From: Saccharophagus sp. K07
GTDB taxonomy: Bacteria > Pseudomonadota > Gammaproteobacteria > Pseudomonadales > Cellvibrionaceae
Assembly: GCF_014336955.1 (NCBI RefSeq)
Contig: NZ_QRAI01000006.1
Span: 62,001 to 126,000, forward strand
DNA: 64,000 nucleotides
Direction of reading: 5' to 3'
A model generated the notes under the pieces. That model saw only the letters and a list, made by a program, of their open reading frames with translations. It did no database searches and was not told where the DNA came from. Positions 1 to 64,000 of the stretch are shown here, piece by piece. The translations under genes were made by a program, and so were the position numbers. Within the stretch, counting starts at the first letter, position 1; the number at the start of each line of letters is the position of its first letter.

Positions 1-1612
1 CGTTGGCGACATCCAGCCATTTAACGAATTTGGGTATCGGGTTTGCCCACCAAGGGAAACGAATATCCTGGCCAGTCGGATCGTTATAGACATCAAAAAT
101 ACTTTTATCGCGGCCGCTGGCTAATTGCCCGGTGAACACATCCCAGGTTTTCCAGTACCAATGGCCATTCGGACGTTTGGCTCGCCAGGAAAGGCGTGAA
201 TCAACGGTAATCGCATCGAAGGTAATCAAATAATCATAGGAATCCATGCCTTTGCTGATGTCGACTTGCAGGTTGCGCTCCATTTCATCCGCGTAGAAGG
301 GATTCATCATGATTGCGTTGTAAACATCGGGACGGGATAGGGTGTAAATCAACTGAGCGGTTTCAACCCACTTAAATCCATTGATATCCACATATTCGCC
401 CGCGGCATTGGTTTTTCGCGTGCCTTTAAATCCCGCAATGTTGGGTGAGAGTGTCGAACTATTAACCGCAGCACCCTCTACGTTGCCATGGAGGACGCGC
501 TCCCAAATGCGCAGGGCATGTTCGGGGTCGACCACTGTGCGGTTGGTAAAGTTGTATTTCTGTTGTTGCGTATTACTTGCCAAATTATTACCGCGATAGT
601 CCTTTTTAGTGACGCCTTGTTGGCTAGAAAACGCCATGTCGTCATCAGAACCACCGAAGAACAATTGTTTAACGCCTTGGTTGTAACCCCAGTAATCACG
701 AATATCGAATCTGTAGAGAATTCCTTTGCCGTTCACGTCAACCGGGTGCGCCAGTTTCGGCGCCCAGCGCGCGGTGGAGTTTAAAATTTTCGACAAGCCC
801 ACGCGGACAATTTCGAGTTCATCTGCGCTTAGTCCGTCGTTATGCAATTCATGCATTGAGGTGTAGATATGATATTGCCGATCGGCCGCCGGTAATTTGG
901 CTTTGTCATCGGTAATCCACTGTTCTATTTCCGTTTCGCTGATTTTTGTGCTCGCCGGAACGCCGCGCGGAGTTTCCGGCAGCATATGCGCTACTTTGTC
1001 TTTCCACTGATTAAGTGCCGCGAGCATTTGTGTGGCTGCCGTAGCGCAACTGGTGCCTGGGCAATTGTGCCGGTCGATCTTCATGCGCACATAGAATTTA
1101 GAGCGCTCCAGATTTTTGAAATCGACACGTGTCAGCGCATATTGGTGAGCAAGATCGACATCATTATCGGAATGCATAGGCGCTTGATTGCCGCCATATT
1201 CTTCGCCGACCGCCGAGTTGTGGCAGCGTTGGCAACCGCTTTGGCGCAGGAATGAATAAAGAGTGGTTTCAAATGCGGCTTTGGAAACCTCCATGTCATA
1301 ACCGAGGCCTTCTACATCAAGAACCGCCGCCTCGTAATTAACGCCACCTTTTCCATTAGGCAGTATTGAATAACCCATCGGGAAGCCGGGATTGTTTTGA
1401 CTGTTGCTGCCGGATGATGAGCTGGATGAACTAGAGCTTGAAGAGCTGGAACTGGATGTTGAGCTTGAGTTGGATGAGCTTGACGAACTGCTGGAGGATG
1501 AGGAGCTGGAGCTTGGTTCTGTGGGCTCGCTGCTTCCACAAGCCGTTAAGCCAAGCGCCAGCAACATCACTCCTCCAATGAGGAATGGCCGCTTTTTCAT
1601 TTCGATTGTCAT
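1..1612 (-). CDS. Poly-Ser-linked c-type cytochrome lipoprotein (partial)
   Basis: The reading frame is open from an ATG at 1612 to the left edge, so the C-terminus is missing (about 537 residues visible). It begins with a lipoprotein signal ending in LTAC (Cys25), followed by a serine-rich linker (about residues 33-65) that would space a folded domain from the outer membrane. A c-heme motif CQRCH lies at residues 127-131 (1220-1234). The rest is rich in Trp, Tyr and Asp and I do not recognise a named family. Cellvibrio has cytochrome-like carbohydrate-associated proteins with serine linkers; a surface electron-transfer role in polysaccharide oxidation is inference from that. An ATG four codons further in (1600) is an alternative start. 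Confidence 0.75.
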   Translation of the reverse strand, partial: MTIEMKKRPFLIGGVMLLALGLTACGSSEPTEPSSSSSSSSSSSSSSNSSSTSSSSSSSSSSSSSSSGSNSQNNPGFPMGYSILPNGKGGVNYEAAVLDVEGLGYDMEVSKAAFETTLYSFLRQSGCQRCHNSAVGEEYGGNQAPMHSDNDVDLAHQYALTRVDFKNLERSKFYVRMKIDRHNCPGTSCATAATQMLAALNQWKDKVAHMLPETPRGVPASTKISETEIEQWITDDKAKLPAADRQYHIYTSMHELHNDGLSADELEIVRVGLSKILNSTARWAPKLAHPVDVNGKGILYRFDIRDYWGYNQGVKQLFFGGSDDDMAFSSQQGVTKKDYRGNNLASNTQQQKYNFTNRTVVDPEHALRIWERVLHGNVEGAAVNSSTLSPNIAGFKGTRKTNAAGEYVDINGFKWVETAQLIYTLSRPDVYNAIMMNPFYADEMERNLQVDISKGMDSYDYLITFDAITVDSRLSWRAKRPNGHWYWKTWDVFTGQLASGRDKSIFDVYNDPTGQDIRFPWWANPIPKFVKWLDVAN

Positions 1613-1768
1613 GGTTAATTGCCCTATTGGTTATTGCATCTTTTTGTATTAGTGCACCCACGGAGACCACTGCACACGATGCCCCCGCTTTTAGCTGTAA
1701 ATAGTTGTGGTTATAAAAAAATACAGCTATGCCACATCACACCCTACACGGGCTTATAAGAACAACAG

Positions 1769-1782
1769 GTGAGAAGGCTCAC
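1769..1782. promoter_or_regulatory. CRP/Vfr-like dyad upstream of the c-heme lipoprotein
   Basis: GTGA-N6-TCAC matches the core of the CRP family operator (TGTGA-N6-TCACA) on both half-sites, but lacks the flanking T and A. It lies about 157 bases before the lipoprotein start, where a catabolite regulator could act. A single short dyad can arise by chance. Confidence 0.3.
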
Positions 1783-1914
1783 TTTATTTATGGTACTTAG
1801 ATCAAGTTTTGCGGGCGCAGAGAAAAATTTGTTAGCGAATCGTTTACAAAAGAAAAGAACAAAAAGACTTTTTCTAAATTATATGAAATTAATTTAATCA
1901 TATAAATTTAAAAA

Positions 1915-1944
1915 ATATGATAATTTTAAGATTATTTATCATAT
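1915..1944. repeat. 9-bp perfect inverted repeat in AT-rich DNA
   Basis: ATATGATAA (1915-1923) and TTATCATAT (1936-1944) are perfect inverted copies with a 12-base spacer. This could be an operator for a dimeric regulator of the lipoprotein gene. In such AT-rich DNA chance palindromes are more likely than elsewhere. Confidence 0.35.
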
Positions 1945-2095
1945 ATACGATATTACAATAATCGTTTTGAAGACTATTTTTAAATGAATTTTTGCGAAAT
2001 ATTTTTGTGTTGATGAGATTAAAGAATCTCTGCTTCGTTGGGGAAAAGAAAAATAAAAACAGCGGCTTCGGAAAGAATACGGATGAAATTGAAGC

Positions 2096-2118
2096 GCTAG
2101 AGCCGCAAAGACTCTAGC
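2096..2118 (-). terminator. Possible terminator of the nine-gene run
   Basis: GCTAGAG (2096-2102) and CTCTAGC (2112-2118) form a 7-bp stem with a 9-base loop, nine bases beyond the stop codon of the last gene of the minus-strand run. The downstream T-tract on the minus strand is weak and interrupted, so termination efficiency is uncertain. Confidence 0.4.
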
Positions 2119-2126
2119 TTGAAAAA

Positions 2127-2822
2127 CTACACCACCAAAGTAACAGATTCACCGCGGCGAATAATGGTGGGTCGGGCAGGATTAATAGGGGGAGTTTGGC
2201 TTTGGATAATGGCAGAATCATCCAGCTCTGTTACTTCCTTCCCTTCAGCATCGACAAATATTGCCTCCAATTCCAATGCGGCTAAACGCTGTTGTGCAGC
2301 GGCTGCTGTGGCACCAGTCAAATCCGGCAAAATACGCAGTTCGTCGACACCTTGAGGCGAGGGAACCGGGACGATTTTAAAGGTCAGTTTTGCGCTGATA
2401 TCCGCTTGGTATCCATAACGATTGGAGTAACCCGCATCCACTGGTGTTGCGTACAACTTAGTTTTTAATGCGGGCGTATTCAGTCCCAAGCGGGACAAAC
2501 TGGCTTTTACCGTGGGGAGCGCATTGGCGGGAGTTTGGGTATTGTTTGCAGGCGTAGCGGAAAGCTGGTTGTTGCCTAGGCGCATGGCAATGCGCACTTC
2601 GCCGGTGGTTTCCGGCAGGGTGTAGAAGGTTGGGCTATAGCCGATTTCCCGTAGCATTTGCAGAGCTTCGGTGCCGCCTTCGGAATAAATTTCCAAGGTT
2701 TTAGTCAAAGATCCTTCATCCAATGCTTGTTGTGCATCTGCCACACCTTGTCCCACCGCAGCGATTATGTCCCCAAGTGGGGAGGCCACAACGTCTTTAA
2801 TTAAATTCGAAATTTCACTCAT
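2127..2822 (-). CDS. Leaderless paralogue-family protein with C-terminal PASTA domain
   Basis: The 231-residue protein carries both shared blocks of the local paralogue family. The N-terminal block (about 5-75) has DIIAAVGQGVADAQQALDEGS and later IGYSPTFY; the C-terminal block (about 128-158) has DAGYSNRYGYQADIS and IVPVPSP. A PASTA-type domain follows (about 163-231; LPDLTGATAAAAQQRL). PASTA domains usually bind peptidoglycan or muropeptides outside the membrane, yet there is no signal peptide or membrane segment. It is the last gene of a nine-gene run, 51 bases after its neighbour. Function unknown. Confidence 0.85.
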   Translation of the reverse strand: MSEISNLIKDVVASPLGDIIAAVGQGVADAQQALDEGSLTKTLEIYSEGGTEALQMLREIGYSPTFYTLPETTGEVRIAMRLGNNQLSATPANNTQTPANALPTVKASLSRLGLNTPALKTKLYATPVDAGYSNRYGYQADISAKLTFKIVPVPSPQGVDELRILPDLTGATAAAAQQRLAALELEAIFVDAEGKEVTELDDSAIIQSQTPPINPARPTIIRRGESVTLVV

Positions 2823-2873
2823 AGATTTATCCGTTCATGTGAGCGCACAAAATGCGTTCAAAAATATGTATGG

Positions 2874-4130
2874 TTATTCCACTGCAAATACCACGTAGAC
2901 AGGTTCGCTGTGTTTGATTTGGGTCCCGGCCGCTGGCGATTGTGTGATGGCTTGACCAATCACGTATTGGCTATTGGCGCCTACGGGTCGATTGACCATT
3001 TCCATTTTTAGCCCGACCGATTTGAGCAAGCGGCGCGCGACTGATTCCGTAAAGCCGGTCACGTCAGGAACTGTGCTGGTGGGCTCTTGTGCGACAGGTT
3101 TTTGTGTGGTGACTAAATCCATTTTGACCAGCGAGGCATTGGCGATACCTTCTTTCAATTCCGCCATTTTCAGCAAATTAATCGCTTGGCCATCCGGGCT
3201 GAGCGTGCCGCGCAGTTCGACTTGAATATTTTGAATTTGATAAGGCTGTTGTTCGGAACGCAGTTGTTGATTGGCGGCGGCTACCTGTGCACCGATATTG
3301 GCGGCGATATTTTGAATTGGGCTTAGGCGCTGGCTCTCTGCAACAAACTGTTCGTTTTCCTGCTTGAGTTTGGCTTCAGCCTGTTGCGCGCGCTCCAAGG
3401 CGGCTTTTAATGACTGCGTTTCCAATTTGAGATTCTGTGTCTCAGCTTTAATGGTGCTCAATTCGCGGTCTTTGGCGCTGATCTGCAGCTGCAGATCTGT
3501 CTCCAAGGCTTTGAAGCGAATAAGCTCAGCGTTAAAAACGTCTGCCGAAATACTCAATGCCGGTTGGGTGGCAGTGGTAGCTTGTGCGATGGTTTGATTG
3601 GTGGCCTGTGCGATTGTTTGAGTATTTACAGGCTGTTTTACTTGTGTGGCTGCTATAGCGGCATCCACCGTTGAGATATTGCGCGTGGTAATGGAAGGCG
3701 CTGCGGTGCTGGCCAAGGTGCGCATTAAAACAGCTGTGGTGATATTCGGTCGCTTGCTTTGTCCAGAGAGAATGAGCGGCATACTGGATGTTTGCACAGA
3801 CGTAAAACTGTAGGCGGTGTCATCCAATTGTTCTACGTGACCGAAATCGCAGATTAACGCTTGATTGCGCGCGTCGTAGCTTAATTGCACATGTTGGGCG
3901 AGAACGCGGGTTTCTTTGACGTCTTCGCACAAACGCAAATTGGGTGCGAGTGTATCGTTGTTGGCGAGTGCGATTTTTAGGGAGAGATTGCCCTGTGCAT
4001 CGGTGGCGCCACTGGCCAAGGCCGTCCAGCTATTGGAAGCCAATTGAAAATATTCCACTCGAACTTTGGCATTGGCCAAAGGTTTTCCTTCATCAGTGAA
4101 CAGAAGCGCAAAAACTTGCAGAGATTTCAT
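2874..4130 (-). CDS. Leaderless Ig-like / coiled-coil / PASTA protein
   Basis: The 418-residue protein has an N-terminal beta-sandwich resembling carboxypeptidase-regulatory or Ig-like domains (about 1-100; GKPLANAKVRVEY, TDAQGNLSL). Then come a Thr/Ala/Gln-rich stretch with a short internal repeat (TIAQATN, about 172-190), a heptad-rich coiled coil (about 200-270) and a C-terminal PASTA domain (about 354-418; VPDVTGFTESVARRLLKSVG). There is no signal peptide. Its ATG overlaps the stop of the upstream gene by four bases, so the two are translationally coupled. The architecture looks like a spacer joining two binding modules; function unknown. Confidence 0.85.
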   Translation of the reverse strand: MKSLQVFALLFTDEGKPLANAKVRVEYFQLASNSWTALASGATDAQGNLSLKIALANNDTLAPNLRLCEDVKETRVLAQHVQLSYDARNQALICDFGHVEQLDDTAYSFTSVQTSSMPLILSGQSKRPNITTAVLMRTLASTAAPSITTRNISTVDAAIAATQVKQPVNTQTIAQATNQTIAQATTATQPALSISADVFNAELIRFKALETDLQLQISAKDRELSTIKAETQNLKLETQSLKAALERAQQAEAKLKQENEQFVAESQRLSPIQNIAANIGAQVAAANQQLRSEQQPYQIQNIQVELRGTLSPDGQAINLLKMAELKEGIANASLVKMDLVTTQKPVAQEPTSTVPDVTGFTESVARRLLKSVGLKMEMVNRPVGANSQYVIGQAITQSPAAGTQIKHSEPVYVVFAVE

Positions 4131-4780
4131 GCGGCGCTACCTGCTGTAACGGAAAGGTTGACGTGATATTGCCCATATTCTGCGCTGATCACGACAGTGG
4201 CGGCCGCTGGCAACTGGGCGTTGATTTGTAATTTGGTGGAAGCCAAACCTTGCTCATCTGTAATTAATAATGCCTGTTCCAGTGTGCTGTCGCGTAAGCT
4301 GGCAATGGAAATTCCCTGCGCAGCGGAAAGCTGAATAGACGCTGCTTCATTGAGATTGAGTTCCACAGGTACGCCAACCAAAGGTTCCCCCGCTGTATTG
4401 ATCAATTGAACCTGTATGGTATGGCTGCGCGCGCTCAGGCGTGTGTTGCTCAGGCGTAATACCGGCATGGGCAAGCCTTCGCCGGGAGGAATGGCAACGA
4501 AGCGCCCGGATAAAGTGCTGGAAATTTCCTGTGTAGAGTTTTTTTGTTTATTGGCAGTGGGCAGAATGCGCAATAAACGCGTTCCGGATTCAGTCACTGA
4601 GTTTTCCATATCCACCTGCAGCTGGAAATCCAGATAAGGCAAATGGTAGGTCGGCATAGGGCGGCCAAATGCGTCTAAGGCCGGCATTTGGCTCAGCGCT
4701 TCCTGAGCCTCGCGCACGCCATTGGCAATGGCAGTGAGTAGCTCGGCAAGGGAGTCAGCAACAAACTGCGTGTCGCTCAT
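4127..4780 (-). CDS. Leaderless protein with degenerate family helix block and Ig-like domain
   Basis: The 217-residue protein starts with a helix block resembling the local family (LAELLTAIANGVREAQEAL) but lacks the LGxxPxFY motif. A strand-rich region follows (about 45-100), then an invasin/intimin-like Ig domain (about 105-215; NTAGEPLVGVPVELNL, TDEQGLASTKL). No signal peptide. The gene is two bases from its upstream neighbour and overlaps the downstream gene by four, so it belongs to the same transcript. It looks like a family member whose second half was replaced by an Ig module; that is inference. Confidence 0.8.
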   Translation of the reverse strand: MSDTQFVADSLAELLTAIANGVREAQEALSQMPALDAFGRPMPTYHLPYLDFQLQVDMENSVTESGTRLLRILPTANKQKNSTQEISSTLSGRFVAIPPGEGLPMPVLRLSNTRLSARSHTIQVQLINTAGEPLVGVPVELNLNEAASIQLSAAQGISIASLRDSTLEQALLITDEQGLASTKLQINAQLPAAATVVISAEYGQYHVNLSVTAGSAA

Positions 4781-4782
4781 TC

Positions 4783-5724
4783 TTAATGGTCCTCATGATT
4801 TTTTTTACGGTTCAGGGCGCGGTCGCGCCGCGCCTGATCGCGTTGTTCTTGTCGTTGTTGTTCGCGTCTTTGGTTTAATGCGCGTTCGCGACTGCGCATC
4901 ATGCGTTCGAATAAATCGCCGGAACCGCCGGTTTCGCTGTTCAGGCGCTGGCGGGATCGTTCTACATAACCCCCAAAACGATCCATCGCGCCGCGAATGT
5001 CGTTGTCGCGCCGCTGCCAAAATTCATCAATTTTTTTCACGCTCTGCTGAGGTGTATTCAGCACAGCGTTAGCGCGGCTAAGGTAATTGTCCGCGGCCAT
5101 TAATTTATCTGCGCCTAATTTGCGCAGTTCTTCGCGCTCTTCGTGCAAGCCTTCGTTTGCCAATTGCTGATCCAGATCGCGAAATTGCCGCGCAGCGTCC
5201 TGAGTTTGACGACTCAGGTTTCGTAAAGGTTGAGCTGCGCGTTCCACCGGCGCTAAACGATCGCGCGCTTGCTCGCGCAATTGTTGACGCTGACGATCGC
5301 GCGCATCGAGCCAATCGGTCACAGGTTGCTGAAAATCGCGTAAGCCGGTGCGCAAAGCTGGTGTTGCTGCAGCGGGGCCAATAATGTCATAGCTTGGCGC
5401 AGTTGCCGTGGCTTGTTGTTGACGTTCTCGCCGTGCTTCCCACTGACGCAATTCCGCCTGACGTTGTGCGAAAGTTGGAACTTGAAAACGTGCAGCATCG
5501 CGGAGATCACCGCCAGTGCCACCGGAAATCAAACTGCGCATTCTGTTTTCCAATTGCTGCCGTTGTTGCAGCAATTGATTTAATTGGGGAGATAAAAGCG
5601 AATTGTTGGCTACATCCGTTTGTGTTGGCGCAATAGGATTCCCAGCATTTTGCGCCTGCGGTGAAACGCCCGCGCCCGTTGATCCAGGGCGGGCGACTCG
5701 ATCACGCCAGGAATTGCCGGGCAC
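4783..5724 (-). CDS. Arg/Gln-rich coiled-coil protein of the nine-gene run
   Basis: This 313-residue protein is dominated by Arg, Gln, Asp and Glu and should form long helices or coiled coils (about 55-110 and 130-310). A Pro/Ala/Asn-rich start precedes them. The C-terminal 40 residues are almost entirely Arg, Gln, Glu and Asp and end in KKNHEDH. There is no signal peptide, membrane segment or catalytic motif that I recognise. It starts three bases after the stop of the upstream family gene. A scaffold or nucleic-acid-binding role is possible from composition alone. Confidence 0.75.
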   Translation of the reverse strand: MPGNSWRDRVARPGSTGAGVSPQAQNAGNPIAPTQTDVANNSLLSPQLNQLLQQRQQLENRMRSLISGGTGGDLRDAARFQVPTFAQRQAELRQWEARRERQQQATATAPSYDIIGPAAATPALRTGLRDFQQPVTDWLDARDRQRQQLREQARDRLAPVERAAQPLRNLSRQTQDAARQFRDLDQQLANEGLHEEREELRKLGADKLMAADNYLSRANAVLNTPQQSVKKIDEFWQRRDNDIRGAMDRFGGYVERSRQRLNSETGGSGDLFERMMRSRERALNQRREQQRQEQRDQARRDRALNRKKNHEDH

Positions 5725-5727
5725 CGT

Positions 5728-6282
5728 TTATGCCTCTTTTGCGCTGGCCGCGATCATGGCGCGAATGCGTTCCTCCAGCAATGCAGGCGCTGGTACCGGC
5801 ACGAGCTTGGTGCGCATCAGCGAGCTGCCTTCTGCGGAGTACTGGTATTTAGACGCATAGCTCGCGCTGACCGTGGAAACGCGCATGGAGGCAGAGGCGG
5901 AGAAAAATCCCACGCTGCCTTTTACATTCGCATTAACCGTGGTACTCGAACGATTGAAATTCGTCTCGCGCGACATGGAAATCGAAATTTTGATTTCAAT
6001 CAGCGTGTCGACGAACTGGTAAAAATTGGGCGTAAAACCCAATTCCAGCAAACTGTATTGTTTGCCGTCACCGAGGGGTACCAGCATATTGCGCTCGGGC
6101 GTGGCCGGAGAAGCGGGTAGGGACCCGTCCTCCGGTTCCGGGTCTGGAGCGTAGCCCGCCATCATGCGGGCAATTTTCATTGACACCAGATCCAGTTCGT
6201 ATTGAGCTTCCGCAATGCTGACCCCGAGAGTTTTGATCATCTCGGGGAAAGGTGCATTAAGCAGTTCTGTGCCTATGGACAT
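5728..6282 (-). CDS. Leaderless paralogue-family protein (184 aa)
   Basis: A compact member of the local family. The N-terminal block (about 5-45) has EMIKTLGVSIAEAQYELD, then LLELGFTPNFYQFVDTLIE (about 80-100). A Ser/Thr/Asn-rich variable section follows (about 105-140), and the C-terminal block has SASYASKYQYSAEGSSLMRT and VPVPAPALLEERIR. No signal peptide or membrane helix. It is most similar by eye to the next gene upstream (6304-7047). The C-terminal pattern recalls what I remember of DUF2589 proteins, which I could not verify. Function unknown. Confidence 0.85.
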   Translation of the reverse strand: MSIGTELLNAPFPEMIKTLGVSIAEAQYELDLVSMKIARMMAGYAPDPEPEDGSLPASPATPERNMLVPLGDGKQYSLLELGFTPNFYQFVDTLIEIKISISMSRETNFNRSSTTVNANVKGSVGFFSASASMRVSTVSASYASKYQYSAEGSSLMRTKLVPVPAPALLEERIRAMIAASAKEA

Positions 6283-6303
6283 ATAAGTGTCTCCGCCGAG
6301 GCG

Positions 6304-7047
6304 TTATGGAGTTGCCAGACGTCTATCCAAATCGGCCTGACGGCGTTTTGCTTCGTTCTCCATCAAATCGCGAATGCGTTGTTCCAGCATGGGCGGTGGT
6401 GGCACCGTGCTGAGTTTGGTGCGCAGCAGGCTCGCGCCTTCGGCTGAGTAGGAATATTTGGACGCGTAAGTCGCGTCCACTTGCGAGGTGCTGACCTGTG
6501 ATGCTGTGCCCGAGCGTGTATTGATCCCGAACAGGCGTTTACTCAAATTAAAACCGCTGCTTTTGCTGTTGCTGGTATTGGTTTGTGAGGTTTTGCTGGT
6601 GCGGGAATATTCGCTGGTGCGGGTAATTTTGATGGCGATTTTGACTTCAATAATGGTGTCGACAAATTGATAAAACACCGGCGTAAAACCGAGTTCCATC
6701 ATGGAAACGCGAGTGGGAACGCGAATGGTATCGGATTCTTGTTTGCCGCTGGAAATTTTACTCAATACATCGTGCAATTTAATGGAATCACCACCGGTCA
6801 AGGCGTCGTCTACTGCAGCGTAGGCCTGAGCTTCTTTTACGGTCATATATTCATAACCAAAAAATACCCGGCTGTCGTCGAAGCTGACATTGCCTTCTTC
6901 GTCAAATACAGTGGTGAGACCGCCCATCATTTCCGCAACATTAATGGAGTTCTCGTCCAATTTGTATTGCGCTTCGGCGATGGCGAATGCCATCTGCCGG
7001 ATCATATCCCCCATGGGAACATTTAACAGTTCCTGACCGATTGCCAT
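6304..7047 (-). CDS. Leaderless paralogue-family protein (247 aa)
   Basis: The N-terminal block (about 5-40) reads MIRQMAFAIAEAQYKLDENS. A longer inserted segment follows (about 45-110), then LGFTPVFYQFVDTIIEVKI, a Ser/Thr/Asn-rich variable part with SRTSKTSQTNTSNSKSS, and the C-terminal block VDATYASKYSYSAEGASLL with VPPPPMLEQRIRDLM. It ends in a charged tail. No signal peptide. The gap to the upstream gene is 74 bases, the largest in the run apart from none other above 51, so an internal promoter here cannot be excluded. Confidence 0.85.
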   Translation of the reverse strand: MAIGQELLNVPMGDMIRQMAFAIAEAQYKLDENSINVAEMMGGLTTVFDEEGNVSFDDSRVFFGYEYMTVKEAQAYAAVDDALTGGDSIKLHDVLSKISSGKQESDTIRVPTRVSMMELGFTPVFYQFVDTIIEVKIAIKITRTSEYSRTSKTSQTNTSNSKSSGFNLSKRLFGINTRSGTASQVSTSQVDATYASKYSYSAEGASLLRTKLSTVPPPPMLEQRIRDLMENEAKRRQADLDRRLATP

Positions 7048-7121
7048 AGAAAATTCCTCATTTAATTATTTTGGACTGGCGATGAATCGCTATGCCGATT
7101 TTTATGAAATAAAAAATGAAA

Positions 7122-7589
7122 CTACGAAATAGGTTTCTCATATTGCCGCTTGATCAATTGCGTAAATACGTCCGGCGCTGGTAGCGACACCAAACGCGCC
7201 GCGATAGAACTCGCACCTTCTGTCGAGACAGAAAATTTGCGTGCGTAGGAAACATCGATGGAGGCCGCCGCCATAAAAACTCCGTAATTGACGCCCGCTT
7301 GCACGCCGACTGCCACAGAGGTTTCCGTGGATTCGGTCATGGTGAAGCTCAATTTGGCTTCCACGGTCGCTTCGGAAAACGAATAAAAGCTAGGCATAAA
7401 GCCCAGGCTTAACAGGTTGTAAGTTTCATCACCAATTTTTACTTCAGTGGCAGCCATGGTTTTGGCCAGTTCCACCGAATTGGTGTCCAAAGCGAATTGC
7501 GCCTGAGCAATGGCGAGGCCGAGTTTTTCAATGATCTGCGGCAGCGGCGCTGTTACCAGCGCTCTTGTTACCGCAACGGATTCGGCCAT
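7122..7589 (-). CDS. Leaderless paralogue-family protein, minimal form (155 aa)
   Basis: The shortest family member, so it probably shows the minimal domain. The N-terminal block has PLPQIIEKLGLAIAQAQFAL and LDTNS; the middle has LLSLGFMPSFYSFSEATVE; the C-terminal block has IDVSYARKFSVSTEGASS and VSLPAPDVFTQLI. There is an alternating hydrophobic, strand-like middle with a Gly/Ala/Val-rich section. Its ATG overlaps the stop of the upstream OmpA-domain gene by one base (TAATG), indicating coupled translation. Function unknown. Confidence 0.85.
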   Translation of the reverse strand: MAESVAVTRALVTAPLPQIIEKLGLAIAQAQFALDTNSVELAKTMAATEVKIGDETYNLLSLGFMPSFYSFSEATVEAKLSFTMTESTETSVAVGVQAGVNYGVFMAAASIDVSYARKFSVSTEGASSIAARLVSLPAPDVFTQLIKRQYEKPIS

Positions 7590-9352
7590 TATTCACCTTC
7601 CTTATTGAGGAATTCGCGAATGGTTTCCAAAAATTGCGGTGGCGCTGGGATGGATACCAAGCGCGCCGAAATCGAGGAGTTGCCGGTGACATTCATTTCG
7701 AATTGCCGCGCGTAACGCACATCCAGTGATGCGCCGACAGCAACTGCACGATTGCCGGAATTTTGCCGCGTCAAACTGGAGCTGCGCGTGCGGGAAAATT
7801 GCGTAGTTACCGTAACACCGGATGTGCCGGACAGACTGATGTCGCGATTACTGCTGGTAACCAATGTCAATTGGAACTCGTCGCCTTTGCGATTAACCGT
7901 TACGACGTTAGCGCTCGCCGATGCTTGTAAATCAGCAGAGGCGTGACCGTTGATATCGTCGGCCAGATTTTTTGCGTAGGCTTCGGGAGAGTTGGCCGCA
8001 AAGGAACCCGCAGCAGTACCGCGGAATGGGAAATTAGTGCCTTCGATAGTGACGGATTTGCCGGACAGATTTAACGGTGACGGACGGAATAAATGGATAA
8101 AGCCGTTCTCATTGCCGGTATCACCGCGTTTGTCGGGGGTAACGCCATTTAAATTTGGGCCGCCCGCACGTGCGTGCACGAAAACCCAATGCGCGGTGCG
8201 ACCCGGAGTCGTAATGTCCACTTTGCGGAAGTTTGGATTGTCGCGACCTCGTGTATCGCCGTTATCTGCGGCTGCTCTATCACCGCGAGAAGGGCGCACT
8301 GTAATTAAATTACTTGGCGCTCCATTGGCAATCAAAATGGAACGCACTTCGTTAGCGCGGTTGTTTCCCAATTGAGCGTTGAGTGCATCTGAATTGGACG
8401 CATACACCTGGCGATCGGCAAAACCCTCGATTTCAACTGCAAAATTCAACTCGCGCATTGCTTGCGCGAGGTTTCGCAATGATTCATAAGAGTTGGGATT
8501 GACGTCGTGTCTGCCGGTTTCAAAAAGTAGCTGCAAGACCGGGGCATTTGGCGCTATGTGGCGAGTGTTATATCCCTGTGCGGCGACAGTACTGGCAACA
8601 TGAGCAGCATAAGCTGCAAGGTCCGCTTGAGCGGTAGTGCTCGCACTGGTTGCTGGCGAGTCGTCCAGGGTGTAATCGGTCGCTTCATTTTTGCCAACCC
8701 GAATAATTCCGCGGTCATGCCCGCCGCTAAGGAAAGCAACCGTGCGTGGAGTCGTTTTGACTTCGCTGTCAGATGCATCGGTTTGTATATCCAAATCGGA
8801 ACCTTGCAATTGATACAGCACGCGATCGATGCCTGTGCCATCGGTTGTGGTCAAGGCATTTTGCAAATTGCGAATTCGTTCGGCAGGAGACGAGCCGGTC
8901 AACGCAAAATTGCGTCCGCCAACCACCAGTGCACCATTGGATGCTGTGGTAATTCGGACATTGGCTTCGCGAGTTTCTGTGGTAGTGCTGGAACCACTTT
9001 CGCTACTGGATTCGCTTTCGCTGCTATCGCTGGAGTTGTTGCTGTTATCGCTATAAGAGCCGTTGAGATTGAGACCTAGGCTCGTGTCTTTTTGGACACG
9101 CAGGCTCAATTGCAGGGAGCAGGTAATATCCGCGTGTTGGTAGTGATAAAACGCTGGAGAGAGGCCGAGGTCGAGTAGGGTTCTGCCGCCGAGGCCTTCG
9201 CGCGGTTCGATAAATTCTGCAATTTGCTGCACGGAATTTTCGTCCAGTGCGCGCTGTGCTTCGGCGATACCGAGCCCGAGGCTTTTAATGAACTCCGCTA
9301 CGCTGGCGTCCGCCAAAACCTGTCCAGGAGTCAAACCGTCGTAATCTGCCAT
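7589..9352 (-). CDS. Paralogue-family protein with inserted OmpA-like domain (587 aa)
   Basis: The N-terminal family block (about 12-75; GLGIAEAQRALDENS, LGLSPAFY) and the C-terminal block (about 545-585; LDVRYARQFEMNVTGNSS, VSIPAPPQFLETIR) flank about 450 extra residues. The insert includes a Ser-rich segment (about 100-128) and an OmpA/MotB-like domain (about 270-382; LLFETGRHDVNPNS, EIEGFADRQ, NNRANEVRSILIANGA). Such domains normally bind peptidoglycan in the periplasm, but there is no signal peptide. The ATG at 9352 is preferred over 9364 because GGAGG sits six bases before it. Confidence 0.85.
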   Translation of the reverse strand: MADYDGLTPGQVLADASVAEFIKSLGLGIAEAQRALDENSVQQIAEFIEPREGLGGRTLLDLGLSPAFYHYQHADITCSLQLSLRVQKDTSLGLNLNGSYSDNSNNSSDSSESESSSESGSSTTTETREANVRITTASNGALVVGGRNFALTGSSPAERIRNLQNALTTTDGTGIDRVLYQLQGSDLDIQTDASDSEVKTTPRTVAFLSGGHDRGIIRVGKNEATDYTLDDSPATSASTTAQADLAAYAAHVASTVAAQGYNTRHIAPNAPVLQLLFETGRHDVNPNSYESLRNLAQAMRELNFAVEIEGFADRQVYASNSDALNAQLGNNRANEVRSILIANGAPSNLITVRPSRGDRAAADNGDTRGRDNPNFRKVDITTPGRTAHWVFVHARAGGPNLNGVTPDKRGDTGNENGFIHLFRPSPLNLSGKSVTIEGTNFPFRGTAAGSFAANSPEAYAKNLADDINGHASADLQASASANVVTVNRKGDEFQLTLVTSSNRDISLSGTSGVTVTTQFSRTRSSSLTRQNSGNRAVAVGASLDVRYARQFEMNVTGNSSISARLVSIPAPPQFLETIREFLNKEGE

Positions 9353-9373
9353 TCTGGCCTCCAATTAAACGAG

Positions 9374-9985
9374 TTAAATACCCAGTACTGGCGCGGCGCC
9401 AGTATTGGGCAGCTTGATGGATTCCAAGGAGCGCGCTTGGGCTTGATCAACCTGCTCCGGGCGCACTACAAAATATTTATGTTTTTTCTGTAAGGCCAGC
9501 AGGCGCGATTTATCCACGGAGAGTCCACGTTGTAGCCAGTGCAATAATTCTTCGGCCAGCGGCAATATACCTTTGCCGGCACATTCAATTGCAGCGCGCA
9601 ATTTTTCCAGGGCCAGGTCTCTATCGCCGGATTTCAAAGCGTTGATGCCCCAGCGCTCCAATACAGAACCGCGATCCTTTTTGTGCAGCTGAAGATCACT
9701 GTTTAACGATTGGTGATGGGCATCGGCGTTTTGGCAAAAATCCATTACTTCGCGATAGGAATCTGTCAGCTCCAGGCTTTCCAATACGCACTGGGTGTAA
9801 TGGCGAAAAAATACTTCCGGCGCTTTGCAAGAAACCGCCATGCGAATGGCTTCGCGATAATGACGCAAGGCTTCGTCATGACGGCCTTTCAACGCCATGA
9901 CTTTGCCGTACTCGGCGATGCTGAAATGCATCTCATGGATTTTTCGTTGACGAGCGTTAGCCGCTGAGTCAGTCGACTCCTGCAT
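9374..9985 (-). CDS. TPR-like helical protein
   Basis: The 203-residue, all-helical protein has a tetratricopeptide-like signature (about 15-55; GKVMALKGRHDEALRHYREA) and a second similar pair further in (about 108-140; NALKSGDRDLALEKLRAAIE). TPRs mediate protein-protein contacts, so it may be an adaptor or chaperone for the neighbouring family proteins. There is no signal peptide. It starts nine bases after the upstream gene and is second in the run. Partner and function are not known. Confidence 0.75.
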   Translation of the reverse strand: MQESTDSAANARQRKIHEMHFSIAEYGKVMALKGRHDEALRHYREAIRMAVSCKAPEVFFRHYTQCVLESLELTDSYREVMDFCQNADAHHQSLNSDLQLHKKDRGSVLERWGINALKSGDRDLALEKLRAAIECAGKGILPLAEELLHWLQRGLSVDKSRLLALQKKHKYFVVRPEQVDQAQARSLESIKLPNTGAAPVLGI

Positions 9986-9994
9986 AGTTATTCC

Positions 9995-11095
9995 TTAGTG
10001 TTTGAGAAGTTCCACAGAGGCGCCAGCGCGTTCCAATGCATCGCGAATAACGCGCGCCTGAATTTCGGGATAGGCGTTGGGCAGAATTTCCGGAGCACGC
10101 CTGAAAGTGTGTGGAATTCCAAACGCATTCAAAACGGCATTGACTGCAGCGGTTTGCGCGCAAGCCGTGATCTTTAATCCAAGAGCTTGAAAAGTAATTA
10201 ATTCGGCCGCGACGGTTAATTGTGCTTGTGCAAGGGCTTCGAGAATGCACGGAACTTCGCGGCTTGGAATGCTTTCCAGCAGAGTAACAGGCGCGCTGGC
10301 GACGACTTCATCAGCTATGTCCTGCGGGATTTCGACAATGTCTTCCAATACGCGACGTTGTTCGTTGCTCAGAGGGGCATTGGGTGCCTGCTGCAAAACC
10401 ACATCAAAACGCAAAAAATCCTGCTGAATAATTCGCAGTGCGCCATTGGTTTTATGGCGTTGCCAGATGGGATCGATCGCGCTGCGTTCGACACCAGTTG
10501 CAATCAAACCGCTATTAGCACTCAGTGGAATTCCCGCTGCTGTTAAATCTTCCAGAAGACGTTTTTGCACAATCGTTGGGCATTCACCGAGAAAAACATC
10601 GTAGCGGGCATCGGCTTGCGGGGCGGCGATCATATCGACGGTATCGCCCATAAATTCCCTAAAGGCATTCACGGTTGCTTCACTAACCGAACCGAGTGCC
10701 ATGCCCGGTGGTTGGAGCAACATTTTGCTGGCTTCTTCTTCGCTCATGCCAATAAATTTGGAAAGCTTGCGCGTGGCTTCCGGCAGTTGGCTGGCATCTT
10801 TTAAATAGAGCGCAACGTCGAACAGTTCGTTGTTTTTTGGAATGGCGCTGGTGTCGTCAATAACGGTTACTTCGTAACCAATATCGGTCAGCAGGCGGGA
10901 GAGCTGTTCTGCGATTTTTTGTTCAACTTTATCCACCAGCACGGCTGGTGCGCGATACAGGCAGTTGATGACTTCTGCGGCGCTGATGCCCAGTCCTTTT
11001 GCCACGGCGGCTGCCGATGTCAACGTGGCGGTACCTACGGACTGAATCAATACGCCATGAGTCCCCGACGGGGTAAGAGAGTCGGAATTTTGCAC
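9995..11095 (-). CDS. Multi-repeat L7/L12-like (ClpS-fold-like) protein
   Basis: First gene of the run, 366 residues, with a GTG start and AGAGGGA six bases before it. It contains four or five repeats of a strand-helix-helix-strand unit that resembles the C-terminal domain of ribosomal protein L7/L12. Examples are VLIQSVG ... EVTVID (about 14-80), FDVALYLKD ... VDMIAA (about 91-158) and the last unit LKITACAQ ... RDALERAGASVELLKH. The spacing and the closing L-x-x-x-GA-x-V-x-L pattern are what suggest this fold. No signal peptide. Function unknown; a structure prediction would decide the fold. Confidence 0.75.
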   Translation of the reverse strand: MQNSDSLTPSGTHGVLIQSVGTATLTSAAAVAKGLGISAAEVINCLYRAPAVLVDKVEQKIAEQLSRLLTDIGYEVTVIDDTSAIPKNNELFDVALYLKDASQLPEATRKLSKFIGMSEEEASKMLLQPPGMALGSVSEATVNAFREFMGDTVDMIAAPQADARYDVFLGECPTIVQKRLLEDLTAAGIPLSANSGLIATGVERSAIDPIWQRHKTNGALRIIQQDFLRFDVVLQQAPNAPLSNEQRRVLEDIVEIPQDIADEVVASAPVTLLESIPSREVPCILEALAQAQLTVAAELITFQALGLKITACAQTAAVNAVLNAFGIPHTFRRAPEILPNAYPEIQARVIRDALERAGASVELLKH

Positions 11096-11235
11096 GTGTT
11101 CCCTCTTTATTAGATTTATTGATAAGGGTTTCTGCTTGGTTTGTCCAATATTTCGGCTAACACATTTAAATTGTTGCTGTAAAGATTCACAAGTGAATGA
11201 GTTGTTGATATGTATTTGTTAGCGCGACGCAGCGG

Positions 11236-11264
11236 AGTATATGCGTTCTCCGTTTTTCTCACAA
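11236..11264 (-). promoter_or_regulatory. Candidate sigma-70 promoter of the nine-gene run
   Basis: On the minus strand TTGTGA (11264-11259) is followed after exactly 17 bases by TATACT (11241-11236). These match the -35 and -10 consensus at four and five of six positions. The site would give a leader of about 130 bases before the GTG at 11095. No start site is proven. Confidence 0.4.
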
Positions 11265-11528
11265 GACTCGCTTTTGAGGACGGTTCAGAATGGTGATGGG
11301 GAGGAGGTGTCGTTGTAATGGTCATTATGTTTGTTTAACAGTTTAAATATTCTTTTGAAGATATTTGTTTAGTTGTCGTGAGGTGAAATGTCAAGGCAGA
11401 TGCAGGAATTGTCGCTGAAGGTTTTTGAGAGTATTGCAAACTCACGACGCTGTGTGAGGCGGCGTCTCGAAAAATTTGCTGAGAAAAAGATTGATGCGCT
11501 GGTCGATGTCGGAAATTCCACGCAAAAA

Positions 11529-11560
11529 ATAAGGGCGGCCTGATGCCGCCCTTATGCCAA
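11529..11560 (-). terminator. Rho-independent terminator of the LamG lipoprotein gene
   Basis: ATAAGGGCGGC (11529-11539) and GCCGCCCTTAT (11545-11555) form a perfect 11-bp stem with a five-base loop. On the minus strand the stem is followed directly by a run of T. It lies 22 bases beyond the lipoprotein stop codon and separates that gene from the nine-gene run. The remainder of 11,096-11,576 holds the run's promoter and no convincing gene. Confidence 0.9.
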
Positions 11561-11576
11561 TTATATTGGTCCATCT

Positions 11577-13211
11577 TTATGGCGAAATGTCCTCCCGCTC
11601 CCCACTAAATCCAATATTTTGAAACTCCACTTGTCCATTGGAGCCTGTGAGTATGGCGCGAATGTAGCGTACATTGTCGACGTCTACGGCAAAATCCTCC
11701 GCCAGAATATCTTCAAAACCGATTTGAGGTTCGACGCTGATTTGCGATATCAGGGTTTCGGATGAGTCGTAAAAGAGGAATTGAATAGCGTCCACATCGT
11801 AATTTTCTTCGTTGAAGTTCCAGAAATGAATCGCGTTCAGCTCGTAATCCGCTTGCAGATCGAAATAAAAGATTGTCTCTCCTTCTGCCCAAACGTGGCT
11901 GGATGTGGTGTGACGGTCAAACACCGTGGGTGAAGCCGCGTCGATTACGCTCGCAAGCGAGCTTTCTTTTAAGGCATCGGGTTGTTCCAGGGTGACGGTA
12001 ATTTCCGGAGCTTTCAGGTATACCGAGTCGTTATCGCAATCGTCGAAAACACCGTTGTTATCGATGTCCACCGGTTCTTCGGTATCAATATCGTATTTTT
12101 CGCTCAGATAATTCCACACTGAATTGTATTCAGTTGTCGTCAGCGTTCTGTTGTATACGAGCAATTCCGCAATATCTCCGGCGAAGGATTCACTGCCGTC
12201 GTGAGTGCCGCCAATATAGGTGGTGCCTAGATCCAGCGGTGCGGGGGTGGTCGTGTCCGTCGTCAGAGTGCAGCCTGTGCGGATGGAGCTGCCGGAGGCT
12301 GTGACATTTACACCGAGGATTTGCGGCCCTTGTTGTTTGACATTTTCTGGTGAAAGCAACCACGTGCCACTGCTGATGGAGCGCGCTTTAACAAAGGGTT
12401 TGCTGGCGGCAAGTCCGACTGCAAAACCTGTTTTGGTGAACTCGCCAGCAGTTTCCGCTCCGGTTCCGAATAAATGCCCCTGGTGATCATTGGAGCGGTA
12501 GACAGCAAATACCGAGAGCGGGATGGATGCGCTGGAGAACAGGTCTTCCGCCAAAACCAGTCGATCATCAATACCATCGAATCGCAGTGCGGGGCGATTG
12601 TCGATGGCGTTCGCTACCAGGAGTGGTTGTTTGGCTGGATCGGCTTGGGTCGCTGAGCCCAACTCGCTTGACCAAGCGCCGATTGGGCCAGAGCCGCTCA
12701 GTTGATCTGCTGCGAGCGCCAGTACAAGTCCTTCAGTTACAGGAATGCCACTCGAAGAACTGCTTGAGCTGGATGAGCTGCTCGAACTGGAAGATGACGA
12801 ACTCGAGCTTGAAGACGAACTGCTGGATGAAGATGAGCTGCTACTGGATGACGAGCTTGAGCTGGATGAACTGCTAGAACTCGACGATGAGCTACTGGAA
12901 ATAATGATCCCAGAAGAAGAGCTGCTGGAGGACGAAGAACTGGAGCTGTTGGAAGACGAAGAACTGGAGCTGCTTGAACTGCTGGACGAAGTTGATGAAG
13001 TGGATGAACTCGCTCCTGATGAACTCGATGACGCACTGGAGATTCCGGATGACGACGAACTACTGCTCGATGAACTGGCTGGTGGCTGTGGAGGAGGGGA
13101 GGAGTTTGAACTGTTGCTGCTGGAGTCGCACGCCTGTAACAACAAGGTTAAGCAAACCAATCCAACGCTTAACAAGGGTGGGCGTTGGAGCAAGGAATTT
13201 TTCTTCTGCAT
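11577..13211 (-). CDS. Poly-Ser-linked LamG-type surface lipoprotein
   Basis: The 544-residue protein has a lipoprotein signal ending in LLQAC (Cys28), then one of the longest serine linkers in the window (about residues 46-154, nearly all Ser). A concanavalin/LamG-3-like domain follows (about 155-375; LRFDGIDDRLVLAEDLF, GDIAELLVYNRTLT). Next come a Ca-binding-like acidic loop (DIDNNGVFDDCDND) and a C-terminal beta domain (about 405-540) reminiscent of discoidin-type carbohydrate-binding modules. No catalytic residues are evident, so a surface binding role is likely. It is transcribed away from fleS and has its own strong terminator. Confidence 0.85.
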   Translation of the reverse strand: MQKKNSLLQRPPLLSVGLVCLTLLLQACDSSSNSSNSSPPPQPPASSSSSSSSSSGISSASSSSSGASSSTSSTSSSSSSSSSSSSSNSSSSSSSSSSSSGIIISSSSSSSSSSSSSSSSSSSSSSSSSSSSSSSSSSSSSSSSSSSSSSSSSSGIPVTEGLVLALAADQLSGSGPIGAWSSELGSATQADPAKQPLLVANAIDNRPALRFDGIDDRLVLAEDLFSSASIPLSVFAVYRSNDHQGHLFGTGAETAGEFTKTGFAVGLAASKPFVKARSISSGTWLLSPENVKQQGPQILGVNVTASGSSIRTGCTLTTDTTTPAPLDLGTTYIGGTHDGSESFAGDIAELLVYNRTLTTTEYNSVWNYLSEKYDIDTEEPVDIDNNGVFDDCDNDSVYLKAPEITVTLEQPDALKESSLASVIDAASPTVFDRHTTSSHVWAEGETIFYFDLQADYELNAIHFWNFNEENYDVDAIQFLFYDSSETLISQISVEPQIGFEDILAEDFAVDVDNVRYIRAILTGSNGQVEFQNIGFSGEREDISP

Positions 13212-13453
13212 TTTGAGCCTCGGTCGACGTCAGTTAATAAATGAATAACTGGAAAACCACCACTGGAATCGAGACGGAACGCGCGGTCAGGCGTTTCGGT
13301 GGCAGACCATCATAGAAAACTCATTGCCGGTGAATCGTGGGATAACTGACATAAGAGAAGGTATTTGTGAGTCGGCACGGAGAAAAAAGCCAAATCTTTG
13401 ACTTTTATTTTTATTGGGTATTTATCTTTTTGATTTGTAAGGGATTTATTTTG

Positions 13454-13469
13454 TGGCACCGCGCTTGCA
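13454..13469 (+). promoter_or_regulatory. Sigma-54 promoter of fleSR
   Basis: TGGCAC-CGCGC-TTGCA matches the -24/-12 consensus at every conserved position. Transcription would begin near 13,481, about 40 bases before the fleS start. It fits the known scheme in which FleQ with RpoN drives fleSR. The rest of the 13,212-13,521 spacer also holds the divergent promoter of the LamG lipoprotein; I see no gene in it. Confidence 0.9.
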
Positions 13470-13521
13470 TTTGGGCTCTGTTGAATAGACAACACTGACG
13501 GATTTTCGCCAGGAGATGTTC

Positions 13522-14760
13522 ATGTCCAAGGCTGTGCCTTTTATTGACGCCGAAAATGCCAGAGTGCCCGAACCCGTTTTAGCGCCTACACCCTCTGAAA
13601 CAGAAGTGCGCAATCTCGATGGGGCGATGGACTTTTTTCAGCGCACGTCGCGCCAGTTATCCAATGCCTATTTGTTGTTGGAAGGTAAGGTCGCGCAGCT
13701 GACTCGCGAGTTGAATGAAGTGTCCGCGCAAAAAGACGAAGAGCTGGAAAAGAAAAACCGCTTGGCCAGCCGGATGCAGGCAATGCTGGATTTTTTACCC
13801 GGTGGCGTGATTGTGCTGGATGCACGCGGAATTATTGTGCAAAGCAATCCCGCTGCGCGGACGCTGCTCAATCACAGGCTTGACGGTGAACTTTGGCGCA
13901 GAGTGATTTCCGTTTGTTTTGTGCCCAGTCGCGACGACGACTTGGACTTGTGCACAGTCAGCGGCCGCTGGGTCAGTCTGGCAACGGCGTCCCTCGATGA
14001 AGAGGGGCAGATTATTTTGTTGACCGACCAGACGGAAACCCGCCGTTTGCAACAGCAGGCCAATCGTCATCAGCGCTTGTCGGCGATGGGCAAAATGGTT
14101 TCAGCGCTGGCGCATCAGATTCGCACGCCGCTGTCGGCAGCCATTCTCTATGCCAATCATTTATGTGCGGATTCTATTTCTGAAGAGCGGCGCAAAGTCT
14201 TCGCCGGAAAATTATTGGGCCGTTTGAATCATATGGCCGAACAAGTCAAAGACATGCTGTTGTTCGTGCGCAATGAATTACCGCTCAACGATGTGATTTC
14301 TCTGCAGGATCTCGAAGCCGGTCTGCGTGCCGCGACGGAAGTGCCTTTGGCTTCGGGGAAAAATCGCTGCATTTGGCAGAACGCCGTGCCGCAAGAGTTT
14401 TTGCGCTGCAATCGCGAAGCTTTGATCGGCGCTTTGTTGAATCTGGTCAACAACGCGATTGAAGCCAATCCGCAAGGTGTGAAATTAAAAATCTCGTTCT
14501 GTCGCACTGCCTTGAAAGGTGAGTCCGCCGTTGCCATAGCGGTTGCGGACAACGGCCCTGGAATGTCACCGGAGCAACTCAGCGCGGCGCAGGAAGTGTT
14601 TTACACCACCAAGCCACAAGGCACGGGCCTGGGTTTGGCGGTGGTGAAATCCGTCACCCTGGCACACGGCGGAGAATTCCGTTTGCAATCCCGCGCAGGT
14701 GAGGGCACCTGCGGAATTTTGACGATTCCTTTAGTGGAATCCTACGAAACCGCACATTGA
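13522..14760 (+). CDS. fleS: Flagellar two-component sensor histidine kinase FleS
   Basis: Soluble kinase (412 residues) of the FleS/FlrB type that phosphorylates FleR to turn on middle flagellar genes. It has an N-terminal helical region, a PAS-like domain (about 85-175), an H-box with His198 (LAHQIRTPLS), and a HATPase domain with NLVNNAIEAN, DNGPGMSP and GTGLGLAVVKS. No membrane segment, as expected for this family. The ATG at 13522 is preferred over 13516 because AGGAG lies six bases before it. fleQ, normally upstream, is not in the window; the divergent neighbour is the LamG lipoprotein instead. Confidence 0.93.
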   Translation: MSKAVPFIDAENARVPEPVLAPTPSETEVRNLDGAMDFFQRTSRQLSNAYLLLEGKVAQLTRELNEVSAQKDEELEKKNRLASRMQAMLDFLPGGVIVLDARGIIVQSNPAARTLLNHRLDGELWRRVISVCFVPSRDDDLDLCTVSGRWVSLATASLDEEGQIILLTDQTETRRLQQQANRHQRLSAMGKMVSALAHQIRTPLSAAILYANHLCADSISEERRKVFAGKLLGRLNHMAEQVKDMLLFVRNELPLNDVISLQDLEAGLRAATEVPLASGKNRCIWQNAVPQEFLRCNREALIGALLNLVNNAIEANPQGVKLKISFCRTALKGESAVAIAVADNGPGMSPEQLSAAQEVFYTTKPQGTGLGLAVVKSVTLAHGGEFRLQSRAGEGTCGILTIPLVESYETAH

Positions 14761-14807
14761 TTTTGGCGCACCTGCGCAAAGCGCATTAGGTTTACCGGAG
14801 AGAATTC

Positions 14808-16361
<1,554 letters not shown>

Positions 16362-16662
16362 GGGGCAAAAGGCGTCAATCTTCCGACGTTTTTCCGGCTT
16401 TTAAAACGCAGCGTCAGGGCTGGGCAAAAACTAAGAAAAAACCGTTCTTAAAAAAGCCAAAAATTTTTCCAGGGGATACTTTTTATTTTCAAATTACATG
16501 GGCATACTCCGCCCGAAAGCTGCCGGGCGGCTATGCTGCGCTGCGGTAGATTCGGAGTCTCACAGACAGAGGATTCCCAAATACCACAGCGGGAAAGCGT
16601 TAAAAACTGCTCCAGCGGCTTTCAGGTTGACTGAAGATTTCATCGCTATAGGAGTTTGACGT
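16362..16662 (+). other. Intergenic region after fleR
   Basis: No gene seen. A GC-rich hairpin, CCGCCCG (16509-16515) with CGGGCGG (16524-16530), has no T-tract after it. A weaker stem followed by TTTTTCC lies just after the fleR stop (about 16369-16395) and may end the fleSR transcript. The promoter of the following small gene should lie here. Confidence 0.4.
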
Positions 16663-16848
16663 ATGGGCGTAGAGGTGCTTGATTCAACTCTCGAAGTCGT
16701 AGACGAGGCACTGGTTGAAGAGAGGTTTGATGACGACGCTGCTGTAAAACCTCCAAAATCCGACATAGACGCACGTCGTCGTCTGGAGGATAAATTGGAG
16801 CAATTACGCTTAGAGAAAGAACTGCGCGAGTACGACTTCGATATTTAA
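16663..16848 (+). CDS. Small acidic PA3496-family protein
   Basis: 61 residues, preceded by AGGAG nine bases before the ATG. The acidic N-terminal half is followed by a charged helix (DARRRLEDKLEQLRLEKEL) and ends in EYDFDI. This matches my recollection of the PA3496 family, annotated as putative envelope-integrity proteins; its molecular role is not established. It is not a classical flagellar gene although it sits between fleR and fliE. A terminator follows immediately, so it is its own transcription unit. Confidence 0.75.
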   Translation: MGVEVLDSTLEVVDEALVEERFDDDAAVKPPKSDIDARRRLEDKLEQLRLEKELREYDFDI

Positions 16849-16862
16849 AGCATTCCCTATCC

Positions 16863-16907
16863 AATCTGGGCGGCGCTAACTACCGAAAAGATCGCCCAGA
16901 TTTTTTG
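16863..16907 (+). terminator. Rho-independent terminator after the PA3496-like gene
   Basis: AATCTGGGCG (16863-16872) pairs with CGCCCAGATT (16893-16902) in a 10-bp stem with a 20-base loop, ending in a run of T. It starts 14 bases after the stop codon and insulates fliE from upstream transcription. The rest of 16,849-17,178 holds the fliE promoter and no gene. Confidence 0.8.
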
Positions 16908-17066
16908 TTCTGCGGCTCGGCCCTCCCGGCCGCAGAATCAATTTCCTTTATCTAGACGCCCTTATTTAATTCCATCCCCTCAATGCCTGCAGTAAGCGGT
17001 TTAACCAGTCGCTGAATATTTATTTTCTTCTCCTTCATTCTCATCCGAATACCCACGTCCCGTTTT

Positions 17067-17082
17067 TGGCCCGCATTCTGCA
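17067..17082 (+). promoter_or_regulatory. Sigma-54 promoter of the fliE operon
   Basis: TGGCCC-GCATT-CTGCA keeps the invariant GG and GC at the correct 10-base spacing, with C in place of A at one position and C in place of T at another. It lies 97 bases before the fliE ATG. FleR/RpoN control of fliEFGHIJ is known in Pseudomonas. Confidence 0.75.
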
Positions 17083-17178
17083 ATTACCCCCTCAGAGAAC
17101 CGCATAACGCCGGTTTTTTGGCAGTCCGCTGAGGACTGGTTGAGTTTCAGGATTCACTAAACGTCGAGAAAGTAGGCC

Positions 17179-17535
17179 ATGGTAGATCGCGTTGATATCA
17201 ATCGCTTGTTGTTGGAAATGCGTGCACTTAAAGCTCAGAGTCAAGCCTTTGGCGGGGTGGAGAAAGTCGGCCAGTCGCAAATTGCGACTCAGCGGCCGGA
17301 GCAGGTCAACGGGCCGCGTTTCAGCGACCTGTTTTCTCAGGCGGTCAATAAAGTGAATTCGGTGCAGCAGGCATCCAACGCAACTTCCGCGGCTTATATG
17401 CGCGGTGATCCGAATGTGGATATTACCGACGTGATGATTGCCTCCCAAAAATCCACCGTTGCCTTCCAGGCCATGACCCAGGTGCGCAACAAAGTGGTGG
17501 AGGCCTACAAAGACGTAATGAATATGCCGATTTAA
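17179..17535 (+). CDS. fliE: Flagellar MS-ring/rod junction protein FliE
   Basis: The 118-residue protein ends with the FliE signature ([20 protein letters not shown], then [13 protein letters not shown]). FliE forms the junction between the MS ring and the proximal rod and is among the first substrates of the flagellar export apparatus. There is no signal peptide, as expected for a type III substrate. It opens the fliEFGHIJ group, 61 bases before fliF, under the sigma-54 promoter at 17067. Confidence 0.96.
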
Positions 17536-17596
17536 GGCGTTGTTACAGTTTTGCAGTTTTCGAATTCCGATTTTTCGAATTAATGAGCGGTAATCT

Positions 17597-19303
17597 ATGG
17601 TGGCAAAAGATGTAAGTGGCGACTTCGAGAGCTCTGCTCCAGCTGCTGCAGAGAAAAAAAGAAGCGCTTCGGACTTGTTTGAGGGTTTAAACAACCTCAA
17701 TTTGTTGCGTCAGGCGGCCTTGATGATCGGACTGGCCGCCAGTGTCGCCATCGGTTTTTGGGTGGTGTTGTGGACCCAGGGAGAAGAGTACCGCCCCTTG
17801 TACGGCAGTCTCGATCGTCTGGATTCCGCCGATGTGGTGCAAATCCTCGAAACCAACGATATCCGCTACAAAGTCGATCTAGCCACTGGCGCTTTGCTGG
17901 TGCCGACCGACGAACTTGCCAAAGCCCGCCTTAAACTGGCCGAAGCCGGCATTCCGGGCAAAAGTTCCGTCGGCTATGAATTGCTCGACCAGGAACAGCC
18001 GCTGGGCACCAGCCAGTTTATGGAAGCTACGCGTTTTCGCCGCGGTCTGGAAGGTGAGCTCGCCCGAACGATTTCCAACGTCCACGCCGTGCGTTCCGCA
18101 CGCGTCCATTTGGCCATTCCCAAAACCTCGGTTTTTGTGCGCGATGGCCGTGAACCCAGCGCCTCGGTTTTTCTCGAACTCTATCCAGGGCGCAAACTCG
18201 AGCCGCATCAAATCAAAGGCATTACCAACTTGGTGGCCTCCAGCGTTCCGGAAATGAAACCGCAGAACGTCACCCTGGTGGATCAGCGCGGTTCGCTGAT
18301 TTCCCTGGGATCGGAAGACGAAAAACTCATAGCCGCTGCACAGCATCTCGACTACACCCGCAAAATCGAAAACGACATGATGATGCGCGTCCGCCGTCTG
18401 TTGGGACCTGTGGTAGGCGAGGACAAATTCAAAGCGGAGATCAGCGCCGATATCGATTTCACCGAAATCGAAGAGGCTGGCGAAACCTTCAACCCCGATT
18501 TGCCCGCGCTGCGCAGTGAAGCCGTGGTGGAAGAGCAGCAAATTGGCAGCGCGACTCCCGGCGGTATCCCCGGAGCTCTGACCAACCAACCGCCCGCAAC
18601 CGGCTTGGCGCCGGAACAACTGCCAAATAATGCTAACGGCACTGAAGCTCCCGTGCCTTCCAACAGCCGCAGTCAGGCCACGCGCAATTACGAGCTGGAT
18701 CGCACAGTAAGCTACACCAAACACCAAAAAGGCCGCTTGCGCCGCCTGACGGTGGCAGTGGTAGTCGATGACAAGCTGACGTTCGACGAGCAGGGTCGTC
18801 CGGTGCGTATTCCTTGGACCGATCAGGAATTGGAACGCCTGTCTATACTGGTACGAGATGCCGTGGGATTTTCCGCCGCACGCGGTGACAGTGTGAATGT
18901 TCTGAACGAACGCTTTGTCGATCTGCCGCTGACAGGTGACTATGCCGAAAAATGGTGGGAATCCGACGCAGCCAAATTCTGGCTCAAGCAAGCGGCTGGG
19001 CTGCTCATCATCCTGGTGCTGCTGGTAGGTTTCCTGCGGCCCTTGTTGAAGAGTCTCTCGGCAGCCGGCGCGCGTGCCAAGGAGGAGGAAGAAGCTCGTC
19101 AACTTGCCGCGTTGCAAGCTGCCGGAGTCGACTCCTTCGATTCCCTTTCTGATGAAACTGTAACCCTTACCGGCGGCGATGCTCTGGCGTTGCCAAGCCC
19201 CGAGGAAAGCTACGAGCAACAACTCAACGCAGTTAGAGGCTTGGTGGCGGAAGATCCCGGCCGGGTCGCCCAAGTGATTAAACGCTGGATCAATGAAGAA
19301 TGA
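17597..19303 (+). CDS. fliF: Flagellar MS-ring protein FliF
   Basis: 568 residues with two membrane helices (about 38-58 and 458-478) flanking a large periplasmic part. The YscJ-like ring-building motifs (YRPLYGSLD, EVQIL-type repeats, RVHLAIPKTSVFVRD) and the C-terminal cytoplasmic tail that binds FliG are present. It builds the MS ring in the inner membrane, the platform for export and the rotor. Its stop overlaps the fliG start by four bases, so the two partners are translationally coupled. The length is normal for the family. Confidence 0.97.
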   Translation: MVAKDVSGDFESSAPAAAEKKRSASDLFEGLNNLNLLRQAALMIGLAASVAIGFWVVLWTQGEEYRPLYGSLDRLDSADVVQILETNDIRYKVDLATGALLVPTDELAKARLKLAEAGIPGKSSVGYELLDQEQPLGTSQFMEATRFRRGLEGELARTISNVHAVRSARVHLAIPKTSVFVRDGREPSASVFLELYPGRKLEPHQIKGITNLVASSVPEMKPQNVTLVDQRGSLISLGSEDEKLIAAAQHLDYTRKIENDMMMRVRRLLGPVVGEDKFKAEISADIDFTEIEEAGETFNPDLPALRSEAVVEEQQIGSATPGGIPGALTNQPPATGLAPEQLPNNANGTEAPVPSNSRSQATRNYELDRTVSYTKHQKGRLRRLTVAVVVDDKLTFDEQGRPVRIPWTDQELERLSILVRDAVGFSAARGDSVNVLNERFVDLPLTGDYAEKWWESDAAKFWLKQAAGLLIILVLLVGFLRPLLKSLSAAGARAKEEEEARQLAALQAAGVDSFDSLSDETVTLTGGDALALPSPEESYEQQLNAVRGLVAEDPGRVAQVIKRWINEE

Positions 19304-20358
19304 GTAAGCCCGCTGTAAAAGGTGGCGAAGCCAACGCCGCACCTCCGGCCCCGACCAAACCGACGGTCAAATTATCGCGTTTGGATCAGGCGGCTGTGCT
19401 TTTGTTGTCGCTGGGCGAAAGCGCCGCGGCAGAAGTGCTCAAGCATATGGGGCCTAAAGAAGTTCAGCGCCTCGGCTCCGCCATGTCGCAATTAAAAAAT
19501 ATTCAGCAGTACGAAGTAGAAACCGTATTGGCGAATTTCCTCGAAGAAGTGCGCACCCAGACCGGTTTGGGATTGGGTTCCGACAGCTACATTCGCAATA
19601 TGCTGATTGCCGCTGTAGGTGAGGATAAAGCCAACGGTTTGATCGACCGAATTTTGATGGGTGGCAACACCACAGGTCTCGACACGCTCAAGTGGATGGA
19701 AGCGCGCTCCGTGGCCGACATTATCCGCAATGAACACCCGCAGATTCAGGCCATTGTGTTGGCCTATCTCGATCCTGACCAATCCGCCGAAGTGCTAACC
19801 CATTTTCCGGAAAAAGTGCGTCTGGACGTGTTAATGCGGGTTGCGTCCCTCGATACGGTACAGCCGAGTGCGTTGCAGGAATTGAACAATATTCTGGAAA
19901 AACAATTCTCCGGAAACGCCGGTTCGCAGACCAAACAGATGGGCGGTTACAAAAAAGCGGCGGAAATCATGAACAACCTCGACAGCTCGGTAGAAGGCGA
20001 GCTGATGGCGGCAATTCGGGAAATCGACGAAGACATGGGCGCGCAGATTGCCGACCTTATGTTTGTGTTCGACAACTTGAAAGACGTCGACGACCGCGGA
20101 ATTCAGGCACTGCTGCGCGAGGTTTCTTCCGAAGTGCTGATTCTGGCACTCAAAGGCGCGGACGACGAACTCAAGGAAAAAATCTTCAAAAATATGTCCA
20201 AACGCGCGGCCGAACTCTTGCGCGACGATTTGGAAGCAAAAGGCCCGGTGCGGGTTTCCGAAGTGGAAGCTGCGCAAAAAGAAGTTCTCACCATCGCGCG
20301 CCGTATGGCCGACGCCGGCGAAATTGTGCTGGGCGGCAGCGGCGAAGAAATGCTGTAA
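19300..20358 (+). CDS. fliG: Flagellar motor switch protein FliG
   Basis: 352 residues. After a Pro/Ala-rich lead of about 24 residues come the FliG N domain (LDQAAVLLLSLGE), the middle domain with the EHPQIQAIVLAYLDPDQSA motif and the C-terminal charged torque helix region (DDELKEKIFKNMSKRAAELL). FliG is the rotor protein that contacts MotA/C-type stators and binds FliF and FliM. The extra N-terminal lead makes it slightly longer than typical homologues of about 335-340 residues. It overlaps fliF by four bases. Confidence 0.97.
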   Translation: MSKPAVKGGEANAAPPAPTKPTVKLSRLDQAAVLLLSLGESAAAEVLKHMGPKEVQRLGSAMSQLKNIQQYEVETVLANFLEEVRTQTGLGLGSDSYIRNMLIAAVGEDKANGLIDRILMGGNTTGLDTLKWMEARSVADIIRNEHPQIQAIVLAYLDPDQSAEVLTHFPEKVRLDVLMRVASLDTVQPSALQELNNILEKQFSGNAGSQTKQMGGYKKAAEIMNNLDSSVEGELMAAIREIDEDMGAQIADLMFVFDNLKDVDDRGIQALLREVSSEVLILALKGADDELKEKIFKNMSKRAAELLRDDLEAKGPVRVSEVEAAQKEVLTIARRMADAGEIVLGGSGEEML

Positions 20359-20367
20359 GAATTTTTC

Positions 20368-21309
20368 ATGACAGACAAACTGGCTAACCGCATTCCGTTC
20401 GAAGATATAGAGACTGTTCAGGTCTGGACTTTGCCGTCGCTGTCTGACGGCAAAACCAGAGTTGTTCCGACGGGCAAAAAACAGCAGGAAAAAGAAGAAA
20501 AGGCAAAACAGGAACAGGAAAAAAAAGCCGCGGAAGAAATTATCGAAGAAATTACCGAGCCTACGATCAGACCTTTGACCGCAGAGCAATTGGCGGAAAT
20601 TACCGAGCAAGCGGAGAGGGAAGGGCGCGAGCACGGTTATCAGGAAGGTTTTCAGCAAGGTTTCGCCGAGGGCGAAAAAAAGGGTTTACAGCAAGGCGAA
20701 CAAAAAGCCTATGCGGAAACCAAAGCCGCTTTGGAAGAGCAGACGTGTCGTTTTCAGCAAATTGCCGATGCGCTGTTGGAACCGCTCGCTACCCAAGGTG
20801 CAAAACTGGAAAACGTTATTCTGGATATGGCGGTTAATATTGCCCGTCATTTACTCAACCGCGAACTGATTGAAGACCCTTCCGCGCTGTTCCATTTGGT
20901 GGAGCGCGCTGTTAACGCGTTGCCTGCCGGTGCCAAAAACATTCGTGTTTATTTAAATCCGGACGATGTGGAATTGGCCCACGAAGCCTTCGCCAATTCC
21001 GGACGCAATTGGACCTTCTATCCCGACAGCAAAATGGGGCGCGGCGGTTGCCGTGTGGAAACCGATCAAAGCCTGGTGGATTATTCGGTGGAGCGGCGTC
21101 TGCAGCAGATGCTCGACCAAGTGAATCTGCTCGGTGAATTAACCGCAGAAGAGGAAACCCCGATTGCGGATTACACGCCGCCAGAGCCGGTTGCAACAAC
21201 ATCATCCGCAGTAGAGCTGCCACAAGAGTCTGGCGTGGAAATGGAATCCCCGGTGACCAATACATGGGATTCATCCGATGTGCTGGAGGAGCCAAATGGA
21301 AACTCCTGA
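20368..21309 (+). CDS. fliH: Flagellar export ATPase regulator FliH
   Basis: 313 residues with a Lys/Glu-rich helical start (about 30-70), the Gly-heptad segment typical of FliH (about 88-115; [17 protein letters not shown]) and a conserved C-terminal domain ([37 protein letters not shown]). FliH dimers bind the ATPase FliI and link it to FliN at the C ring. A Glu/Pro-rich tail of about 50 residues extends past the usual end. It follows fliG by nine bases and overlaps fliI by 14. Confidence 0.95.
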
Positions 21310-22705
21310 TCTGCGCACTCTTGATCAACGCGTCTCCCGTTTTCGCCGTTTTTCTTTGTTGGATACCAACCCGGTTGCCAGCGGCCGCCTGACCCGCATG
21401 GTCGGTCTGACCTTGGAAGCAGTGGGATTGCGCGCGTCTGTGGGACAGCAGTGCCGCGTCCTGATGCCCAATGGCAGTCAAGTGGACGCTGAAGTGGTCG
21501 GCTTTGCCGAAGACAAAACCTTTTTGATGCCGATCCAGAAAATGGAGGGCTTGCAGCCCGGCGCACTGGTGATGCCAGTGGATAACACCAAAGGGCTGGT
21601 GATGGGTAAAGAATGCCTCGGCCGCATTATCAACGGCCTGGGAGTTCCGCTGGATGGCAAAGGCCCGTTAAAGGGCGACTCCACCATCAGCCTCACCCCG
21701 GAATTTATCAACCCCTTGCACCGCCATCCGATTGAAGAACCTTTGGACGTCGGCATACGCGCAATCAACGGTTTGTTGACGGTGGGTAAAGGCCAGCGCA
21801 TAGGTTTATTCGCCGGTAGTGGTGTGGGTAAAAGTGTGCTGCTCGGCATGATGACCAAATACACCGTTGCCGATGTAGTGGTGGTTGGGCTGATCGGCGA
21901 GCGGGGGCGCGAGGTTAAGGAATTTATCGATCATATCCTCGGCCCCGAAGGTTTAAAACGCGCAGTAGTTGTCGCGGCGCCGGCGGATGAAGCGCCGCTG
22001 ATGCGCTTGCGCGCCGCGCAATTGTCGACGCGCGTGGCGGAATATTTTCGCGATCAGGGCGCGAGTGTATTGCTGCTGATGGATTCGCTAACCCGTTACG
22101 GACAGGCGCAGCGGGAAATTTCCCTCGCCATTGGCGAGCCGCCAGCCACCAAGGGTTATCCGCCGTCGGTATTTGCCCGTATTCCAGAACTGGTCGAGCG
22201 CGCCGGTAACGCCGCCAAGGGCGGTGGCTCGATTACGGCTTTTTATACGGTGTTGACGGAAGGGGACGATCTGCAGGACCCAATCGCCGACTCCGCGCGC
22301 GCCATTTTGGACGGACACGTGGTGCTGTCGCGCCAGTTGGCAGAAGAGGGGATTTATCCCGCCATTGATATCGAAGCTTCCATCAGCCGCGTCATGCCGC
22401 ATGTGGTCAGCGAAGGCCATTTAAAGGGCGCTTTGCAGTTCAAACAATTGCTTGCGCGCTACCGCCAGAACAAAGATTTGATCGCCATCGGCGCCTACAG
22501 CCCGGGCAGCGATCCGGTGACGGATCGCGCGATCGAACGCTACCCACATCTGGTGCAGTTCGTCAGTCAGGGCATTCAGCAAAAAGCGCCCTTGGCAGAA
22601 AGTGTGAACATGTTACAGACGCTGTTGGCGGCCGGGCAGGACAACGGCAAAAAAGCCGATGCCAACGCCAGGGCAAACGTCGCCAAAAAACCTGGCGTGC
22701 GATGA
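21296..22705 (+). CDS. fliI: Flagellum-specific export ATPase FliI
   Basis: 469 residues. It contains Walker [12 protein letters not shown], the export-ATPase motif [12 protein letters not shown] and Walker [11 protein letters not shown], close relatives of the F1 beta subunit. FliI hydrolyses ATP at the base of the flagellar type III gate and helps deliver substrates. The start at 21296 is chosen because GGAGGA lies just upstream, inside fliH. It is followed by an unusual repeated stretch before fliJ. Confidence 0.97.
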
Positions 22706-22733
22706 GTCCATTTTTAGAGCCGACTCAACAAGT

Positions 22734-22800
22734 ATGAGCCGAGTGAAAAGCTAGCAGAATGAGCTGAGCGAAAAGATAGATATGAGCCGAGCGAAACGCC
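22734..22800 (+). repeat. Three tandem copies of a fliJ-start-like sequence
   Basis: Three near-copies start at 22734, 22759 and 22782 (periods 25 and 23): ATGAGCCGAGTGAAAAG, ATGAGCTGAGCGAAAAG and ATGAGCCGAGCGAAACG. The third is the real fliJ start. The first two frames close soon after their ATG. No clear ribosome binding site precedes the third copy. The array may be slippage-generated or may load ribosomes in sequence. Confidence 0.85.
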
Positions 22801-23231
22801 TGAGTTTAGTATTGGATATCGCCGAGCGCGCCGAAAACAAAGCGGCGGAAGCTTTTGAAATGGCGCGGCGTCTGTTGCAGGAAGATCAGGACAAGCTGGC
22901 GGATCTGCAGCGTTATTATGCGGATTACGAACAGAGTTTTTCCCAGCCGACGCTGCTGCGGGCGCAGGACATTATGCAGCAGCGCAGTTTCCTGCAGCGG
23001 CTGGCGGAGGCTGTGCGGCAACAAGAACAGATTGTTGAACGCCGCGGCTCGATTGCCGAAAGCAAACAAAAGGATTGGCGCACCGCGCATTTAAAGCGTC
23101 GCGCCCTGCAGGAACTGATCGAACGGGTGCGCGCAGACGAGCAAAAAGTGCTGACCCGTAAAGAGCAAAAAATGCTGGACGAATGGTTTAGTCAAAGTGC
23201 GTTGCGGCGAGCGGAAAACGGTCAGTCGTAA
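22782..23231 (+). CDS. fliJ: Flagellar export chaperone FliJ
   Basis: 149 residues, entirely helical with heptad pattern and many Gln, Arg and Glu, as in FliJ. The family forms an antiparallel coiled coil that fits into the FliI ring like the gamma subunit of F1 and assists export. The start MSRAKRLSLVLDIAERAENK resembles known FliJ proteins. It ends the fliEFGHIJ group; a 380-base gap follows. Two decoy-like copies of its start region lie directly upstream. Confidence 0.93.
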   Translation: MSRAKRLSLVLDIAERAENKAAEAFEMARRLLQEDQDKLADLQRYYADYEQSFSQPTLLRAQDIMQQRSFLQRLAEAVRQQEQIVERRGSIAESKQKDWRTAHLKRRALQELIERVRADEQKVLTRKEQKMLDEWFSQSALRRAENGQS

Positions 23232-23611
23232 GTCACCGATATTATCTATTTGTCTGATTTTTAGCCTTCGGGCCCGCGGCTTCTGCTTGCCGCACTTGTG
23301 TTGCCAAATTGCCTATGTAATCCTTGCGCCGCTTTGTGACGTACATCGCGTTCAGTCTCTCCATGAAGCCGGTGCCATTTCGCAAAGAAAACGACCCAGT
23401 GCAATGACCTTTCAAGTAAGAGCTTTCCATATTGGCGTGGCAACATAGTCTATGCTTATGGAAATAGGCCATTTGCCGTGCTTCGAGTCGGAGAGAAGAT
23501 GTTCGTCCCGTCTGTTTCCGCTGCACGCTGACACTTGTGCACCGGCGACGGTTTTATACCGATAATAATTTTGGCAATACTGGCTGACCATTTACGTGTG
23601 GAGGAAAACCT
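23232..23611. other. Unassigned 380-base spacer between fliJ and hsbA
   Basis: I see no convincing gene. A 94-codon open frame on the minus strand (23526-23242) has no ribosome binding site and a composition unlike its neighbours. The base composition is normal, not AT-rich, so it could be a gene remnant. ACCGATAA at about 23559 resembles a sigma-28 -10 element, but no matching -35 is present. Confidence 0.4.
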
Positions 23612-23920
23612 ATGGCGATCAGCTCATCGCTATCCCCTGACAGCAAAACTCTGACCATCCAGGTCGAAGGACGTTTTGATGCAAGTTCTTTGGATGAATT
23701 TCGCAAATGCTACGAGGACGTGTCTGGTGGTGTACCTGAGCGCTACAACGTGGATCTGAAAAATGCCGTTTATTTGGACAGCTCCGCTTTGGGCATGTTG
23801 TTGGTATTGCGAGATTACGCGGGCGGTGAAAATGCTCAGATCACCATTTCCAATTGCTCGCCGGAAGTCAAAAAAATCTTTTCCATCTCCAGTTTTGAAC
23901 AGCTGTTTACCATTCAATAG
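23612..23920 (+). CDS. hsbA: STAS-domain anti-anti-sigma factor, HsbA type
   Basis: 102 residues forming a single STAS domain with the phosphorylation motif DSSALGML (Ser57 by analogy with SpoIIAA). In Pseudomonas HsbA binds the anti-sigma factor FlgM or a diguanylate cyclase depending on phosphorylation by HsbR, which tunes swimming against biofilm. The partner genes hsbR and hptB follow directly. GTGGAGGAAAACCT gives a strong ribosome binding site before the ATG. Confidence 0.88.
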   Translation: MAISSSLSPDSKTLTIQVEGRFDASSLDEFRKCYEDVSGGVPERYNVDLKNAVYLDSSALGMLLVLRDYAGGENAQITISNCSPEVKKIFSISSFEQLFTIQ

Positions 23921-23999
23921 TTGCTTCTCTGATGGATCGCTTTGGCGAACCTCAGCGGATGAAAAGCTTGGAAGGTTCAAGCTGACGTCGCTCAACAAA

Positions 24000-24025
24000 G
24001 CATTATCCGCTGCGGCGGATAATGC
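24000..24025. repeat. Strong hairpin between hsbA and hsbR
   Basis: GCATTATCCGC (24000-24010) and GCGGATAATGC (24015-24025) are perfect 11-base inverted copies around a four-base TGCG loop. It ends 26 bases before the hsbR start and no T-run follows, so it is not a standard terminator. In RNA it could set the HsbA to HsbR ratio by processing or attenuation; in DNA it could be an operator. Confidence 0.7.
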
Positions 24026-24051
24026 ACAGGTTTTACAATGGAGCATCTGAC

Positions 24052-25815
24052 ATGCGGAGTTTGCAGGACCGCCTTCCAGCCGAGAGCGCGACGGAAAATA
24101 CCGGTGCTCTGAAAATTCTGGTGGCCGAAGATTCAGCTGCCGATCGTCTGATATTGCAATCCATGCTGCAGCGCTCCGGCCATGAAGTGGTGCTGGCCGA
24201 AGATGGTGAGAGCGCCATTACCGCATTTTCTGAATGTCACCCGGACTTGGTTTTTCTCGATGTCATCATGCCCAACGTCAATGGCATAGAGGCTGCACGC
24301 CGCATTAAATCGCTGGCGGGAGATGAATTGGTCCCGGTCATTTTTTTGACCTCCCTGGCGGATGCCGAATCCCTCGCCACTTGTCTCGATGCTGGCGGCG
24401 ATGATTTTCTCTCCAAACCCTACAACCAGATTGTTCTGGATTCGAAAATCAAAGCGTTTTCGCGCATGCGCGAAATGCACAGAACAGTCGCCCATCAAAA
24501 AGATCAGATTGCACTGCACAACAAACACCTGATTCAAGAGCAAAATGTCGCCAAGCAGGTATTCGATAAAATTGCCCACGCCGGTGCTTTAAAGCTCGAC
24601 ATTATTCGTTATTACATGTCCGCGCTCGCGGTATTTAATGGCGACGTATTATTGGCAGAAGTCAGTCCGCGCGGCAGTTTGTTTGTAGTACTCGGCGATT
24701 TTACCGGCCACGGATTGCCGGCAGCGATTGGCTCCATGCCATTGGCGGCAACCTTTTACGGTATGGTCGGCAAAGGTTTTTCCCTGGCGGATATTCTGCG
24801 GGAAATTAATCAGAAGCTGTATCAAACCTTGCCGGTCGGTTTATTTTGTTGTGCCACCTGTGTGGACATCAATTTCAAGAAAAACCGCATCAGCGTGTGG
24901 AACGGCGGTTTGCCCGATAATATTTTGTATCGCCATAAAACGCGCACCTATGAGCGGGTGAAATCCAGTCATTTACCTCTCGGTGTTTTGTCCAATCGCG
25001 ATTTCAAAGCCGACACCCAAGTGTTGCATTTGGAACCGGGCGATCATTTTTTGATGTGGTCGGACGGCATTCAGGAAGCGCGCAATCGCGCCGGTGTGAT
25101 GTTCGGCGAAGACAATATCAATGCCGTCTTGGATAGCAGCCTGGATGCGTCCGCCGTATACGCGCAAATTTTGAAAAACGTGCAGGAGCATATTGGCAGC
25201 ACAGAAAAAGATGACGATATTTCCCTGGTGGATATCACCTTTCCGGAAGACGATTCCAAAGTGCAAGGCTTGGTTCCCAAATCCGGCATGCGCAACGGTT
25301 ATCTGGAAGATTGGGAATTAACGCTGACGCTGGTGGCCTCGTCACTCAAAACATTTAATCCGCTGTCGCTGCTGATTCATGTGATCTCGGAAGTGCCGGG
25401 ATTGCGCCAGAACAGCAGTGTGCTTTACACAGTGTTGTCGGAATTATTCAATAACGCACTGGAGCACGGCGTGCTGGGATTGGAATCCAGCATTAAAAGT
25501 TCGCCCACGGGATTCGCCGAATATTATCGCCTGCGTAAAGAGGGTTTGGAGGCGCTGACGGAAGCCTTTGTGCGCTTTGAATTTCGCCACGAAGTGCGGG
25601 AAAACGGCGGCATGCTCACCATTACAGTAGTCGATAGCGGCAAAGGTTTTGTGCCGCAGGATTTACCGTTAACTGGCGACCCGCAAAAATTACCCGCCAG
25701 TGCTCAATATTACGGTCGCGGTCTTACGCTGGTGGCATCTATTTGTGATTCCTTACAGATATTGCCGCCTGGAAACCGGGTTCGAGTGCAGTTTTCTTGG
25801 AATTACGAAGAGTAG
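24052..25815 (+). CDS. hsbR: Response regulator with PP2C phosphatase and kinase-like domain, HsbR type
   Basis: 587 residues: receiver domain (about 20-135, Asp70), SpoIIE/PP2C phosphatase domain (about 185-395; GDFTGHGLPAAIGSMPLA, WSDGIQEARN) and a C-terminal HATPase domain of the RsbW anti-sigma kinase type (about 430-585; LSELFNNALEHGVLG, DSGKGFVPQDL). Known HsbR both phosphorylates and dephosphorylates HsbA under control of HptB. The ATG at 24052 is chosen because GGAG precedes it at a suitable distance. A strong hairpin lies just upstream. Confidence 0.92.
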   Translation: MRSLQDRLPAESATENTGALKILVAEDSAADRLILQSMLQRSGHEVVLAEDGESAITAFSECHPDLVFLDVIMPNVNGIEAARRIKSLAGDELVPVIFLTSLADAESLATCLDAGGDDFLSKPYNQIVLDSKIKAFSRMREMHRTVAHQKDQIALHNKHLIQEQNVAKQVFDKIAHAGALKLDIIRYYMSALAVFNGDVLLAEVSPRGSLFVVLGDFTGHGLPAAIGSMPLAATFYGMVGKGFSLADILREINQKLYQTLPVGLFCCATCVDINFKKNRISVWNGGLPDNILYRHKTRTYERVKSSHLPLGVLSNRDFKADTQVLHLEPGDHFLMWSDGIQEARNRAGVMFGEDNINAVLDSSLDASAVYAQILKNVQEHIGSTEKDDDISLVDITFPEDDSKVQGLVPKSGMRNGYLEDWELTLTLVASSLKTFNPLSLLIHVISEVPGLRQNSSVLYTVLSELFNNALEHGVLGLESSIKSSPTGFAEYYRLRKEGLEALTEAFVRFEFRHEVRENGGMLTITVVDSGKGFVPQDLPLTGDPQKLPASAQYYGRGLTLVASICDSLQILPPGNRVRVQFSWNYEE

Positions 25816-25850
25816 TTTTTTATTTTTCAGGATGTTTAACGGAGTAGGCT

Positions 25851-26186
25851 ATGACCGACGCACGTATTGATGCGGCTATGATGGAACAGTTAAAGGAATT
25901 ATTGGGAGAGCGTTTTACGGAATTGGTCGATCGATTTATTCAGGATGGCGAGCGGCGTCTTGGTCTTTTGCGTGAAGCATTAAAAACACAGGATTTTGTC
26001 GCTATTCATGCAGAAGCTCACGGCCTTAAAGGCAGCAGTCGGAATATTGGCGCAAATATTCTGGGCGGTTTGTGCAGTGACCTGGAGCAAATGGGCAAAG
26101 AGAACAAAGCCGAAGGGTTGCAGACAGTTTTTGCCGCTCTTGAACAGGAGTTTGCCGCTGTGTGCGCGGAGTTGCGCACCTGGTAA
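25851..26186 (+). CDS. hptB: Histidine phosphotransfer protein, HptB type
   Basis: 111 residues forming a single Hpt four-helix domain with the phosphorylated His57 in AEAHGLKGSSRNIGA. In Pseudomonas, hybrid kinases pass phosphate to HptB, which passes it to HsbR. Here it follows hsbR by 35 bases, reversing the hptB-hsbR-hsbA order I recall from Pseudomonas aeruginosa. It closes the Hsb module before fliK. Confidence 0.9.
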   Translation: MTDARIDAAMMEQLKELLGERFTELVDRFIQDGERRLGLLREALKTQDFVAIHAEAHGLKGSSRNIGANILGGLCSDLEQMGKENKAEGLQTVFAALEQEFAAVCAELRTW

Positions 26187-26221
26187 GTGAATTTCCTCAA
26201 TATCCCAATGTTTTTTTCGAA

Positions 26222-26237
26222 TGGCATGCGGCTTGCT
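26222..26237 (+). promoter_or_regulatory. Sigma-54 promoter of fliK
   Basis: TGGCAT-GCGGC-TTGCT differs from the consensus only by T instead of C at the sixth base. It lies 38 bases before the fliK ATG, in the short gap after hptB, so fliK can be expressed apart from the Hsb genes. Confidence 0.75.
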
Positions 26238-26275
26238 GATTTCCGGTACAAAACCAAGGTTTACGGAAATCAGGC

Positions 26276-27718
26276 ATGTCATTCCCGTCGTTTTTGTTTT
26301 CTCCAGCTAACCAGGCTTCAGCAACTCAAGCGAAAGCCAATACCTTTTCTCCCGGTTCGCTCCCTGCGGCTGGTTCATCTATCTCCGAGGCTGCAAAAAC
26401 ATCGACCGGCGATGCGGCGATTGGCAGGTCTGCAAACAGCGATTTTGCGAAAAGTTTTCGCCAGGTGATGGCAAAACAGGAGCCAGCCGCGGAAACCAAA
26501 GGAAAAATTGCGGATAACAACGGAAAAGCTGCAGACACCAAGGTAAAAGCGGCGGATACCAACCCGAAAATGACGGATGGCGGAGAGCGGCTTAGCGACA
26601 ATATTGGCGATATTGAAGGTATCGCCAATATAACGGTGAGCAATGCTTTGGAGCTATCGCCAGAAATATTGCAATGGTTGGCAGAGCAGGGAATCGCTCC
26701 CGAAATGGTGGACGCGGTTATTCAACAAGCGGAGCAGCCGCTGGCGCTGAAACAGATTGTCAGTTTATTGACGCTCGGCAGCGAATTTCCGCCAGAACAT
26801 CCGCTTTCCGTCGCCGATATGACGGATGAACCTCTTGATAGCGAGACAATGCCGATCGTTTCCTCCCTGATCTTTGCCGTGCCGCAATTGCCGGATGCCG
26901 GAGCATCAGCGCTGCAAAGTGCAGGCTCGGTACAAGTCGACGTGCCTTTAAAAGCGAAAGTAGAAATACCTATCAAAATGGATTATGCGGTCGAAGGTGA
27001 AGGCGTTCTGCAGGACGCTGTTCTTGAAGATGGTGAAGCCGAAACCACTTTGTTTTCCACCACTTCAGCTTTGAAAAATGGCCGCGTTGGCGGAGATAAC
27101 GAAGCGCGATTGAATGTCGCAGCTCAGCCGCCACAAACGGCTGAGGCTGGCGCCTTTGCGGATACCTTTGATTCGCTGGTTTCTGAAACACTCGAATCCT
27201 TTAGCAGTGCGGTAAAGGGGGAGCACGCTCCCTCTGCAGTTCACTCCACACCCAACCGCAGCTTGGCAGCACTGGAAACCAATGCCGCAGGACGTGTGAT
27301 GGTGCCGGTGCAGGTAAGTTTTGGACATCAACAATGGTCTGACGCTGTAGCGGAACGCGCTGCTTGGCTGGCAGCTCAGCAGATCAATTCTGCCGAATTA
27401 CAGCTTGATCCGCCGGAACTCGGCCCTCTGCAAGTCAGAATCAGCGTGCAAAACGATCAGGCAGTGGTGAACTTCGCCAGTGCCAACCCGCAGGTGCGTG
27501 AGGCACTGGAGCAGACCATGGCGCGCTTGCGCGAAATGTTGCAGGAGCAGGGCATGCAGTTGGTTGATGCGGGTGTTTCCGATCAGCGTCAGTCCAACGG
27601 AGAAGCCGCGCAAGCACTTGAGGAATGCGTGGCTGGCGATATAACGGGAGAGGCGGATGAAACTTCTGAGGTCACTTTGGAAGTCGCCGATTCTTCCGGT
27701 ATTGATGATTTTGTATAG
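26276..27718 (+). CDS. fliK: Flagellar hook-length control protein FliK
   Basis: 480 residues. The long N-terminal part is variable and low in complexity, with a Lys/Ala/Asp repeat (about 65-105; KAADTKVKAADTNPK). The conserved C-terminal domain (about 345-440; ELQLDPPELGPLQVRIS) is the FliK signature that switches export specificity by contacting FlhB. FliK is a secreted molecular ruler, so variable length of the N-terminal part is normal. It has its own sigma-54 promoter and a probable terminator. Confidence 0.93.
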   Translation: MSFPSFLFSPANQASATQAKANTFSPGSLPAAGSSISEAAKTSTGDAAIGRSANSDFAKSFRQVMAKQEPAAETKGKIADNNGKAADTKVKAADTNPKMTDGGERLSDNIGDIEGIANITVSNALELSPEILQWLAEQGIAPEMVDAVIQQAEQPLALKQIVSLLTLGSEFPPEHPLSVADMTDEPLDSETMPIVSSLIFAVPQLPDAGASALQSAGSVQVDVPLKAKVEIPIKMDYAVEGEGVLQDAVLEDGEAETTLFSTTSALKNGRVGGDNEARLNVAAQPPQTAEAGAFADTFDSLVSETLESFSSAVKGEHAPSAVHSTPNRSLAALETNAAGRVMVPVQVSFGHQQWSDAVAERAAWLAAQQINSAELQLDPPELGPLQVRISVQNDQAVVNFASANPQVREALEQTMARLREMLQEQGMQLVDAGVSDQRQSNGEAAQALEECVAGDITGEADETSEVTLEVADSSGIDDFV

Positions 27719-27760
27719 CTTTTAAAATTCTCTCTAAGTGTCCTCCGGATTTCATTCGAA

Positions 27761-27787
27761 GCGGGGCGTCGTCGCCCTGCTTAATTT
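27761..27787 (+). terminator. Possible terminator after fliK
   Basis: GCGGGGC (27761-27767) pairs with GTCGCCCTGC at 27771-27780 to give a stem of about seven base pairs, one of them G-U, followed by TTAATTT. The T-tract is imperfect. Placed between fliK and the fliL promoter it would separate two flagellar transcripts. Confidence 0.45.
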
Positions 27788-27956
27788 CATTCGTCTGCTA
27801 TCTTTAATCGTGCGTGCCAGGAATCCGTCGAACTATAAAAATTCACCCACCACCATGCGCCGTATCCTAATCCGAATGTTTTGATGATCCGGGGGATTAT
27901 TCCTCCAGGGGCACATTCTGGTTTGATTTTTTAAGGTTTGGCGGATTTCCGACATT

Positions 27957-27972
27957 TGGCACCTCTCTTGCT
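27957..27972 (+). promoter_or_regulatory. Sigma-54 promoter of the fliL operon
   Basis: TGGCAC-CTCTC-TTGCT is a perfect -24/-12 match. Transcription should begin near 27,983, about 30 bases before the fliL ATG. It would drive fliLMNOPQR-flhB, the standard class II operon of polar flagella. Confidence 0.9.
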
Positions 27973-28014
27973 CAACCCTAGTAACCCGCATAAATAAATG
28001 ACGGAAATTTGACG

Positions 28015-28533
28015 ATGGCAATCGCACAACAAAGTGAGGCTGGAGCAGCAGCTCCGCAATCCTCGGGGAAAAAACGTCTCATTATTCTGATTACCGCTAT
28101 CATCGCGATCATTGCTATCTCGATCGGCTCTACTATCGGCGTGCTGAAATTTTTGGCGGCCAAGGATGCTGCGGAACAACAAGCGGCTGCTGAAAATTCG
28201 GTTCCGACATCTCAGCCTGCAGTGTATTACCCGCTGAAACCGCCGCTGATGGTGAGTTTTTCCGTGCGGGGCAGGGCGCGATTTGTCCAGGCAGAATTGA
28301 CTTTGATGACGCGCGACCCGTCAGTGATCAGCACAGTGGAGCTGCATCAATCCATGATTCTCAATGCTTTGAATATGTTGATTGGCGGCCAGTCATTTGA
28401 AGAGCTGCAAACTGCTGAAGGCAAAGAATTATTGCGGCAACAATGTTTGCAGGAAATCCAGCGTTTGCTGCAGAAGGAAATTGGCAAACCCGGCATTGAA
28501 CAAGTGCTGTTTAGCAGCTTTGTTATGCAATAA
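28015..28533 (+). CDS. fliL: Flagellar basal-body-associated protein FliL
   Basis: 172 residues. One N-terminal membrane helix (about 22-45; rich in Ile) and a periplasmic domain follow the FliL pattern (YYPLKPPLMVSF, LLRQQCLQEIQRLLQKE). FliL rings surround the stator units and stabilise torque. The ATG at 28015 is chosen because GGAA lies eight bases before it; a TTG two codons earlier is too close to that site. First gene of the second sigma-54 operon. Confidence 0.94.
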   Translation: MAIAQQSEAGAAAPQSSGKKRLIILITAIIAIIAISIGSTIGVLKFLAAKDAAEQQAAAENSVPTSQPAVYYPLKPPLMVSFSVRGRARFVQAELTLMTRDPSVISTVELHQSMILNALNMLIGGQSFEELQTAEGKELLRQQCLQEIQRLLQKEIGKPGIEQVLFSSFVMQ

Positions 28534-28590
28534 ACCGTTTTGGTTAAGCAGACAAAACTCAACCATTTGGCAAGTTGATTCGAGGTTACT

Positions 28591-29574
28591 GTGCAGGATC
28601 TATTATCCCAAGAAGAAATTGACGCTCTGCTCCATGGTGTCGATGACGGAGAAATAGAAACTGAGGGGGATTTTGACCCCACCGGCGTGCGGCCTTATGA
28701 CCTCACCAGCCAAGACCGCATTGTGCGCGGGCGCATGCCCACACTGGAAATGATCAACGAACGTTTTGCGCGCTATACGCGCATCAGCATGTTCAATTTA
28801 TTGCGCCGCACAGCGGATGTTTCCGTCGGCGGAATTCAGATTCAAAAATTTGGCGAATACGTGCACACACTGTACGTGCCCACCAGTTTGAATATGGTGA
28901 AATTTCGTCCGCTGCGCGGAACAGCATTGATTATTCTCGATGCAAAACTCGTATTTAAATTAGTGGATAACTTTTTTGGCGGCGACGGTCGTCACGCCAA
29001 GATCGAAGGACGCGAATTCACACCGACTGAATTGCGTGTGGTGCAGATGGTGTTGGAGCAGGCATTCGTCGATTTGCGCGAAGCCTGGAAAGCGGTAAAA
29101 CCCATCGAATTCGAATACATCAATTCCGAAGTCAACCCATCCATGGCCAATATCGTCAGCCCCAGCGAAGTGGTGGTGGTCAGCACTTTCCATGTGGAAT
29201 TGGACGGTGGCGGTGGCGAATTGCATATCACCATGCCGTATTCCATGGTCGAACCCATTCGGGAAATTCTCGACGCAGGTTTGCAAACCGACACCGATGA
29301 GCGCGATGAGCGCTGGGTAAAAGCCTTGCGCGACGATGTGATGGCCGCGCAAGTGGATTTGGAGTGCGACATAGTGCGGCGCGAAGTCACTCTGCGCGAT
29401 ATTGTCGATTTGCGTGCGGGTGACGTTATTCCCATTCAAATGCCCGACAGCAGCATATTAACGGCCAACGGTGTTCCTATGTTTCGCGTTGTACTCGGGC
29501 GTACCAAAGAAAATCTGGCTCTGAAAATCGTCGATGTGATCGACCGTAAAGTGGCCCACCATATTCAAAAGTAA
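28591..29574 (+). CDS. fliM: Flagellar motor switch protein FliM
   Basis: 327 residues. The N-terminal CheY-binding peptide (LSQEEIDALLHGV), the middle CheC-like domain (GGDGRHAKIEGREFT) and the C-terminal surface-presentation domain (LRAGDVIPIQMPD) are in order. FliM forms the C-ring wall and changes rotation direction on binding phospho-CheY. The start is GTG, with CGAGG a suitable distance upstream. It follows fliL by 57 bases. Confidence 0.97.
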   Translation: MQDLLSQEEIDALLHGVDDGEIETEGDFDPTGVRPYDLTSQDRIVRGRMPTLEMINERFARYTRISMFNLLRRTADVSVGGIQIQKFGEYVHTLYVPTSLNMVKFRPLRGTALIILDAKLVFKLVDNFFGGDGRHAKIEGREFTPTELRVVQMVLEQAFVDLREAWKAVKPIEFEYINSEVNPSMANIVSPSEVVVVSTFHVELDGGGGELHITMPYSMVEPIREILDAGLQTDTDERDERWVKALRDDVMAAQVDLECDIVRREVTLRDIVDLRAGDVIPIQMPDSSILTANGVPMFRVVLGRTKENLALKIVDVIDRKVAHHIQK

Positions 29575-29631
29575 TTTTTAAGCAAATCATCAATACCGAA
29601 TTGATTTGGCGAATGTAAGCGGAGAAGTAGC

Positions 29632-30033
29632 ATGAGTGATGACTTGACGAATCAGGACGATATGGCAGATGAGTGGGCGGCGGCGCTGGCTCAGCAGGAA
29701 GGTAAAAATCAGCCTGCTGCTCAACAGGTCGAGCTCGATGAATTTGCACCGACGGATAATAGCGGGGCTCCCCGTCCAGACCTCGACGTTATTCTGGATA
29801 TCCCTGTCACGATTTCCATGGAAGTTGGGCGCACGCCAATTACGATTCGCAATTTATTGCAATTGAATCAAGGATCGGTTATCGAATTGGATCGCCTGGC
29901 GGGTGAGCCTCTCGATGTGTTGGTCAATGGCACTTTGATCGCTCACGGCGAAGTGGTGGTGGTCAACGAAAAATTCGGCATTCGTATGACGGACGTAATC
30001 AGTCCATCCGAACGCATCAAAAAACTGCGCTAA
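29632..30033 (+). CDS. fliN: Flagellar motor switch protein FliN
   Basis: 133 residues: an acidic, Gln/Ala-rich lead (about 1-50) and the conserved surface-presentation domain (about 55-133; PVTISMEVGRTPITIRNLLQ, GEVVVVNEKFGIRMTD). FliN forms the base of the C ring and docks FliH-FliI. CGGAGAAG precedes the ATG. Normal length. Confidence 0.97.
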   Translation: MSDDLTNQDDMADEWAAALAQQEGKNQPAAQQVELDEFAPTDNSGAPRPDLDVILDIPVTISMEVGRTPITIRNLLQLNQGSVIELDRLAGEPLDVLVNGTLIAHGEVVVVNEKFGIRMTDVISPSERIKKLR

Positions 30034-30090
30034 CGAGAAGTTAGCGCGAGAGCGCTTTCCCGAACAGCTGGTCATGTGTAAGAGCGCGGT

Positions 30091-30528
30091 ATGGCTATGA
30101 AAAAAGCAATTTTATTTAGCAGTGTTATTTTTTCTCTCCCCGTTTGGGCTTCTGAAGCTGCAGCCAATGTCAAACCAGGTCCGGCGCTTTTGCAAACCTT
30201 GTTTGGACTAGCCGTTGTTGTAGGTCTGATCCTTTCACTGGCTTGGGTAAGTAAACGTTTGAGCGGCGGTAGACTCGGCAATCAAAAATTTATGAAAATT
30301 CTCGCCGTCCAACCTTTGGGGACGAGAGAAAAAATTCTGTTGGTGGATGTTGCCGGTCAGCAAATGATGTTGGGGGTGGCACCGGGGCGCATCTCCATGC
30401 TGCACGTTTTTGACGAACCCGTCATGCCCGTCCCGCCAGAGGGTGCCGGAAATTTAGCGGCTCGTTCAGTCACAGAATTTTCGCAAAAGCTCCACGAATT
30501 TCTCAATCAGGGAAATAAATCAGAATGA
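30091..30528 (+). CDS. fliO: Flagellar protein FliO
   Basis: 145 residues. An N-terminal signal-like segment, one membrane helix (about 30-52; [20 protein letters not shown]) and the FliO cytoplasmic domain ([31 protein letters not shown]) are visible. FliO is a scaffold for assembly of the FliP ring and is not kept in the final gate. Its stop overlaps the fliP start by four bases, in keeping with that partnership. Confidence 0.93.
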
Positions 30529-31352
30529 AACCCCGTCTGATCGCTTTGCTGTTCACGCTGCTTGTTGCATTGGGTGCGGTTTCCAACGTCTGGGCGCAGT
30601 CCTCTGATCCAGCATCGCCACCGGTTGCTCCCAGTGCCACGGCGAGCTCTACCCCGGCGGGATTTCAACCTATCCCAGCCTTGCCGGTATTGACCGTACA
30701 AAAAAATGCAGATGGAACGGAAGATTACACCGTAACGCTGCAAATTCTGTTGTTGATGACAGCGCTGTCATTCCTGCCAGCGATGTTGATGATGATGACC
30801 TCGTTTACGCGCATCATTATTGTGTTTGCAATATTGCGCCAAGCCTTGGGCCTGCAGCAGTCGCCATCCAACCAGATTTTGATCGGGCTCTCGTTATTTT
30901 TGACATTTTTTATTATGACGCCGGTGCTGGACCGCGTGAACGAGCAGGCTATTCAACCCTATATCAGCGAACAAATCAGTGCGCGTCAGGCTCTGGAAAA
31001 TGCCCGTGTGCCATTTCATGACTTTATGATTTCGCAAACGCGCGAAAGTGATCTGGAATTGTTTTTCCGTATTTCCGGGCGTGACAAAGTGCAGGGGCCG
31101 GAGGATGTTCCGTTCAGCATTTTAATGCCGGCTTTTATAACCTCGGAGCTCAAAACTGCATTTCAAATCGGCTTCATCATTTTTATTCCCTTTCTTGTCA
31201 TCGATATTGTGGTGGCCAGCGTTTTGATGGCGATGGGTATGATGATGTTGTCACCGTTGATTATTTCTCTGCCATTTAAAATCATGCTGTTTGTTATGGT
31301 GGACGGGTGGGGGCTGATAATTGGCACCCTTGCGGCAAGTTTCGGCATATAG
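30525..31352 (+). CDS. fliP: Flagellar export gate protein FliP
   Basis: 275 residues. A cleavable signal peptide (1 to about 25, ending WAQS) precedes four membrane segments. The conserved stretch [20 protein letters not shown] and the [19 protein letters not shown] region are typical. Five FliP subunits form most of the export gate. A Pro/Ala-rich periplasmic section follows the signal peptide. Overlaps fliO by four bases. Confidence 0.97.
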
Positions 31353-31363
31353 GATGGTAAATC

Positions 31364-31633
31364 ATGATGCCCGAGGTTGCCCTCAGTCTTTTTGGCGATG
31401 CTTTTTACCTCACCGTGGTGATGGTGCTGATTATTGTCGGTCCCAGTTTGATGGTCGGTTTACTCGTCAGTACGTTTCAAGCCGCTACGCAAATCAACGA
31501 ACAAACCTTGAGTTTTTTGCCGCGCCTTATTATGACTCTCGCAACCATTATGCTGACCGGGCCATGGCTGTTGCGGCAATTAATGGACTTGTTTGAACGA
31601 CTGATGGTCGAGATTCCCAATATTATTGGCTGA
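31364..31633 (+). CDS. fliQ: Flagellar export gate protein FliQ
   Basis: 89 residues with two membrane helices (about 15-38 and 55-77) and the family patterns LIVGPSLMVGLLVSTFQAAT and INEQTLSFLPRL. Four FliQ copies wrap the FliP/FliR core of the gate. The start could be either of two adjacent ATG codons (31364 or 31367). It is two bases from fliR. Confidence 0.96.
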   Translation: MMPEVALSLFGDAFYLTVVMVLIIVGPSLMVGLLVSTFQAATQINEQTLSFLPRLIMTLATIMLTGPWLLRQLMDLFERLMVEIPNIIG

Positions 31634-31635
31634 TC

Positions 31636-32415
31636 ATGGAAACCATAACCGACAGCCAAATTGCCGCCTTTCTGCAACAATACTTTTTGCCCTTTACGCG
31701 CATAGGCGCTTTGTTGTTGACCATGCCGGTTATAGGTACGCGTGTTGTGCCAGCCCGGGTGCGTATTATTGCAGCCTTTCTTTTAACGCTGATGGTGGTG
31801 CCTTTGTTGCCGCCATTGCAGGTAACGCCCAGTCTTTCCCTCGCCACCGGCATTTTGATTCTGCATGAATTGCTTATCGGTGTTGCGCTGGGATTTGGAT
31901 TTCAGGTGGTATTTCAGATATTTGTGCTGGCGGGCCAATATCTGGCGATGAAAATGGGGTTGGGTTTTGCCTCCATGAACGATCCCACCAATGGTGTGCA
32001 AACCACAGTATTGTCGCAGTTTTATCTCGTGATGCTCACAATGGTTTTTATTGCCGTCAATGGCCACCTGTTATTGATTGAATTGTTACTACAAAGTTTT
32101 CAAACGCTGCCGCCCAGTCACTTTAGCTTTACGCGCGAGCAGGCGTTTCAAGTGGTCAATCTCGGCGGTTGGATGTTCGCCAGTGCTTTGGTGATGACCT
32201 TGCCGGTCATGACGTCGTTATTGGTGGTGAATATCGCCTTTGGTGTGATGAGCCGGGCAGCACCGCAGTTGAATATTTTTGCCATAGGCTTTCCCTTTAC
32301 GCTGATTTGCGGCATGTTTTTGGTGTGGCTTGGGTTTGCCACCTTTGAAATGCACTTCGAAGAATATATGGCAGAAGGATTTTTATTTGCGCGCGAATTG
32401 CTGCGTTTGCAGTAG
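31636..32415 (+). CDS. fliR: Flagellar export gate protein FliR
   Basis: 259 residues, hydrophobic, about six membrane segments. Family patterns include FTRIGALLLTMPVIGTRVVP, GLGFASMNDPTNGVQ and the C-terminal SRAAPQLNIFAIGFPFTL. A single FliR caps the FliP5 helical gate complex. Normal length and placed between fliQ and flhB as in other polar-flagellum clusters. Confidence 0.97.
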   Translation: METITDSQIAAFLQQYFLPFTRIGALLLTMPVIGTRVVPARVRIIAAFLLTLMVVPLLPPLQVTPSLSLATGILILHELLIGVALGFGFQVVFQIFVLAGQYLAMKMGLGFASMNDPTNGVQTTVLSQFYLVMLTMVFIAVNGHLLLIELLLQSFQTLPPSHFSFTREQAFQVVNLGGWMFASALVMTLPVMTSLLVVNIAFGVMSRAAPQLNIFAIGFPFTLICGMFLVWLGFATFEMHFEEYMAEGFLFARELLRLQ

Positions 32416-32445
32416 CGATTTTCTAATTAACGAGCGAAAGCCTTT

Positions 32446-33588
32446 ATGGCACAAGACGACAGCTCACAAGAAAAGACCGAAGAGGCCACCCCCAGGCGCA
32501 TAGAAAAAGCCCGGGAAGAGGGCCAGATTCCCCGTTCGCGCGATTTGACCACTTCAGCGGTGTTGATTCTCGGGTCGGTGGCTTTGTGGTCTTTTGGTGG
32601 GCATGTTGCGGATAACCTTTCCCGCGTCATGAAATTTAATTTTTCCATTGAACGCGAAGTTATTTTCGATCCGCAGAAAATGATCGCGCAGCTGGCTTCG
32701 TCGTTCTTTGAGGCTTTGTGGGCACTGATACCGATTTTTGCTGTATTGGTGGTGGCGGCCATTGTTGGACCGACGATTTTGGGCGGTTTTTTGTTCAGCT
32801 CCAAAGCCATCACCCCGCAATTAAAACGCATGAATCCGCTGTCCGGTCTCAAGCGAATGTTTTCAGTTAAATCGCTGGTAGAACTGGCGAAATCCGTTGG
32901 CAAAGTGCTGGTGGTGGTTCTGGTTGCTTATTTGACATTGCGAATGTTTCAGACGGAACTATTGGGATTAAGCCAGGAGAATCTGGAAAGTGGAGTTGCG
33001 CACTCGCTGAAAATTGCCATTATCGCGACCTTGCTGATCAGCTGTTCGACCATTTTGATTGCAGCGGTAGATGTGCCTTATCAGATATGGGAATACAAAA
33101 AGAATCTGAAAATGTCGCGCCAGGACATTAAAGATGAAATGAAAGATTCGGAAGGCAAACCGGAAGTCAAAGGGCGCATTCGCCAATTGCAACGCGAAAT
33201 GGCCAACCGCCGCATGATGGCATCGGTACCGAAAGCAGATGTAGTCATCACTAACCCAACGCACTACGCTGTTGCCTTGAAATACGATCCGGAAACCATG
33301 GCAACGCCAATTCTGCTCGCCAAAGGCACGGATGAAGTCGCCATGAAAATCCGCGAAATTGCCCGCGAATATAAAATCGAACAGGTTCGTACACCAGTGC
33401 TGGCGCGGGCGATTTATTACACCACCAAAATAGACGACGAAATTCCCCAAGGTCTGTACCTCGCTGTTGCGCAAGTATTGGCCTACGTTTTTCAGCTGCG
33501 CAATTACCGTCGCGGCAAGGGCGAGCGTCCCGCTTTCCCAACCAATATCAAAGTGCCTAAGGATATGATCTTCCCGGAAAAATCCTAA
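32446..33588 (+). CDS. flhB: Flagellar export switch protein FlhB
   Basis: 380 residues. It starts with the FlhB pattern [20 protein letters not shown], has four membrane helices and ends in the cytoplasmic domain with the self-cleaving NPTH site ([12 protein letters not shown]). Cleavage there, with FliK input, switches export from hook to filament substrates. In most relatives flhA follows closely; here 8.7 kb of unrelated genes separate them. Confidence 0.97.
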
Positions 33589-33697
33589 GCGCACACTTTC
33601 GCCGGTATATCAGTCCGCATTTGCGAATGCCATCTGTTATCCTTTCTGTTTTTGCCACCTGCGGCCCATGTCGCGTGGCGCTTGTTGGAGAATGATG

Positions 33698-34804
33698 ATG
33701 AAAACTCGTGCAGCGGTGGCCTTTGCCGCCGGAAAACCTTTGGAAATTGTTGACGTTGACCTCGAAGGACCAAAAGCTGGTGAAGTTCTGGTCGAAATCA
33801 AAGCGACCGGTGTTTGCCACACTGATGCCTTTACGCTTTCCGGCGATGATCCGGAAGGTCAATTTCCTGCGATTCTCGGCCATGAAGGTGCGGGTGTTGT
33901 AGTGGACGTAGGCCCCGGGGTGAAATCCCTGAAAAAAGGCGATCACGTTATTCCTCTGTACACGCCCGAGTGCCGCGAATGTGAATACTGTCTGCACCCC
34001 AAAACCAATCTTTGCCAGGCCATTCGCAGCACACAAGGCCAGGGTCTAATGCCGGACGGCACCAGCCGTTTCAGTTTCGAAGGCAAGCCTGTGTTGCATT
34101 ACATGGGCTGCTCCACCTTTTCCAATTACACCGTTTTGCCGGAAATTGCGCTGGCAAAAATTCGTGAAGACGCACCTTTTGATAAAGTCTGTTATATCGG
34201 TTGCGGTGTGACCACCGGTGTAGGCGCTGTGGTGTTCACTATGAAAGTCGAAGCAGGTTCCACTGTTGCGGTATTCGGTCTGGGTGGAATTGGCTTGAAC
34301 GTGATTCAAGGCGCGAAACTGGTCGGAGCGCGACGCATTATCGGTGTTGATCTCAATCCCGCGCGCGAAGCTTTGGGCCGCAAATTCGGCATGACGGACT
34401 TTGTGAATCCCAAAGATGTCGACAATGTTGTCGATACGATAATTCAAATGACCGGCGGCGGTGTGGATTACAGTTTTGAATGTATCGGCAACGTCAAAGT
34501 GATGCGCCAAGCATTGGAATGCTGTCATAAAGGTTGGGGGCAGAGCTGTATTATCGGCGTTGCCGGAGCCGGGCAGGAAATTTCCACCCGACCATTCCAA
34601 TTAGTAACCGGGCGCGTATGGCGCGGTACTGCATTCGGCGGCGCACGCGGGCGCACCGATGTACCAAAAATCGTCGACTGGTATATGGAAAATCGCATCA
34701 ATATCGACGATTTGATTACTCATACCATGCCGCTGGACGACATTAACAAAGCATTCGATTTAATGCACAAGGGCGAAAGCATCCGCTCCGTCATTTTGTA
34801 TTGA
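33698..34804 (+). CDS. frmA: S-(hydroxymethyl)glutathione dehydrogenase (class III alcohol dehydrogenase)
   Basis: 368 residues, zinc-dependent medium-chain dehydrogenase. Oxidises the formaldehyde-glutathione adduct to S-formylglutathione with NAD. Visible are the catalytic-zinc motif [17 protein letters not shown], the four structural-zinc cysteines in [15 protein letters not shown] and the NAD-binding GLGGIGLNV. Three ATGs lie in a row; 33698 is best spaced (seven bases) from GGAG. Next to fghA, its pathway partner, so they form one operon. No frmR-type regulator is present. The pair is unrelated to flagella and sits in the flhB-flhA insertion. Confidence 0.96.
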
Positions 34805-34814
34805 GGAGATCAGC

Positions 34815-35654
34815 GTGGAAAAAATTGGCCAAAACAAATGTTTCGGCGGAAATCAGTTGCGCTATAAACACGCATCGCCCGTGTTGGGTTGCGACATGAC
34901 TTTTTCCATTTATTTGCCACCCGGAGCCAGCGCGGATGCGCCGGTTCCGGTGATTTATTGGCTGTCCGGCTTGACCTGCACCGATGAAAATTTTGTGCAA
35001 AAAGCCGGCGCGCAAAAATACGCTGCAGAACACGGTGTTGCGCTGGTTGCACCGGATACCTCACCGCGCGGAGAGCATATTCCGCGCGATCCAGACGGTG
35101 CGTGGGATTTTGGTTTGGGCGCCGGTTTTTATCTGGATGCTACTAACGAACCCTGGCGAAAAAATTACCGCATGTATTCCTACATTACGGAAGAGTTGCC
35201 AAAACTGATCGAAGCGGAATTTCCGCTTACCAGCAAAAAATCCATTATGGGCCACTCCATGGGCGGTCACGGCGCTCTGACTATCGCGCTAAAAAATCCC
35301 GGTGTTTACAACGCTGCGTCAGCGTTTTCTCCTATTTGTGCGCCTATGGAATGTCCCTGGGGAGTCAAAGCGTTTAGCCGTTATTTAGGTGAGGACAAAA
35401 CCAACTGGCGGCAATACGACACCTGCGCGCTTATAGCAGAGCGGAAAAATACAATTCCGTTGCTGGTAGAGCAGGGCAGTGCCGACAGCTTCCTGGTGGA
35501 GCAGTTGCAGCCGGAAAAATTGCAACAAGCATGCGCGCAAAACCAACACCCATTGGATTTGCGCATACGCGACGGCTATGACCACAGCTACTTTTTTATC
35601 GCCACATTTATTGGCGAGCATGTGGCTTATCATGCGGAACGGTTAAAGCAATAA
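34815..35654 (+). CDS. fghA: S-formylglutathione hydrolase
   Basis: 279 residues, alpha/beta hydrolase of the esterase D family. Hydrolyses S-formylglutathione to formate and glutathione, the step after FrmA. The nucleophile is Ser148 in GHSMGGHGAL; Asp and His follow in GSADSFL and DGYDHSY. The SGLTCTDENF motif near residue 51 is typical. GTG start with GAGGAG before it. Ten bases separate it from frmA. Confidence 0.96.
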   Translation: MEKIGQNKCFGGNQLRYKHASPVLGCDMTFSIYLPPGASADAPVPVIYWLSGLTCTDENFVQKAGAQKYAAEHGVALVAPDTSPRGEHIPRDPDGAWDFGLGAGFYLDATNEPWRKNYRMYSYITEELPKLIEAEFPLTSKKSIMGHSMGGHGALTIALKNPGVYNAASAFSPICAPMECPWGVKAFSRYLGEDKTNWRQYDTCALIAERKNTIPLLVEQGSADSFLVEQLQPEKLQQACAQNQHPLDLRIRDGYDHSYFFIATFIGEHVAYHAERLKQ

Positions 35655-35707
35655 GTGTCAAAGTTTGAGGTGCGGATATTGAAAATCCGCACTGTGAGGA
35701 ATTGCCC

Positions 35708-36352
35708 ATGAATCTGAAAAAACTATGGAAAGAAAACCGCTCCCTGATCATTTTCCTGCTCCTGATGTTCGTCTTCCGCGGTGCCGTGGCGGACTGGAAT
35801 GAAGTACCGACCGGATCCATGAAGCCGACGATTATCGAAGGCGACAGGATTCTGGTGAACAAAATGGCCTACGACTTGCGCGTGCCGTTTACGCATATTT
35901 CTCTGTTCAAATTCGGCGATCCGGTGCGTGGCGATATAGTGATATTTGATTCGGCTGTATCGGGCAAAAGATTGGTCAAGCGCATTGTGGGTGTTCCCGG
36001 TGACGTGGTGGAAATGCGCGATAAGGTTCTTTTTATCAATGGTAAGGCGCTGGATTATCAAGTTGTCGAGCAAGATCCCCATGCAATTTATAGAAAGGAG
36101 AACCTGCTCGGTGTGGAGCACATCATTAGGTTGGTCAATGCTGAATCCGGCATGGCGAATTTCTCTGCTATCAAGGTACCGGAAGGGCATTATCTGGCGT
36201 TGGGAGATAATCGCGATGAAAGCGCCGATTCCCGCGTAATTGGATTTGTACCACGCAAAGAAATCGTCGGCCGCTCCCGCAGTGTGGTCCTGTCCTTCAA
36301 TTACGACAACTTCTACATTCCCCGCTCTGAACGATTTTTTCATCGTTTATAA
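35708..36352 (+). CDS. Signal peptidase I family protein (lepB paralogue)
   Basis: 214 residues with one N-terminal membrane helix (about 11-28). The catalytic Ser37 is in PTGSMKPT and the Lys91 base in LVKRIVGVPGD; GDNRDESADSR is the conserved third box. It cleaves Sec/Tat signal peptides on the periplasmic side. It is shorter than the main LepB (two membrane helices and over 280 residues), so it is probably an accessory copy. GAGGA precedes the ATG at 35708. Its stop abuts the next start codon. Confidence 0.9.
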   Translation: MNLKKLWKENRSLIIFLLLMFVFRGAVADWNEVPTGSMKPTIIEGDRILVNKMAYDLRVPFTHISLFKFGDPVRGDIVIFDSAVSGKRLVKRIVGVPGDVVEMRDKVLFINGKALDYQVVEQDPHAIYRKENLLGVEHIIRLVNAESGMANFSAIKVPEGHYLALGDNRDESADSRVIGFVPRKEIVGRSRSVVLSFNYDNFYIPRSERFFHRL

Positions 36353-36856
36353 ATGAAAAAAATCATGATCATCGGTTCAGCCGGTTCTGGCAAGTCGACT
36401 TTGGCGAAAAAGTTGGAGGCGAAAACCGGCATCGCGGCAACCCATCTGGATGCGCTTTATTGGAGACCTGGATGGGTGGCGACGGAGAGGGAGCATTGGC
36501 GAGCCATTCAAGAGGATTTGTGCCGTCAGGAATCCTGGATTCTCGATGGCAATTATGGCAGGACCCTCGATATCCGTTTAAAGCACAGTGACACCATTAT
36601 TTTTCTCGATATCAATCGATATGTGTGTCTGGCGAGAGTGGTGTGGCGGATTTGCAAATCCTATGGAAAGACGCGACCGGATATGCCGGCGGGGTGTCCA
36701 GAACAATTCGATTGGCAATTCTTCCGCTGGATTTTCGATTACCCCAAGAACAACAGACCAGAAATCCTGCAGAAGTTGAATGCGTTGTCCGCGGAGAAAA
36801 ACGTTATCGTTCTACGTTCCCCGCGCGAGGTGGCCAACTTTTTAAAAGGAATCTAA
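36353..36856 (+). CDS. P-loop adenylate-kinase-like protein (FlaR/topology-modulation family)
   Basis: 167 residues with Walker A GSAGSGKST at 8-16, then the LDALYWRPGW and WILDGNYGRTLDIRL patterns of the family often labelled DNA topology modulation protein FlaR. The real activity of this family is poorly known; a small-molecule kinase is more likely from the fold. The start codon directly follows the lepB-like stop, so the two are coupled. A large shared terminator follows. Confidence 0.8.
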   Translation: MKKIMIIGSAGSGKSTLAKKLEAKTGIAATHLDALYWRPGWVATEREHWRAIQEDLCRQESWILDGNYGRTLDIRLKHSDTIIFLDINRYVCLARVVWRICKSYGKTRPDMPAGCPEQFDWQFFRWIFDYPKNNRPEILQKLNALSAEKNVIVLRSPREVANFLKGI

Positions 36857-36886
36857 GGAACAACTTAAAAAGAATTAAGGCAGAGA

Positions 36887-36934
36887 TGCACCAACAAAAA
36901 AACCGCTCAGGTGAGCGGTTTTTTTGTTGGTGCA
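36887..36934. terminator. Perfect 23-bp palindromic bidirectional terminator
   Basis: Bases 36887-36909 and 36912-36934 are exact inverted copies around a two-base GG centre. Each arm carries a 7-base A or T tract, so both strands end a GC stem (CCGCTCA/TGAGCGG) with a T-run. It lies between the convergent P-loop gene (plus) and xylanase gene (minus) and should stop transcription from both sides. Confidence 0.95.
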
Positions 36935-36966
36935 GAGCGCCTATCACTAGGCGCTGTTATGGGTTC

Positions 36967-38520
36967 TTAGTTGTTCTTGATGTAATCCATCAACCAAGTC
37001 ATGGCAGGACGCGGTTGGCCATTGCGGATCAGACCGGTACCGTTACGCCATGTAGAACCGTAAATGTAGCCCCACAAGGTGATACCAACAACTTGTGGGT
37101 GCTCCCAGAAGATTGGGAAGTGCATCTTCATGTAGTTCAACTGAGTTTGATCGTCAGTCGCTTCGATATCGTACTCAGATACGTACATCGGCAGACCGGT
37201 TCTCTGATGGATCAAGTCCAGTTTGGCTTTGATTTCTGCCGCAGTCCAAACTTTCGGATCGTACAAGCTGTGCGCTTGCAAGCCGACAGCGTCTACATAA
37301 CCAGAACGAACAGCGGGAGCGATAAGATCAAGGATCGCATCGGTATCCCAAGTCATAAAGTTATAGTCGTTGTAGATCAGGATGGCATTCGGGCAGTGTT
37401 TGCGAGCCAGTTTGAAGGATTCCGTAATCCAATCATTACCGAACGCATTGCGCGCGAAGTTAGCCGGTGCGTGGTTCGGGTGAGCCTCATTGACCACGTC
37501 GATCATTGCAGTGTCTGGATAGCGGGTGCAGTAGTCGCGGATCCATTCTTCGATTTCTTCACGTTGTTCGGCTGCGCTCAGGTTGTGAATCCAGTTTGGT
37601 GCTTGCGCACCCCAGACGAAGGTGTGGGCCTTAACAGGAATATTGTTTTGACGCGCGTATTGGTAGATGCGGTCAACAGGGGCCCAGTTGTACTGGTCGC
37701 GAGTACCTTCCACGGATCCCCATTTACCTTCGTTTTCCGGGGTGATCTGGTTCCAGTACTGGATAAAGTCGGAGCGTACTTGACCGCCAGTCGTGATGTT
37801 ACCAACGAATTTTTTGGTTGGCGAAGGCGTCACTATAGTGGTGTCCAGCTGACCATCGTTGGAGTAAATGGCGAAGGCTGCCAGGGTTGGGTTTTCCACG
37901 CCTTTGATCATTTCGATGGTGACTTTCTTGTCGTTAACCTGGGCGTTTTCCACGGTGTAAGTGTAAGCGCCGTCATGGCCAACCAAGGAATACAGGTCGA
38001 TATCGCGCAATACGGTATTGCCTTCAACCGCTACGCTGAAGCTGCGCAAACCAGCGGAAGTTTGATAAATCTCGGCAAAAAACAGTTTGATGGTGTAACG
38101 GCCGTTAGCGGTGACGGGGATTTCATATTTGAATTCGCCGTAGCGTTCAGTTTGGAAAATAGTGCCGTCGGCAACCCCCGAAATAGGATCGGTAGTGGAA
38201 TTGGCTTGACCGCCCACTCCGTATTTATCAGCGATAAAGGTAATGCCTTCGAAGGTATTGTCCTTGGTTGAACCAACGTCAACGGCTACCACCAACGGCA
38301 TATTGATCGGAGAGCCGGAGCTTGAAGAGCTAGAGCTGCTGCTGGAAGAACTGGAGCTTGAGCTACTGGAGGAACTGGAGCTGCTTGAAGAGCTGGAGCT
38401 TGATGAGCTGGAACTGCTTGAACTTGAGCTGCTGGGCTGGGGCGTACCACCACCGCACCCTGCTAGCAAGCTCGCACATACGACGAACGTGAGCGACGTG
38501 GTCGAGATGAGTGACTTCAT
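36967..38520 (-). CDS. GH10 endo-xylanase lipoprotein with malectin-like module
   Basis: 517 residues: lipoprotein signal with LLAGC (Cys22), serine linker (about 30-68), a malectin/CBM57-like module (about 72-210; VDVGSTKDNTFEGITFIADK, GRYTIKLFFAEI) and a GH10 catalytic domain (about 215-517). The acid/base Glu is in DVVNEAHPNH and the nucleophile Glu in MYVSEYDIEA; HTFVWGAQAPNW is another GH10 hallmark. It should hydrolyse beta-1,4-xylan at the cell surface. The ATG at 38520 has AGAGGAAA upstream; an in-frame extension to 38661 lacks a lipoprotein signal at its start. It faces against the flagellar genes. Confidence 0.95.
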   Translation of the reverse strand: MKSLISTTSLTFVVCASLLAGCGGGTPQPSSSSSSSSSSSSSSSSSSSSSSSSSSSSSSSSSSSSSSSGSPINMPLVVAVDVGSTKDNTFEGITFIADKYGVGGQANSTTDPISGVADGTIFQTERYGEFKYEIPVTANGRYTIKLFFAEIYQTSAGLRSFSVAVEGNTVLRDIDLYSLVGHDGAYTYTVENAQVNDKKVTIEMIKGVENPTLAAFAIYSNDGQLDTTIVTPSPTKKFVGNITTGGQVRSDFIQYWNQITPENEGKWGSVEGTRDQYNWAPVDRIYQYARQNNIPVKAHTFVWGAQAPNWIHNLSAAEQREEIEEWIRDYCTRYPDTAMIDVVNEAHPNHAPANFARNAFGNDWITESFKLARKHCPNAILIYNDYNFMTWDTDAILDLIAPAVRSGYVDAVGLQAHSLYDPKVWTAAEIKAKLDLIHQRTGLPMYVSEYDIEATDDQTQLNYMKMHFPIFWEHPQVVGITLWGYIYGSTWRNGTGLIRNGQPRPAMTWLMDYIKNN

Positions 38521-38909
38521 GTGACGTTTCCTCTGACACCTGATGTAATTTTTATGTAATTGGGATTCACCAGTCACAATTTGCGGCTGCATACCTCGGC
38601 GCAGTTGCAATACCACAGTGAGCACTGGCGGAATGGAGTTCCGCCAGAGTGAATTCATCATATGATTTCATAATACGAAAGCCGGTTCTGTGACCTGTCT
38701 TTCAACATAGGTGTGAAGTGCCCTCAATAACTACAGTGGTTTACAAAAGGACAAGTTGACGCTCGCCGTGCCAAGTTAACTCAAAACCATGAAGGGCGGT
38801 TCACAATGGTCGATAATCCCCCAAATCTGCGTGGAGTGCTATGCAACGCCTTGCTGTTGTGTTGAACCTGTGACGCGATTCTGCGTGCTTCTGAGAATAG
38901 GTATTAAAA
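38521..38909. other. Divergent intergenic region, xylanase and TRIC-like gene
   Basis: No gene seen. It must hold promoters for both flanking genes. The only clear structure is an inverted repeat, CTGGCGGAA (38625-38633) with TTCCGCCAG (38639-38647) around TGGAG, 105 bases before the xylanase start. It could be an operator for the xylanase gene or a leader hairpin. Confidence 0.5.
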
Positions 38910-39512
38910 ATGGTCCTTTATTATCTGGATTTGGCTGGCGTAGCAGTGTTCGCTGCAACTGGGGTATTGGCGACACGCGATCGCAATCTGGATTTTTTCG
39001 GTGTATTGATGGTGGCGACTTTTACCGCCATTGGCGGTGGGACGCTACGCGATTTGCTGCTGAACCGTCACCCGATTTTTTGGATTGTGGATCAAGGGTA
39101 TTTGCTGACGATTCTGGCGGCGGTTGTGGTGATGGTGATTTATCTGGCGCGCCGTCCTCCGCCGGGAGCGCTGATGCTGATTGCGGATGCGTTTGGTCTC
39201 GGGTTTTTTGCCATGTCCGGTGCCAAGTTGACGCTGGACGCAGGGCACTCGTCATTGATTGTGGTGCTCATGGGCGTAATGACGGGGGTGATGGGTGGTA
39301 TTTTGCGTGATGTCATTACCGCCCGAGTGCCACTTATTCTGCAAAAAGAGGTGTACGCAACTGCGGCCATTGTCGGCATTTTGGTTTATTTGGTGTTGCG
39401 TCAGTTTATTCCGGGGATGGCTGCCTTTTGGGCTGGCGCATTTACCGTAATTGGTTTGAGGTTGATGGCCATAAAATGGGGATTGAATTTACCGGCTATC
39501 CCTACTCGTTAG
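38910..39512 (+). CDS. TRIC-type (UPF0126/YadS) membrane protein
   Basis: 200 residues with about seven membrane helices in two similar halves. Each half carries the family motif (GGGTLRD near residue 43 and GGILRD near 130). The family are small trimeric cation channels related to animal TRIC proteins; the physiological role in bacteria is unclear, with glycine-related uptake proposed for some. Separate from the flagellar genes in function. Probably monocistronic or joined to the DUF4256 gene 43 bases downstream. Confidence 0.88.
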   Translation: MVLYYLDLAGVAVFAATGVLATRDRNLDFFGVLMVATFTAIGGGTLRDLLLNRHPIFWIVDQGYLLTILAAVVVMVIYLARRPPPGALMLIADAFGLGFFAMSGAKLTLDAGHSSLIVVLMGVMTGVMGGILRDVITARVPLILQKEVYATAAIVGILVYLVLRQFIPGMAAFWAGAFTVIGLRLMAIKWGLNLPAIPTR

Positions 39513-39555
39513 GCCACCAGCGAAAATCACTCAGAGGAAAAATAAGGATCCTGAT

Positions 39556-40098
39556 ATGAGCAAGCAGCAGGATGACATCATCCAGATTTTGCAAACACGC
39601 TTCGAAAAAAACAGGCAGCGTCACGACAATATCAAATGGGCAGACGTGCAAGCCAAACTGCAGGCGAATCCTGCCAAGCTTAAAATTTTGGCAGAGATGG
39701 AAAACACCTGCGGCGAGCCGGATGTTATAGGTTTTGAGCAAAACACTGGTGAATATCTTTTTGCGGATTGTTCAGCGGAAAGTCCTAAAGGTCGGCGCAG
39801 TCTGTGTTATGACCGGGAAGCGCAGGAGTCGCGCAAAGAAAACGCGCCGAATGGCAATGCGGTCGATATGGCTGCGACCATAGGTATTGAATTATTGACC
39901 GAGGCTCAATATCGCCATTTGCAAACGCTGGGAAAATTCGATGAGAAAACGTCGAGTTGGATAAAAACACCGGAAAACATTCGCAAACTCGGTGGCGCAC
40001 TGTTTTGCGACCGGCGTTATAACACGGTATTTGTGTATCACAACGGCGCTCAGTCTTATTATGCAGCGCGGGGTTTTCGCGGGCTGTTACGGGTATAA
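39556..40098 (+). CDS. DUF4256 family protein
   Basis: 180 residues, soluble. It matches the DUF4256 pattern along its whole length (EPDVIGFEQNTGEYLFADCS, AESPKGRRSLCYDREAQESR, LGGALFCDRRYNTVFVYHNG). No function is known for the family and no catalytic motif is evident. It lies 43 bases after the TRIC-like gene; a REP-like palindrome follows. Confidence 0.88.
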   Translation: MSKQQDDIIQILQTRFEKNRQRHDNIKWADVQAKLQANPAKLKILAEMENTCGEPDVIGFEQNTGEYLFADCSAESPKGRRSLCYDREAQESRKENAPNGNAVDMAATIGIELLTEAQYRHLQTLGKFDEKTSSWIKTPENIRKLGGALFCDRRYNTVFVYHNGAQSYYAARGFRGLLRV

Positions 40099-40112
40099 AA
40101 GGGGTGCGGGTA

Positions 40113-40133
40113 CCCTCTCCCAGTGGGAGAGGG
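40113..40133. repeat. REP-like palindrome
   Basis: CCCTCTCCC (40113-40121) and GGGAGAGGG (40125-40133) flank AGT. Elements with this CCCTCTCCC/GGGAGAGGG core are frequent in intergenic DNA of many gammaproteobacteria. Between convergent genes it may protect or end transcripts. No T-tract follows. Confidence 0.65.
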
Positions 40134-40182
40134 CGTTGCAGGCCCGCTCTCTGAATAATAAGGCGGCCGCAAGTTTAACAAT

Positions 40183-41493
40183 TTATTCCGTCGGAGGTGT
40201 GTATTCCCAGCGGATATTATTCAGGTTGATCTCCAGTCCTTCGCGGGTGGGACCATTGAATTGCAGAACGAGAGGATTGACCACTCGATGCAATTGCAAG
40301 CCATTTTCCGCCAGAGTGCGAACCGGGATTCGATGGGTTTGCCATATGCCTTCCACTGGACGTCCCAAGCTATAACGGGGAATTGCGCGGCAAGGCCAGC
40401 CGCAGAAGCTATTTACGGTAAATTCTCCCGGATTACCACCATAGTTGACTACGCGCAAGTCGAAGACGATTTCGCCATAAAAATAATTCGTCATATCGCT
40501 TTGCAGGTTGGTATAAACCCAGAATTCCGCCGCTGGCCCGTCTTCGAAAAACAGGGCATCAATATAACGGCTGCCAGCTTCTGTCTGTTCAGACAAAATG
40601 GAAGAGCCTGCTACGCCGTATCCCGAATTATCTGCAAGACCGTTTTGGTAATAAATTGTCTGCAGGCGGGTTTTGGGTGCTTCTGGCAATTCAATATTGG
40701 ACGTATAGGTTTTTTTCAGTTCAATATTATCCAGTTGTATGACGTATTGTCCGTGCTGCCATCCCCAGGTGGGTTTGAAAACAAACAAGTTGGTGACCTT
40801 GGTAATATCCAGGCCGGTTTCGATCAGTGCCTGTATGGAAATTTCATAGGATTGCCATTCTCCCAATTCTGCCGGGTCCGCCAGCCAAAACTCTTCTGAC
40901 GTACAGGGATAGCCACATTCCATTTTGAAGTCCAACATATCGGCATTTGCGCCTTGTTGCAGAATTCGCATATCAAAAGCAACGGCTCCATTGGCAAAAG
41001 CGCTCAGATCCATCGCAATGGTCTCATCTGTGCCCGCAGTAATACCAAACCAGCCGTTGTCGCCAGCGAGATCATCCGGATCGTTGCCATTGAATGTGAC
41101 TTCAAGGACGTTGCCTCTGCTGGGGACTTCCACCAATTCCCACTGCACATGGCTGGGCTGGGAGCCGTCAAAGTGGTAACCGCCTGTATTGGACTCAAGC
41201 CATTCGAACGCTGCCAAATGTCCGCGTCCTTCCACTATTGCGTCATCAAACAAAACACAGCCGGATTCCGGACAATCCAAAACGGCAATGCCACTCGATG
41301 AACTGCTCGAGCTGGAAGAAGAGCTCGAACTGGAAGAGGATGAGTTTGAACTGGAAGAAGACGAGTTCGAGCTGGATGATGAAGATGAACTGGACGACGA
41401 GGAGCTGGAGGAAGACGTCGAATCTATCTCGTTACATCCTGCGAGCAACGTCAAAGCAAGACCAGCGAGGCAGGTGGAAAAGGTTTTTTGCAT
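40183..41493 (-). CDS. Poly-Ser-linked lipoprotein with two ExoP-type galactose-binding-like domains
   Basis: 436 residues: lipoprotein signal (LLAGC, Cys20), serine linker (about 25-68) and two related beta domains (about 72-255 and 262-435). They share elements such as FKMECGYPCTSEEFW with FCGWPCRAIPRYSLG and the closing pattern IQLDNIELKK with INLNNIRWEY, so they look like a tandem duplication. This resembles the C-terminal galactose-binding-like domain of ExoP-type glucanases. No catalytic residues are seen, so it is probably a surface sugar-binding protein. Transcribed against the flagellar genes. Confidence 0.82.
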   Translation of the reverse strand: MQKTFSTCLAGLALTLLAGCNEIDSTSSSSSSSSSSSSSSSSNSSSSSSNSSSSSSSSSSSSSSSSSGIAVLDCPESGCVLFDDAIVEGRGHLAAFEWLESNTGGYHFDGSQPSHVQWELVEVPSRGNVLEVTFNGNDPDDLAGDNGWFGITAGTDETIAMDLSAFANGAVAFDMRILQQGANADMLDFKMECGYPCTSEEFWLADPAELGEWQSYEISIQALIETGLDITKVTNLFVFKPTWGWQHGQYVIQLDNIELKKTYTSNIELPEAPKTRLQTIYYQNGLADNSGYGVAGSSILSEQTEAGSRYIDALFFEDGPAAEFWVYTNLQSDMTNYFYGEIVFDLRVVNYGGNPGEFTVNSFCGWPCRAIPRYSLGRPVEGIWQTHRIPVRTLAENGLQLHRVVNPLVLQFNGPTREGLEINLNNIRWEYTPPTE

Positions 41494-41705
41494 AAATAAA
41501 GTCCTGTATTAAATGCAGAATTGTTTGCGTGGCGAGTGCCGACGGGTATGAGACATATCAAAGCGGCGACACCTCCAAAAATTTTTTACAAATCAAAATA
41601 TATTTTCCTGTTTTCTCTTTCCCCGCCTGGTGGATAATCCCCGAGGTTTTTGCAACCTCTCATTAATACAATCCCTCATTTATCCAATCCTTCGGGAGAT
41701 AACTT

Positions 41706-42107
41706 ATGTATCGCGGAAGCTGTTTATGTGGCGCTGTGACTTTTCAGGTGGAAGGGGAGTTGGGCGACGCCTATTTTTGTCATTGCGAGCGCTGCCGTAA
41801 GGCGAGCGGTTCGGCGTTTGCTTCGAATGCCAAAATTGTCCCGGAGCAATTTACCTTGCTGACCGGGCAGGATGTTTTGAAAAGCTATTTCAACCCAGCC
41901 TCTGGGCTGACCCGCAAATTTTGCGGCGTGTGCGGCTCTCCCATCATCAGTGAGCGGACAGAGCCGCGCATGTTGACGGTTCGTTTGGGAACGCTGGATA
42001 CCCCCGTCGGCAAACGCCCGCGCGGACATATATTTGTGGCGTCCAAGGCTGATTGGGATGTCATCACCGATGACCTGCCGCAATATGCGGAGCGGCCGAC
42101 CGCTTAA
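41706..42107 (+). CDS. GFA-family zinc protein
   Basis: 133 residues with the zinc ligands of the glutathione-dependent formaldehyde-activating (GFA/Mss4-like) fold: GSCLCGAVTF, CHCERCRKASG and FCGVCGSPI. The founding member was reported to speed formaldehyde addition to glutathione, but many members have no proven activity. It lies 7 kb from frmA-fghA in the same inserted segment. A small hairpin (GAGGTT/AACCTC, 41643-41659) lies upstream. Last gene before flhA. Confidence 0.88.
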   Translation: MYRGSCLCGAVTFQVEGELGDAYFCHCERCRKASGSAFASNAKIVPEQFTLLTGQDVLKSYFNPASGLTRKFCGVCGSPIISERTEPRMLTVRLGTLDTPVGKRPRGHIFVASKADWDVITDDLPQYAERPTA

Positions 42108-42185
42108 AGTTTTACCTTCTAAGATCATTCATTTTTCCCTGGCCAATCAACGCAAAAACTCTTTTGTTTCAGCGATTGGAAATGC

Positions 42186-42201
42186 GGGAACGCTTTTTGC
42201 C
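42186..42201 (+). promoter_or_regulatory. Possible sigma-54 promoter of flhA
   Basis: GGGAAC-GCTTT-TTGCC keeps GG and GC at the right spacing and has a good -12 box, but differs from the -24 box at two positions. It lies 77 bases before the flhA ATG. A promoter is needed here because the insertion separates flhA from flhB and its operon. Confidence 0.5.
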
Positions 42202-42262
42202 ATAGCCTCCGAAGCGGGGCTTTTTTCAGCCTGCGCAGTCAAAAAACCGTCGTGGGAAGGCT

Positions 42263-44485
42263 ATGGCAGTTACCTTATTCGAACACTTAAAGTCGGTTCC
42301 GGGTTCCATGACCCGCGAGTCCTCTCTACGTAGCGCCAGGAAGTTATGGCACGGCAATCTGTCGATCCCCATACTCCTGTTGATGCTGCTCGGCATGATG
42401 ATTTTGCCGTTGCCGCCGTTCCTGCTCGACGCTTTTTTCTCCTTCAATATTGCGCTGTCCATTGTGGTTTTGCTGGTGAGTGTCTACACCATGCGGCCGC
42501 TGGATTTTGCCGTTTTCCCGACCATTCTGTTGGTGTCGACCTTATTTCGTCTCGCTTTGAACGTCGCCTCCACCCGCGTGGTGTTGCTGGAAGGGCATGA
42601 AGGGTCCGACGCCGCTGGTAAAGTGATTCAAGCGTTCGGCGAAGTGGTAATCGGCGGTAACTACACCGTTGGTATAGTGGTGTTCATCATTTTGATGATC
42701 ATCAACTTCGTCGTGGTGACCAAGGGTGCTGGCCGGATTTCCGAGGTGAGTGCGCGGTTTACCTTGGATGCCATGCCCGGTAAACAAATGGCGATCGACG
42801 CCGATTTGAACGCGGGCATCATCGATCAAGAGCAGGCGAAAAAACGCCGTGCGGAAGTGGCGTCCGAAGCGGACTTCTACGGCGCTATGGACGGTGCGAG
42901 CAAATTCGTACGCGGCGATGCCGTCGCCGGTATTTTGATTCTGTTTATCAACATTATCGGCGGCCTTGCCGTCGGTATGATGCAGCACGACCTGACCTTC
43001 AAAGACGCCTCGCAAATCTACGTATTGCTCACCATTGGTGACGGTCTGGTCGGGCAGATTCCTTCATTGTTGCTGTCCACCGCATCCGCAATTCTGGTGA
43101 CCCGCGCCAACAGTTCCGAGGATATGAACCAGCAAGTGATCGGGCAGATGTTCAACTCCCCGCGCGCACTGGCCGTAACGGCTCTGATCCTGTTCATCAT
43201 GGGCATTATTCCCGGTATGCCGCATCTGGCGTTTTTAGGTTTTGCGGCTTTGTGTGGCGGGCTTGCCTATTACATTCACTTCCGCAAAAACGTGGCGGAA
43301 GTGGTGGAGGAGGCGCCCAAGCTTCGTACTATCACACCAGCTGCTGCAGGAGCGACTGGCGGCGGATTTGCGTCACCGCCACCGGCGCTGGAAAACAAAT
43401 CCGATCGCACGCAGGAACCGGCAGAAGTGTCCTGGGATGATGTGACGCCCGTGGATGTTCTCGGTCTGGAAGTGGGTTATCGCCTGATTCCGTTGGTGGA
43501 TCGCAACCAACGCGGCGAATTGCTCGGCCGCATCAAAGGTGTACGCAAAAAACTTTCCCAGGATATTGGCTTTCTGGTTCCTCCCGTCCACATTCGCGAC
43601 AACCTCGATTTATTGCCCAATGCCTATCGCGTGACTTTGATGGGCGTTGCTTTGGGCGAGGGCGAGGTATTTCCTGACAAATTTTTGGCGATCAATCCCG
43701 GTCAGGTGTTTGGCAGTTTGCAAGGCACCAAAACCAAAGATCCGGCATTTGGCCTCGACGCTGTATGGATCGATGAAAGTCAAAAAGATAACGCGCAGAC
43801 CCTGGGATATACGGTGGTGGATGCGGCTACTGTGGTGGCGACCCATCTCAACCAAATCGTGCAGCAACACACCCATGAATTGCTCGGTCACGAAGAAGTG
43901 CAGAAGTGGCTGGATTTGCTGGGAGAAAAATCGCCCAAGCTGGTGGAAGAACTGGTGCCCAACACCATCACCATTAATATCTTGCTGAAAGTGCTGCAAA
44001 ACCTGTTGCGCGAGCAGGTGCCGATCCGCGATATGCGCACGATTGCTGAAGCGCTCGCGTCGCACGGCGATAAAAACCAGGACACCAATACGCTCACCAG
44101 TCATGCGCGCGTCGCACTTGCTCGGCAGATCGTGCAGAACATTGTCGGAGCTGACCCCAATATTCCCGTAATTACCCTTGATCCAACGCTGGAACAGTTG
44201 TTGCTACAGTCGGTTCAGCAAGCACAAAAAATTGGCGCAGATAGCACGAGCTTCATAGAACCGCGGCTCGCAGAGAAATTAAATATCGCGTTAATTGATG
44301 CAGCGCGCAGACAGGAAGCAGCAGGAAAACCCATGGTATTACTGGTCGCTGCACCACTGCGAATGACGATGGTTCGACTTGCGCGCTTCAATCTGCCGGA
44401 TCTGCATGTACTCGGATACAACGAAATTCCGGATAACAAGCAGATCACCGTTGAAGCGACTGTCGGAGCCGATCTGACGAAATAA
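42263..44485 (+). CDS. flhA: Flagellar export gate protein FlhA
   Basis: 740 residues. An extended cytoplasmic start (about 35 residues) precedes about eight membrane helices with the FHIPEP-region pattern (DAMPGKQMAIDADLNAG, LLLSTASAILVTRA), then a linker (about 350-390) and the cytoplasmic nonamer-forming domain (LGLEVGYRLIPLVD, VPIRDMRTIAEALA). It is the proton-driven export motor and docking ring. About 30-40 residues longer than most homologues, from the N-terminus and the linker. An internal ATG at 42308 is an alternative start. Confidence 0.96.
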   Translation: MAVTLFEHLKSVPGSMTRESSLRSARKLWHGNLSIPILLLMLLGMMILPLPPFLLDAFFSFNIALSIVVLLVSVYTMRPLDFAVFPTILLVSTLFRLALNVASTRVVLLEGHEGSDAAGKVIQAFGEVVIGGNYTVGIVVFIILMIINFVVVTKGAGRISEVSARFTLDAMPGKQMAIDADLNAGIIDQEQAKKRRAEVASEADFYGAMDGASKFVRGDAVAGILILFINIIGGLAVGMMQHDLTFKDASQIYVLLTIGDGLVGQIPSLLLSTASAILVTRANSSEDMNQQVIGQMFNSPRALAVTALILFIMGIIPGMPHLAFLGFAALCGGLAYYIHFRKNVAEVVEEAPKLRTITPAAAGATGGGFASPPPALENKSDRTQEPAEVSWDDVTPVDVLGLEVGYRLIPLVDRNQRGELLGRIKGVRKKLSQDIGFLVPPVHIRDNLDLLPNAYRVTLMGVALGEGEVFPDKFLAINPGQVFGSLQGTKTKDPAFGLDAVWIDESQKDNAQTLGYTVVDAATVVATHLNQIVQQHTHELLGHEEVQKWLDLLGEKSPKLVEELVPNTITINILLKVLQNLLREQVPIRDMRTIAEALASHGDKNQDTNTLTSHARVALARQIVQNIVGADPNIPVITLDPTLEQLLLQSVQQAQKIGADSTSFIEPRLAEKLNIALIDAARRQEAAGKPMVLLVAAPLRMTMVRLARFNLPDLHVLGYNEIPDNKQITVEATVGADLTK

Positions 44486-44520
44486 ATCATTCTTGATGGC
44501 ATTCATGCCGGGAGAAAAAA

Positions 44521-46188
44521 ATGACAGTCAAACGTTTTGTTGCGCCGGATATGCGTCGAGCTCTGGATCTGGTTCGCCAGGAAATGGGACCCGACGCGAT
44601 TATTCTGTCCAGCCAGCGTACCCGCGAAGGAGTGGAAATTATCACCTCCACGGAACTCGACGTGGTGGTGCGCGGAGCGGAAGAGCGTAAAGAGTTTGGC
44701 CGTCGTTTTGACGAAGAACTGGATCAACCACTGGCGAGCGACAACGCCTGGAAAACCCAGGACGGTATCGCGGAAGCCGCGCGTCAATATGCCGCCTCAA
44801 CCATTGATGGCAAACGCCGTGAACAGTTGGCTCGTGAAATTGAAGCCGCACGCGAGCGCATGCTGGCTGCTCAACGCCCCGAAACTCTGCGAGGCCCCGA
44901 CGCTCCCCGAACCAGCCAACCAGCCAAGGTTGCGATTCCGCCGGTGACCGATACAGTGCGCTGGGAAGACCGAGCCAAAACTGCGGCAACCAAAACTCCC
45001 GCAGCAGCGCCTGCCAAACCGTCGCAGCGTTATGTTGATGAGCGCGTGGAAATGACCCGCAGTCGCCCTGCTGAGCGTCACTATGAGGAAGAGCGCTTCT
45101 ACGCCGAAGAGCGCGCCTATGGTGAAGAACGTGCTTACGGTAATGAACCCTACGCCAAAAGCCGCACCCGTCCAGAAACTCGCCCGGTAGAAACCCGCTC
45201 CACCGACCGCCAAATTGCCGGCTTGCAAGAGCAGGTTCAACGTATGGCGAAGGAGCAAGCTCGCACCAATCCGGTGGACGATAAACGCCTGGCATCTCTG
45301 CAGAGCGAACTTGCGGATATGCGCATGCTGCTCGAACAGCAAATGTGGCGTATGAAAGAGCAGAGCGCCGTTACCGCAGCTGCGGTGGCGACCTCGCCCG
45401 TACAAGACGCTTTATTGACGCACCTCGGCGCTCTCGGCCTGCCGGCGACTCTGAGCAAAAAACTGGCTCTGGCCGCCAAACCCGGCAAACGTCTCAACGC
45501 CGCCTGGCGAGATGCGCTGGCGCTCTTGACCAAACAAATCGCGACCGATTCCTCCGACCGAATTCAGAAGGGCGGGGTATTTGCGTTCGTCGGCCCAACC
45601 GGCGTTGGCAAAACCACCACCATCGCCAAATTGGCCGCGCGTTATGTGCTAGAACACGGTCTTGGCAAAGTCGCACTGGTGACTACCGACACTTACCGGG
45701 TTGGCGCCCATGATCAACTGCGCTCACTGGGCCGTATTTTGAACGTGCCAGTGCGCGTGGTGGATCAGGAACGCAGCCTGCCTTCCGTGATCGCCAGTTT
45801 GAAAAACTACCCCTTGATCCTGATCGATACCGCCGGTTTCCGGCAGGGCGATCCACTGCTGAAAGAACAAGAAGCCATGCTGGCGAGCTGTCCAGGTGTC
45901 GAGCGCATCCTGGTCTTGGCCTGCAACAGCCAGGTTCAGACCCTTAAAGCCTCTGCTCACGCCTACGGCGGTGTCAGCGGCTGTGTCCTGACCAAGCTGG
46001 ACGAAACCGCGAGTCTGGGCGAGGCGCTCGGCGTGGTGATCCAACAGCGCCTGCCAGTGCATTACTTCACCGATGGCCAAGCTATCCCCAACGACCTGTC
46101 CGTCGGCTCCGCCGCGCAATTGGTAGCGAAAGCCGTGGGCATGATGAAAGCGCAGAAGGGGATTGTGGCTGCCGGGTCGGCGGTTTGA
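44521..46188 (+). CDS. flhF: Flagellar GTPase FlhF
   Basis: 555 residues. The N-terminal B domain (about 1-90; FVAPDMRRALDLVRQEMGPD) is followed by a long low-complexity middle rich in Arg, Glu, Tyr and Pro (about 130-250) with the repeat EERAYGEERAYG. The SRP-type NG GTPase comes last (VGPTGVGKTTTIAKLA, TTDTYRVGAHDQL, DTAGFRQGD). FlhF marks the cell pole as the site of flagellum assembly; with FleN it sets position and number. The middle is variable in the family. Confidence 0.95.
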   Translation: MTVKRFVAPDMRRALDLVRQEMGPDAIILSSQRTREGVEIITSTELDVVVRGAEERKEFGRRFDEELDQPLASDNAWKTQDGIAEAARQYAASTIDGKRREQLAREIEAARERMLAAQRPETLRGPDAPRTSQPAKVAIPPVTDTVRWEDRAKTAATKTPAAAPAKPSQRYVDERVEMTRSRPAERHYEEERFYAEERAYGEERAYGNEPYAKSRTRPETRPVETRSTDRQIAGLQEQVQRMAKEQARTNPVDDKRLASLQSELADMRMLLEQQMWRMKEQSAVTAAAVATSPVQDALLTHLGALGLPATLSKKLALAAKPGKRLNAAWRDALALLTKQIATDSSDRIQKGGVFAFVGPTGVGKTTTIAKLAARYVLEHGLGKVALVTTDTYRVGAHDQLRSLGRILNVPVRVVDQERSLPSVIASLKNYPLILIDTAGFRQGDPLLKEQEAMLASCPGVERILVLACNSQVQTLKASAHAYGGVSGCVLTKLDETASLGEALGVVIQQRLPVHYFTDGQAIPNDLSVGSAAQLVAKAVGMMKAQKGIVAAGSAV

Positions 46189-46250
46189 GGTTCTGCCCAG
46201 ATACAGCGGATTTAGCATCTATACTGAAAACATTTACAGGCCAAGGCCAG

Positions 46251-46267
46251 CCCGACGCAGTGTCGGG
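46251..46267 (+). other. Short hairpin before fleN
   Basis: CCCGAC (46251-46256) and GTCGGG (46262-46267) form a 6-bp stem with a five-base loop, followed by TGTTT, 27 bases before the fleN ATG. It could act as a weak attenuator between flhF and fleN, or may have no role. Confidence 0.4.
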
Positions 46268-46294
46268 TGTTTCACCATAAGGTAACGGTGTTGC

Positions 46295-47116
46295 ATGAGT
46301 TTAAATCGCCCAGTCAAAGTTATCGCGGTCACTGGTGGCAAAGGGGGAGTGGGTAAAACCAACCTGTCAGTCAATTTGAGCGTGGCACTGGCCGAGATGC
46401 AGCGGCGCGTCATTCTGATGGACGCCGACTTGGGCCTCGCTAACGTCGATGTGCTGCTCGGCCTGCAGGCGCGTTACACCTTGTCTGATGTACTGAGCGG
46501 CGAACGCAGTATCCGCGACATTTTGTTGACGGGCCCCGGCGGTATGAAAATCGTGCCGGCATCCTCCGGCGTGCAGCAAATGGCGAACCTGTCGCCAGCA
46601 CAACACGCAGCAATTATTCATTCTTTTAGCGAACTCAGCGATCAACTCGATGTTTTGATGATTGATACCGCGGCCGGTATTTCCGATACAGTCGTCAGTT
46701 TTGTGCGCGCCGCGCAGGAAGTGATTGTAGTGGTGTGCGACGAACCCTCGTCCATTACTGACGCTTACGCATTGATTAAATTGCTCAACACCGAGCACGA
46801 CGTTTTCCGCTTTCGGGTTATCGCAAATATGACACGCACGCAACAGGAAGGGGCTAACCTTTTTAACAAGTTAAATGGTGTGTGCGAGCGTTTTCTCGAC
46901 GCTTCTCTGCAATACGTCGGTTCTGTGCCCTTTGACGAAAACGTGCGCAAAGCCTTACAAAAACGCAAAGCGTTGCTGGAATTCGCGCCGCAGTGCAAAG
47001 CCGCGCAAGCCATTCGCGCAATTGCGCAAAAAATTGATACATGGCCGACATCAAACACTGCGCGCGGTCATTTGGAATTCTTCTTCGAACGGCTGTTGCA
47101 GTCCGTGGGAACCTAA
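46295..47116 (+). CDS. fleN: Flagellar number regulator FleN (FlhG)
   Basis: 273 residues, MinD/ParA-type ATPase with the deviant Walker A GGKGGVGKTNLS near the start (about 12-22), DADLGLANVD and DTAAGISDTV. FleN binds FleQ and restrains flagellar transcription so that only one polar flagellum forms. The start has only a weak ribosome binding site (AAGGTAACGG). Length and gene order (flhF-fleN-fliA) are standard. Confidence 0.96.
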   Translation: MSLNRPVKVIAVTGGKGGVGKTNLSVNLSVALAEMQRRVILMDADLGLANVDVLLGLQARYTLSDVLSGERSIRDILLTGPGGMKIVPASSGVQQMANLSPAQHAAIIHSFSELSDQLDVLMIDTAAGISDTVVSFVRAAQEVIVVVCDEPSSITDAYALIKLLNTEHDVFRFRVIANMTRTQQEGANLFNKLNGVCERFLDASLQYVGSVPFDENVRKALQKRKALLEFAPQCKAAQAIRAIAQKIDTWPTSNTARGHLEFFFERLLQSVGT

Positions 47117-47147
47117 CCGCAGCTGCCAAGAGTCAGTAGAAAAACCA

Positions 47148-47321
47148 ATGAACATTATCTCTTCCTTGCTTCGATGCGGCGACGGAACTGCCGGTTCTGC
47201 CACCGCAAGTGCTGGTGCCTTGTTTCTTGCAACAGGGTCTCCAGCAACGATTTCCGTCACGGCAATGCCGGTGACAATAATGCGATTGGCGGCTGACGAG
47301 TCAGGCGAGTTATTCTGGTAA
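47148..47321 (+). CDS. Doubtful small ORF between fleN and fliA
   Basis: A 57-codon frame (MNIISSLLRC ... ESGELFW) rich in Ala, Ser and Thr fills the fleN-fliA gap. No ribosome binding site is evident and I recognise no family. It may be a remnant of a longer fliA leader or mere chance. Confidence 0.2.
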   Translation: MNIISSLLRCGDGTAGSATASAGALFLATGSPATISVTAMPVTIMRLAADESGELFW

Positions 47322-47325
47322 GTCA

Positions 47326-47355
47326 GTGACGGCGAATTGTGTGACGGCTAATTGC
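47326..47355 (+). repeat. 15-base direct repeat directly before fliA
   Basis: Two adjacent copies, GTGACGGCGAATTGT and GTGACGGCTAATTGC, end exactly at the likely fliA ATG (47356). Each copy offers a GTG codon in frame with fliA, so the start is ambiguous. The repeat looks like a slippage duplication in the leader. Confidence 0.8.
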
Positions 47356-48081
47356 ATGGTGTACGGGCGAACCCAAGAACAAATCACCGAGACTGCACCG
47401 CAGGTACAGGTGGAGCAGTACGCCTACCTGGTTAAACGAATCGCTCTTCACATAATGGCGCGTCTGCCCGCGAGTGTTCAGCTGGATGATTTGATTCAGG
47501 CAGGCATGCTCGGTTTATTGGAAGCTGCACAAAAATTTGACGCGAGTAAAGGTGCGTCTTTCGAAACCTATGCCGGTATTCGTATTCGCGGTGCGATTGT
47601 GGACGAAATGCGGCGCGGTGATTGGGTGCCGCGTTCCGTCCATCGCAACGCCCGCCGAATTACGGATGCCATGCATTATCTGGAAGGCAGGCTAGGGCGC
47701 GAAGCGACCGACGCCGAAATCGCCGAGGAGTTGGGTGTGAGTTTGGATGAGTACCACACCATGGCGAACGACAGCTTGAGCGGACGGCTTTTCAGCCTGG
47801 ATGAAACCCTGCACGACGAAGAAATCAACACCACCCAGATTGCCGTCAGCGAAATGCTTCAAGGTCCGGCGGAAGTGACCCAACGCCGGGAAATGCAAGC
47901 GGCGTTGGCGCGCGCGATCGACGAATTGCCGGAGCGCGAAAAATTGGTGTTGTCTCTTTATTACGAAGAGGAAATGAATCTGAAAGAGATCGGCCTGGTG
48001 CTCGGCGTGAGCGAGTCGCGGGTTTGCCAGATTCATTCGCAAGCTGCGCTTAAGCTCAAGAAAAAACTCAGCGGTTGGTAG
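47356..48081 (+). CDS. fliA: Flagellar sigma factor FliA (sigma-28)
   Basis: 241 residues with sigma region 2 (YAYLVKRIALHIMARLPAS, DLIQAGMLGLLEAAQKFD, FETYAGIRIRGAIVDEMRRG), region 3 (WVPRSVHRNAR) and region 4 (NLKEIGLVLGVSESRVCQIH). It directs late flagellar genes such as flagellin and stator or chemotaxis genes and is held by FlgM. The ATG at 47356 fits family starts; in-frame GTG codons at 47326 and 47341 lie in the upstream repeat. Confidence 0.95.
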   Translation: MVYGRTQEQITETAPQVQVEQYAYLVKRIALHIMARLPASVQLDDLIQAGMLGLLEAAQKFDASKGASFETYAGIRIRGAIVDEMRRGDWVPRSVHRNARRITDAMHYLEGRLGREATDAEIAEELGVSLDEYHTMANDSLSGRLFSLDETLHDEEINTTQIAVSEMLQGPAEVTQRREMQAALARAIDELPEREKLVLSLYYEEEMNLKEIGLVLGVSESRVCQIHSQAALKLKKKLSGW

Positions 48082-48261
48082 GACGTACTAAACTCAGCTG
48101 CATAAAAAAATCCGCCGTTATGGCTCGTTTATAAATTTTCCGACCATTCGACGGTGACGAACTAAACTTGTTGATGAGTCCCAAATTGGACCCGGGCGGG
48201 ATCGAAAACGGATTGCAGAACCCGTCGTTCAACCAATTGATGTGGGAATGTGGAGGCGACG

Positions 48262-48648
48262 TTGGACAAAAACATGAAAATCCTCATCGTTGACGATTTT
48301 TCGACGATGCGCAGGATCATCAAAAATCTGCTGCGGGATTTGGGTTTTACCAACACCCAGGAGGCGGATGACGGCACCACGGCGTTGCCCATGTTGCGCA
48401 ACGGCGATTTTGATTTTCTGGTGACCGACTGGAATATGCCCGGCATGAGCGGCATTGATCTGCTCCGGCATGTGCGCGCTGATCCCAAACTGGCGTCTCT
48501 GCCAGTGCTGATGGTGACGGCGGAAGCGAAACGCGACCAGATCATTGAAGCAGCGCAGGCGGGCGTCAACGGTTATGTGGTGAAGCCTTTTACGGCGCAG
48601 GTTCTCAAAGAAAAAATCGACAAGATTTTTGAGCGCGTCGGCGGCTGA
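48262..48648 (+). CDS. cheY: Chemotaxis response regulator CheY
   Basis: 128 residues, a single receiver domain with Asp11-Asp12, phospho-acceptor Asp56 ([10 protein letters not shown]), Thr in LMVTAEAK and Lys in VVKPFTAQ. Phospho-CheY binds FliM and changes rotation. A TTG start at 48262 is preferred: GGAGG lies five bases before it and the result ([19 protein letters not shown]) matches Pseudomonas CheY as I recall it. A GTG at 48250 is the in-frame alternative. Confidence 0.95.
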
Positions 48649-48672
48649 TCTTGTATGGGGCGTAAATCCTTA

Positions 48673-48780
48673 ATGGATAGTCATCAGCCCTTTATGGATA
48701 GCTATAAGTCTTTTATGGATGGTTATATTTCCGTTGCGGGCGTTTATGCAGCTGCAACGGATAATCACAAGTCCGTATAG
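48673..48780 (+). repeat. 21-base tandem repeat / 35-codon ORF between cheY and cheZ
   Basis: ATG codons at 48673, 48694 and 48715 begin three 21-base units that read MDSHQPF, MDSYKSF and MDGYISV in one open frame ending at 48780. The unit ATGGATAGCTATAAGTCTT closely resembles the cheZ start region (ATGGATACAAATAGGCTT at 48801). A real peptide is possible but no ribosome binding site is clear. I treat it as a start-like minisatellite. Confidence 0.7.
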
Positions 48781-48800
48781 GACGCATAGTGGGTTCCTCA

Positions 48801-49574
48801 ATGGATACAAATAGGCTTTCCGAGAGCGACGAGAAGTTTGTCGCTGAATTACAGGACTGCGCGAAGCTGCTGATCGAATCATTGCAGAATGATCGTTTCG
48901 AAGACGCTTCGAAATTGATTCGTACGCTTTACGCATCTCGCGACCGGCATATTTTTCAGTCGGTTGGGAGACTCACCCGCGCACTGCACGACGCTATTGT
49001 GAATTTCAATGTTGATGTGAATTTATATCCAGAGGCATCTTCATCCGAAATTCGCGATGCGTCGGATCGTTTGCAATATGTCATTCGCATGACCCAGGAC
49101 GCAGCCAATAGAACCATGGATCGGGTAGAAACCGCTGCACCTATTGCGGCGAATCTCGGCCAGGAAGCGCATGCTCTGAAAGCCGAATGGGAAAAATTGC
49201 GCCGCCGGGAATTAAATAAAGATGACTTCGCGCGTCTGTATAAGCGCCTTAATGAATTTCTTGAACAGATGGGTGAAGGCACGGATGTACTCAACCAAAA
49301 TCTGCAAGCCATCATTCTGGAGCAGGGATTTCAAGATCTCACCGGGCAGTTGCTGAAAAAAGTGATCGGTTTGATTACCGATGTGGAAAAAGAATTGGTC
49401 AACCTGGTGCGTATTGCAGGTCAGGTTGAAGAAGTGACTGGCATAACGCCGCTAGAGCGCACTGCCAAAGTTCGCGAACCCCATAGTGCTGAAGGTCCGC
49501 AAATCCACGCACATGCCGATGTAGTCAAAGGCCAGGATGAAGTGGATGATCTGTTGTCGAGTTTAGGTTTCTGA
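48801..49574 (+). CDS. cheZ: Chemotaxis protein phosphatase CheZ
   Basis: 257 residues, helical, with the CheZ catalytic region (VLNQNLQAIILEQGFQDLTG, Asp and Gln in the D-x-x-x-Q-like FQDLTGQLLKK) and the C-terminal CheY-binding peptide (VDDLLSSLGF). It removes phosphate from CheY. The ATG at 48801 is supported by the start-like repeats upstream; a GTG at 48789 has a better ribosome binding site (AGGA six bases before) and would add four residues. Confidence 0.94.
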   Translation: MDTNRLSESDEKFVAELQDCAKLLIESLQNDRFEDASKLIRTLYASRDRHIFQSVGRLTRALHDAIVNFNVDVNLYPEASSSEIRDASDRLQYVIRMTQDAANRTMDRVETAAPIAANLGQEAHALKAEWEKLRRRELNKDDFARLYKRLNEFLEQMGEGTDVLNQNLQAIILEQGFQDLTGQLLKKVIGLITDVEKELVNLVRIAGQVEEVTGITPLERTAKVREPHSAEGPQIHAHADVVKGQDEVDDLLSSLGF

Positions 49575-49584
49575 GAGGTACAGA

Positions 49585-51882
49585 ATGTCGTTCGGAGAAG
49601 ATGACGAGATTCTTCAAGACTTCCTTGTGGAGGCGGGGGAAATTCTTGATCAATTATCCGAGCAGCTGGTCGAGCTAGAACAGCGGCCCGACGACCGCGA
49701 TCTGCTCAATGCTATTTTCCGCGGTTTTCACACCGTAAAAGGCGGTGCGGGTTTTTTGCAGCTCGACGCCATGGTGGAATGCTGCCACGCCACGGAAAAT
49801 CTTTTCGATAGTCTGCGCAACGGTAAACGCAGCGTGACACCATCTTTGATGGATGTTGTGCTGCAGGCGCTGGACACCATTAATTCCCAATTCCGCCAGA
49901 TTTCCGAACGCGAAGAGCCGTCGCGCGCGCCGCGAGAGTTGTTAGCCAATTTGGCCACTTTGGTGGCGGGCGAGGAAGTGGTTTCCAGCGGTGGCGCTGC
50001 CGCTGAGATTCCCGCCAAAGCGGAAGATCCTGTGGAATTGAGCGCTGCTCCGGCGAAGCAGGCTGAAGCGAATAGCGCAGCTCCACTTGATCTCACCGAT
50101 GACGAATTTGAAGGGTTTCTCGACGCGATCAGCGTGCCGAAACATGATGCCTTAGCTGCTACTAAAAATGCTCCGGCTGATTCTGCACCTGCGGCCAGTG
50201 ATGAAATTTCCGAAGATGAATTCGAGTCCTTATTGGATCAGCTGCACGGCCCTGGTAAACGCCCGACAGGACCTGCGCCGCAAAAATCCGAAGCTACCCC
50301 AGTGGCTTCCACAAAGGGCAGCGATGAAATTTCCGAAGACGAATTTGAAGCCTTATTGGATCAATTACATGGCGTAGGCAAAGCGCCGGGCAAAAATGCT
50401 GGTGAGAGCGAAAAGACATCGCCGCCCGCTGATATAGCCAAAACAGGTACGCCAGCAAAAACAGTTGATACGCCAGCAAATGCTGAAGCAGGTAGTGCGG
50501 ATACCATTACAGACGCGGAATTCGAAAATCTGCTTGATCAGTTGCACGGTCGCGGTAAAGGCCCGTCAGTAAAACAAGCACCGCCAGCCAAACCGCTTGA
50601 GGCGAAAAAATCCGCAGAACACGACGGCTCTGAAGAAAGTGCTGCCCCTAAATTGCGTGACTCTGATAGCGCGCGCGCCAAAGAATCGACTACTAACAAT
50701 GCCGCCGCGCAGGTGGAAACCACCGTGCGGGTGGATACCCAGCGCCTGGATGACATCATGAATATGGTGGGCGAACTGGTGCTGGTGCGTAATCGCTTGG
50801 TGCGCCTCGGCCTGGATTCCACTGATGAATCGCTCGCCAAAGCCGTGGCGAATCTGGATGTGGTGACCGCCGATTTGCAAACAGCGGTGATGAAAACCCG
50901 CATGCAGCCGATCAAAAAAGTCTTCGGGCGTTTCCCTCGGGTGGTGCGTGATTTAGCGCGCAATCTGCAAAAAGAAATTAATCTCGAGCTGATCGGTGAA
51001 GAAACCGATCTGGATAAAAACCTGGTGGAGGCACTTGCCGACCCACTGGTTCACTTGGTGCGAAATTCTGTCGACCACGGCATTGAATTGCCATCCGTAC
51101 GTGAGAGTGTCGGCAAACCGCGCGTGGGCAAAGTGATTTTGGCCGCCGAACAGGAAGGCGACCATATTCTGTTATCCATCACTGATGATGGCGCGGGTAT
51201 GGATCCGGTAAAACTGCGGGAAAAAGCCGTGGAAAAGGGCCTTATGGATGCGGACGCTGCGGCGCGCCTGTCTGATACCGAAGCCTTCAATTTGATTTTT
51301 GCTCCGGGTTTTTCCACTAAAACGGAAATTTCCGATGTGTCCGGCCGCGGTGTCGGCATGGACGTGGTGAAAACCAAAATATCGCAATTAAACGGCACTA
51401 TTGAGATTCATTCGAAAAAAGGCGAAGGCACACGCATCAGCATTAAAGTGCCTTTGACTTTGGCCATTATGCCGACCTTGATGATTATGCTCGGTCGCCA
51501 GGCGTTTGCCTTGCCATTGGTCAATGTCAACGAAATTTTCCAAATGGATTTGACCAAAGCACATGTAGTAGATGGGCAGGAGTGCGTCACGATTCGCGAT
51601 AAAGCGGTGCCGATTTTTTATCTGAAACGTTGGTTGGTACGCGGTCAATACGACCCGGAACAATCTTCGACGGCGCATGTTGTAATAGTAACAGTCGGCA
51701 CGCAGCGCGTCGGCTTTGTTGTCGACCAATTAATTGGCCAAGAAGAAGTGGTCATCAAGCCTTTGGGCAAAATGCTGCATGGAACTCCGGGTATGGCCGG
51801 AGCAACGATTACCGGCGACGGCACTATTGCGTTGATTCTGGACGTGCCGAGCTTATTGAAACGTTACGCTGGTGGCCACTAG
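49585..51882 (+). CDS. cheA: Chemotaxis histidine kinase CheA
   Basis: 765 residues. P1 Hpt domain with His49 (IFRGFHTVKGGAGFL), a long linker (about 120-385), then dimerisation (VDTQRLDDIMNMVGELV), ATP-binding (LVRNSVDHGIELP, DDGAGMD, GRGVGMDVV) and CheW-like P5 domains. The linker contains three or four copies of a short acidic motif (ISEDEFESLLDQLHG, ISEDEFEALLDQLHG, ITDAEFENLLDQLHG and a degenerate LTDDEFEGFLD). No typical P2 domain is clear. In Vibrio a linker domain of CheA binds ParP; these motifs may do so here. Confidence 0.96.
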   Translation: MSFGEDDEILQDFLVEAGEILDQLSEQLVELEQRPDDRDLLNAIFRGFHTVKGGAGFLQLDAMVECCHATENLFDSLRNGKRSVTPSLMDVVLQALDTINSQFRQISEREEPSRAPRELLANLATLVAGEEVVSSGGAAAEIPAKAEDPVELSAAPAKQAEANSAAPLDLTDDEFEGFLDAISVPKHDALAATKNAPADSAPAASDEISEDEFESLLDQLHGPGKRPTGPAPQKSEATPVASTKGSDEISEDEFEALLDQLHGVGKAPGKNAGESEKTSPPADIAKTGTPAKTVDTPANAEAGSADTITDAEFENLLDQLHGRGKGPSVKQAPPAKPLEAKKSAEHDGSEESAAPKLRDSDSARAKESTTNNAAAQVETTVRVDTQRLDDIMNMVGELVLVRNRLVRLGLDSTDESLAKAVANLDVVTADLQTAVMKTRMQPIKKVFGRFPRVVRDLARNLQKEINLELIGEETDLDKNLVEALADPLVHLVRNSVDHGIELPSVRESVGKPRVGKVILAAEQEGDHILLSITDDGAGMDPVKLREKAVEKGLMDADAAARLSDTEAFNLIFAPGFSTKTEISDVSGRGVGMDVVKTKISQLNGTIEIHSKKGEGTRISIKVPLTLAIMPTLMIMLGRQAFALPLVNVNEIFQMDLTKAHVVDGQECVTIRDKAVPIFYLKRWLVRGQYDPEQSSTAHVVIVTVGTQRVGFVVDQLIGQEEVVIKPLGKMLHGTPGMAGATITGDGTIALILDVPSLLKRYAGGH

Positions 51883-52005
51883 ACCTTGTTTTATCAACGT
51901 CTGCGTGCAGCTGAATTGTGAGGCAGCTTTCCATTTTATTTTTTCGGCTCCGAGCGAAGAGGATCGGCTAAAGTTTCGGAACCCTCCCCGGCAGCAAACG
52001 CAGAG

Positions 52006-53121
52006 GTGGCTGTGGTTTACAAAGTTTTAGTTGTCGACGATTCCAATTTTTTTCAGGCGCGCCTGAAAGAGATTATTAATGAACATCCGGAGCTGAAGGT
52101 TGTTGGCGTCGCCTCCAATGGACGCGATGCTGTGGAAATGGCCGAACAACTTCATCCGGATATTATTTCAATGGATTATGAAATGCCGCTGATGGACGGT
52201 GTTTCTGCGGTGCGCGCCATTATGGCGAAACGCCGAGTTCCCATCGTCATGTTTTCGTCTCTTACCTACGAAGGTGCGCGCGTTACGCTGGATGCATTGG
52301 ACGCTGGAGCGGTGGACTTTATTCCGAAAAATTTTGCGGAAGTCTCGCGCGATTCAGCGCAACTGAAAAAAAAGTTGCACGACACCTTGTTGACTTTTGC
52401 CAAGCAGGCGCAACCCCGATCTCCCGCACCAATTCGACCAGTACCTGTTCCCACATCTCCAACACCTGCGCCGCCGCAGTCAAGATTCACTGAGCCTGTG
52501 CACGTTGCACCGTTTCACAGGAAGGTAGAGGCGCCTGCTACCGCGCATAGAAATCTGAAAGGCAAAATCAAAATTCTGATTATTGGTGCGTCCACCGGTG
52601 GACCTGTGGCGCTGACGGAAGTCATTCAGGCATTGCCTGCATCTTTTCCATTGCCAGTCGTCATCATTCAACATATGCCGGAAAATTTCACCCGGGCATT
52701 TGCCGAGCGTCTCGATAAAGTATGTTCGGTGCGAGTTTCCGAGGCAGCTAACGGAGATATGTTGCGACCGGGTCATGTTTTGGTGGCACCGGGTGGTAAA
52801 CAATTAATTTTTGATCGTCACGGCACAATCAAAATTCTCCCCGGCGACAACCGGGTGAGTTATCGGCCGTCAGTGGATATCACCTTCGCTTCCGCCGCCA
52901 ATATTTACGGCGGCGCTGTGTTGGGGGTGGTGCTGACGGGTATGGGGGCGGATGGTTGCGAGGGTGCACGTTTGTTAAAAGAGCGCGGAGCGGTAATCTG
53001 GGGACAGGATGAAGCCAGTTCGGTGGTATACGGAATGCCGAAAGCAGTTGCCAGTGCAGGCTTGACTGATGAAGTTTTGCCTCTGGCACAAATAGGGCCT
53101 CGGTTGGCACAGGATCTCTAG
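52006..53121 (+). CDS. cheB: Chemotaxis methylesterase CheB
   Basis: 371 residues: receiver domain (about 5-125, Asp57 in ISMDYEMPLMDG), Pro-rich linker (about 130-170) and methylesterase domain with Ser in IGASTGGP, His in IIQHMPENFT and Asp in TGMGADG. It demethylates or deamidates chemoreceptors for adaptation; cheR is not in the window. The start is GTG; a second GTG at 52012 is better spaced from AGAGG and may be the true start. Confidence 0.95.
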   Translation: MAVVYKVLVVDDSNFFQARLKEIINEHPELKVVGVASNGRDAVEMAEQLHPDIISMDYEMPLMDGVSAVRAIMAKRRVPIVMFSSLTYEGARVTLDALDAGAVDFIPKNFAEVSRDSAQLKKKLHDTLLTFAKQAQPRSPAPIRPVPVPTSPTPAPPQSRFTEPVHVAPFHRKVEAPATAHRNLKGKIKILIIGASTGGPVALTEVIQALPASFPLPVVIIQHMPENFTRAFAERLDKVCSVRVSEAANGDMLRPGHVLVAPGGKQLIFDRHGTIKILPGDNRVSYRPSVDITFASAANIYGGAVLGVVLTGMGADGCEGARLLKERGAVIWGQDEASSVVYGMPKAVASAGLTDEVLPLAQIGPRLAQDL

Positions 53122-53122
53122 C

Positions 53123-53863
53123 ATGGACATGCTCAGTATTCTCGGAGTCATAATTGGATTTGCCGCGCTGATCGGCGGCAATTTCCTGGAGGGGGGCTCC
53201 TGGCAGTCGCTCGTCAATGGCCCCGCAGCACTTATCGTCATAGGCGGCACATTGGGCGCCGCCATTTTGCAGACGCCCAAAACCAATCTGCGCCGCGCGC
53301 TGCAAATTTTTTCCTGGATTTTTCGTCCGCCGCGCCTGCAATTTCAAAAAGGTATAGACACAGTTGTCAGTTGGGCGATTGCCGCGCGCAAGCACGGTTT
53401 GCTCGGTCTGGAAAATATTTCAGAGTCGGAAAAAGATCCGTTCAGCCGCAAAGGTTTGCAATTGCTGGTGGATGGTAGTGAACCGGAAGTGATCCGCCAT
53501 GTATTGGAAACCGATTTGTTGGTAGCGGAAAAACGCGATTTTGACGCTGTCCATTTTTACGAAAGCATGGGCGGCTATGCACCGACCATAGGTATTATCG
53601 GCGCGGTTATTGGTCTGATCCATGTAATGAAACACCTCACCGATCCGGCGCAACTCGGTCCCGGAATTGCGGTTGCGTTTGTCGCCACCATTTACGGTGT
53701 GGCATTTGCCAATTTGCTGTTACTCCCTATGGCCAATAAATTGCGTCAATGCATTCGCGAACAGTCCCATTTTCGGGAATTGATGATCGAGGGCATTATC
53801 GCCATTGCCAACGGGGAAAACCCCAAAGTCATCGAAATGAAACTCAGCGGCTATCTGCATTGA
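53123..53863 (+). CDS. motC: Flagellar stator protein MotC
   Basis: 246 residues of the MotA family, with four membrane helices and the conserved GYAPTIGIIGAVIGLIHVMK stretch. With MotD it forms a proton-driven stator; the MotCD pair is tied to swarming in Pseudomonas. It starts two bases after cheB ends and is nine bases ahead of motD, as in Pseudomonas clusters. Confidence 0.95.
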   Translation: MDMLSILGVIIGFAALIGGNFLEGGSWQSLVNGPAALIVIGGTLGAAILQTPKTNLRRALQIFSWIFRPPRLQFQKGIDTVVSWAIAARKHGLLGLENISESEKDPFSRKGLQLLVDGSEPEVIRHVLETDLLVAEKRDFDAVHFYESMGGYAPTIGIIGAVIGLIHVMKHLTDPAQLGPGIAVAFVATIYGVAFANLLLLPMANKLRQCIREQSHFRELMIEGIIAIANGENPKVIEMKLSGYLH

Positions 53864-53871
53864 GGCGATCC

Positions 53872-54807
53872 ATGATTCGTCGACGCCGCGAGGAAGAATA
53901 TCAGCGAAAATCCGGCCACGAGCGCTGGGTGGTCTCCTACGCGGACTTCATCACCTTGTTGTTTGCTTTTTTTGTGGTGATGTATTCGGTATCGCAAGTC
54001 AACGAACAAAAATATCGGGTGCTTTCTGAAACCCTTGGCAATATTTTTCAAGGCGCGGATGAAAAAACCGATGGCTCCAATTCTCATTCAGGTTCTGGTG
54101 TCGGTCCGACCTTGGTCGATACCAATGTATTGGCGCAAGAATTGGAAGACGCTTTGGCCGAGTTTGTGCGGCCGGGGAACGTGCGTATTGCGGCGACTGA
54201 AGAGTGGGTGCAAATCGATCTCAACGCTAATCTGCTGTTCGATTCCGCCAGCGCTGAACCCAAGCCTGACGCGCAAGAGATTTTTCGTGAAATCGCCGGA
54301 AAATTGGCTCCGTTCGAAAATGAAATCGAAGTGTCCGGTCATACGGATAATGTTCCCATTCGCACGGTGAAATATCACAGCAACTGGGAATTGTCCTCGG
54401 CGCGAGCGTCTTCGGTCGTACGTCTTTTGGCGGACAATGGCGTAAATCCCGCGCAACTATCTGCGGTGGGTTATGGCGAATATCGCCCAGTCGCTGACAA
54501 CGGAACGGAAGAGGGGAGAGCGGCGAATCGCCGCGTCGTCCTGATGATTGCCCGCCACGCTGTGGAACGCTCTGTAATGCCATTTAGCGAGTTTGAATCC
54601 TCGCAAGAGGAGGTCGCGCCACCGCAAATTTCCGGTTCCCCAGCAACAACCCCCGCTCCATCTGAAATAACTCAGTCTGCTGCGCCGGATGAAATAACGG
54701 CAGATACATCGCAGAAAGAACCTGGCATTCAGCCTGTTCGCCTGAACCACGGCGGGCTTTTGTTTACCAGTGACCCGTCTAAAAAGGACGACAAACGGCT
54801 GCAGTAA
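53872..54807 (+). CDS. motD: Flagellar stator protein MotD
   Basis: 311 residues. A short charged start, one membrane helix with the proton-carrying Asp in VVSYADFITLLFAFFVVMYS, and an OmpA/MotB peptidoglycan-binding domain (about 130-235; EIEVSGHTDNVPIRT, NWELSSARASSVVRLLADNG). A Pro/Thr/Ser-rich tail of about 70 residues follows. It anchors the stator to the cell wall. The ATG at 53872 gives the expected MotB-like start. Confidence 0.95.
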   Translation: MIRRRREEEYQRKSGHERWVVSYADFITLLFAFFVVMYSVSQVNEQKYRVLSETLGNIFQGADEKTDGSNSHSGSGVGPTLVDTNVLAQELEDALAEFVRPGNVRIAATEEWVQIDLNANLLFDSASAEPKPDAQEIFREIAGKLAPFENEIEVSGHTDNVPIRTVKYHSNWELSSARASSVVRLLADNGVNPAQLSAVGYGEYRPVADNGTEEGRAANRRVVLMIARHAVERSVMPFSEFESSQEEVAPPQISGSPATTPAPSEITQSAAPDEITADTSQKEPGIQPVRLNHGGLLFTSDPSKKDDKRLQ

Positions 54808-54899
54808 CGAGTTTTCAACATTTTTTCCTCTTCAGCACACTTTTTGCCTAAGTCCCTCCAAAGTTTCGATGCGTCAGAAGTTTGGCGAGAGGTGTCGTT

Positions 54900-55670
54900 T
54901 TGCAGATCTGGGCTGTGGCCAATCAAAAGGGGGGAGTGGGAAAAACCACCACTACGGTGGCGCTTGCCGGTTTGGCGGCAAACGCGGGGCGACGCGTACT
55001 CGTATTAGACCTCGATCCCCACGGATCCCTGACCTGCTATTTCCGGCTTAATCCGGACCAGTTGCCGCACAGCACCTATACCCTGTTTCAAGAGCGCAAA
55101 AATCTTGATGTGAATTTGGTAGGTCAGTTAATCGTCACTACCGAATATCAGGGATTGAGCTTATTGCCTGCTACGACGGGGTTGGCTACGCTCGAACGCC
55201 AAGCAATAGGAAATGACGGTATGGGGCTGGTGGTTTCGAAAGCCTTGAGTCAAGTATGGGAGGATTTTGATCTCGCCATTCTGGATTGCCCGCCGCAACT
55301 AGGCGTTTTAATGATCAATGCCCTGGCCGCCTGCCAAAAACTCATTATTCCGGTGCAAACAGAATTTCTCGCCTTGCAAGGTTTGGAAAGAATTTTGCGC
55401 ACACTGCAAATGATGCAACGTTCACGCAGCCGTCCACTGCCATTCGTTGTGGTGCCCACCATGTTTGACCGGCGCACTCAAGCGTCTATCACCAGTTTGC
55501 GCACACTGCGCAACAGCCATGGTAACAACGTTTGGCCCGGCCACATTCCTGTCGATACCAAATTAAGAGATGCCAGCAAGATGGGAATCCCGCCACATTT
55601 ATTTTCGCCAGATAGTCGAGGAGTCGAAGCCTATACCCGACTTTTTGATTACCTGACGGCAGGAAAATAG
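54900..55670 (+). CDS. parC: ParA-family ATPase ParC of the chemotaxis cluster
   Basis: 256 residues with Walker A ANQKGGVGKTTTTVALAG, DLDPHGSLTCYF and DCPPQLGVLMINAL. ParC positions chemosensory arrays at the pole and segregates them, working with ParP and CheA. A TTG at 54900 is the preferred start: GAGAGG lies seven bases before it and the protein then begins MQIWAVANQKGG as in relatives. In Pseudomonas and Vibrio parP follows directly; here an acetylation pair is inserted. Confidence 0.92.
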   Translation: MQIWAVANQKGGVGKTTTTVALAGLAANAGRRVLVLDLDPHGSLTCYFRLNPDQLPHSTYTLFQERKNLDVNLVGQLIVTTEYQGLSLLPATTGLATLERQAIGNDGMGLVVSKALSQVWEDFDLAILDCPPQLGVLMINALAACQKLIIPVQTEFLALQGLERILRTLQMMQRSRSRPLPFVVVPTMFDRRTQASITSLRTLRNSHGNNVWPGHIPVDTKLRDASKMGIPPHLFSPDSRGVEAYTRLFDYLTAGK

Positions 55671-56084
55671 GATAATTGGCACTAAATAATGATTTTTAGA
55701 AATGCCAAGCCCTCTGTTTAATCCAATCGAATTATTCGTCTGTTAATTAAGTTAAACGTTTTCATTAGAAAAATGGCGATTGCTAAGGTGAAAATCAGAG
55801 GAATATAATCGCAGCGGGCGTCTCATCATTAAGTGTGCCCGATTTGTCGCTCTGGGTCGTCTTGCATGGCAGTTTGCCATCTACAGAATATCTGCAAAAG
55901 TCGTGGCAGTTGCATCTGAGGCTTATGCCGATTATGTGCCCATGACAATCTAATAATTCCTTAAAGGTTAAGACTGCGAGTCTCGTCAATACGAGAGCGG
56001 AAAATGACGCTCGAGTCTATTGAAGGCCGCGATGCGATCACATGTGGCGTGGATGATACGAAGGGCTAACGCAGGAGGTGGGGT
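55671..56084. other. Intergenic region before the MBOAT gene
   Basis: I see no gene in these 414 bases. The first 150 bases are AT-rich compared with the flanking chemotaxis genes. It marks the left border of the inserted acetylation pair and probably carries its promoter. No transposon ends or tRNA are visible. Confidence 0.4.
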
Positions 56085-57548
56085 ATGCTGTACAACAGTT
56101 ATGTTTTTATTCTGGCTTTTTTGCCGGTGACCTTCGCTGTCTACTTCGGATTGAATCGGGCGGGGAAATTGGAAACTGCAAAAGCATTTCTCGTTTTGAG
56201 CAGCCTGTTTTTCTATGGCTACTGGAATGTGGTATACGTCCCGCTGATTTTGACTTCTATTTTGGTTAATTATTGGATAGGGCATCGGCTGGCAAAGGCG
56301 GACCAGCGGTGGATGTCAAGAAGAACCATGTTGATTGGCGGGATTGTGTTCAACGTGGGGTTATTGGGCTATTACAAATACACGGATTTTTTTATTGCCA
56401 ACCTCAACTGGCTGTTCGGCACTAATATTCCTCTCCTTCACTTGTTGCTCCCGCTTGCCATCAGTTTTTTCACATTTCAACAAATTGCTTACCTGGTTGA
56501 TATTTACCGCCGCGAAACGAATGAATCGAGCTTTTTGAATTATCTGGTTTTTATTACTTTTTTTCCTCAGCTGATAGCAGGTCCTATTGTGCATCACAAA
56601 GAAATGATGCCGCAGTTCGGCTCAGCGGATACAAAATTCCTCAACTACCGAAATATCGCCATAGGCATATTTGTCTTTTCTATAGGGCTGTTTAAAAAAG
56701 TTGCATTGGCGGACACATTTGCTCAGTGGGCAAATGCGGGTTTTTCCAATACGGAAAACCTCGCGCTGATAGAGGCTTGGGTGGCATCACTCTCTTATAC
56801 GTTTCAGTTGTACTTTGATTTCAGTGGCTATGCGGATATGGCCATAGGTATTGGCCTGATGTTCAATATCCGCCTGCCTATTAACTTTAACTCCCCTTAC
56901 AAGGCTCTCAACATTCAGGATTTTTGGCGGCGTTGGCATATGACGTTATCGCGCTTCCTGCGCGACTATGTCTACATTCCGTTGGGGGGAAATCGCAAAG
57001 GACCGTCGCGCGTTTACGTCAATCTAATGCTGACGTTTTTGATCGGTGGTATTTGGCATGGAGCAGGGTGGACTTTTGTGTTTTGGGGTTTTTTGCATGG
57101 CGCCGCCCTCGCGATTCATCGAGCCTGGGCGCAGTTTGGCTTTAAGCTCGGTCGATTTTGGGCGTGGCTGATTACGTTTAATTTCGTGAACATTGCATGG
57201 GTCTTTTTTCGCGCAGAGCATTGGCAGGATGCCGTGAATATATTGCGCGGTATGTTAGGACTAAACGGAGTGGTGCTGCCGACCGCCCTGGGCGGGGTCT
57301 TGTCTGGCTTGGGATTGGAAAAATGGGGTATCCAATTTGGCGATTACATTTCCGGAGTGCAGGGGTCTATAGCAACATTTTGTTGGATCGCACTGGGTTT
57401 TGCGCTCGTTCTGTTGTGCAAAAACTCAATGGAGAAAATGGAGTCCTTCGAACCGAATAAGTACCGGCTAGCCCTTGCTGCGAACAGTTTTGTAATCAGC
57501 TTGTTTGGCATGTATCAAGTAACGGAATTTTTATATTTCAACTTTTAG
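56085..57548 (+). CDS. MBOAT-family O-acyltransferase (AlgI/DltB-like)
   Basis: 487 residues with about eleven membrane helices. MBOAT hallmarks include PQLIAGPIVHHKEMMPQF, YFDFSGYADMAIGIG, NFNSPYKALNIQDFWRRWH and the catalytic His in IGGIWHGAGWTF. Such proteins carry acyl groups across the membrane for O-acetylation of polysaccharides such as alginate or teichoic acids. The partner gene follows by eight bases. GGAGGTGGGGT before the ATG is a strong ribosome binding site. The acceptor is not shown by the sequence. Confidence 0.93.
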   Translation: MLYNSYVFILAFLPVTFAVYFGLNRAGKLETAKAFLVLSSLFFYGYWNVVYVPLILTSILVNYWIGHRLAKADQRWMSRRTMLIGGIVFNVGLLGYYKYTDFFIANLNWLFGTNIPLLHLLLPLAISFFTFQQIAYLVDIYRRETNESSFLNYLVFITFFPQLIAGPIVHHKEMMPQFGSADTKFLNYRNIAIGIFVFSIGLFKKVALADTFAQWANAGFSNTENLALIEAWVASLSYTFQLYFDFSGYADMAIGIGLMFNIRLPINFNSPYKALNIQDFWRRWHMTLSRFLRDYVYIPLGGNRKGPSRVYVNLMLTFLIGGIWHGAGWTFVFWGFLHGAALAIHRAWAQFGFKLGRFWAWLITFNFVNIAWVFFRAEHWQDAVNILRGMLGLNGVVLPTALGGVLSGLGLEKWGIQFGDYISGVQGSIATFCWIALGFALVLLCKNSMEKMESFEPNKYRLALAANSFVISLFGMYQVTEFLYFNF

Positions 57549-57556
57549 GAGGGGCC

Positions 57557-58516
57557 GTGGATTACGCAGGTTGGTTGAAAGCGTGGTTTGGGTATGCAGT
57601 GGGTTTCGTTGCTGCAGCGTTTTTGTTGGTTGTCGGCCTTGAACATTACACTGATATGCCGCTGAGATTCACAAAATCAGTGTCCTATGATGTCAAAATC
57701 AAATTTGCTCGCGAACAGCTGGAAGAAAAATCTTTTGATACCTTCATCGTAGGATCCTCCATGGCACTCAATAATATTGATAGTGCGGTATTGGAGAGTT
57801 CCCACGTATCCCAACATGTGTTGAATCTGTCATCCTGGGGGTTGGCAGCCTCTGAAGTTCTGCAGTTCTTGCAAATGGTGGATTTGAGCGATGTTCGCCG
57901 GGTGATTTATTCATCGCAGTATTTTGATTATCAGGGTGAAGTTGACAAGGTCTTGGATGAACGCGAACTAGCCCGCTATATGAAAGGCCAGTGGGTATTA
58001 AAAACTTATTTTCAAAACATCGCGCGCTTGCCTGAGAGTTTTATGCGTTATTTTGAGGAGGACCATCAGGGCACTCAACGCTATCTGAAGTTCGACGAGC
58101 ATGGCGATGTCAATTTCGTCAGAGAGGGATTTAAGATCAATAAACATAAATGGGAAGAGATCCCTCCATTTCCGAAAACGCCTCTTGACGACAGTTATTT
58201 TAAGCATCTGCTGGCGTTGAATGATTATCTCAAAGATCGAGGAATCGAATTGGTGGTGATCACCAATCCATTTCGGCAGGAGCTGATAGAGTCTGATGAG
58301 GAATTTCAGTCCTTTTTCCACACGCATACGGACTATCTAAAGCGTTTATCCAAAGTCCAACGCTTTGTTTATATCAATGCCCACGCAGAGTTGAATTTTG
58401 ACGACACCTACTTTGTGGATGCCTACCATCTGGATGAAACAGGGGCACAGCGATTGACCCAGTTGGTAGCAGATCGGTTAGAGTTGGTGAGATTCTCCCG
58501 CGTTCAAGACCTGTAA
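57557..58516 (+). CDS. SGNH-like acetylation partner protein (DltD/AlgX type)
   Basis: 319 residues. One N-terminal membrane helix (about 12-30) would leave the rest in the periplasm. A Ser motif (IVGSSMALNNID, about residue 70) and a late DAYHLDETGAQRL motif supply the Ser and Asp/His of an SGNH hydrolase-like site. Such partners receive the acyl group from the MBOAT protein and pass it to a polysaccharide. GTG start with AGGAGGGG before it. Clearly paired with the upstream gene. Confidence 0.85.
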   Translation: MDYAGWLKAWFGYAVGFVAAAFLLVVGLEHYTDMPLRFTKSVSYDVKIKFAREQLEEKSFDTFIVGSSMALNNIDSAVLESSHVSQHVLNLSSWGLAASEVLQFLQMVDLSDVRRVIYSSQYFDYQGEVDKVLDERELARYMKGQWVLKTYFQNIARLPESFMRYFEEDHQGTQRYLKFDEHGDVNFVREGFKINKHKWEEIPPFPKTPLDDSYFKHLLALNDYLKDRGIELVVITNPFRQELIESDEEFQSFFHTHTDYLKRLSKVQRFVYINAHAELNFDDTYFVDAYHLDETGAQRLTQLVADRLELVRFSRVQDL

Positions 58517-58527
58517 CTGCTACCAAT

Positions 58528-58533
58528 TTGACA
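58528..58533 (+). promoter_or_regulatory. Candidate -35 element before parP
   Basis: TTGACA is a perfect sigma-70 -35 hexamer, 75 bases before the parP start. The best -10 candidate (TAAAGG) is only 15 bases downstream, so the promoter is doubtful. A new promoter would be needed because the inserted pair separates parP from parC. Confidence 0.25.
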
Positions 58534-58607
58534 AACTTTGCCTAGGCTTAAAGGGTCATTAATGCTTGAGGCAATGTTTGTGTTGGGTATTTCCCTTGAG
58601 GTAGTTC

Positions 58608-59486
58608 ATGTTCAGTGATGACCAGCGAGCCGTACAGGCTTATCTGGACGATTTGCTGGCGGAATTGCCTTCCTTCGAGCCGGAAGCCAAGACGGCTGAT
58701 TTACCCCTGGCAGCGATTAGAGCGGTGCCATCGCCTAACACAGCGCCCGTCGCAAAAGTGGCGACCAAGGTGCAGGTGCAACCGCGAGATTCGCACCAAG
58801 AGGCTCTGGAACAGGTCCGGCGCCAGCAATTGCAAGCATTGCTGGACCGGTCTCCCGTGCCTCAAGCCGTCACAGCCGCTCCTATAACTGCCACACCTGT
58901 TCCCCTAGCCGAAACCGTAACTCCCGTGGCAGAAGCGGTGGTTGAGCCTCAAGTGCTCGCCGCTACCGCTGTGCAAGTGCGGGAGGATAACTCCTGGGCA
59001 GAAAACGGCCGCCCTCTCTGGGCGCAGAAGCATTTTGAAGTTCTGTTGTGCCGTGTGTCCGGCCTTACCCTGGCGGTTCCTCTGGTGGCGCTGGGCCATA
59101 TCCATCCTCTTACCGAACAGCTGACGCCAATTTTTGGACAGGCGGAATGGTTTATGGGATTGCAGCCGACACCAGCGGGCCAAATTCGCGTCGTGAATAC
59201 GGCGTTATTTGTGATGCCGGAGCGCTACGACCCGGCGTTTGTCGAGTCCGCTCGTTACGTTATCACCATTGATGGGTTGGATTGGGGATTGGCGATCGAT
59301 CAGGTACAGCAGCCGACGCGCCTGAATCCTGAGGATGTCACCTGGCGTGGCGAACGCAGCAAGCGTCCCTGGCTGGCCGGTACGATTAAATCGGCTATGT
59401 GCGCCTTGTTGGATATTCCGCGTATGGGACAGATGCTGGAAAGCCAGGACCGCAATCGGGCAAAGGCCAGTGACCCTCTCGGCTAA
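58608..59486 (+). CDS. parP: CheW-like array-localisation protein ParP
   Basis: 292 residues: an acidic N-terminal segment, a long Pro/Ala/Val linker (about 35-130) and a C-terminal CheW-like domain (about 145-275; FEVLLCRVSGLTLAVPLVAL, GLDWGLAIDQVQQPTRL). In Vibrio and Pseudomonas ParP integrates into chemoreceptor arrays, binds CheA and recruits ParC. Its usual place is between parC and cheW. A 148-base gap to cheW holds a 7-bp hairpin (59507-59526). Confidence 0.88.
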   Translation: MFSDDQRAVQAYLDDLLAELPSFEPEAKTADLPLAAIRAVPSPNTAPVAKVATKVQVQPRDSHQEALEQVRRQQLQALLDRSPVPQAVTAAPITATPVPLAETVTPVAEAVVEPQVLAATAVQVREDNSWAENGRPLWAQKHFEVLLCRVSGLTLAVPLVALGHIHPLTEQLTPIFGQAEWFMGLQPTPAGQIRVVNTALFVMPERYDPAFVESARYVITIDGLDWGLAIDQVQQPTRLNPEDVTWRGERSKRPWLAGTIKSAMCALLDIPRMGQMLESQDRNRAKASDPLG

Positions 59487-59506
59487 AAGCCAGCTAACGC
59501 GCCTCT

Positions 59507-59526
59507 CCACACGTCTGGCCGTGTGG
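59507..59526 (+). other. Hairpin between parP and cheW
   Basis: CCACACG (59507-59513) and CGTGTGG (59520-59526) form a perfect 7-bp stem with a six-base loop about 20 bases after the parP stop. No T-run follows directly, though TTTTTT occurs 38 bases later. It may be a partial terminator or processing site. Confidence 0.4.
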
Positions 59527-59634
59527 CATAGATACTGCTCTTGGCTATATTTAAAAGGCTTCATCACGGTTTTTTGACGTTGTTTCCATAACGCGGTCTT
59601 TTTAGATATTTGCTGTACGTCGAGGAATTTCTCC

Positions 59635-60120
59635 ATGTCCAAGTTCATGAATAAAACGAACGTCTCGCCCGAAGATCCGGTACTTCAATGGGTGACGTTT
59701 CATCTGTCTGGAGAAACCTACGGCGTCAATGTGATGCAGGTGCAGGAAGTGCTGCGCTATTCCGAAATTGCCCCAGTGCCCGGCGCGCCGGCCTATGTGC
59801 TCGGCATTATCAATCTGCGCGGCAATGTGGTGACCGTTATCGACACACGCCACCGTTTTGGTCTGGATCCGGGTGAGATTACCGACAACACCCGCATAGT
59901 CATTATCGAAGCGGAAAAACACGTGGTGGGTATTCTGGTCGATAGCGTGGCCGAGGTGGTGTACCTGCGTCAGTCCGAAATCGAAACCGCTCCCAACATT
60001 GGTAACGACGACGGCGCCAAGTTTATTCAGGGCGTTTGCCATAAAAATGGCGAACTACTGATTTTGATCGACCTTAACAAATTGCTCACAGATGACGAGT
60101 GGGCAGATTTGGAAACCTGA
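59635..60120 (+). CDS. cheW: Chemotaxis coupling protein CheW
   Basis: 161 residues, a single CheW domain (LQWVTFHLSGETYGVNVMQV, GIINLRGNVVTVIDTRHRFG, VGILVDSVAEVVYL). CheW links chemoreceptors with CheA in the signalling array. Normal length. The DUF2802 gene follows five bases later. Confidence 0.96.
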   Translation: MSKFMNKTNVSPEDPVLQWVTFHLSGETYGVNVMQVQEVLRYSEIAPVPGAPAYVLGIINLRGNVVTVIDTRHRFGLDPGEITDNTRIVIIEAEKHVVGILVDSVAEVVYLRQSEIETAPNIGNDDGAKFIQGVCHKNGELLILIDLNKLLTDDEWADLET

Positions 60121-60125
60121 TTTTT

Positions 60126-60644
60126 ATGGCAAGTCCGAGCGGCATATTCTGGATTCTCGCGGCGAGTATCGCGGTGAACGTGATCTGCCTCGTATCTCTG
60201 GCTGCGCTGTGGCAGTTTTTCCAGCGCCAGACGGATATATTTAAACAACAGAACAAGCTGCTCGAACAAAAAATCAGCATGGCCACCAGCGGTGCCATTG
60301 GTATGGGGCATCGAATTGTGGCGCTGGAGGAAAAACTGCAAGCCGCGCAGGAAAAGTTGGAAAACATCGGCACAGAAGATGTATTTACCTATAGCCAAGC
60401 GTTGCAAATGTTTGAACAGGGGGCCGACGTTTCCACCGTGGTCTCCAATTGCGGCTTATCCAGCTCAGAAGCGCAGTTGATGGCGTTGGTGCAACAACAA
60501 TTGCGCAAATCGTCCGATGCTCAAACCCAAAATGCCAATGAGCAAATTGCCCAAGCATTTGCAAAACCCGTCGTGCAGGCCAAAAAATCACCTCCATCTG
60601 CTAAAGCAGCAAGCAAAAAAACGCCGGCAGAATCCTCTCGATGA
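60126..60644 (+). CDS. DUF2802 family membrane protein
   Basis: 172 residues with one N-terminal membrane helix (about 5-27), a coiled coil (about 40-85) and a helix-turn-helix-like stretch (YSQALQMFEQGADVSTVVSN, CGLSSSEAQLMALV). Genes of this family follow cheW in Pseudomonas, so it may act in polar array or motor function, but none is proven to my knowledge. The ATG at 60126 is chosen over a GTG at 60099 that lies within cheW. Its stop overlaps the next start by four bases. Confidence 0.85.
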   Translation: MASPSGIFWILAASIAVNVICLVSLAALWQFFQRQTDIFKQQNKLLEQKISMATSGAIGMGHRIVALEEKLQAAQEKLENIGTEDVFTYSQALQMFEQGADVSTVVSNCGLSSSEAQLMALVQQQLRKSSDAQTQNANEQIAQAFAKPVVQAKKSPPSAKAASKKTPAESSR

Positions 60645-61195
60645 AAATAAAGTTTTTGTTATCCGTACTTTTATGCGGTTCGCTGGCCGGTTGCAGCTTG
60701 ATCTCTGTCGAGCATAAAACCCGCTATCGCGATGCCGAAGGTTATTTCGAAACGGATCTGCTCACGCAAATTCGCTTGTTGCAAACCACCGGAACCTGGG
60801 TGCGCGAACATTTTGGCAGTCCCTGGTCTGTCAGTGGCGGAGCGGCTTACGAGTACCCGGAAGAACTGCAAATCAATACTTGGCGATTTCAGCGCGAAAA
60901 GCAAAAAGTCACCCGGGTATTTTTAATTTTTCGTTCGCGTCATTTGAGCGAGCAGTATGAATATCTGCATGTCATTACGGACAACGACATAGTGGTCAGG
61001 GCATGGCGGGATGAACTGGAAACGGTGGACGTACCGCGAATCATGACTGCCCTCGGCTACAAACGCGTACGTGCCGCACCAGCAGAAATTAGCGAAAATG
61101 CCGCGCTTCCAGTGCCTGTGACGGATATTTCCGAAGGAGCTTCTGCAGAGCCTGCCAGAAATTCCGCAGAATCTCCGGCAACCAATTCCCTTTAA
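60641..61195 (+). CDS. Small lipoprotein of unknown family
   Basis: 184 residues. The lipoprotein signal ends in LAGC (Cys18), followed by one compact domain (about 20-150; TGTWVREHFGSPWSVSGGAA, TWRFQREKQKVTRVFLIF) and a Ser/Pro/Ala-rich tail. The domain weakly recalls BamE/SmpA-type small lipoproteins, but I cannot assign it. It is translationally coupled to the DUF2802 gene and ends the plus-strand locus, one base from the converging yciK stop. Confidence 0.75.
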   Translation: MKIKFLLSVLLCGSLAGCSLISVEHKTRYRDAEGYFETDLLTQIRLLQTTGTWVREHFGSPWSVSGGAAYEYPEELQINTWRFQREKQKVTRVFLIFRSRHLSEQYEYLHVITDNDIVVRAWRDELETVDVPRIMTALGYKRVRAAPAEISENAALPVPVTDISEGASAEPARNSAESPATNSL

Positions 61196-61196
61196 A

Positions 61197-61961
61197 TCAC
61201 GCTTTGGGCTGTGCATCCAGTTGCTGACCGTGCACAGCTTTTCCATCAGGTCCAAATAAATACAAATAGCGGTTCATTATGGCTTCGGGCGGCGTGACTG
61301 TATTAGGGTCTTCTGCTGGATAGGCTGATGCGCGCATAGCAGTGCGCACAGCGCCTGGGTTAATGGAATTGACCCGCACCGATGTCGCTTCCAATTCATC
61401 GGCAAGTACTTCCATCAGGGTTTCCGTCGCGCCTTTGGAAACTGCATAAGCTCCCCAATAGGCGCGTCCGCGCACACCCACAGACGATCCTGTAAAGAGG
61501 ATGCGGCCATCCGCTGATTTCTGCAGTAGCGGCAGCAGTGCACGCGTTAATAAAAATGGTGCGGTGACATTTACCTGCATCACCTTTTGCCAATCCGATA
61601 GGGAATATTGGCCAATCGGCGTGCGCGCTCCCAAAGCGGATGCGTTGTGTAACAAGCCGTCTATATGACCGAATTCATTTGCCAGCGCTGAGCGCAACTG
61701 CTCGTAATCCTGCGCTGCTGCACCTTCGAAATTGATGGGGAAAATCGCCGGTTTGGGACCGCCCGCAGCTTCAATTTCGTCATAAACCCGTTCGAGTTTG
61801 GCGAGAGTTCGACCGAGCAAAACAACGGTGGCGCCGAAGCGGGCAAAGGTCAGAGCGGCGGTTTTGCCTATACCGTCCCCCGCGCCGGTAATCACTATGA
61901 TGCGGTCGCGCAGCAGGTCGGCAGGTGGTTGGTAATGGAGAAAAAGATTGATATCAATCAT
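61197..61961 (-). CDS. yciK: Short-chain dehydrogenase, YciK family
   Basis: 254 residues. SDR nucleotide motif TGAGDGIGKTAA, the LHNASALGARTPI active-site neighbourhood, catalytic Ser in TGSSVGVRG and YAVSKGATE (Tyr-x-x-x-Lys). YciK proteins are conserved oxidoreductases with no settled substrate. The ATG at 61961 fits; an in-frame extension upstream overlaps the gph-like gene and is unlikely. Last gene of the ubiG operon, 14 bases after its neighbour. Confidence 0.92.
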   Translation of the reverse strand: MIDINLFLHYQPPADLLRDRIIVITGAGDGIGKTAALTFARFGATVVLLGRTLAKLERVYDEIEAAGGPKPAIFPINFEGAAAQDYEQLRSALANEFGHIDGLLHNASALGARTPIGQYSLSDWQKVMQVNVTAPFLLTRALLPLLQKSADGRILFTGSSVGVRGRAYWGAYAVSKGATETLMEVLADELEATSVRVNSINPGAVRTAMRASAYPAEDPNTVTPPEAIMNRYLYLFGPDGKAVHGQQLDAQPKA

Positions 61962-61975
61962 GTCGTCGCGTCGTG

Positions 61976-62650
61976 CTAAGGGGTTGGAAGATAGGTGGAG
62001 ATGATCGGCCAAATATCTGCCACGCGGTCCGCCACATGTGTTGCGTCCCAGTTGCGGTGCTCGTCGGGATCGGCGGTAAAACCGTAGCCAACGGCAATCG
62101 TGGGCATGCCAGCGTTGCGGCCGCATTCAATATCGCGTTGATGATCGCCGATGTAGATCGCCTCGGCTGGCGAGCAGCCCGCCGCCTCGCAGGCAAAAAA
62201 CAGCGGCGCAGGATCGGGTTTGCCAACGCCCACCTGGTCCGGGCTGACGGTTGCGCAGGGTGGTGTCGCAAACTGGAAATGGCGCATGAGTTCAGCGGTG
62301 TAAAGCTGCGGCTTGTTGGTCACTATGCCCCAGTTGATGCCGTGATCGGCCAGGTTCTGAATCAGCTCTTCAATGCCCTCGAACGGCTTGGTATGCAGAG
62401 CAATATGCTGTTGATACATCTCCAGCAATCGCTGCCGCAGCGGTTCCAGCTTTTCCTGGCTTAGTGGACCGAAGCCGAGTTTGACCAGTGCCGTAGCACC
62501 GTTCGACACTTCTTTGCGGATAACCGCTTGCGGCAGGTCCTCCAGGCCGTGCTCCCGGCGTACCTGATTCAATGCGTGGCCGAGATCTTCGGAGGTATCC
62601 AATAAGGTGCCGTCCAAGTCAAAAAAAACGGCTTTCAATACAGCTGTCAC
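61976..62650 (-). CDS. HAD phosphatase, Gph or MupP type
   Basis: 224 residues. HAD motifs: FFDLDGTLLDT (Asp11 nucleophile, Asp13), VTNKP (motif II), Lys in GVGKPDPAPL and IYIGDHQRDIE (motif IV). Usually annotated as phosphoglycolate phosphatase Gph. However, the gene between ubiG and yciK in Pseudomonas is the one I recall as mupP, an N-acetylmuramate-6-phosphate phosphatase of peptidoglycan recycling, so MupP is at least as likely. It is 17 bases after ubiG. Confidence 0.9.
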   Translation of the reverse strand: MTAVLKAVFFDLDGTLLDTSEDLGHALNQVRREHGLEDLPQAVIRKEVSNGATALVKLGFGPLSQEKLEPLRQRLLEMYQQHIALHTKPFEGIEELIQNLADHGINWGIVTNKPQLYTAELMRHFQFATPPCATVSPDQVGVGKPDPAPLFFACEAAGCSPAEAIYIGDHQRDIECGRNAGMPTIAVGYGFTADPDEHRNWDATHVADRVADIWPIISTYLPTP

Positions 62651-62667
62651 TCAGTCTCTCCGGTGCG

Positions 62668-63402
62668 TTAAATCTCAGGTTTTTGCAGATGCATGATGTA
62701 GTTGACATCCACATCACCGCTGACCGTTTTAAAGGTTTGTGTCAGCGGGTTGTAGACGATACCGGTGATGTCGCGCACCAGCAGACCGGCTTGGCGGGAC
62801 CAGGCAGCCAACTCGGATGGGCGAATAAATTTCCGGTAGTCGTGGGTGCCTTTGGGCAGCCAGCGCAATACGTATTCCGCACCGAGCACCGCCATCACGT
62901 AAGCCTTGGGTGTGCGGTTCAGCGTTGAGAAAAATACATGGCCACCGGGTTTGACCAGGGTTGTGCAGGCTTCGATCACGCCGGCGGGATCCGGTACGTG
63001 CTCCAGCATTTCCAGGCAGGTGACCACGTCAAACTGCCCCGGCATTTCGGCGGCGAGTTGTTCGGCGGTGATTTTGCGGTAGTCGATGGACAGGGCACTG
63101 GCTTCCGCATGCATTCTGGCGACTTCCAAAGGCGCTTCGCCCATATCTATGCCGGTGACGAATGCGCCGCGCGAGGCCATGGCTTCACTTAATAAGCCGC
63201 CGCCGCAGCCGACATCGAGCAATTTCTTTTCTGCGACTTGCGCGCGCAGATCGATGTAATTGGCGCGCACCGGGTTCATTTGGTGCAGCGGTTTGAAATC
63301 CCCGTGCGGGTCCCACCAACGGTTTGCCATGCGCTCGAATTTGGCGATTTCGCTGCTATCCACGTTGGCTGAACGCGTGGACGAAAATTGAATTTCGGTC
63401 AT
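62668..63402 (-). CDS. ubiG: Ubiquinone biosynthesis O-methyltransferase UbiG
   Basis: 244 residues, SAM-dependent methyltransferase with motif [17 protein letters not shown], the N-terminal [20 protein letters not shown] typical of UbiG and [16 protein letters not shown]. It performs both O-methylation steps of ubiquinone synthesis. The ATG at 63402 overlaps the upstream mtaD stop by four bases (ATGA); a longer frame to 63450 lies inside mtaD and is not expected. Confidence 0.96.
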
Positions 63403-64000
63403 GCAAGGCTCTCCGGTTTTGCGGCGGGCGGCTGAATCACATGTTGCCAATGCAGCGCGCGATTGCGCAGTTCGGTTTCATTCAAAGTGGTCAATTCGCC
63501 GTCCCGCAATAACAGTTTTCCTGCCACCCAACTGTGAGTGACGCGCGTACGACGGTTGCTGTAGGTCAGGTGTGAGGCGAGATCGTAAAGGGGCAGGGAG
63601 CTGAGCTCGTCCAGCTGAACCGCAATCACATCCGCCGCTTTGCCCACCTCCAGGCTGCCAATCTGGCTGTCGAGTCCCAAAGCCTTGGCACCGCCAAGAG
63701 TGGCCATATGCAGTACTTGCCAAGCGCTGAGTGCTGCGGCGTCGTGGGCCGCGACTTTGCCGACCAAAGCCGCCGTGGTGATTTCGCCGAACATATCGAG
63801 ATCGTTATTGCTGGCCGAGCCGTCGGTGCCAAGGCCGATGGTGATACCGCGATTCATCAGTTTTTGCACCGGGCAGATGCCACTCGCCAGTTTCAAATTC
63901 GATTCAGGGCAATGAATAACGCTGGCGCCGCTTTCCTGTAGCAGGTCGATATCGCCGTCGCTTAATTGCGTCATATGCACACACTGGGTCAGCGGCGTCA
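63399..64000 (-). CDS. mtaD: Amidohydrolase, MtaD/TRZ-ATZ family (partial)
   Basis: The frame enters from the right edge; only the C-terminal 200 residues are present. Motifs include a metal-ligand region ([12 protein letters not shown]), [15 protein letters not shown], the metal-binding Asp in [15 protein letters not shown], and the family end [11 protein letters not shown]. The family deaminates 5-methylthioadenosine or S-adenosylhomocysteine. The order mtaD-ubiG-phosphatase-yciK matches Pseudomonas and supports this choice over other TRZ/ATZ hydrolases. Confidence 0.88.

Follow-up and report, generated by a model that had tools for sequence, protein, structure and literature searches.

A protein of five predicted L7/L12-like units heads a strictly ordered ten-gene cassette present in several bacterial phyla

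The L7/L12 C-terminal domain (CTD) fold is known mainly from the ribosomal stalk and from ClpS. In the 64,000-nucleotide stretch of Saccharophagus sp. K07 that we analyzed (hereafter the window), an open reading frame on the minus strand at 9995-11095 encodes a protein that the initial annotation took for a tandem series of such domains heading an operon. Why would a single chain carry this fold several times, which genes accompany it, and does it act as L7/L12 or ClpS does? The gene, which we call L12R, has 366 codons and a GTG start with AGAGGGA upstream. An AlphaFold2 model built from an alignment of 36 sequences (pLDDT 93.5, pTM 0.86) contains five consecutive units, R1 to R5, at the upper end of the four to five repeats first claimed. 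R1 (residues 13-80; 10856-11059), R2 (residues 92-159; 10619-10822), and R4 (residues 229-299; 10199-10411) are canonical, with the full β-α-α-β-α-β order, while the second helix is missing from R3 (residues 165-224; 10424-10603) and R5 (residues 304-365; 10001-10186). The strand-helix-helix-strand unit proposed earlier was thus right about the repeats but not about their order, and the proposed L-x-x-x-GA-x-V-x-L ending occurs as a literal string only in R5.

Structure comparison matched R2 to the L7/L12 CTD 1ctf (Z 10.6, rmsd 1.5 Å over 67 residues), R1 to 8yeq (Z 10.3), and R4 to 6vlz (Z 9.8), and ClpS (7d34) matched R1 with Z 9.8. When the L12R family profile was compared with all PDB sequences, there were 11 matches at E≤10, of which the top eight were bL12 (E 1.2e-4 to 0.11; best 1.2e-4 on R1 and 2.6e-4 on R4) and the other three were unrelated, with E of 0.35 or worse. 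The Pfam model PF00542 matched the window protein with E 7.7e-5 and 23.4 bits, under its 25.9-bit cut-off, with the best stretch at residues 334-363 in R5, and it matched 10 of the 36 family members at E≤0.05. The units also resemble one another: with hhalign, seven of the ten pairs were recognizably homologous at about 74-97% (R1-R2 96.7%, R1-R4 96.3%, R2-R4 95.5%, R1-R5 92.5%, R4-R5 89.1%, R3-R4 88.8%, and R2-R3 74.5%), no recognizable homology was found for R1-R3 (23%), R3-R5 (6.4%), or R2-R5 (3.0%), and ten control comparisons gave at most 2.5%. Together, the model, the PDB profile search, and Z-scores of about 10 bear out the L7/L12- and ClpS-like fold first suggested; a fold unlike both in all repeats was not the outcome. 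L12R is predicted with high confidence to be a single chain of five units of the L7/L12-CTD/ClpS fold.

L12R opens a cassette of ten genes that spans 2127-11095 of the window, all on the minus strand, with intergenic gaps of -4 to 74 bp, as in a compact operon. Beside it lies TPR (9374-9985), a 203-aa tetratricopeptide-repeat protein matching PF07719 above the cut-off, followed by four paralogues: OMPA (7589-9349), with an OmpA domain (PF00691, E 1.2e-11) between its two conserved halves; P155 (7122-7589), the shortest; P250 (6304-7047), well conserved and 49% identical to a Bacteroidota copy; and P185 (5728-6282). COIL (4783-5724) is charged, of low similarity, and helix-rich by reading, and its best Pfam match (E 0.16) is not significant. 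IG217 (4127-4780) joins a divergent paralogue N-terminus to a weak Ig-like domain (Big_1, E 0.0014, below the cut-off), and PAS400 (2874-4130) has a coiled-coil-like middle and a C-terminal PASTA domain (PF03793, E 6.7e-8). The last gene, PAS225 (2127-2822), is a paralogue that also ends in PASTA (PF03793, E 5.6e-5). After it lies a weak terminator-like hairpin (2096-2118, minus strand), of a kind not in excess over shuffled sequence; promoter-like sites were fewer than shuffles predict, and terminator-like sites were within the expected range. The surroundings include two lipoprotein-like genes with long poly-serine linkers, one on each side (11577-13211 and 2-1612), and, from 13516, genes for a sensor/regulator pair and for flagellar proteins that read as FliE/FliF/FliG-like.

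To see how widely this arrangement occurs, patterns derived from the TPR profile were searched against one genome per species in 84,980 species, which returned at least 40 loci. Of these 40, 32 have the complete set of ten in the same order and on one strand, in line with the operon of L12R and a paralogue family that the initial annotation had described. Four more (L046, L027, L047, and L054) keep this order as far as the contig reaches, two (L057 and L058) are collinear with ORFs that the profiles did not recognize at the COIL position and, in L058, also at that of PAS400, the cassette of L035 is broken, and L062 is a spurious TPR-profile match. With L12R as its own query, a TPR gene adjoins in all seven loci outside the window (L002-L008), and two further complete, divergent cassettes (L108, 3613-14077, and L109, 1892-13761) were found. 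Hosts include Gammaproteobacteria, Alphaproteobacteria, a betaproteobacterium (Ideonella), Bacteroidota, Acidobacteriota, and Gemmatimonadota; the search for L12R beside its paralogue family in other genomes thus succeeded across several phyla, and in several of them L12R opens a ten-gene cassette with a strict gene order. Within the family of the source genome, L12R is present in 2 of 144 genomes, and within the order in 7 of 390, source genome counted. Some cassettes carry additional genes after PAS225: a Gly-rich gene of 471-476 aa with no Pfam match above the cut-off in L108 and L109, and an extra subunit paralogue in L059 (17810-18736, 309 aa) and L060 (18657-19610, 318 aa). The gene downstream of the L038 cassette was considered as a match to the L108 accessory gene and ruled out, as it is an enoyl-CoA hydratase.

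We then asked how the cassette came to be so scattered. A tree built with FastTree from six concatenated proteins of 39 cassettes (the window and 38 loci, excluding L035 and L062) clusters five Rhodobacterales cassettes with those of Marinobacterium and Saccharospirillum (support 1.0) and places the two Cellvibrionaceae cassettes far apart, namely that of the window and that of Marinibactrum halimedae (L060, identical to L002 of genome G059). In another genome of the same genus, G142, the flanking genes are there and the cassette is absent, the aligned flanks being 1,182 bp apart vs 9,966 bp in the window. The stretch between them matches no cassette profile, and there is no L12R or P155 match elsewhere in G142. 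Gain in the window and loss in G142 are both compatible with this comparison and cannot be told apart. In the other same-genus genome, G141, the flanking genes are on different contigs. The L108 and L109 cassettes sit between smpB and the tmRNA gene ssrA, and beyond ssrA L109 carries a tyrosine integrase. GC content does not mark the cassette (51.7% vs 51.6% for the rest of the window), positions 1-20000 of the window hold no tRNA, and no L12R match was found on plasmids. Two mini-cassettes (L077, 11992-14422, and L078, 4553-6539), each of two subunit-like proteins and one coiled-coil-like protein, have no L12R in the stretch read; one of them, a diverged subunit locus, is on a 303-kb Sphaerotilus plasmid. 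A sparse distribution, a tree at odds with taxonomy, a cassette-free site in the same genus, and two cassettes lying between smpB and ssrA mark the cassette as mobile, and its distribution pattern requires horizontal transfer.

Six of the ten genes form one subunit family: OMPA, P155, P250, P185, PAS225, and, distantly, IG217. Their shared core consists of an N-terminal helix with A-x-AQ-x-x-LD, a strand pair with LGF-x-P-x-FY, a variable middle, and a C-terminal strand followed by V-P-x-P. The OmpA domain is inserted in the variable middle, and the PASTA and Ig-like modules follow the core. IG217 joins only via some members (hhalign E 3.9e-6 to the mixed set and 8e-9 to PAS225, against 0.018 to P250 and 0.049 to P185). 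By eye, an OmpA-like insert is present in 35 of 39 OMPA proteins (the window and 38 loci) and missing in L057-L060, L108, and L109. Since the first subunits of L057 (Acidobacteriota) and L058 (Gemmatimonadota) do without it, OmpA is an optional module. At the Asp of the peptidoglycan-binding pair of OmpA, 7 of the 35 inserts have Ser. No Pfam family was coherently matched by 36 subunit sequences, and for P155, whose model is poor (pLDDT 67.5), a first search of the PDB found nothing below E 3.1 and a second gave Z of at most 3.1.

A probable distant relative of the subunits is DUF2589. A mixed subunit set compared with 15 DUF2589 sequences by hhalign gave 89.2% (E 2.2e-6, 156 columns), with a score of 46.1 vs at most 14.3 in 30 column shuffles. 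By subfamily, values were 86.6% for P155, 55% for P250, 8.7% for PAS225, 4.8% for IG217, and 0.6% for P185. At E≤0.1, none of 36 single subunit sequences matched DUF2589, and the source genome was also without a match. A distant relation to DUF2589 is probable on these profile comparisons and not settled, since an earlier comparison with only 5 DUF2589 sequences gave 0.9% and single subfamilies range from 0.6% to 87%. The other candidate, Trypco2, reached at most 16.9% by hhalign, with one Pfam match (E 0.0075) among the ten window proteins, values that do not support a relation of the subunits to Trypco2.

Genes next to the cassette offer a further clue. Peptidoglycan hydrolases of four classes adjoin 12 of 39 cassettes (the TPR-profile loci minus L062), these 12 being spread over seven tree clades. 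An M15+PG_binding_1 enzyme lies 415 bp upstream in L032 and L037; CHAP enzymes lie about 20 bp upstream in L048 and L044, and upstream on the other strand in L023 and L053 (the L023 match being under the cut-off); Amidase_2 enzymes lie 1-70 bp downstream in L033, L036, L039, L040, and L041, with SH3 as well in L040 and L041; and a GH108+PG_binding_3 enzyme lies downstream in L059, past one extra paralogue. For L044, L053, L036, L037, L039, and L041, the class follows from similarity to a neighbor that was itself Pfam-scanned. As an aside, L033 carries an odd fusion of Amidase_2 and CobU (cobinamide kinase) in one ORF right after the cassette (16615-17646), and L036 and L039 carry similar ORFs. 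A set of 19 related genomes holds 18 Amidase_2 and 6 CHAP matches in total, so chance adjacency is unlikely for these two classes, which are the ones that the counts cover. The hydrolase queries were drawn from adjacent genes and the flanking genes were Pfam-scanned only in part, so the absence of matches elsewhere in the flanks is biased. By this query search, 27 of 39 cassettes have no adjacent hydrolase, there is none up to 7.9 kb downstream in L110 (from the L060 genome), and the window cassette has no match within 64 kb; since the window cassette lacks such a neighbor, the link is recurrent and not universal.

Taking these results together, we tentatively propose that L12R and TPR act as cytoplasmic adaptors that assemble the six paralogous subunits into a peptidoglycan-directed particle, which would be deployed with an exchangeable endolysin-like enzyme. 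A hetero-oligomeric particle is favored because the cassette brings together candidate adaptors, a building block in six versions, peptidoglycan-binding modules of two kinds, and an exchangeable endolysin. Under this proposal, L12R and TPR would stay cytoplasmic and serve in docking and assembly, and L12R would present several variant adaptor faces, with one chain binding several of the six subunits; from its modeled fold, an adaptor role for L12R is plausible. The subunits, with their conserved core of a long N-terminal helix, a β-hairpin, and a C-terminal strand and helix, and with differing inserts or tails (OmpA, PASTA, Ig-like, and Ser/Thr/Asn-rich loops), would form one hetero-oligomeric particle that could attach to peptidoglycan via OmpA and PASTA. 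It would be released or deployed with a signal-less wall hydrolase, whose gene adjoins the cassette in some lineages and presumably lies elsewhere in the rest. The particle is inferred, since the P155 model is poor, and so are its binding to peptidoglycan and its release. The bolder version of the proposal, that the cassette encodes a mobile, hetero-oligomeric nanoparticle of a new class, lacking signal peptides and directed at peptidoglycan, in which the five-domain, stalk-fold adaptor L12R arranges six subunits and endolysins are interchangeable, and which may serve as a weapon or a means of release with no kinship to phage tails, strikes us as possible and rather doubtful.

The OmpA and PASTA modules and the adjoining hydrolases would also suit a structure that remains on the wall of the producing cell, such as a scaffold or storage body, with the hydrolases opening the wall locally and L12R serving as its cytoplasmic foot or chaperone. 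A simple hydropathy scan of the ten window proteins speaks against such a structure and for the proposed particle: it reached a maximum of 1.38, with no membrane-spanning or exported component seen, and the neighboring hydrolases likewise have no signal-like hydrophobic segment. We regard an own-wall structure as unlikely. A point against the proposed particle is that among 15 seed homologues one L12R (2.04) and one IG217 (2.13) lie beyond the usual soluble range.

A phage or tailocin module that survives as a remnant or has been domesticated, with a tail- or collar-like ring and lysis genes, would account for the endolysin-type enzymes and for the integrase and ssrA site of L109, and two further resemblances point the same way: the viral model A0A516MP19 (178 aa) resembles P155 (E 8.8e-6, TM 0.47), the sole significant match to viral structures, and OMPA matches two PHROGs of unknown function via its OmpA region (E 2.9e-8 and 8.1e-6). 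On the other hand, L12R, P155, P250, and P185 have no sequence relative in 50,697 phage records, L12R, TPR, and P250 have none in viral contigs, 36 subunit sequences match no coherent PHROG family, and none of the ten proteins matches a tail, capsid, or terminase protein. With no sequence relatives in phage records or viral contigs, a phage origin was set aside as improbable.

L12R could also be a decoy ribosomal stalk that captures translation GTPases, or a ClpS-type adaptor that hands substrates to the Clp protease, in keeping with its fold identity and sequence similarity to L7/L12 and with the recruiting roles that had been suggested for it. Both roles are weakened by the residues that ought to carry them. 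At K65, K70, R73, and K84 of L7/L12, the basic positions that meet translation GTPases, R1 has K/R in 7, 11, 1, and 0 of 36 sequences, and R2 has K/R in no more than 12 of 36 in either register; these positions are thus absent or in the minority in R1 and R2. The net charge of αA-αB varies from +1.6 (R1) to -1.6 (R2) and -2.7 (R4). The N-degron site of ClpS is formed by D35, D36, and H66 (PMC9810338). A ClpS-like DD in the β1-αA loop occurs in 0 of 36 L12R sequences for R1, 1 of 36 for R2, and 0 of 36 for R4, and residues 40-52 of R1 hold no His counterpart to H66 in any of the 36. No Clp or translation gene is among the ten. With these comparisons negative, we consider a translation-factor trap or degradation adaptor improbable. 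Since L12R has no bL12 N-terminal domain, scores under the Pfam cut-off, and conserves neither the factor-binding residues in R1 and R2 nor the degron site, it is a member of neither L7/L12 nor ClpS, the ligand-binding residues examined being missing. Least probable of all is an anti-phage or conflict system with DUF2589-like subunits as adaptor domains, for which the probable DUF2589 relation (89%), the patchy, mobile distribution, and a weak match to Trypco2 (an adapter domain of conflict systems; PMC10907252) speak, and against which stand the lack of a meaningful PADLOC match for the ten proteins (best E 9.5e-4 to a Cas7 model for P155 and 0.0018 to ZorB for the OmpA region), the lack of an NTPase, nuclease, protease, or nucleotide-signal enzyme match among them, and a Trypco2 value of at most 17% by hhalign.

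Neither the L12R protein nor the cassette is described by an entry in Pfam, NCBIfam, PHROGs, or PADLOC or in the open-licence literature searched, and no library match or search explains the ten-gene unit as a whole. What sets it apart is that the L7/L12-CTD fold, in five copies per chain, is fixed at the head of a unit that crosses phyla. Specific predictions that can be tested follow from the gene order, the set of six paralogues, and the way in which wall hydrolases of different kinds have been recruited more than once. The cassette may also give DUF2589 its first context, as the open-licence literature searched names that family in a single paper, which states no role for it.

Several known systems help to place the cassette. 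L12R shares with bL12 (PF00542) the β-α-α-β-α-β fold, at 1.5-1.9 Å over three units, and detectable sequence similarity; it differs in having five units per chain, in having no N-terminal dimerization domain or hinge (R1 starts at residue 13, with four units after it), in lying apart from ribosomal genes, and in not conserving the factor-binding basic residues in R1 and R2. With ClpS, it shares the fold of R1 and a possible adaptor role, whereas it has no D35/D36/H66-like site, fuses five units, and returned no ClpS among its PDB sequence matches. The subunits resemble DUF2589 (PF11655) in their profile match and in forming tandem paralogue sets, as AF0414-AF0417 do (PMC3949148), but single subunits have no Pfam match to it and the DUF2589 loci compared span only a few kb. 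For release, Type 10 secretion, the endolysin-based release of large cytoplasmic complexes (for Yersinia entomophaga, see PMC10847048), is similar in that, in 12 of 39 loci, signal-less wall hydrolases of several classes lie beside genes for large signal-less proteins, and different in that no holin or spanin was identified for the cassette (a holin match in a neighbor of L108 reached only E 0.064) and most cassettes have no hydrolase adjacent. Among the release routes that we considered, Type 10 secretion is the nearest known one for signal-less complexes.
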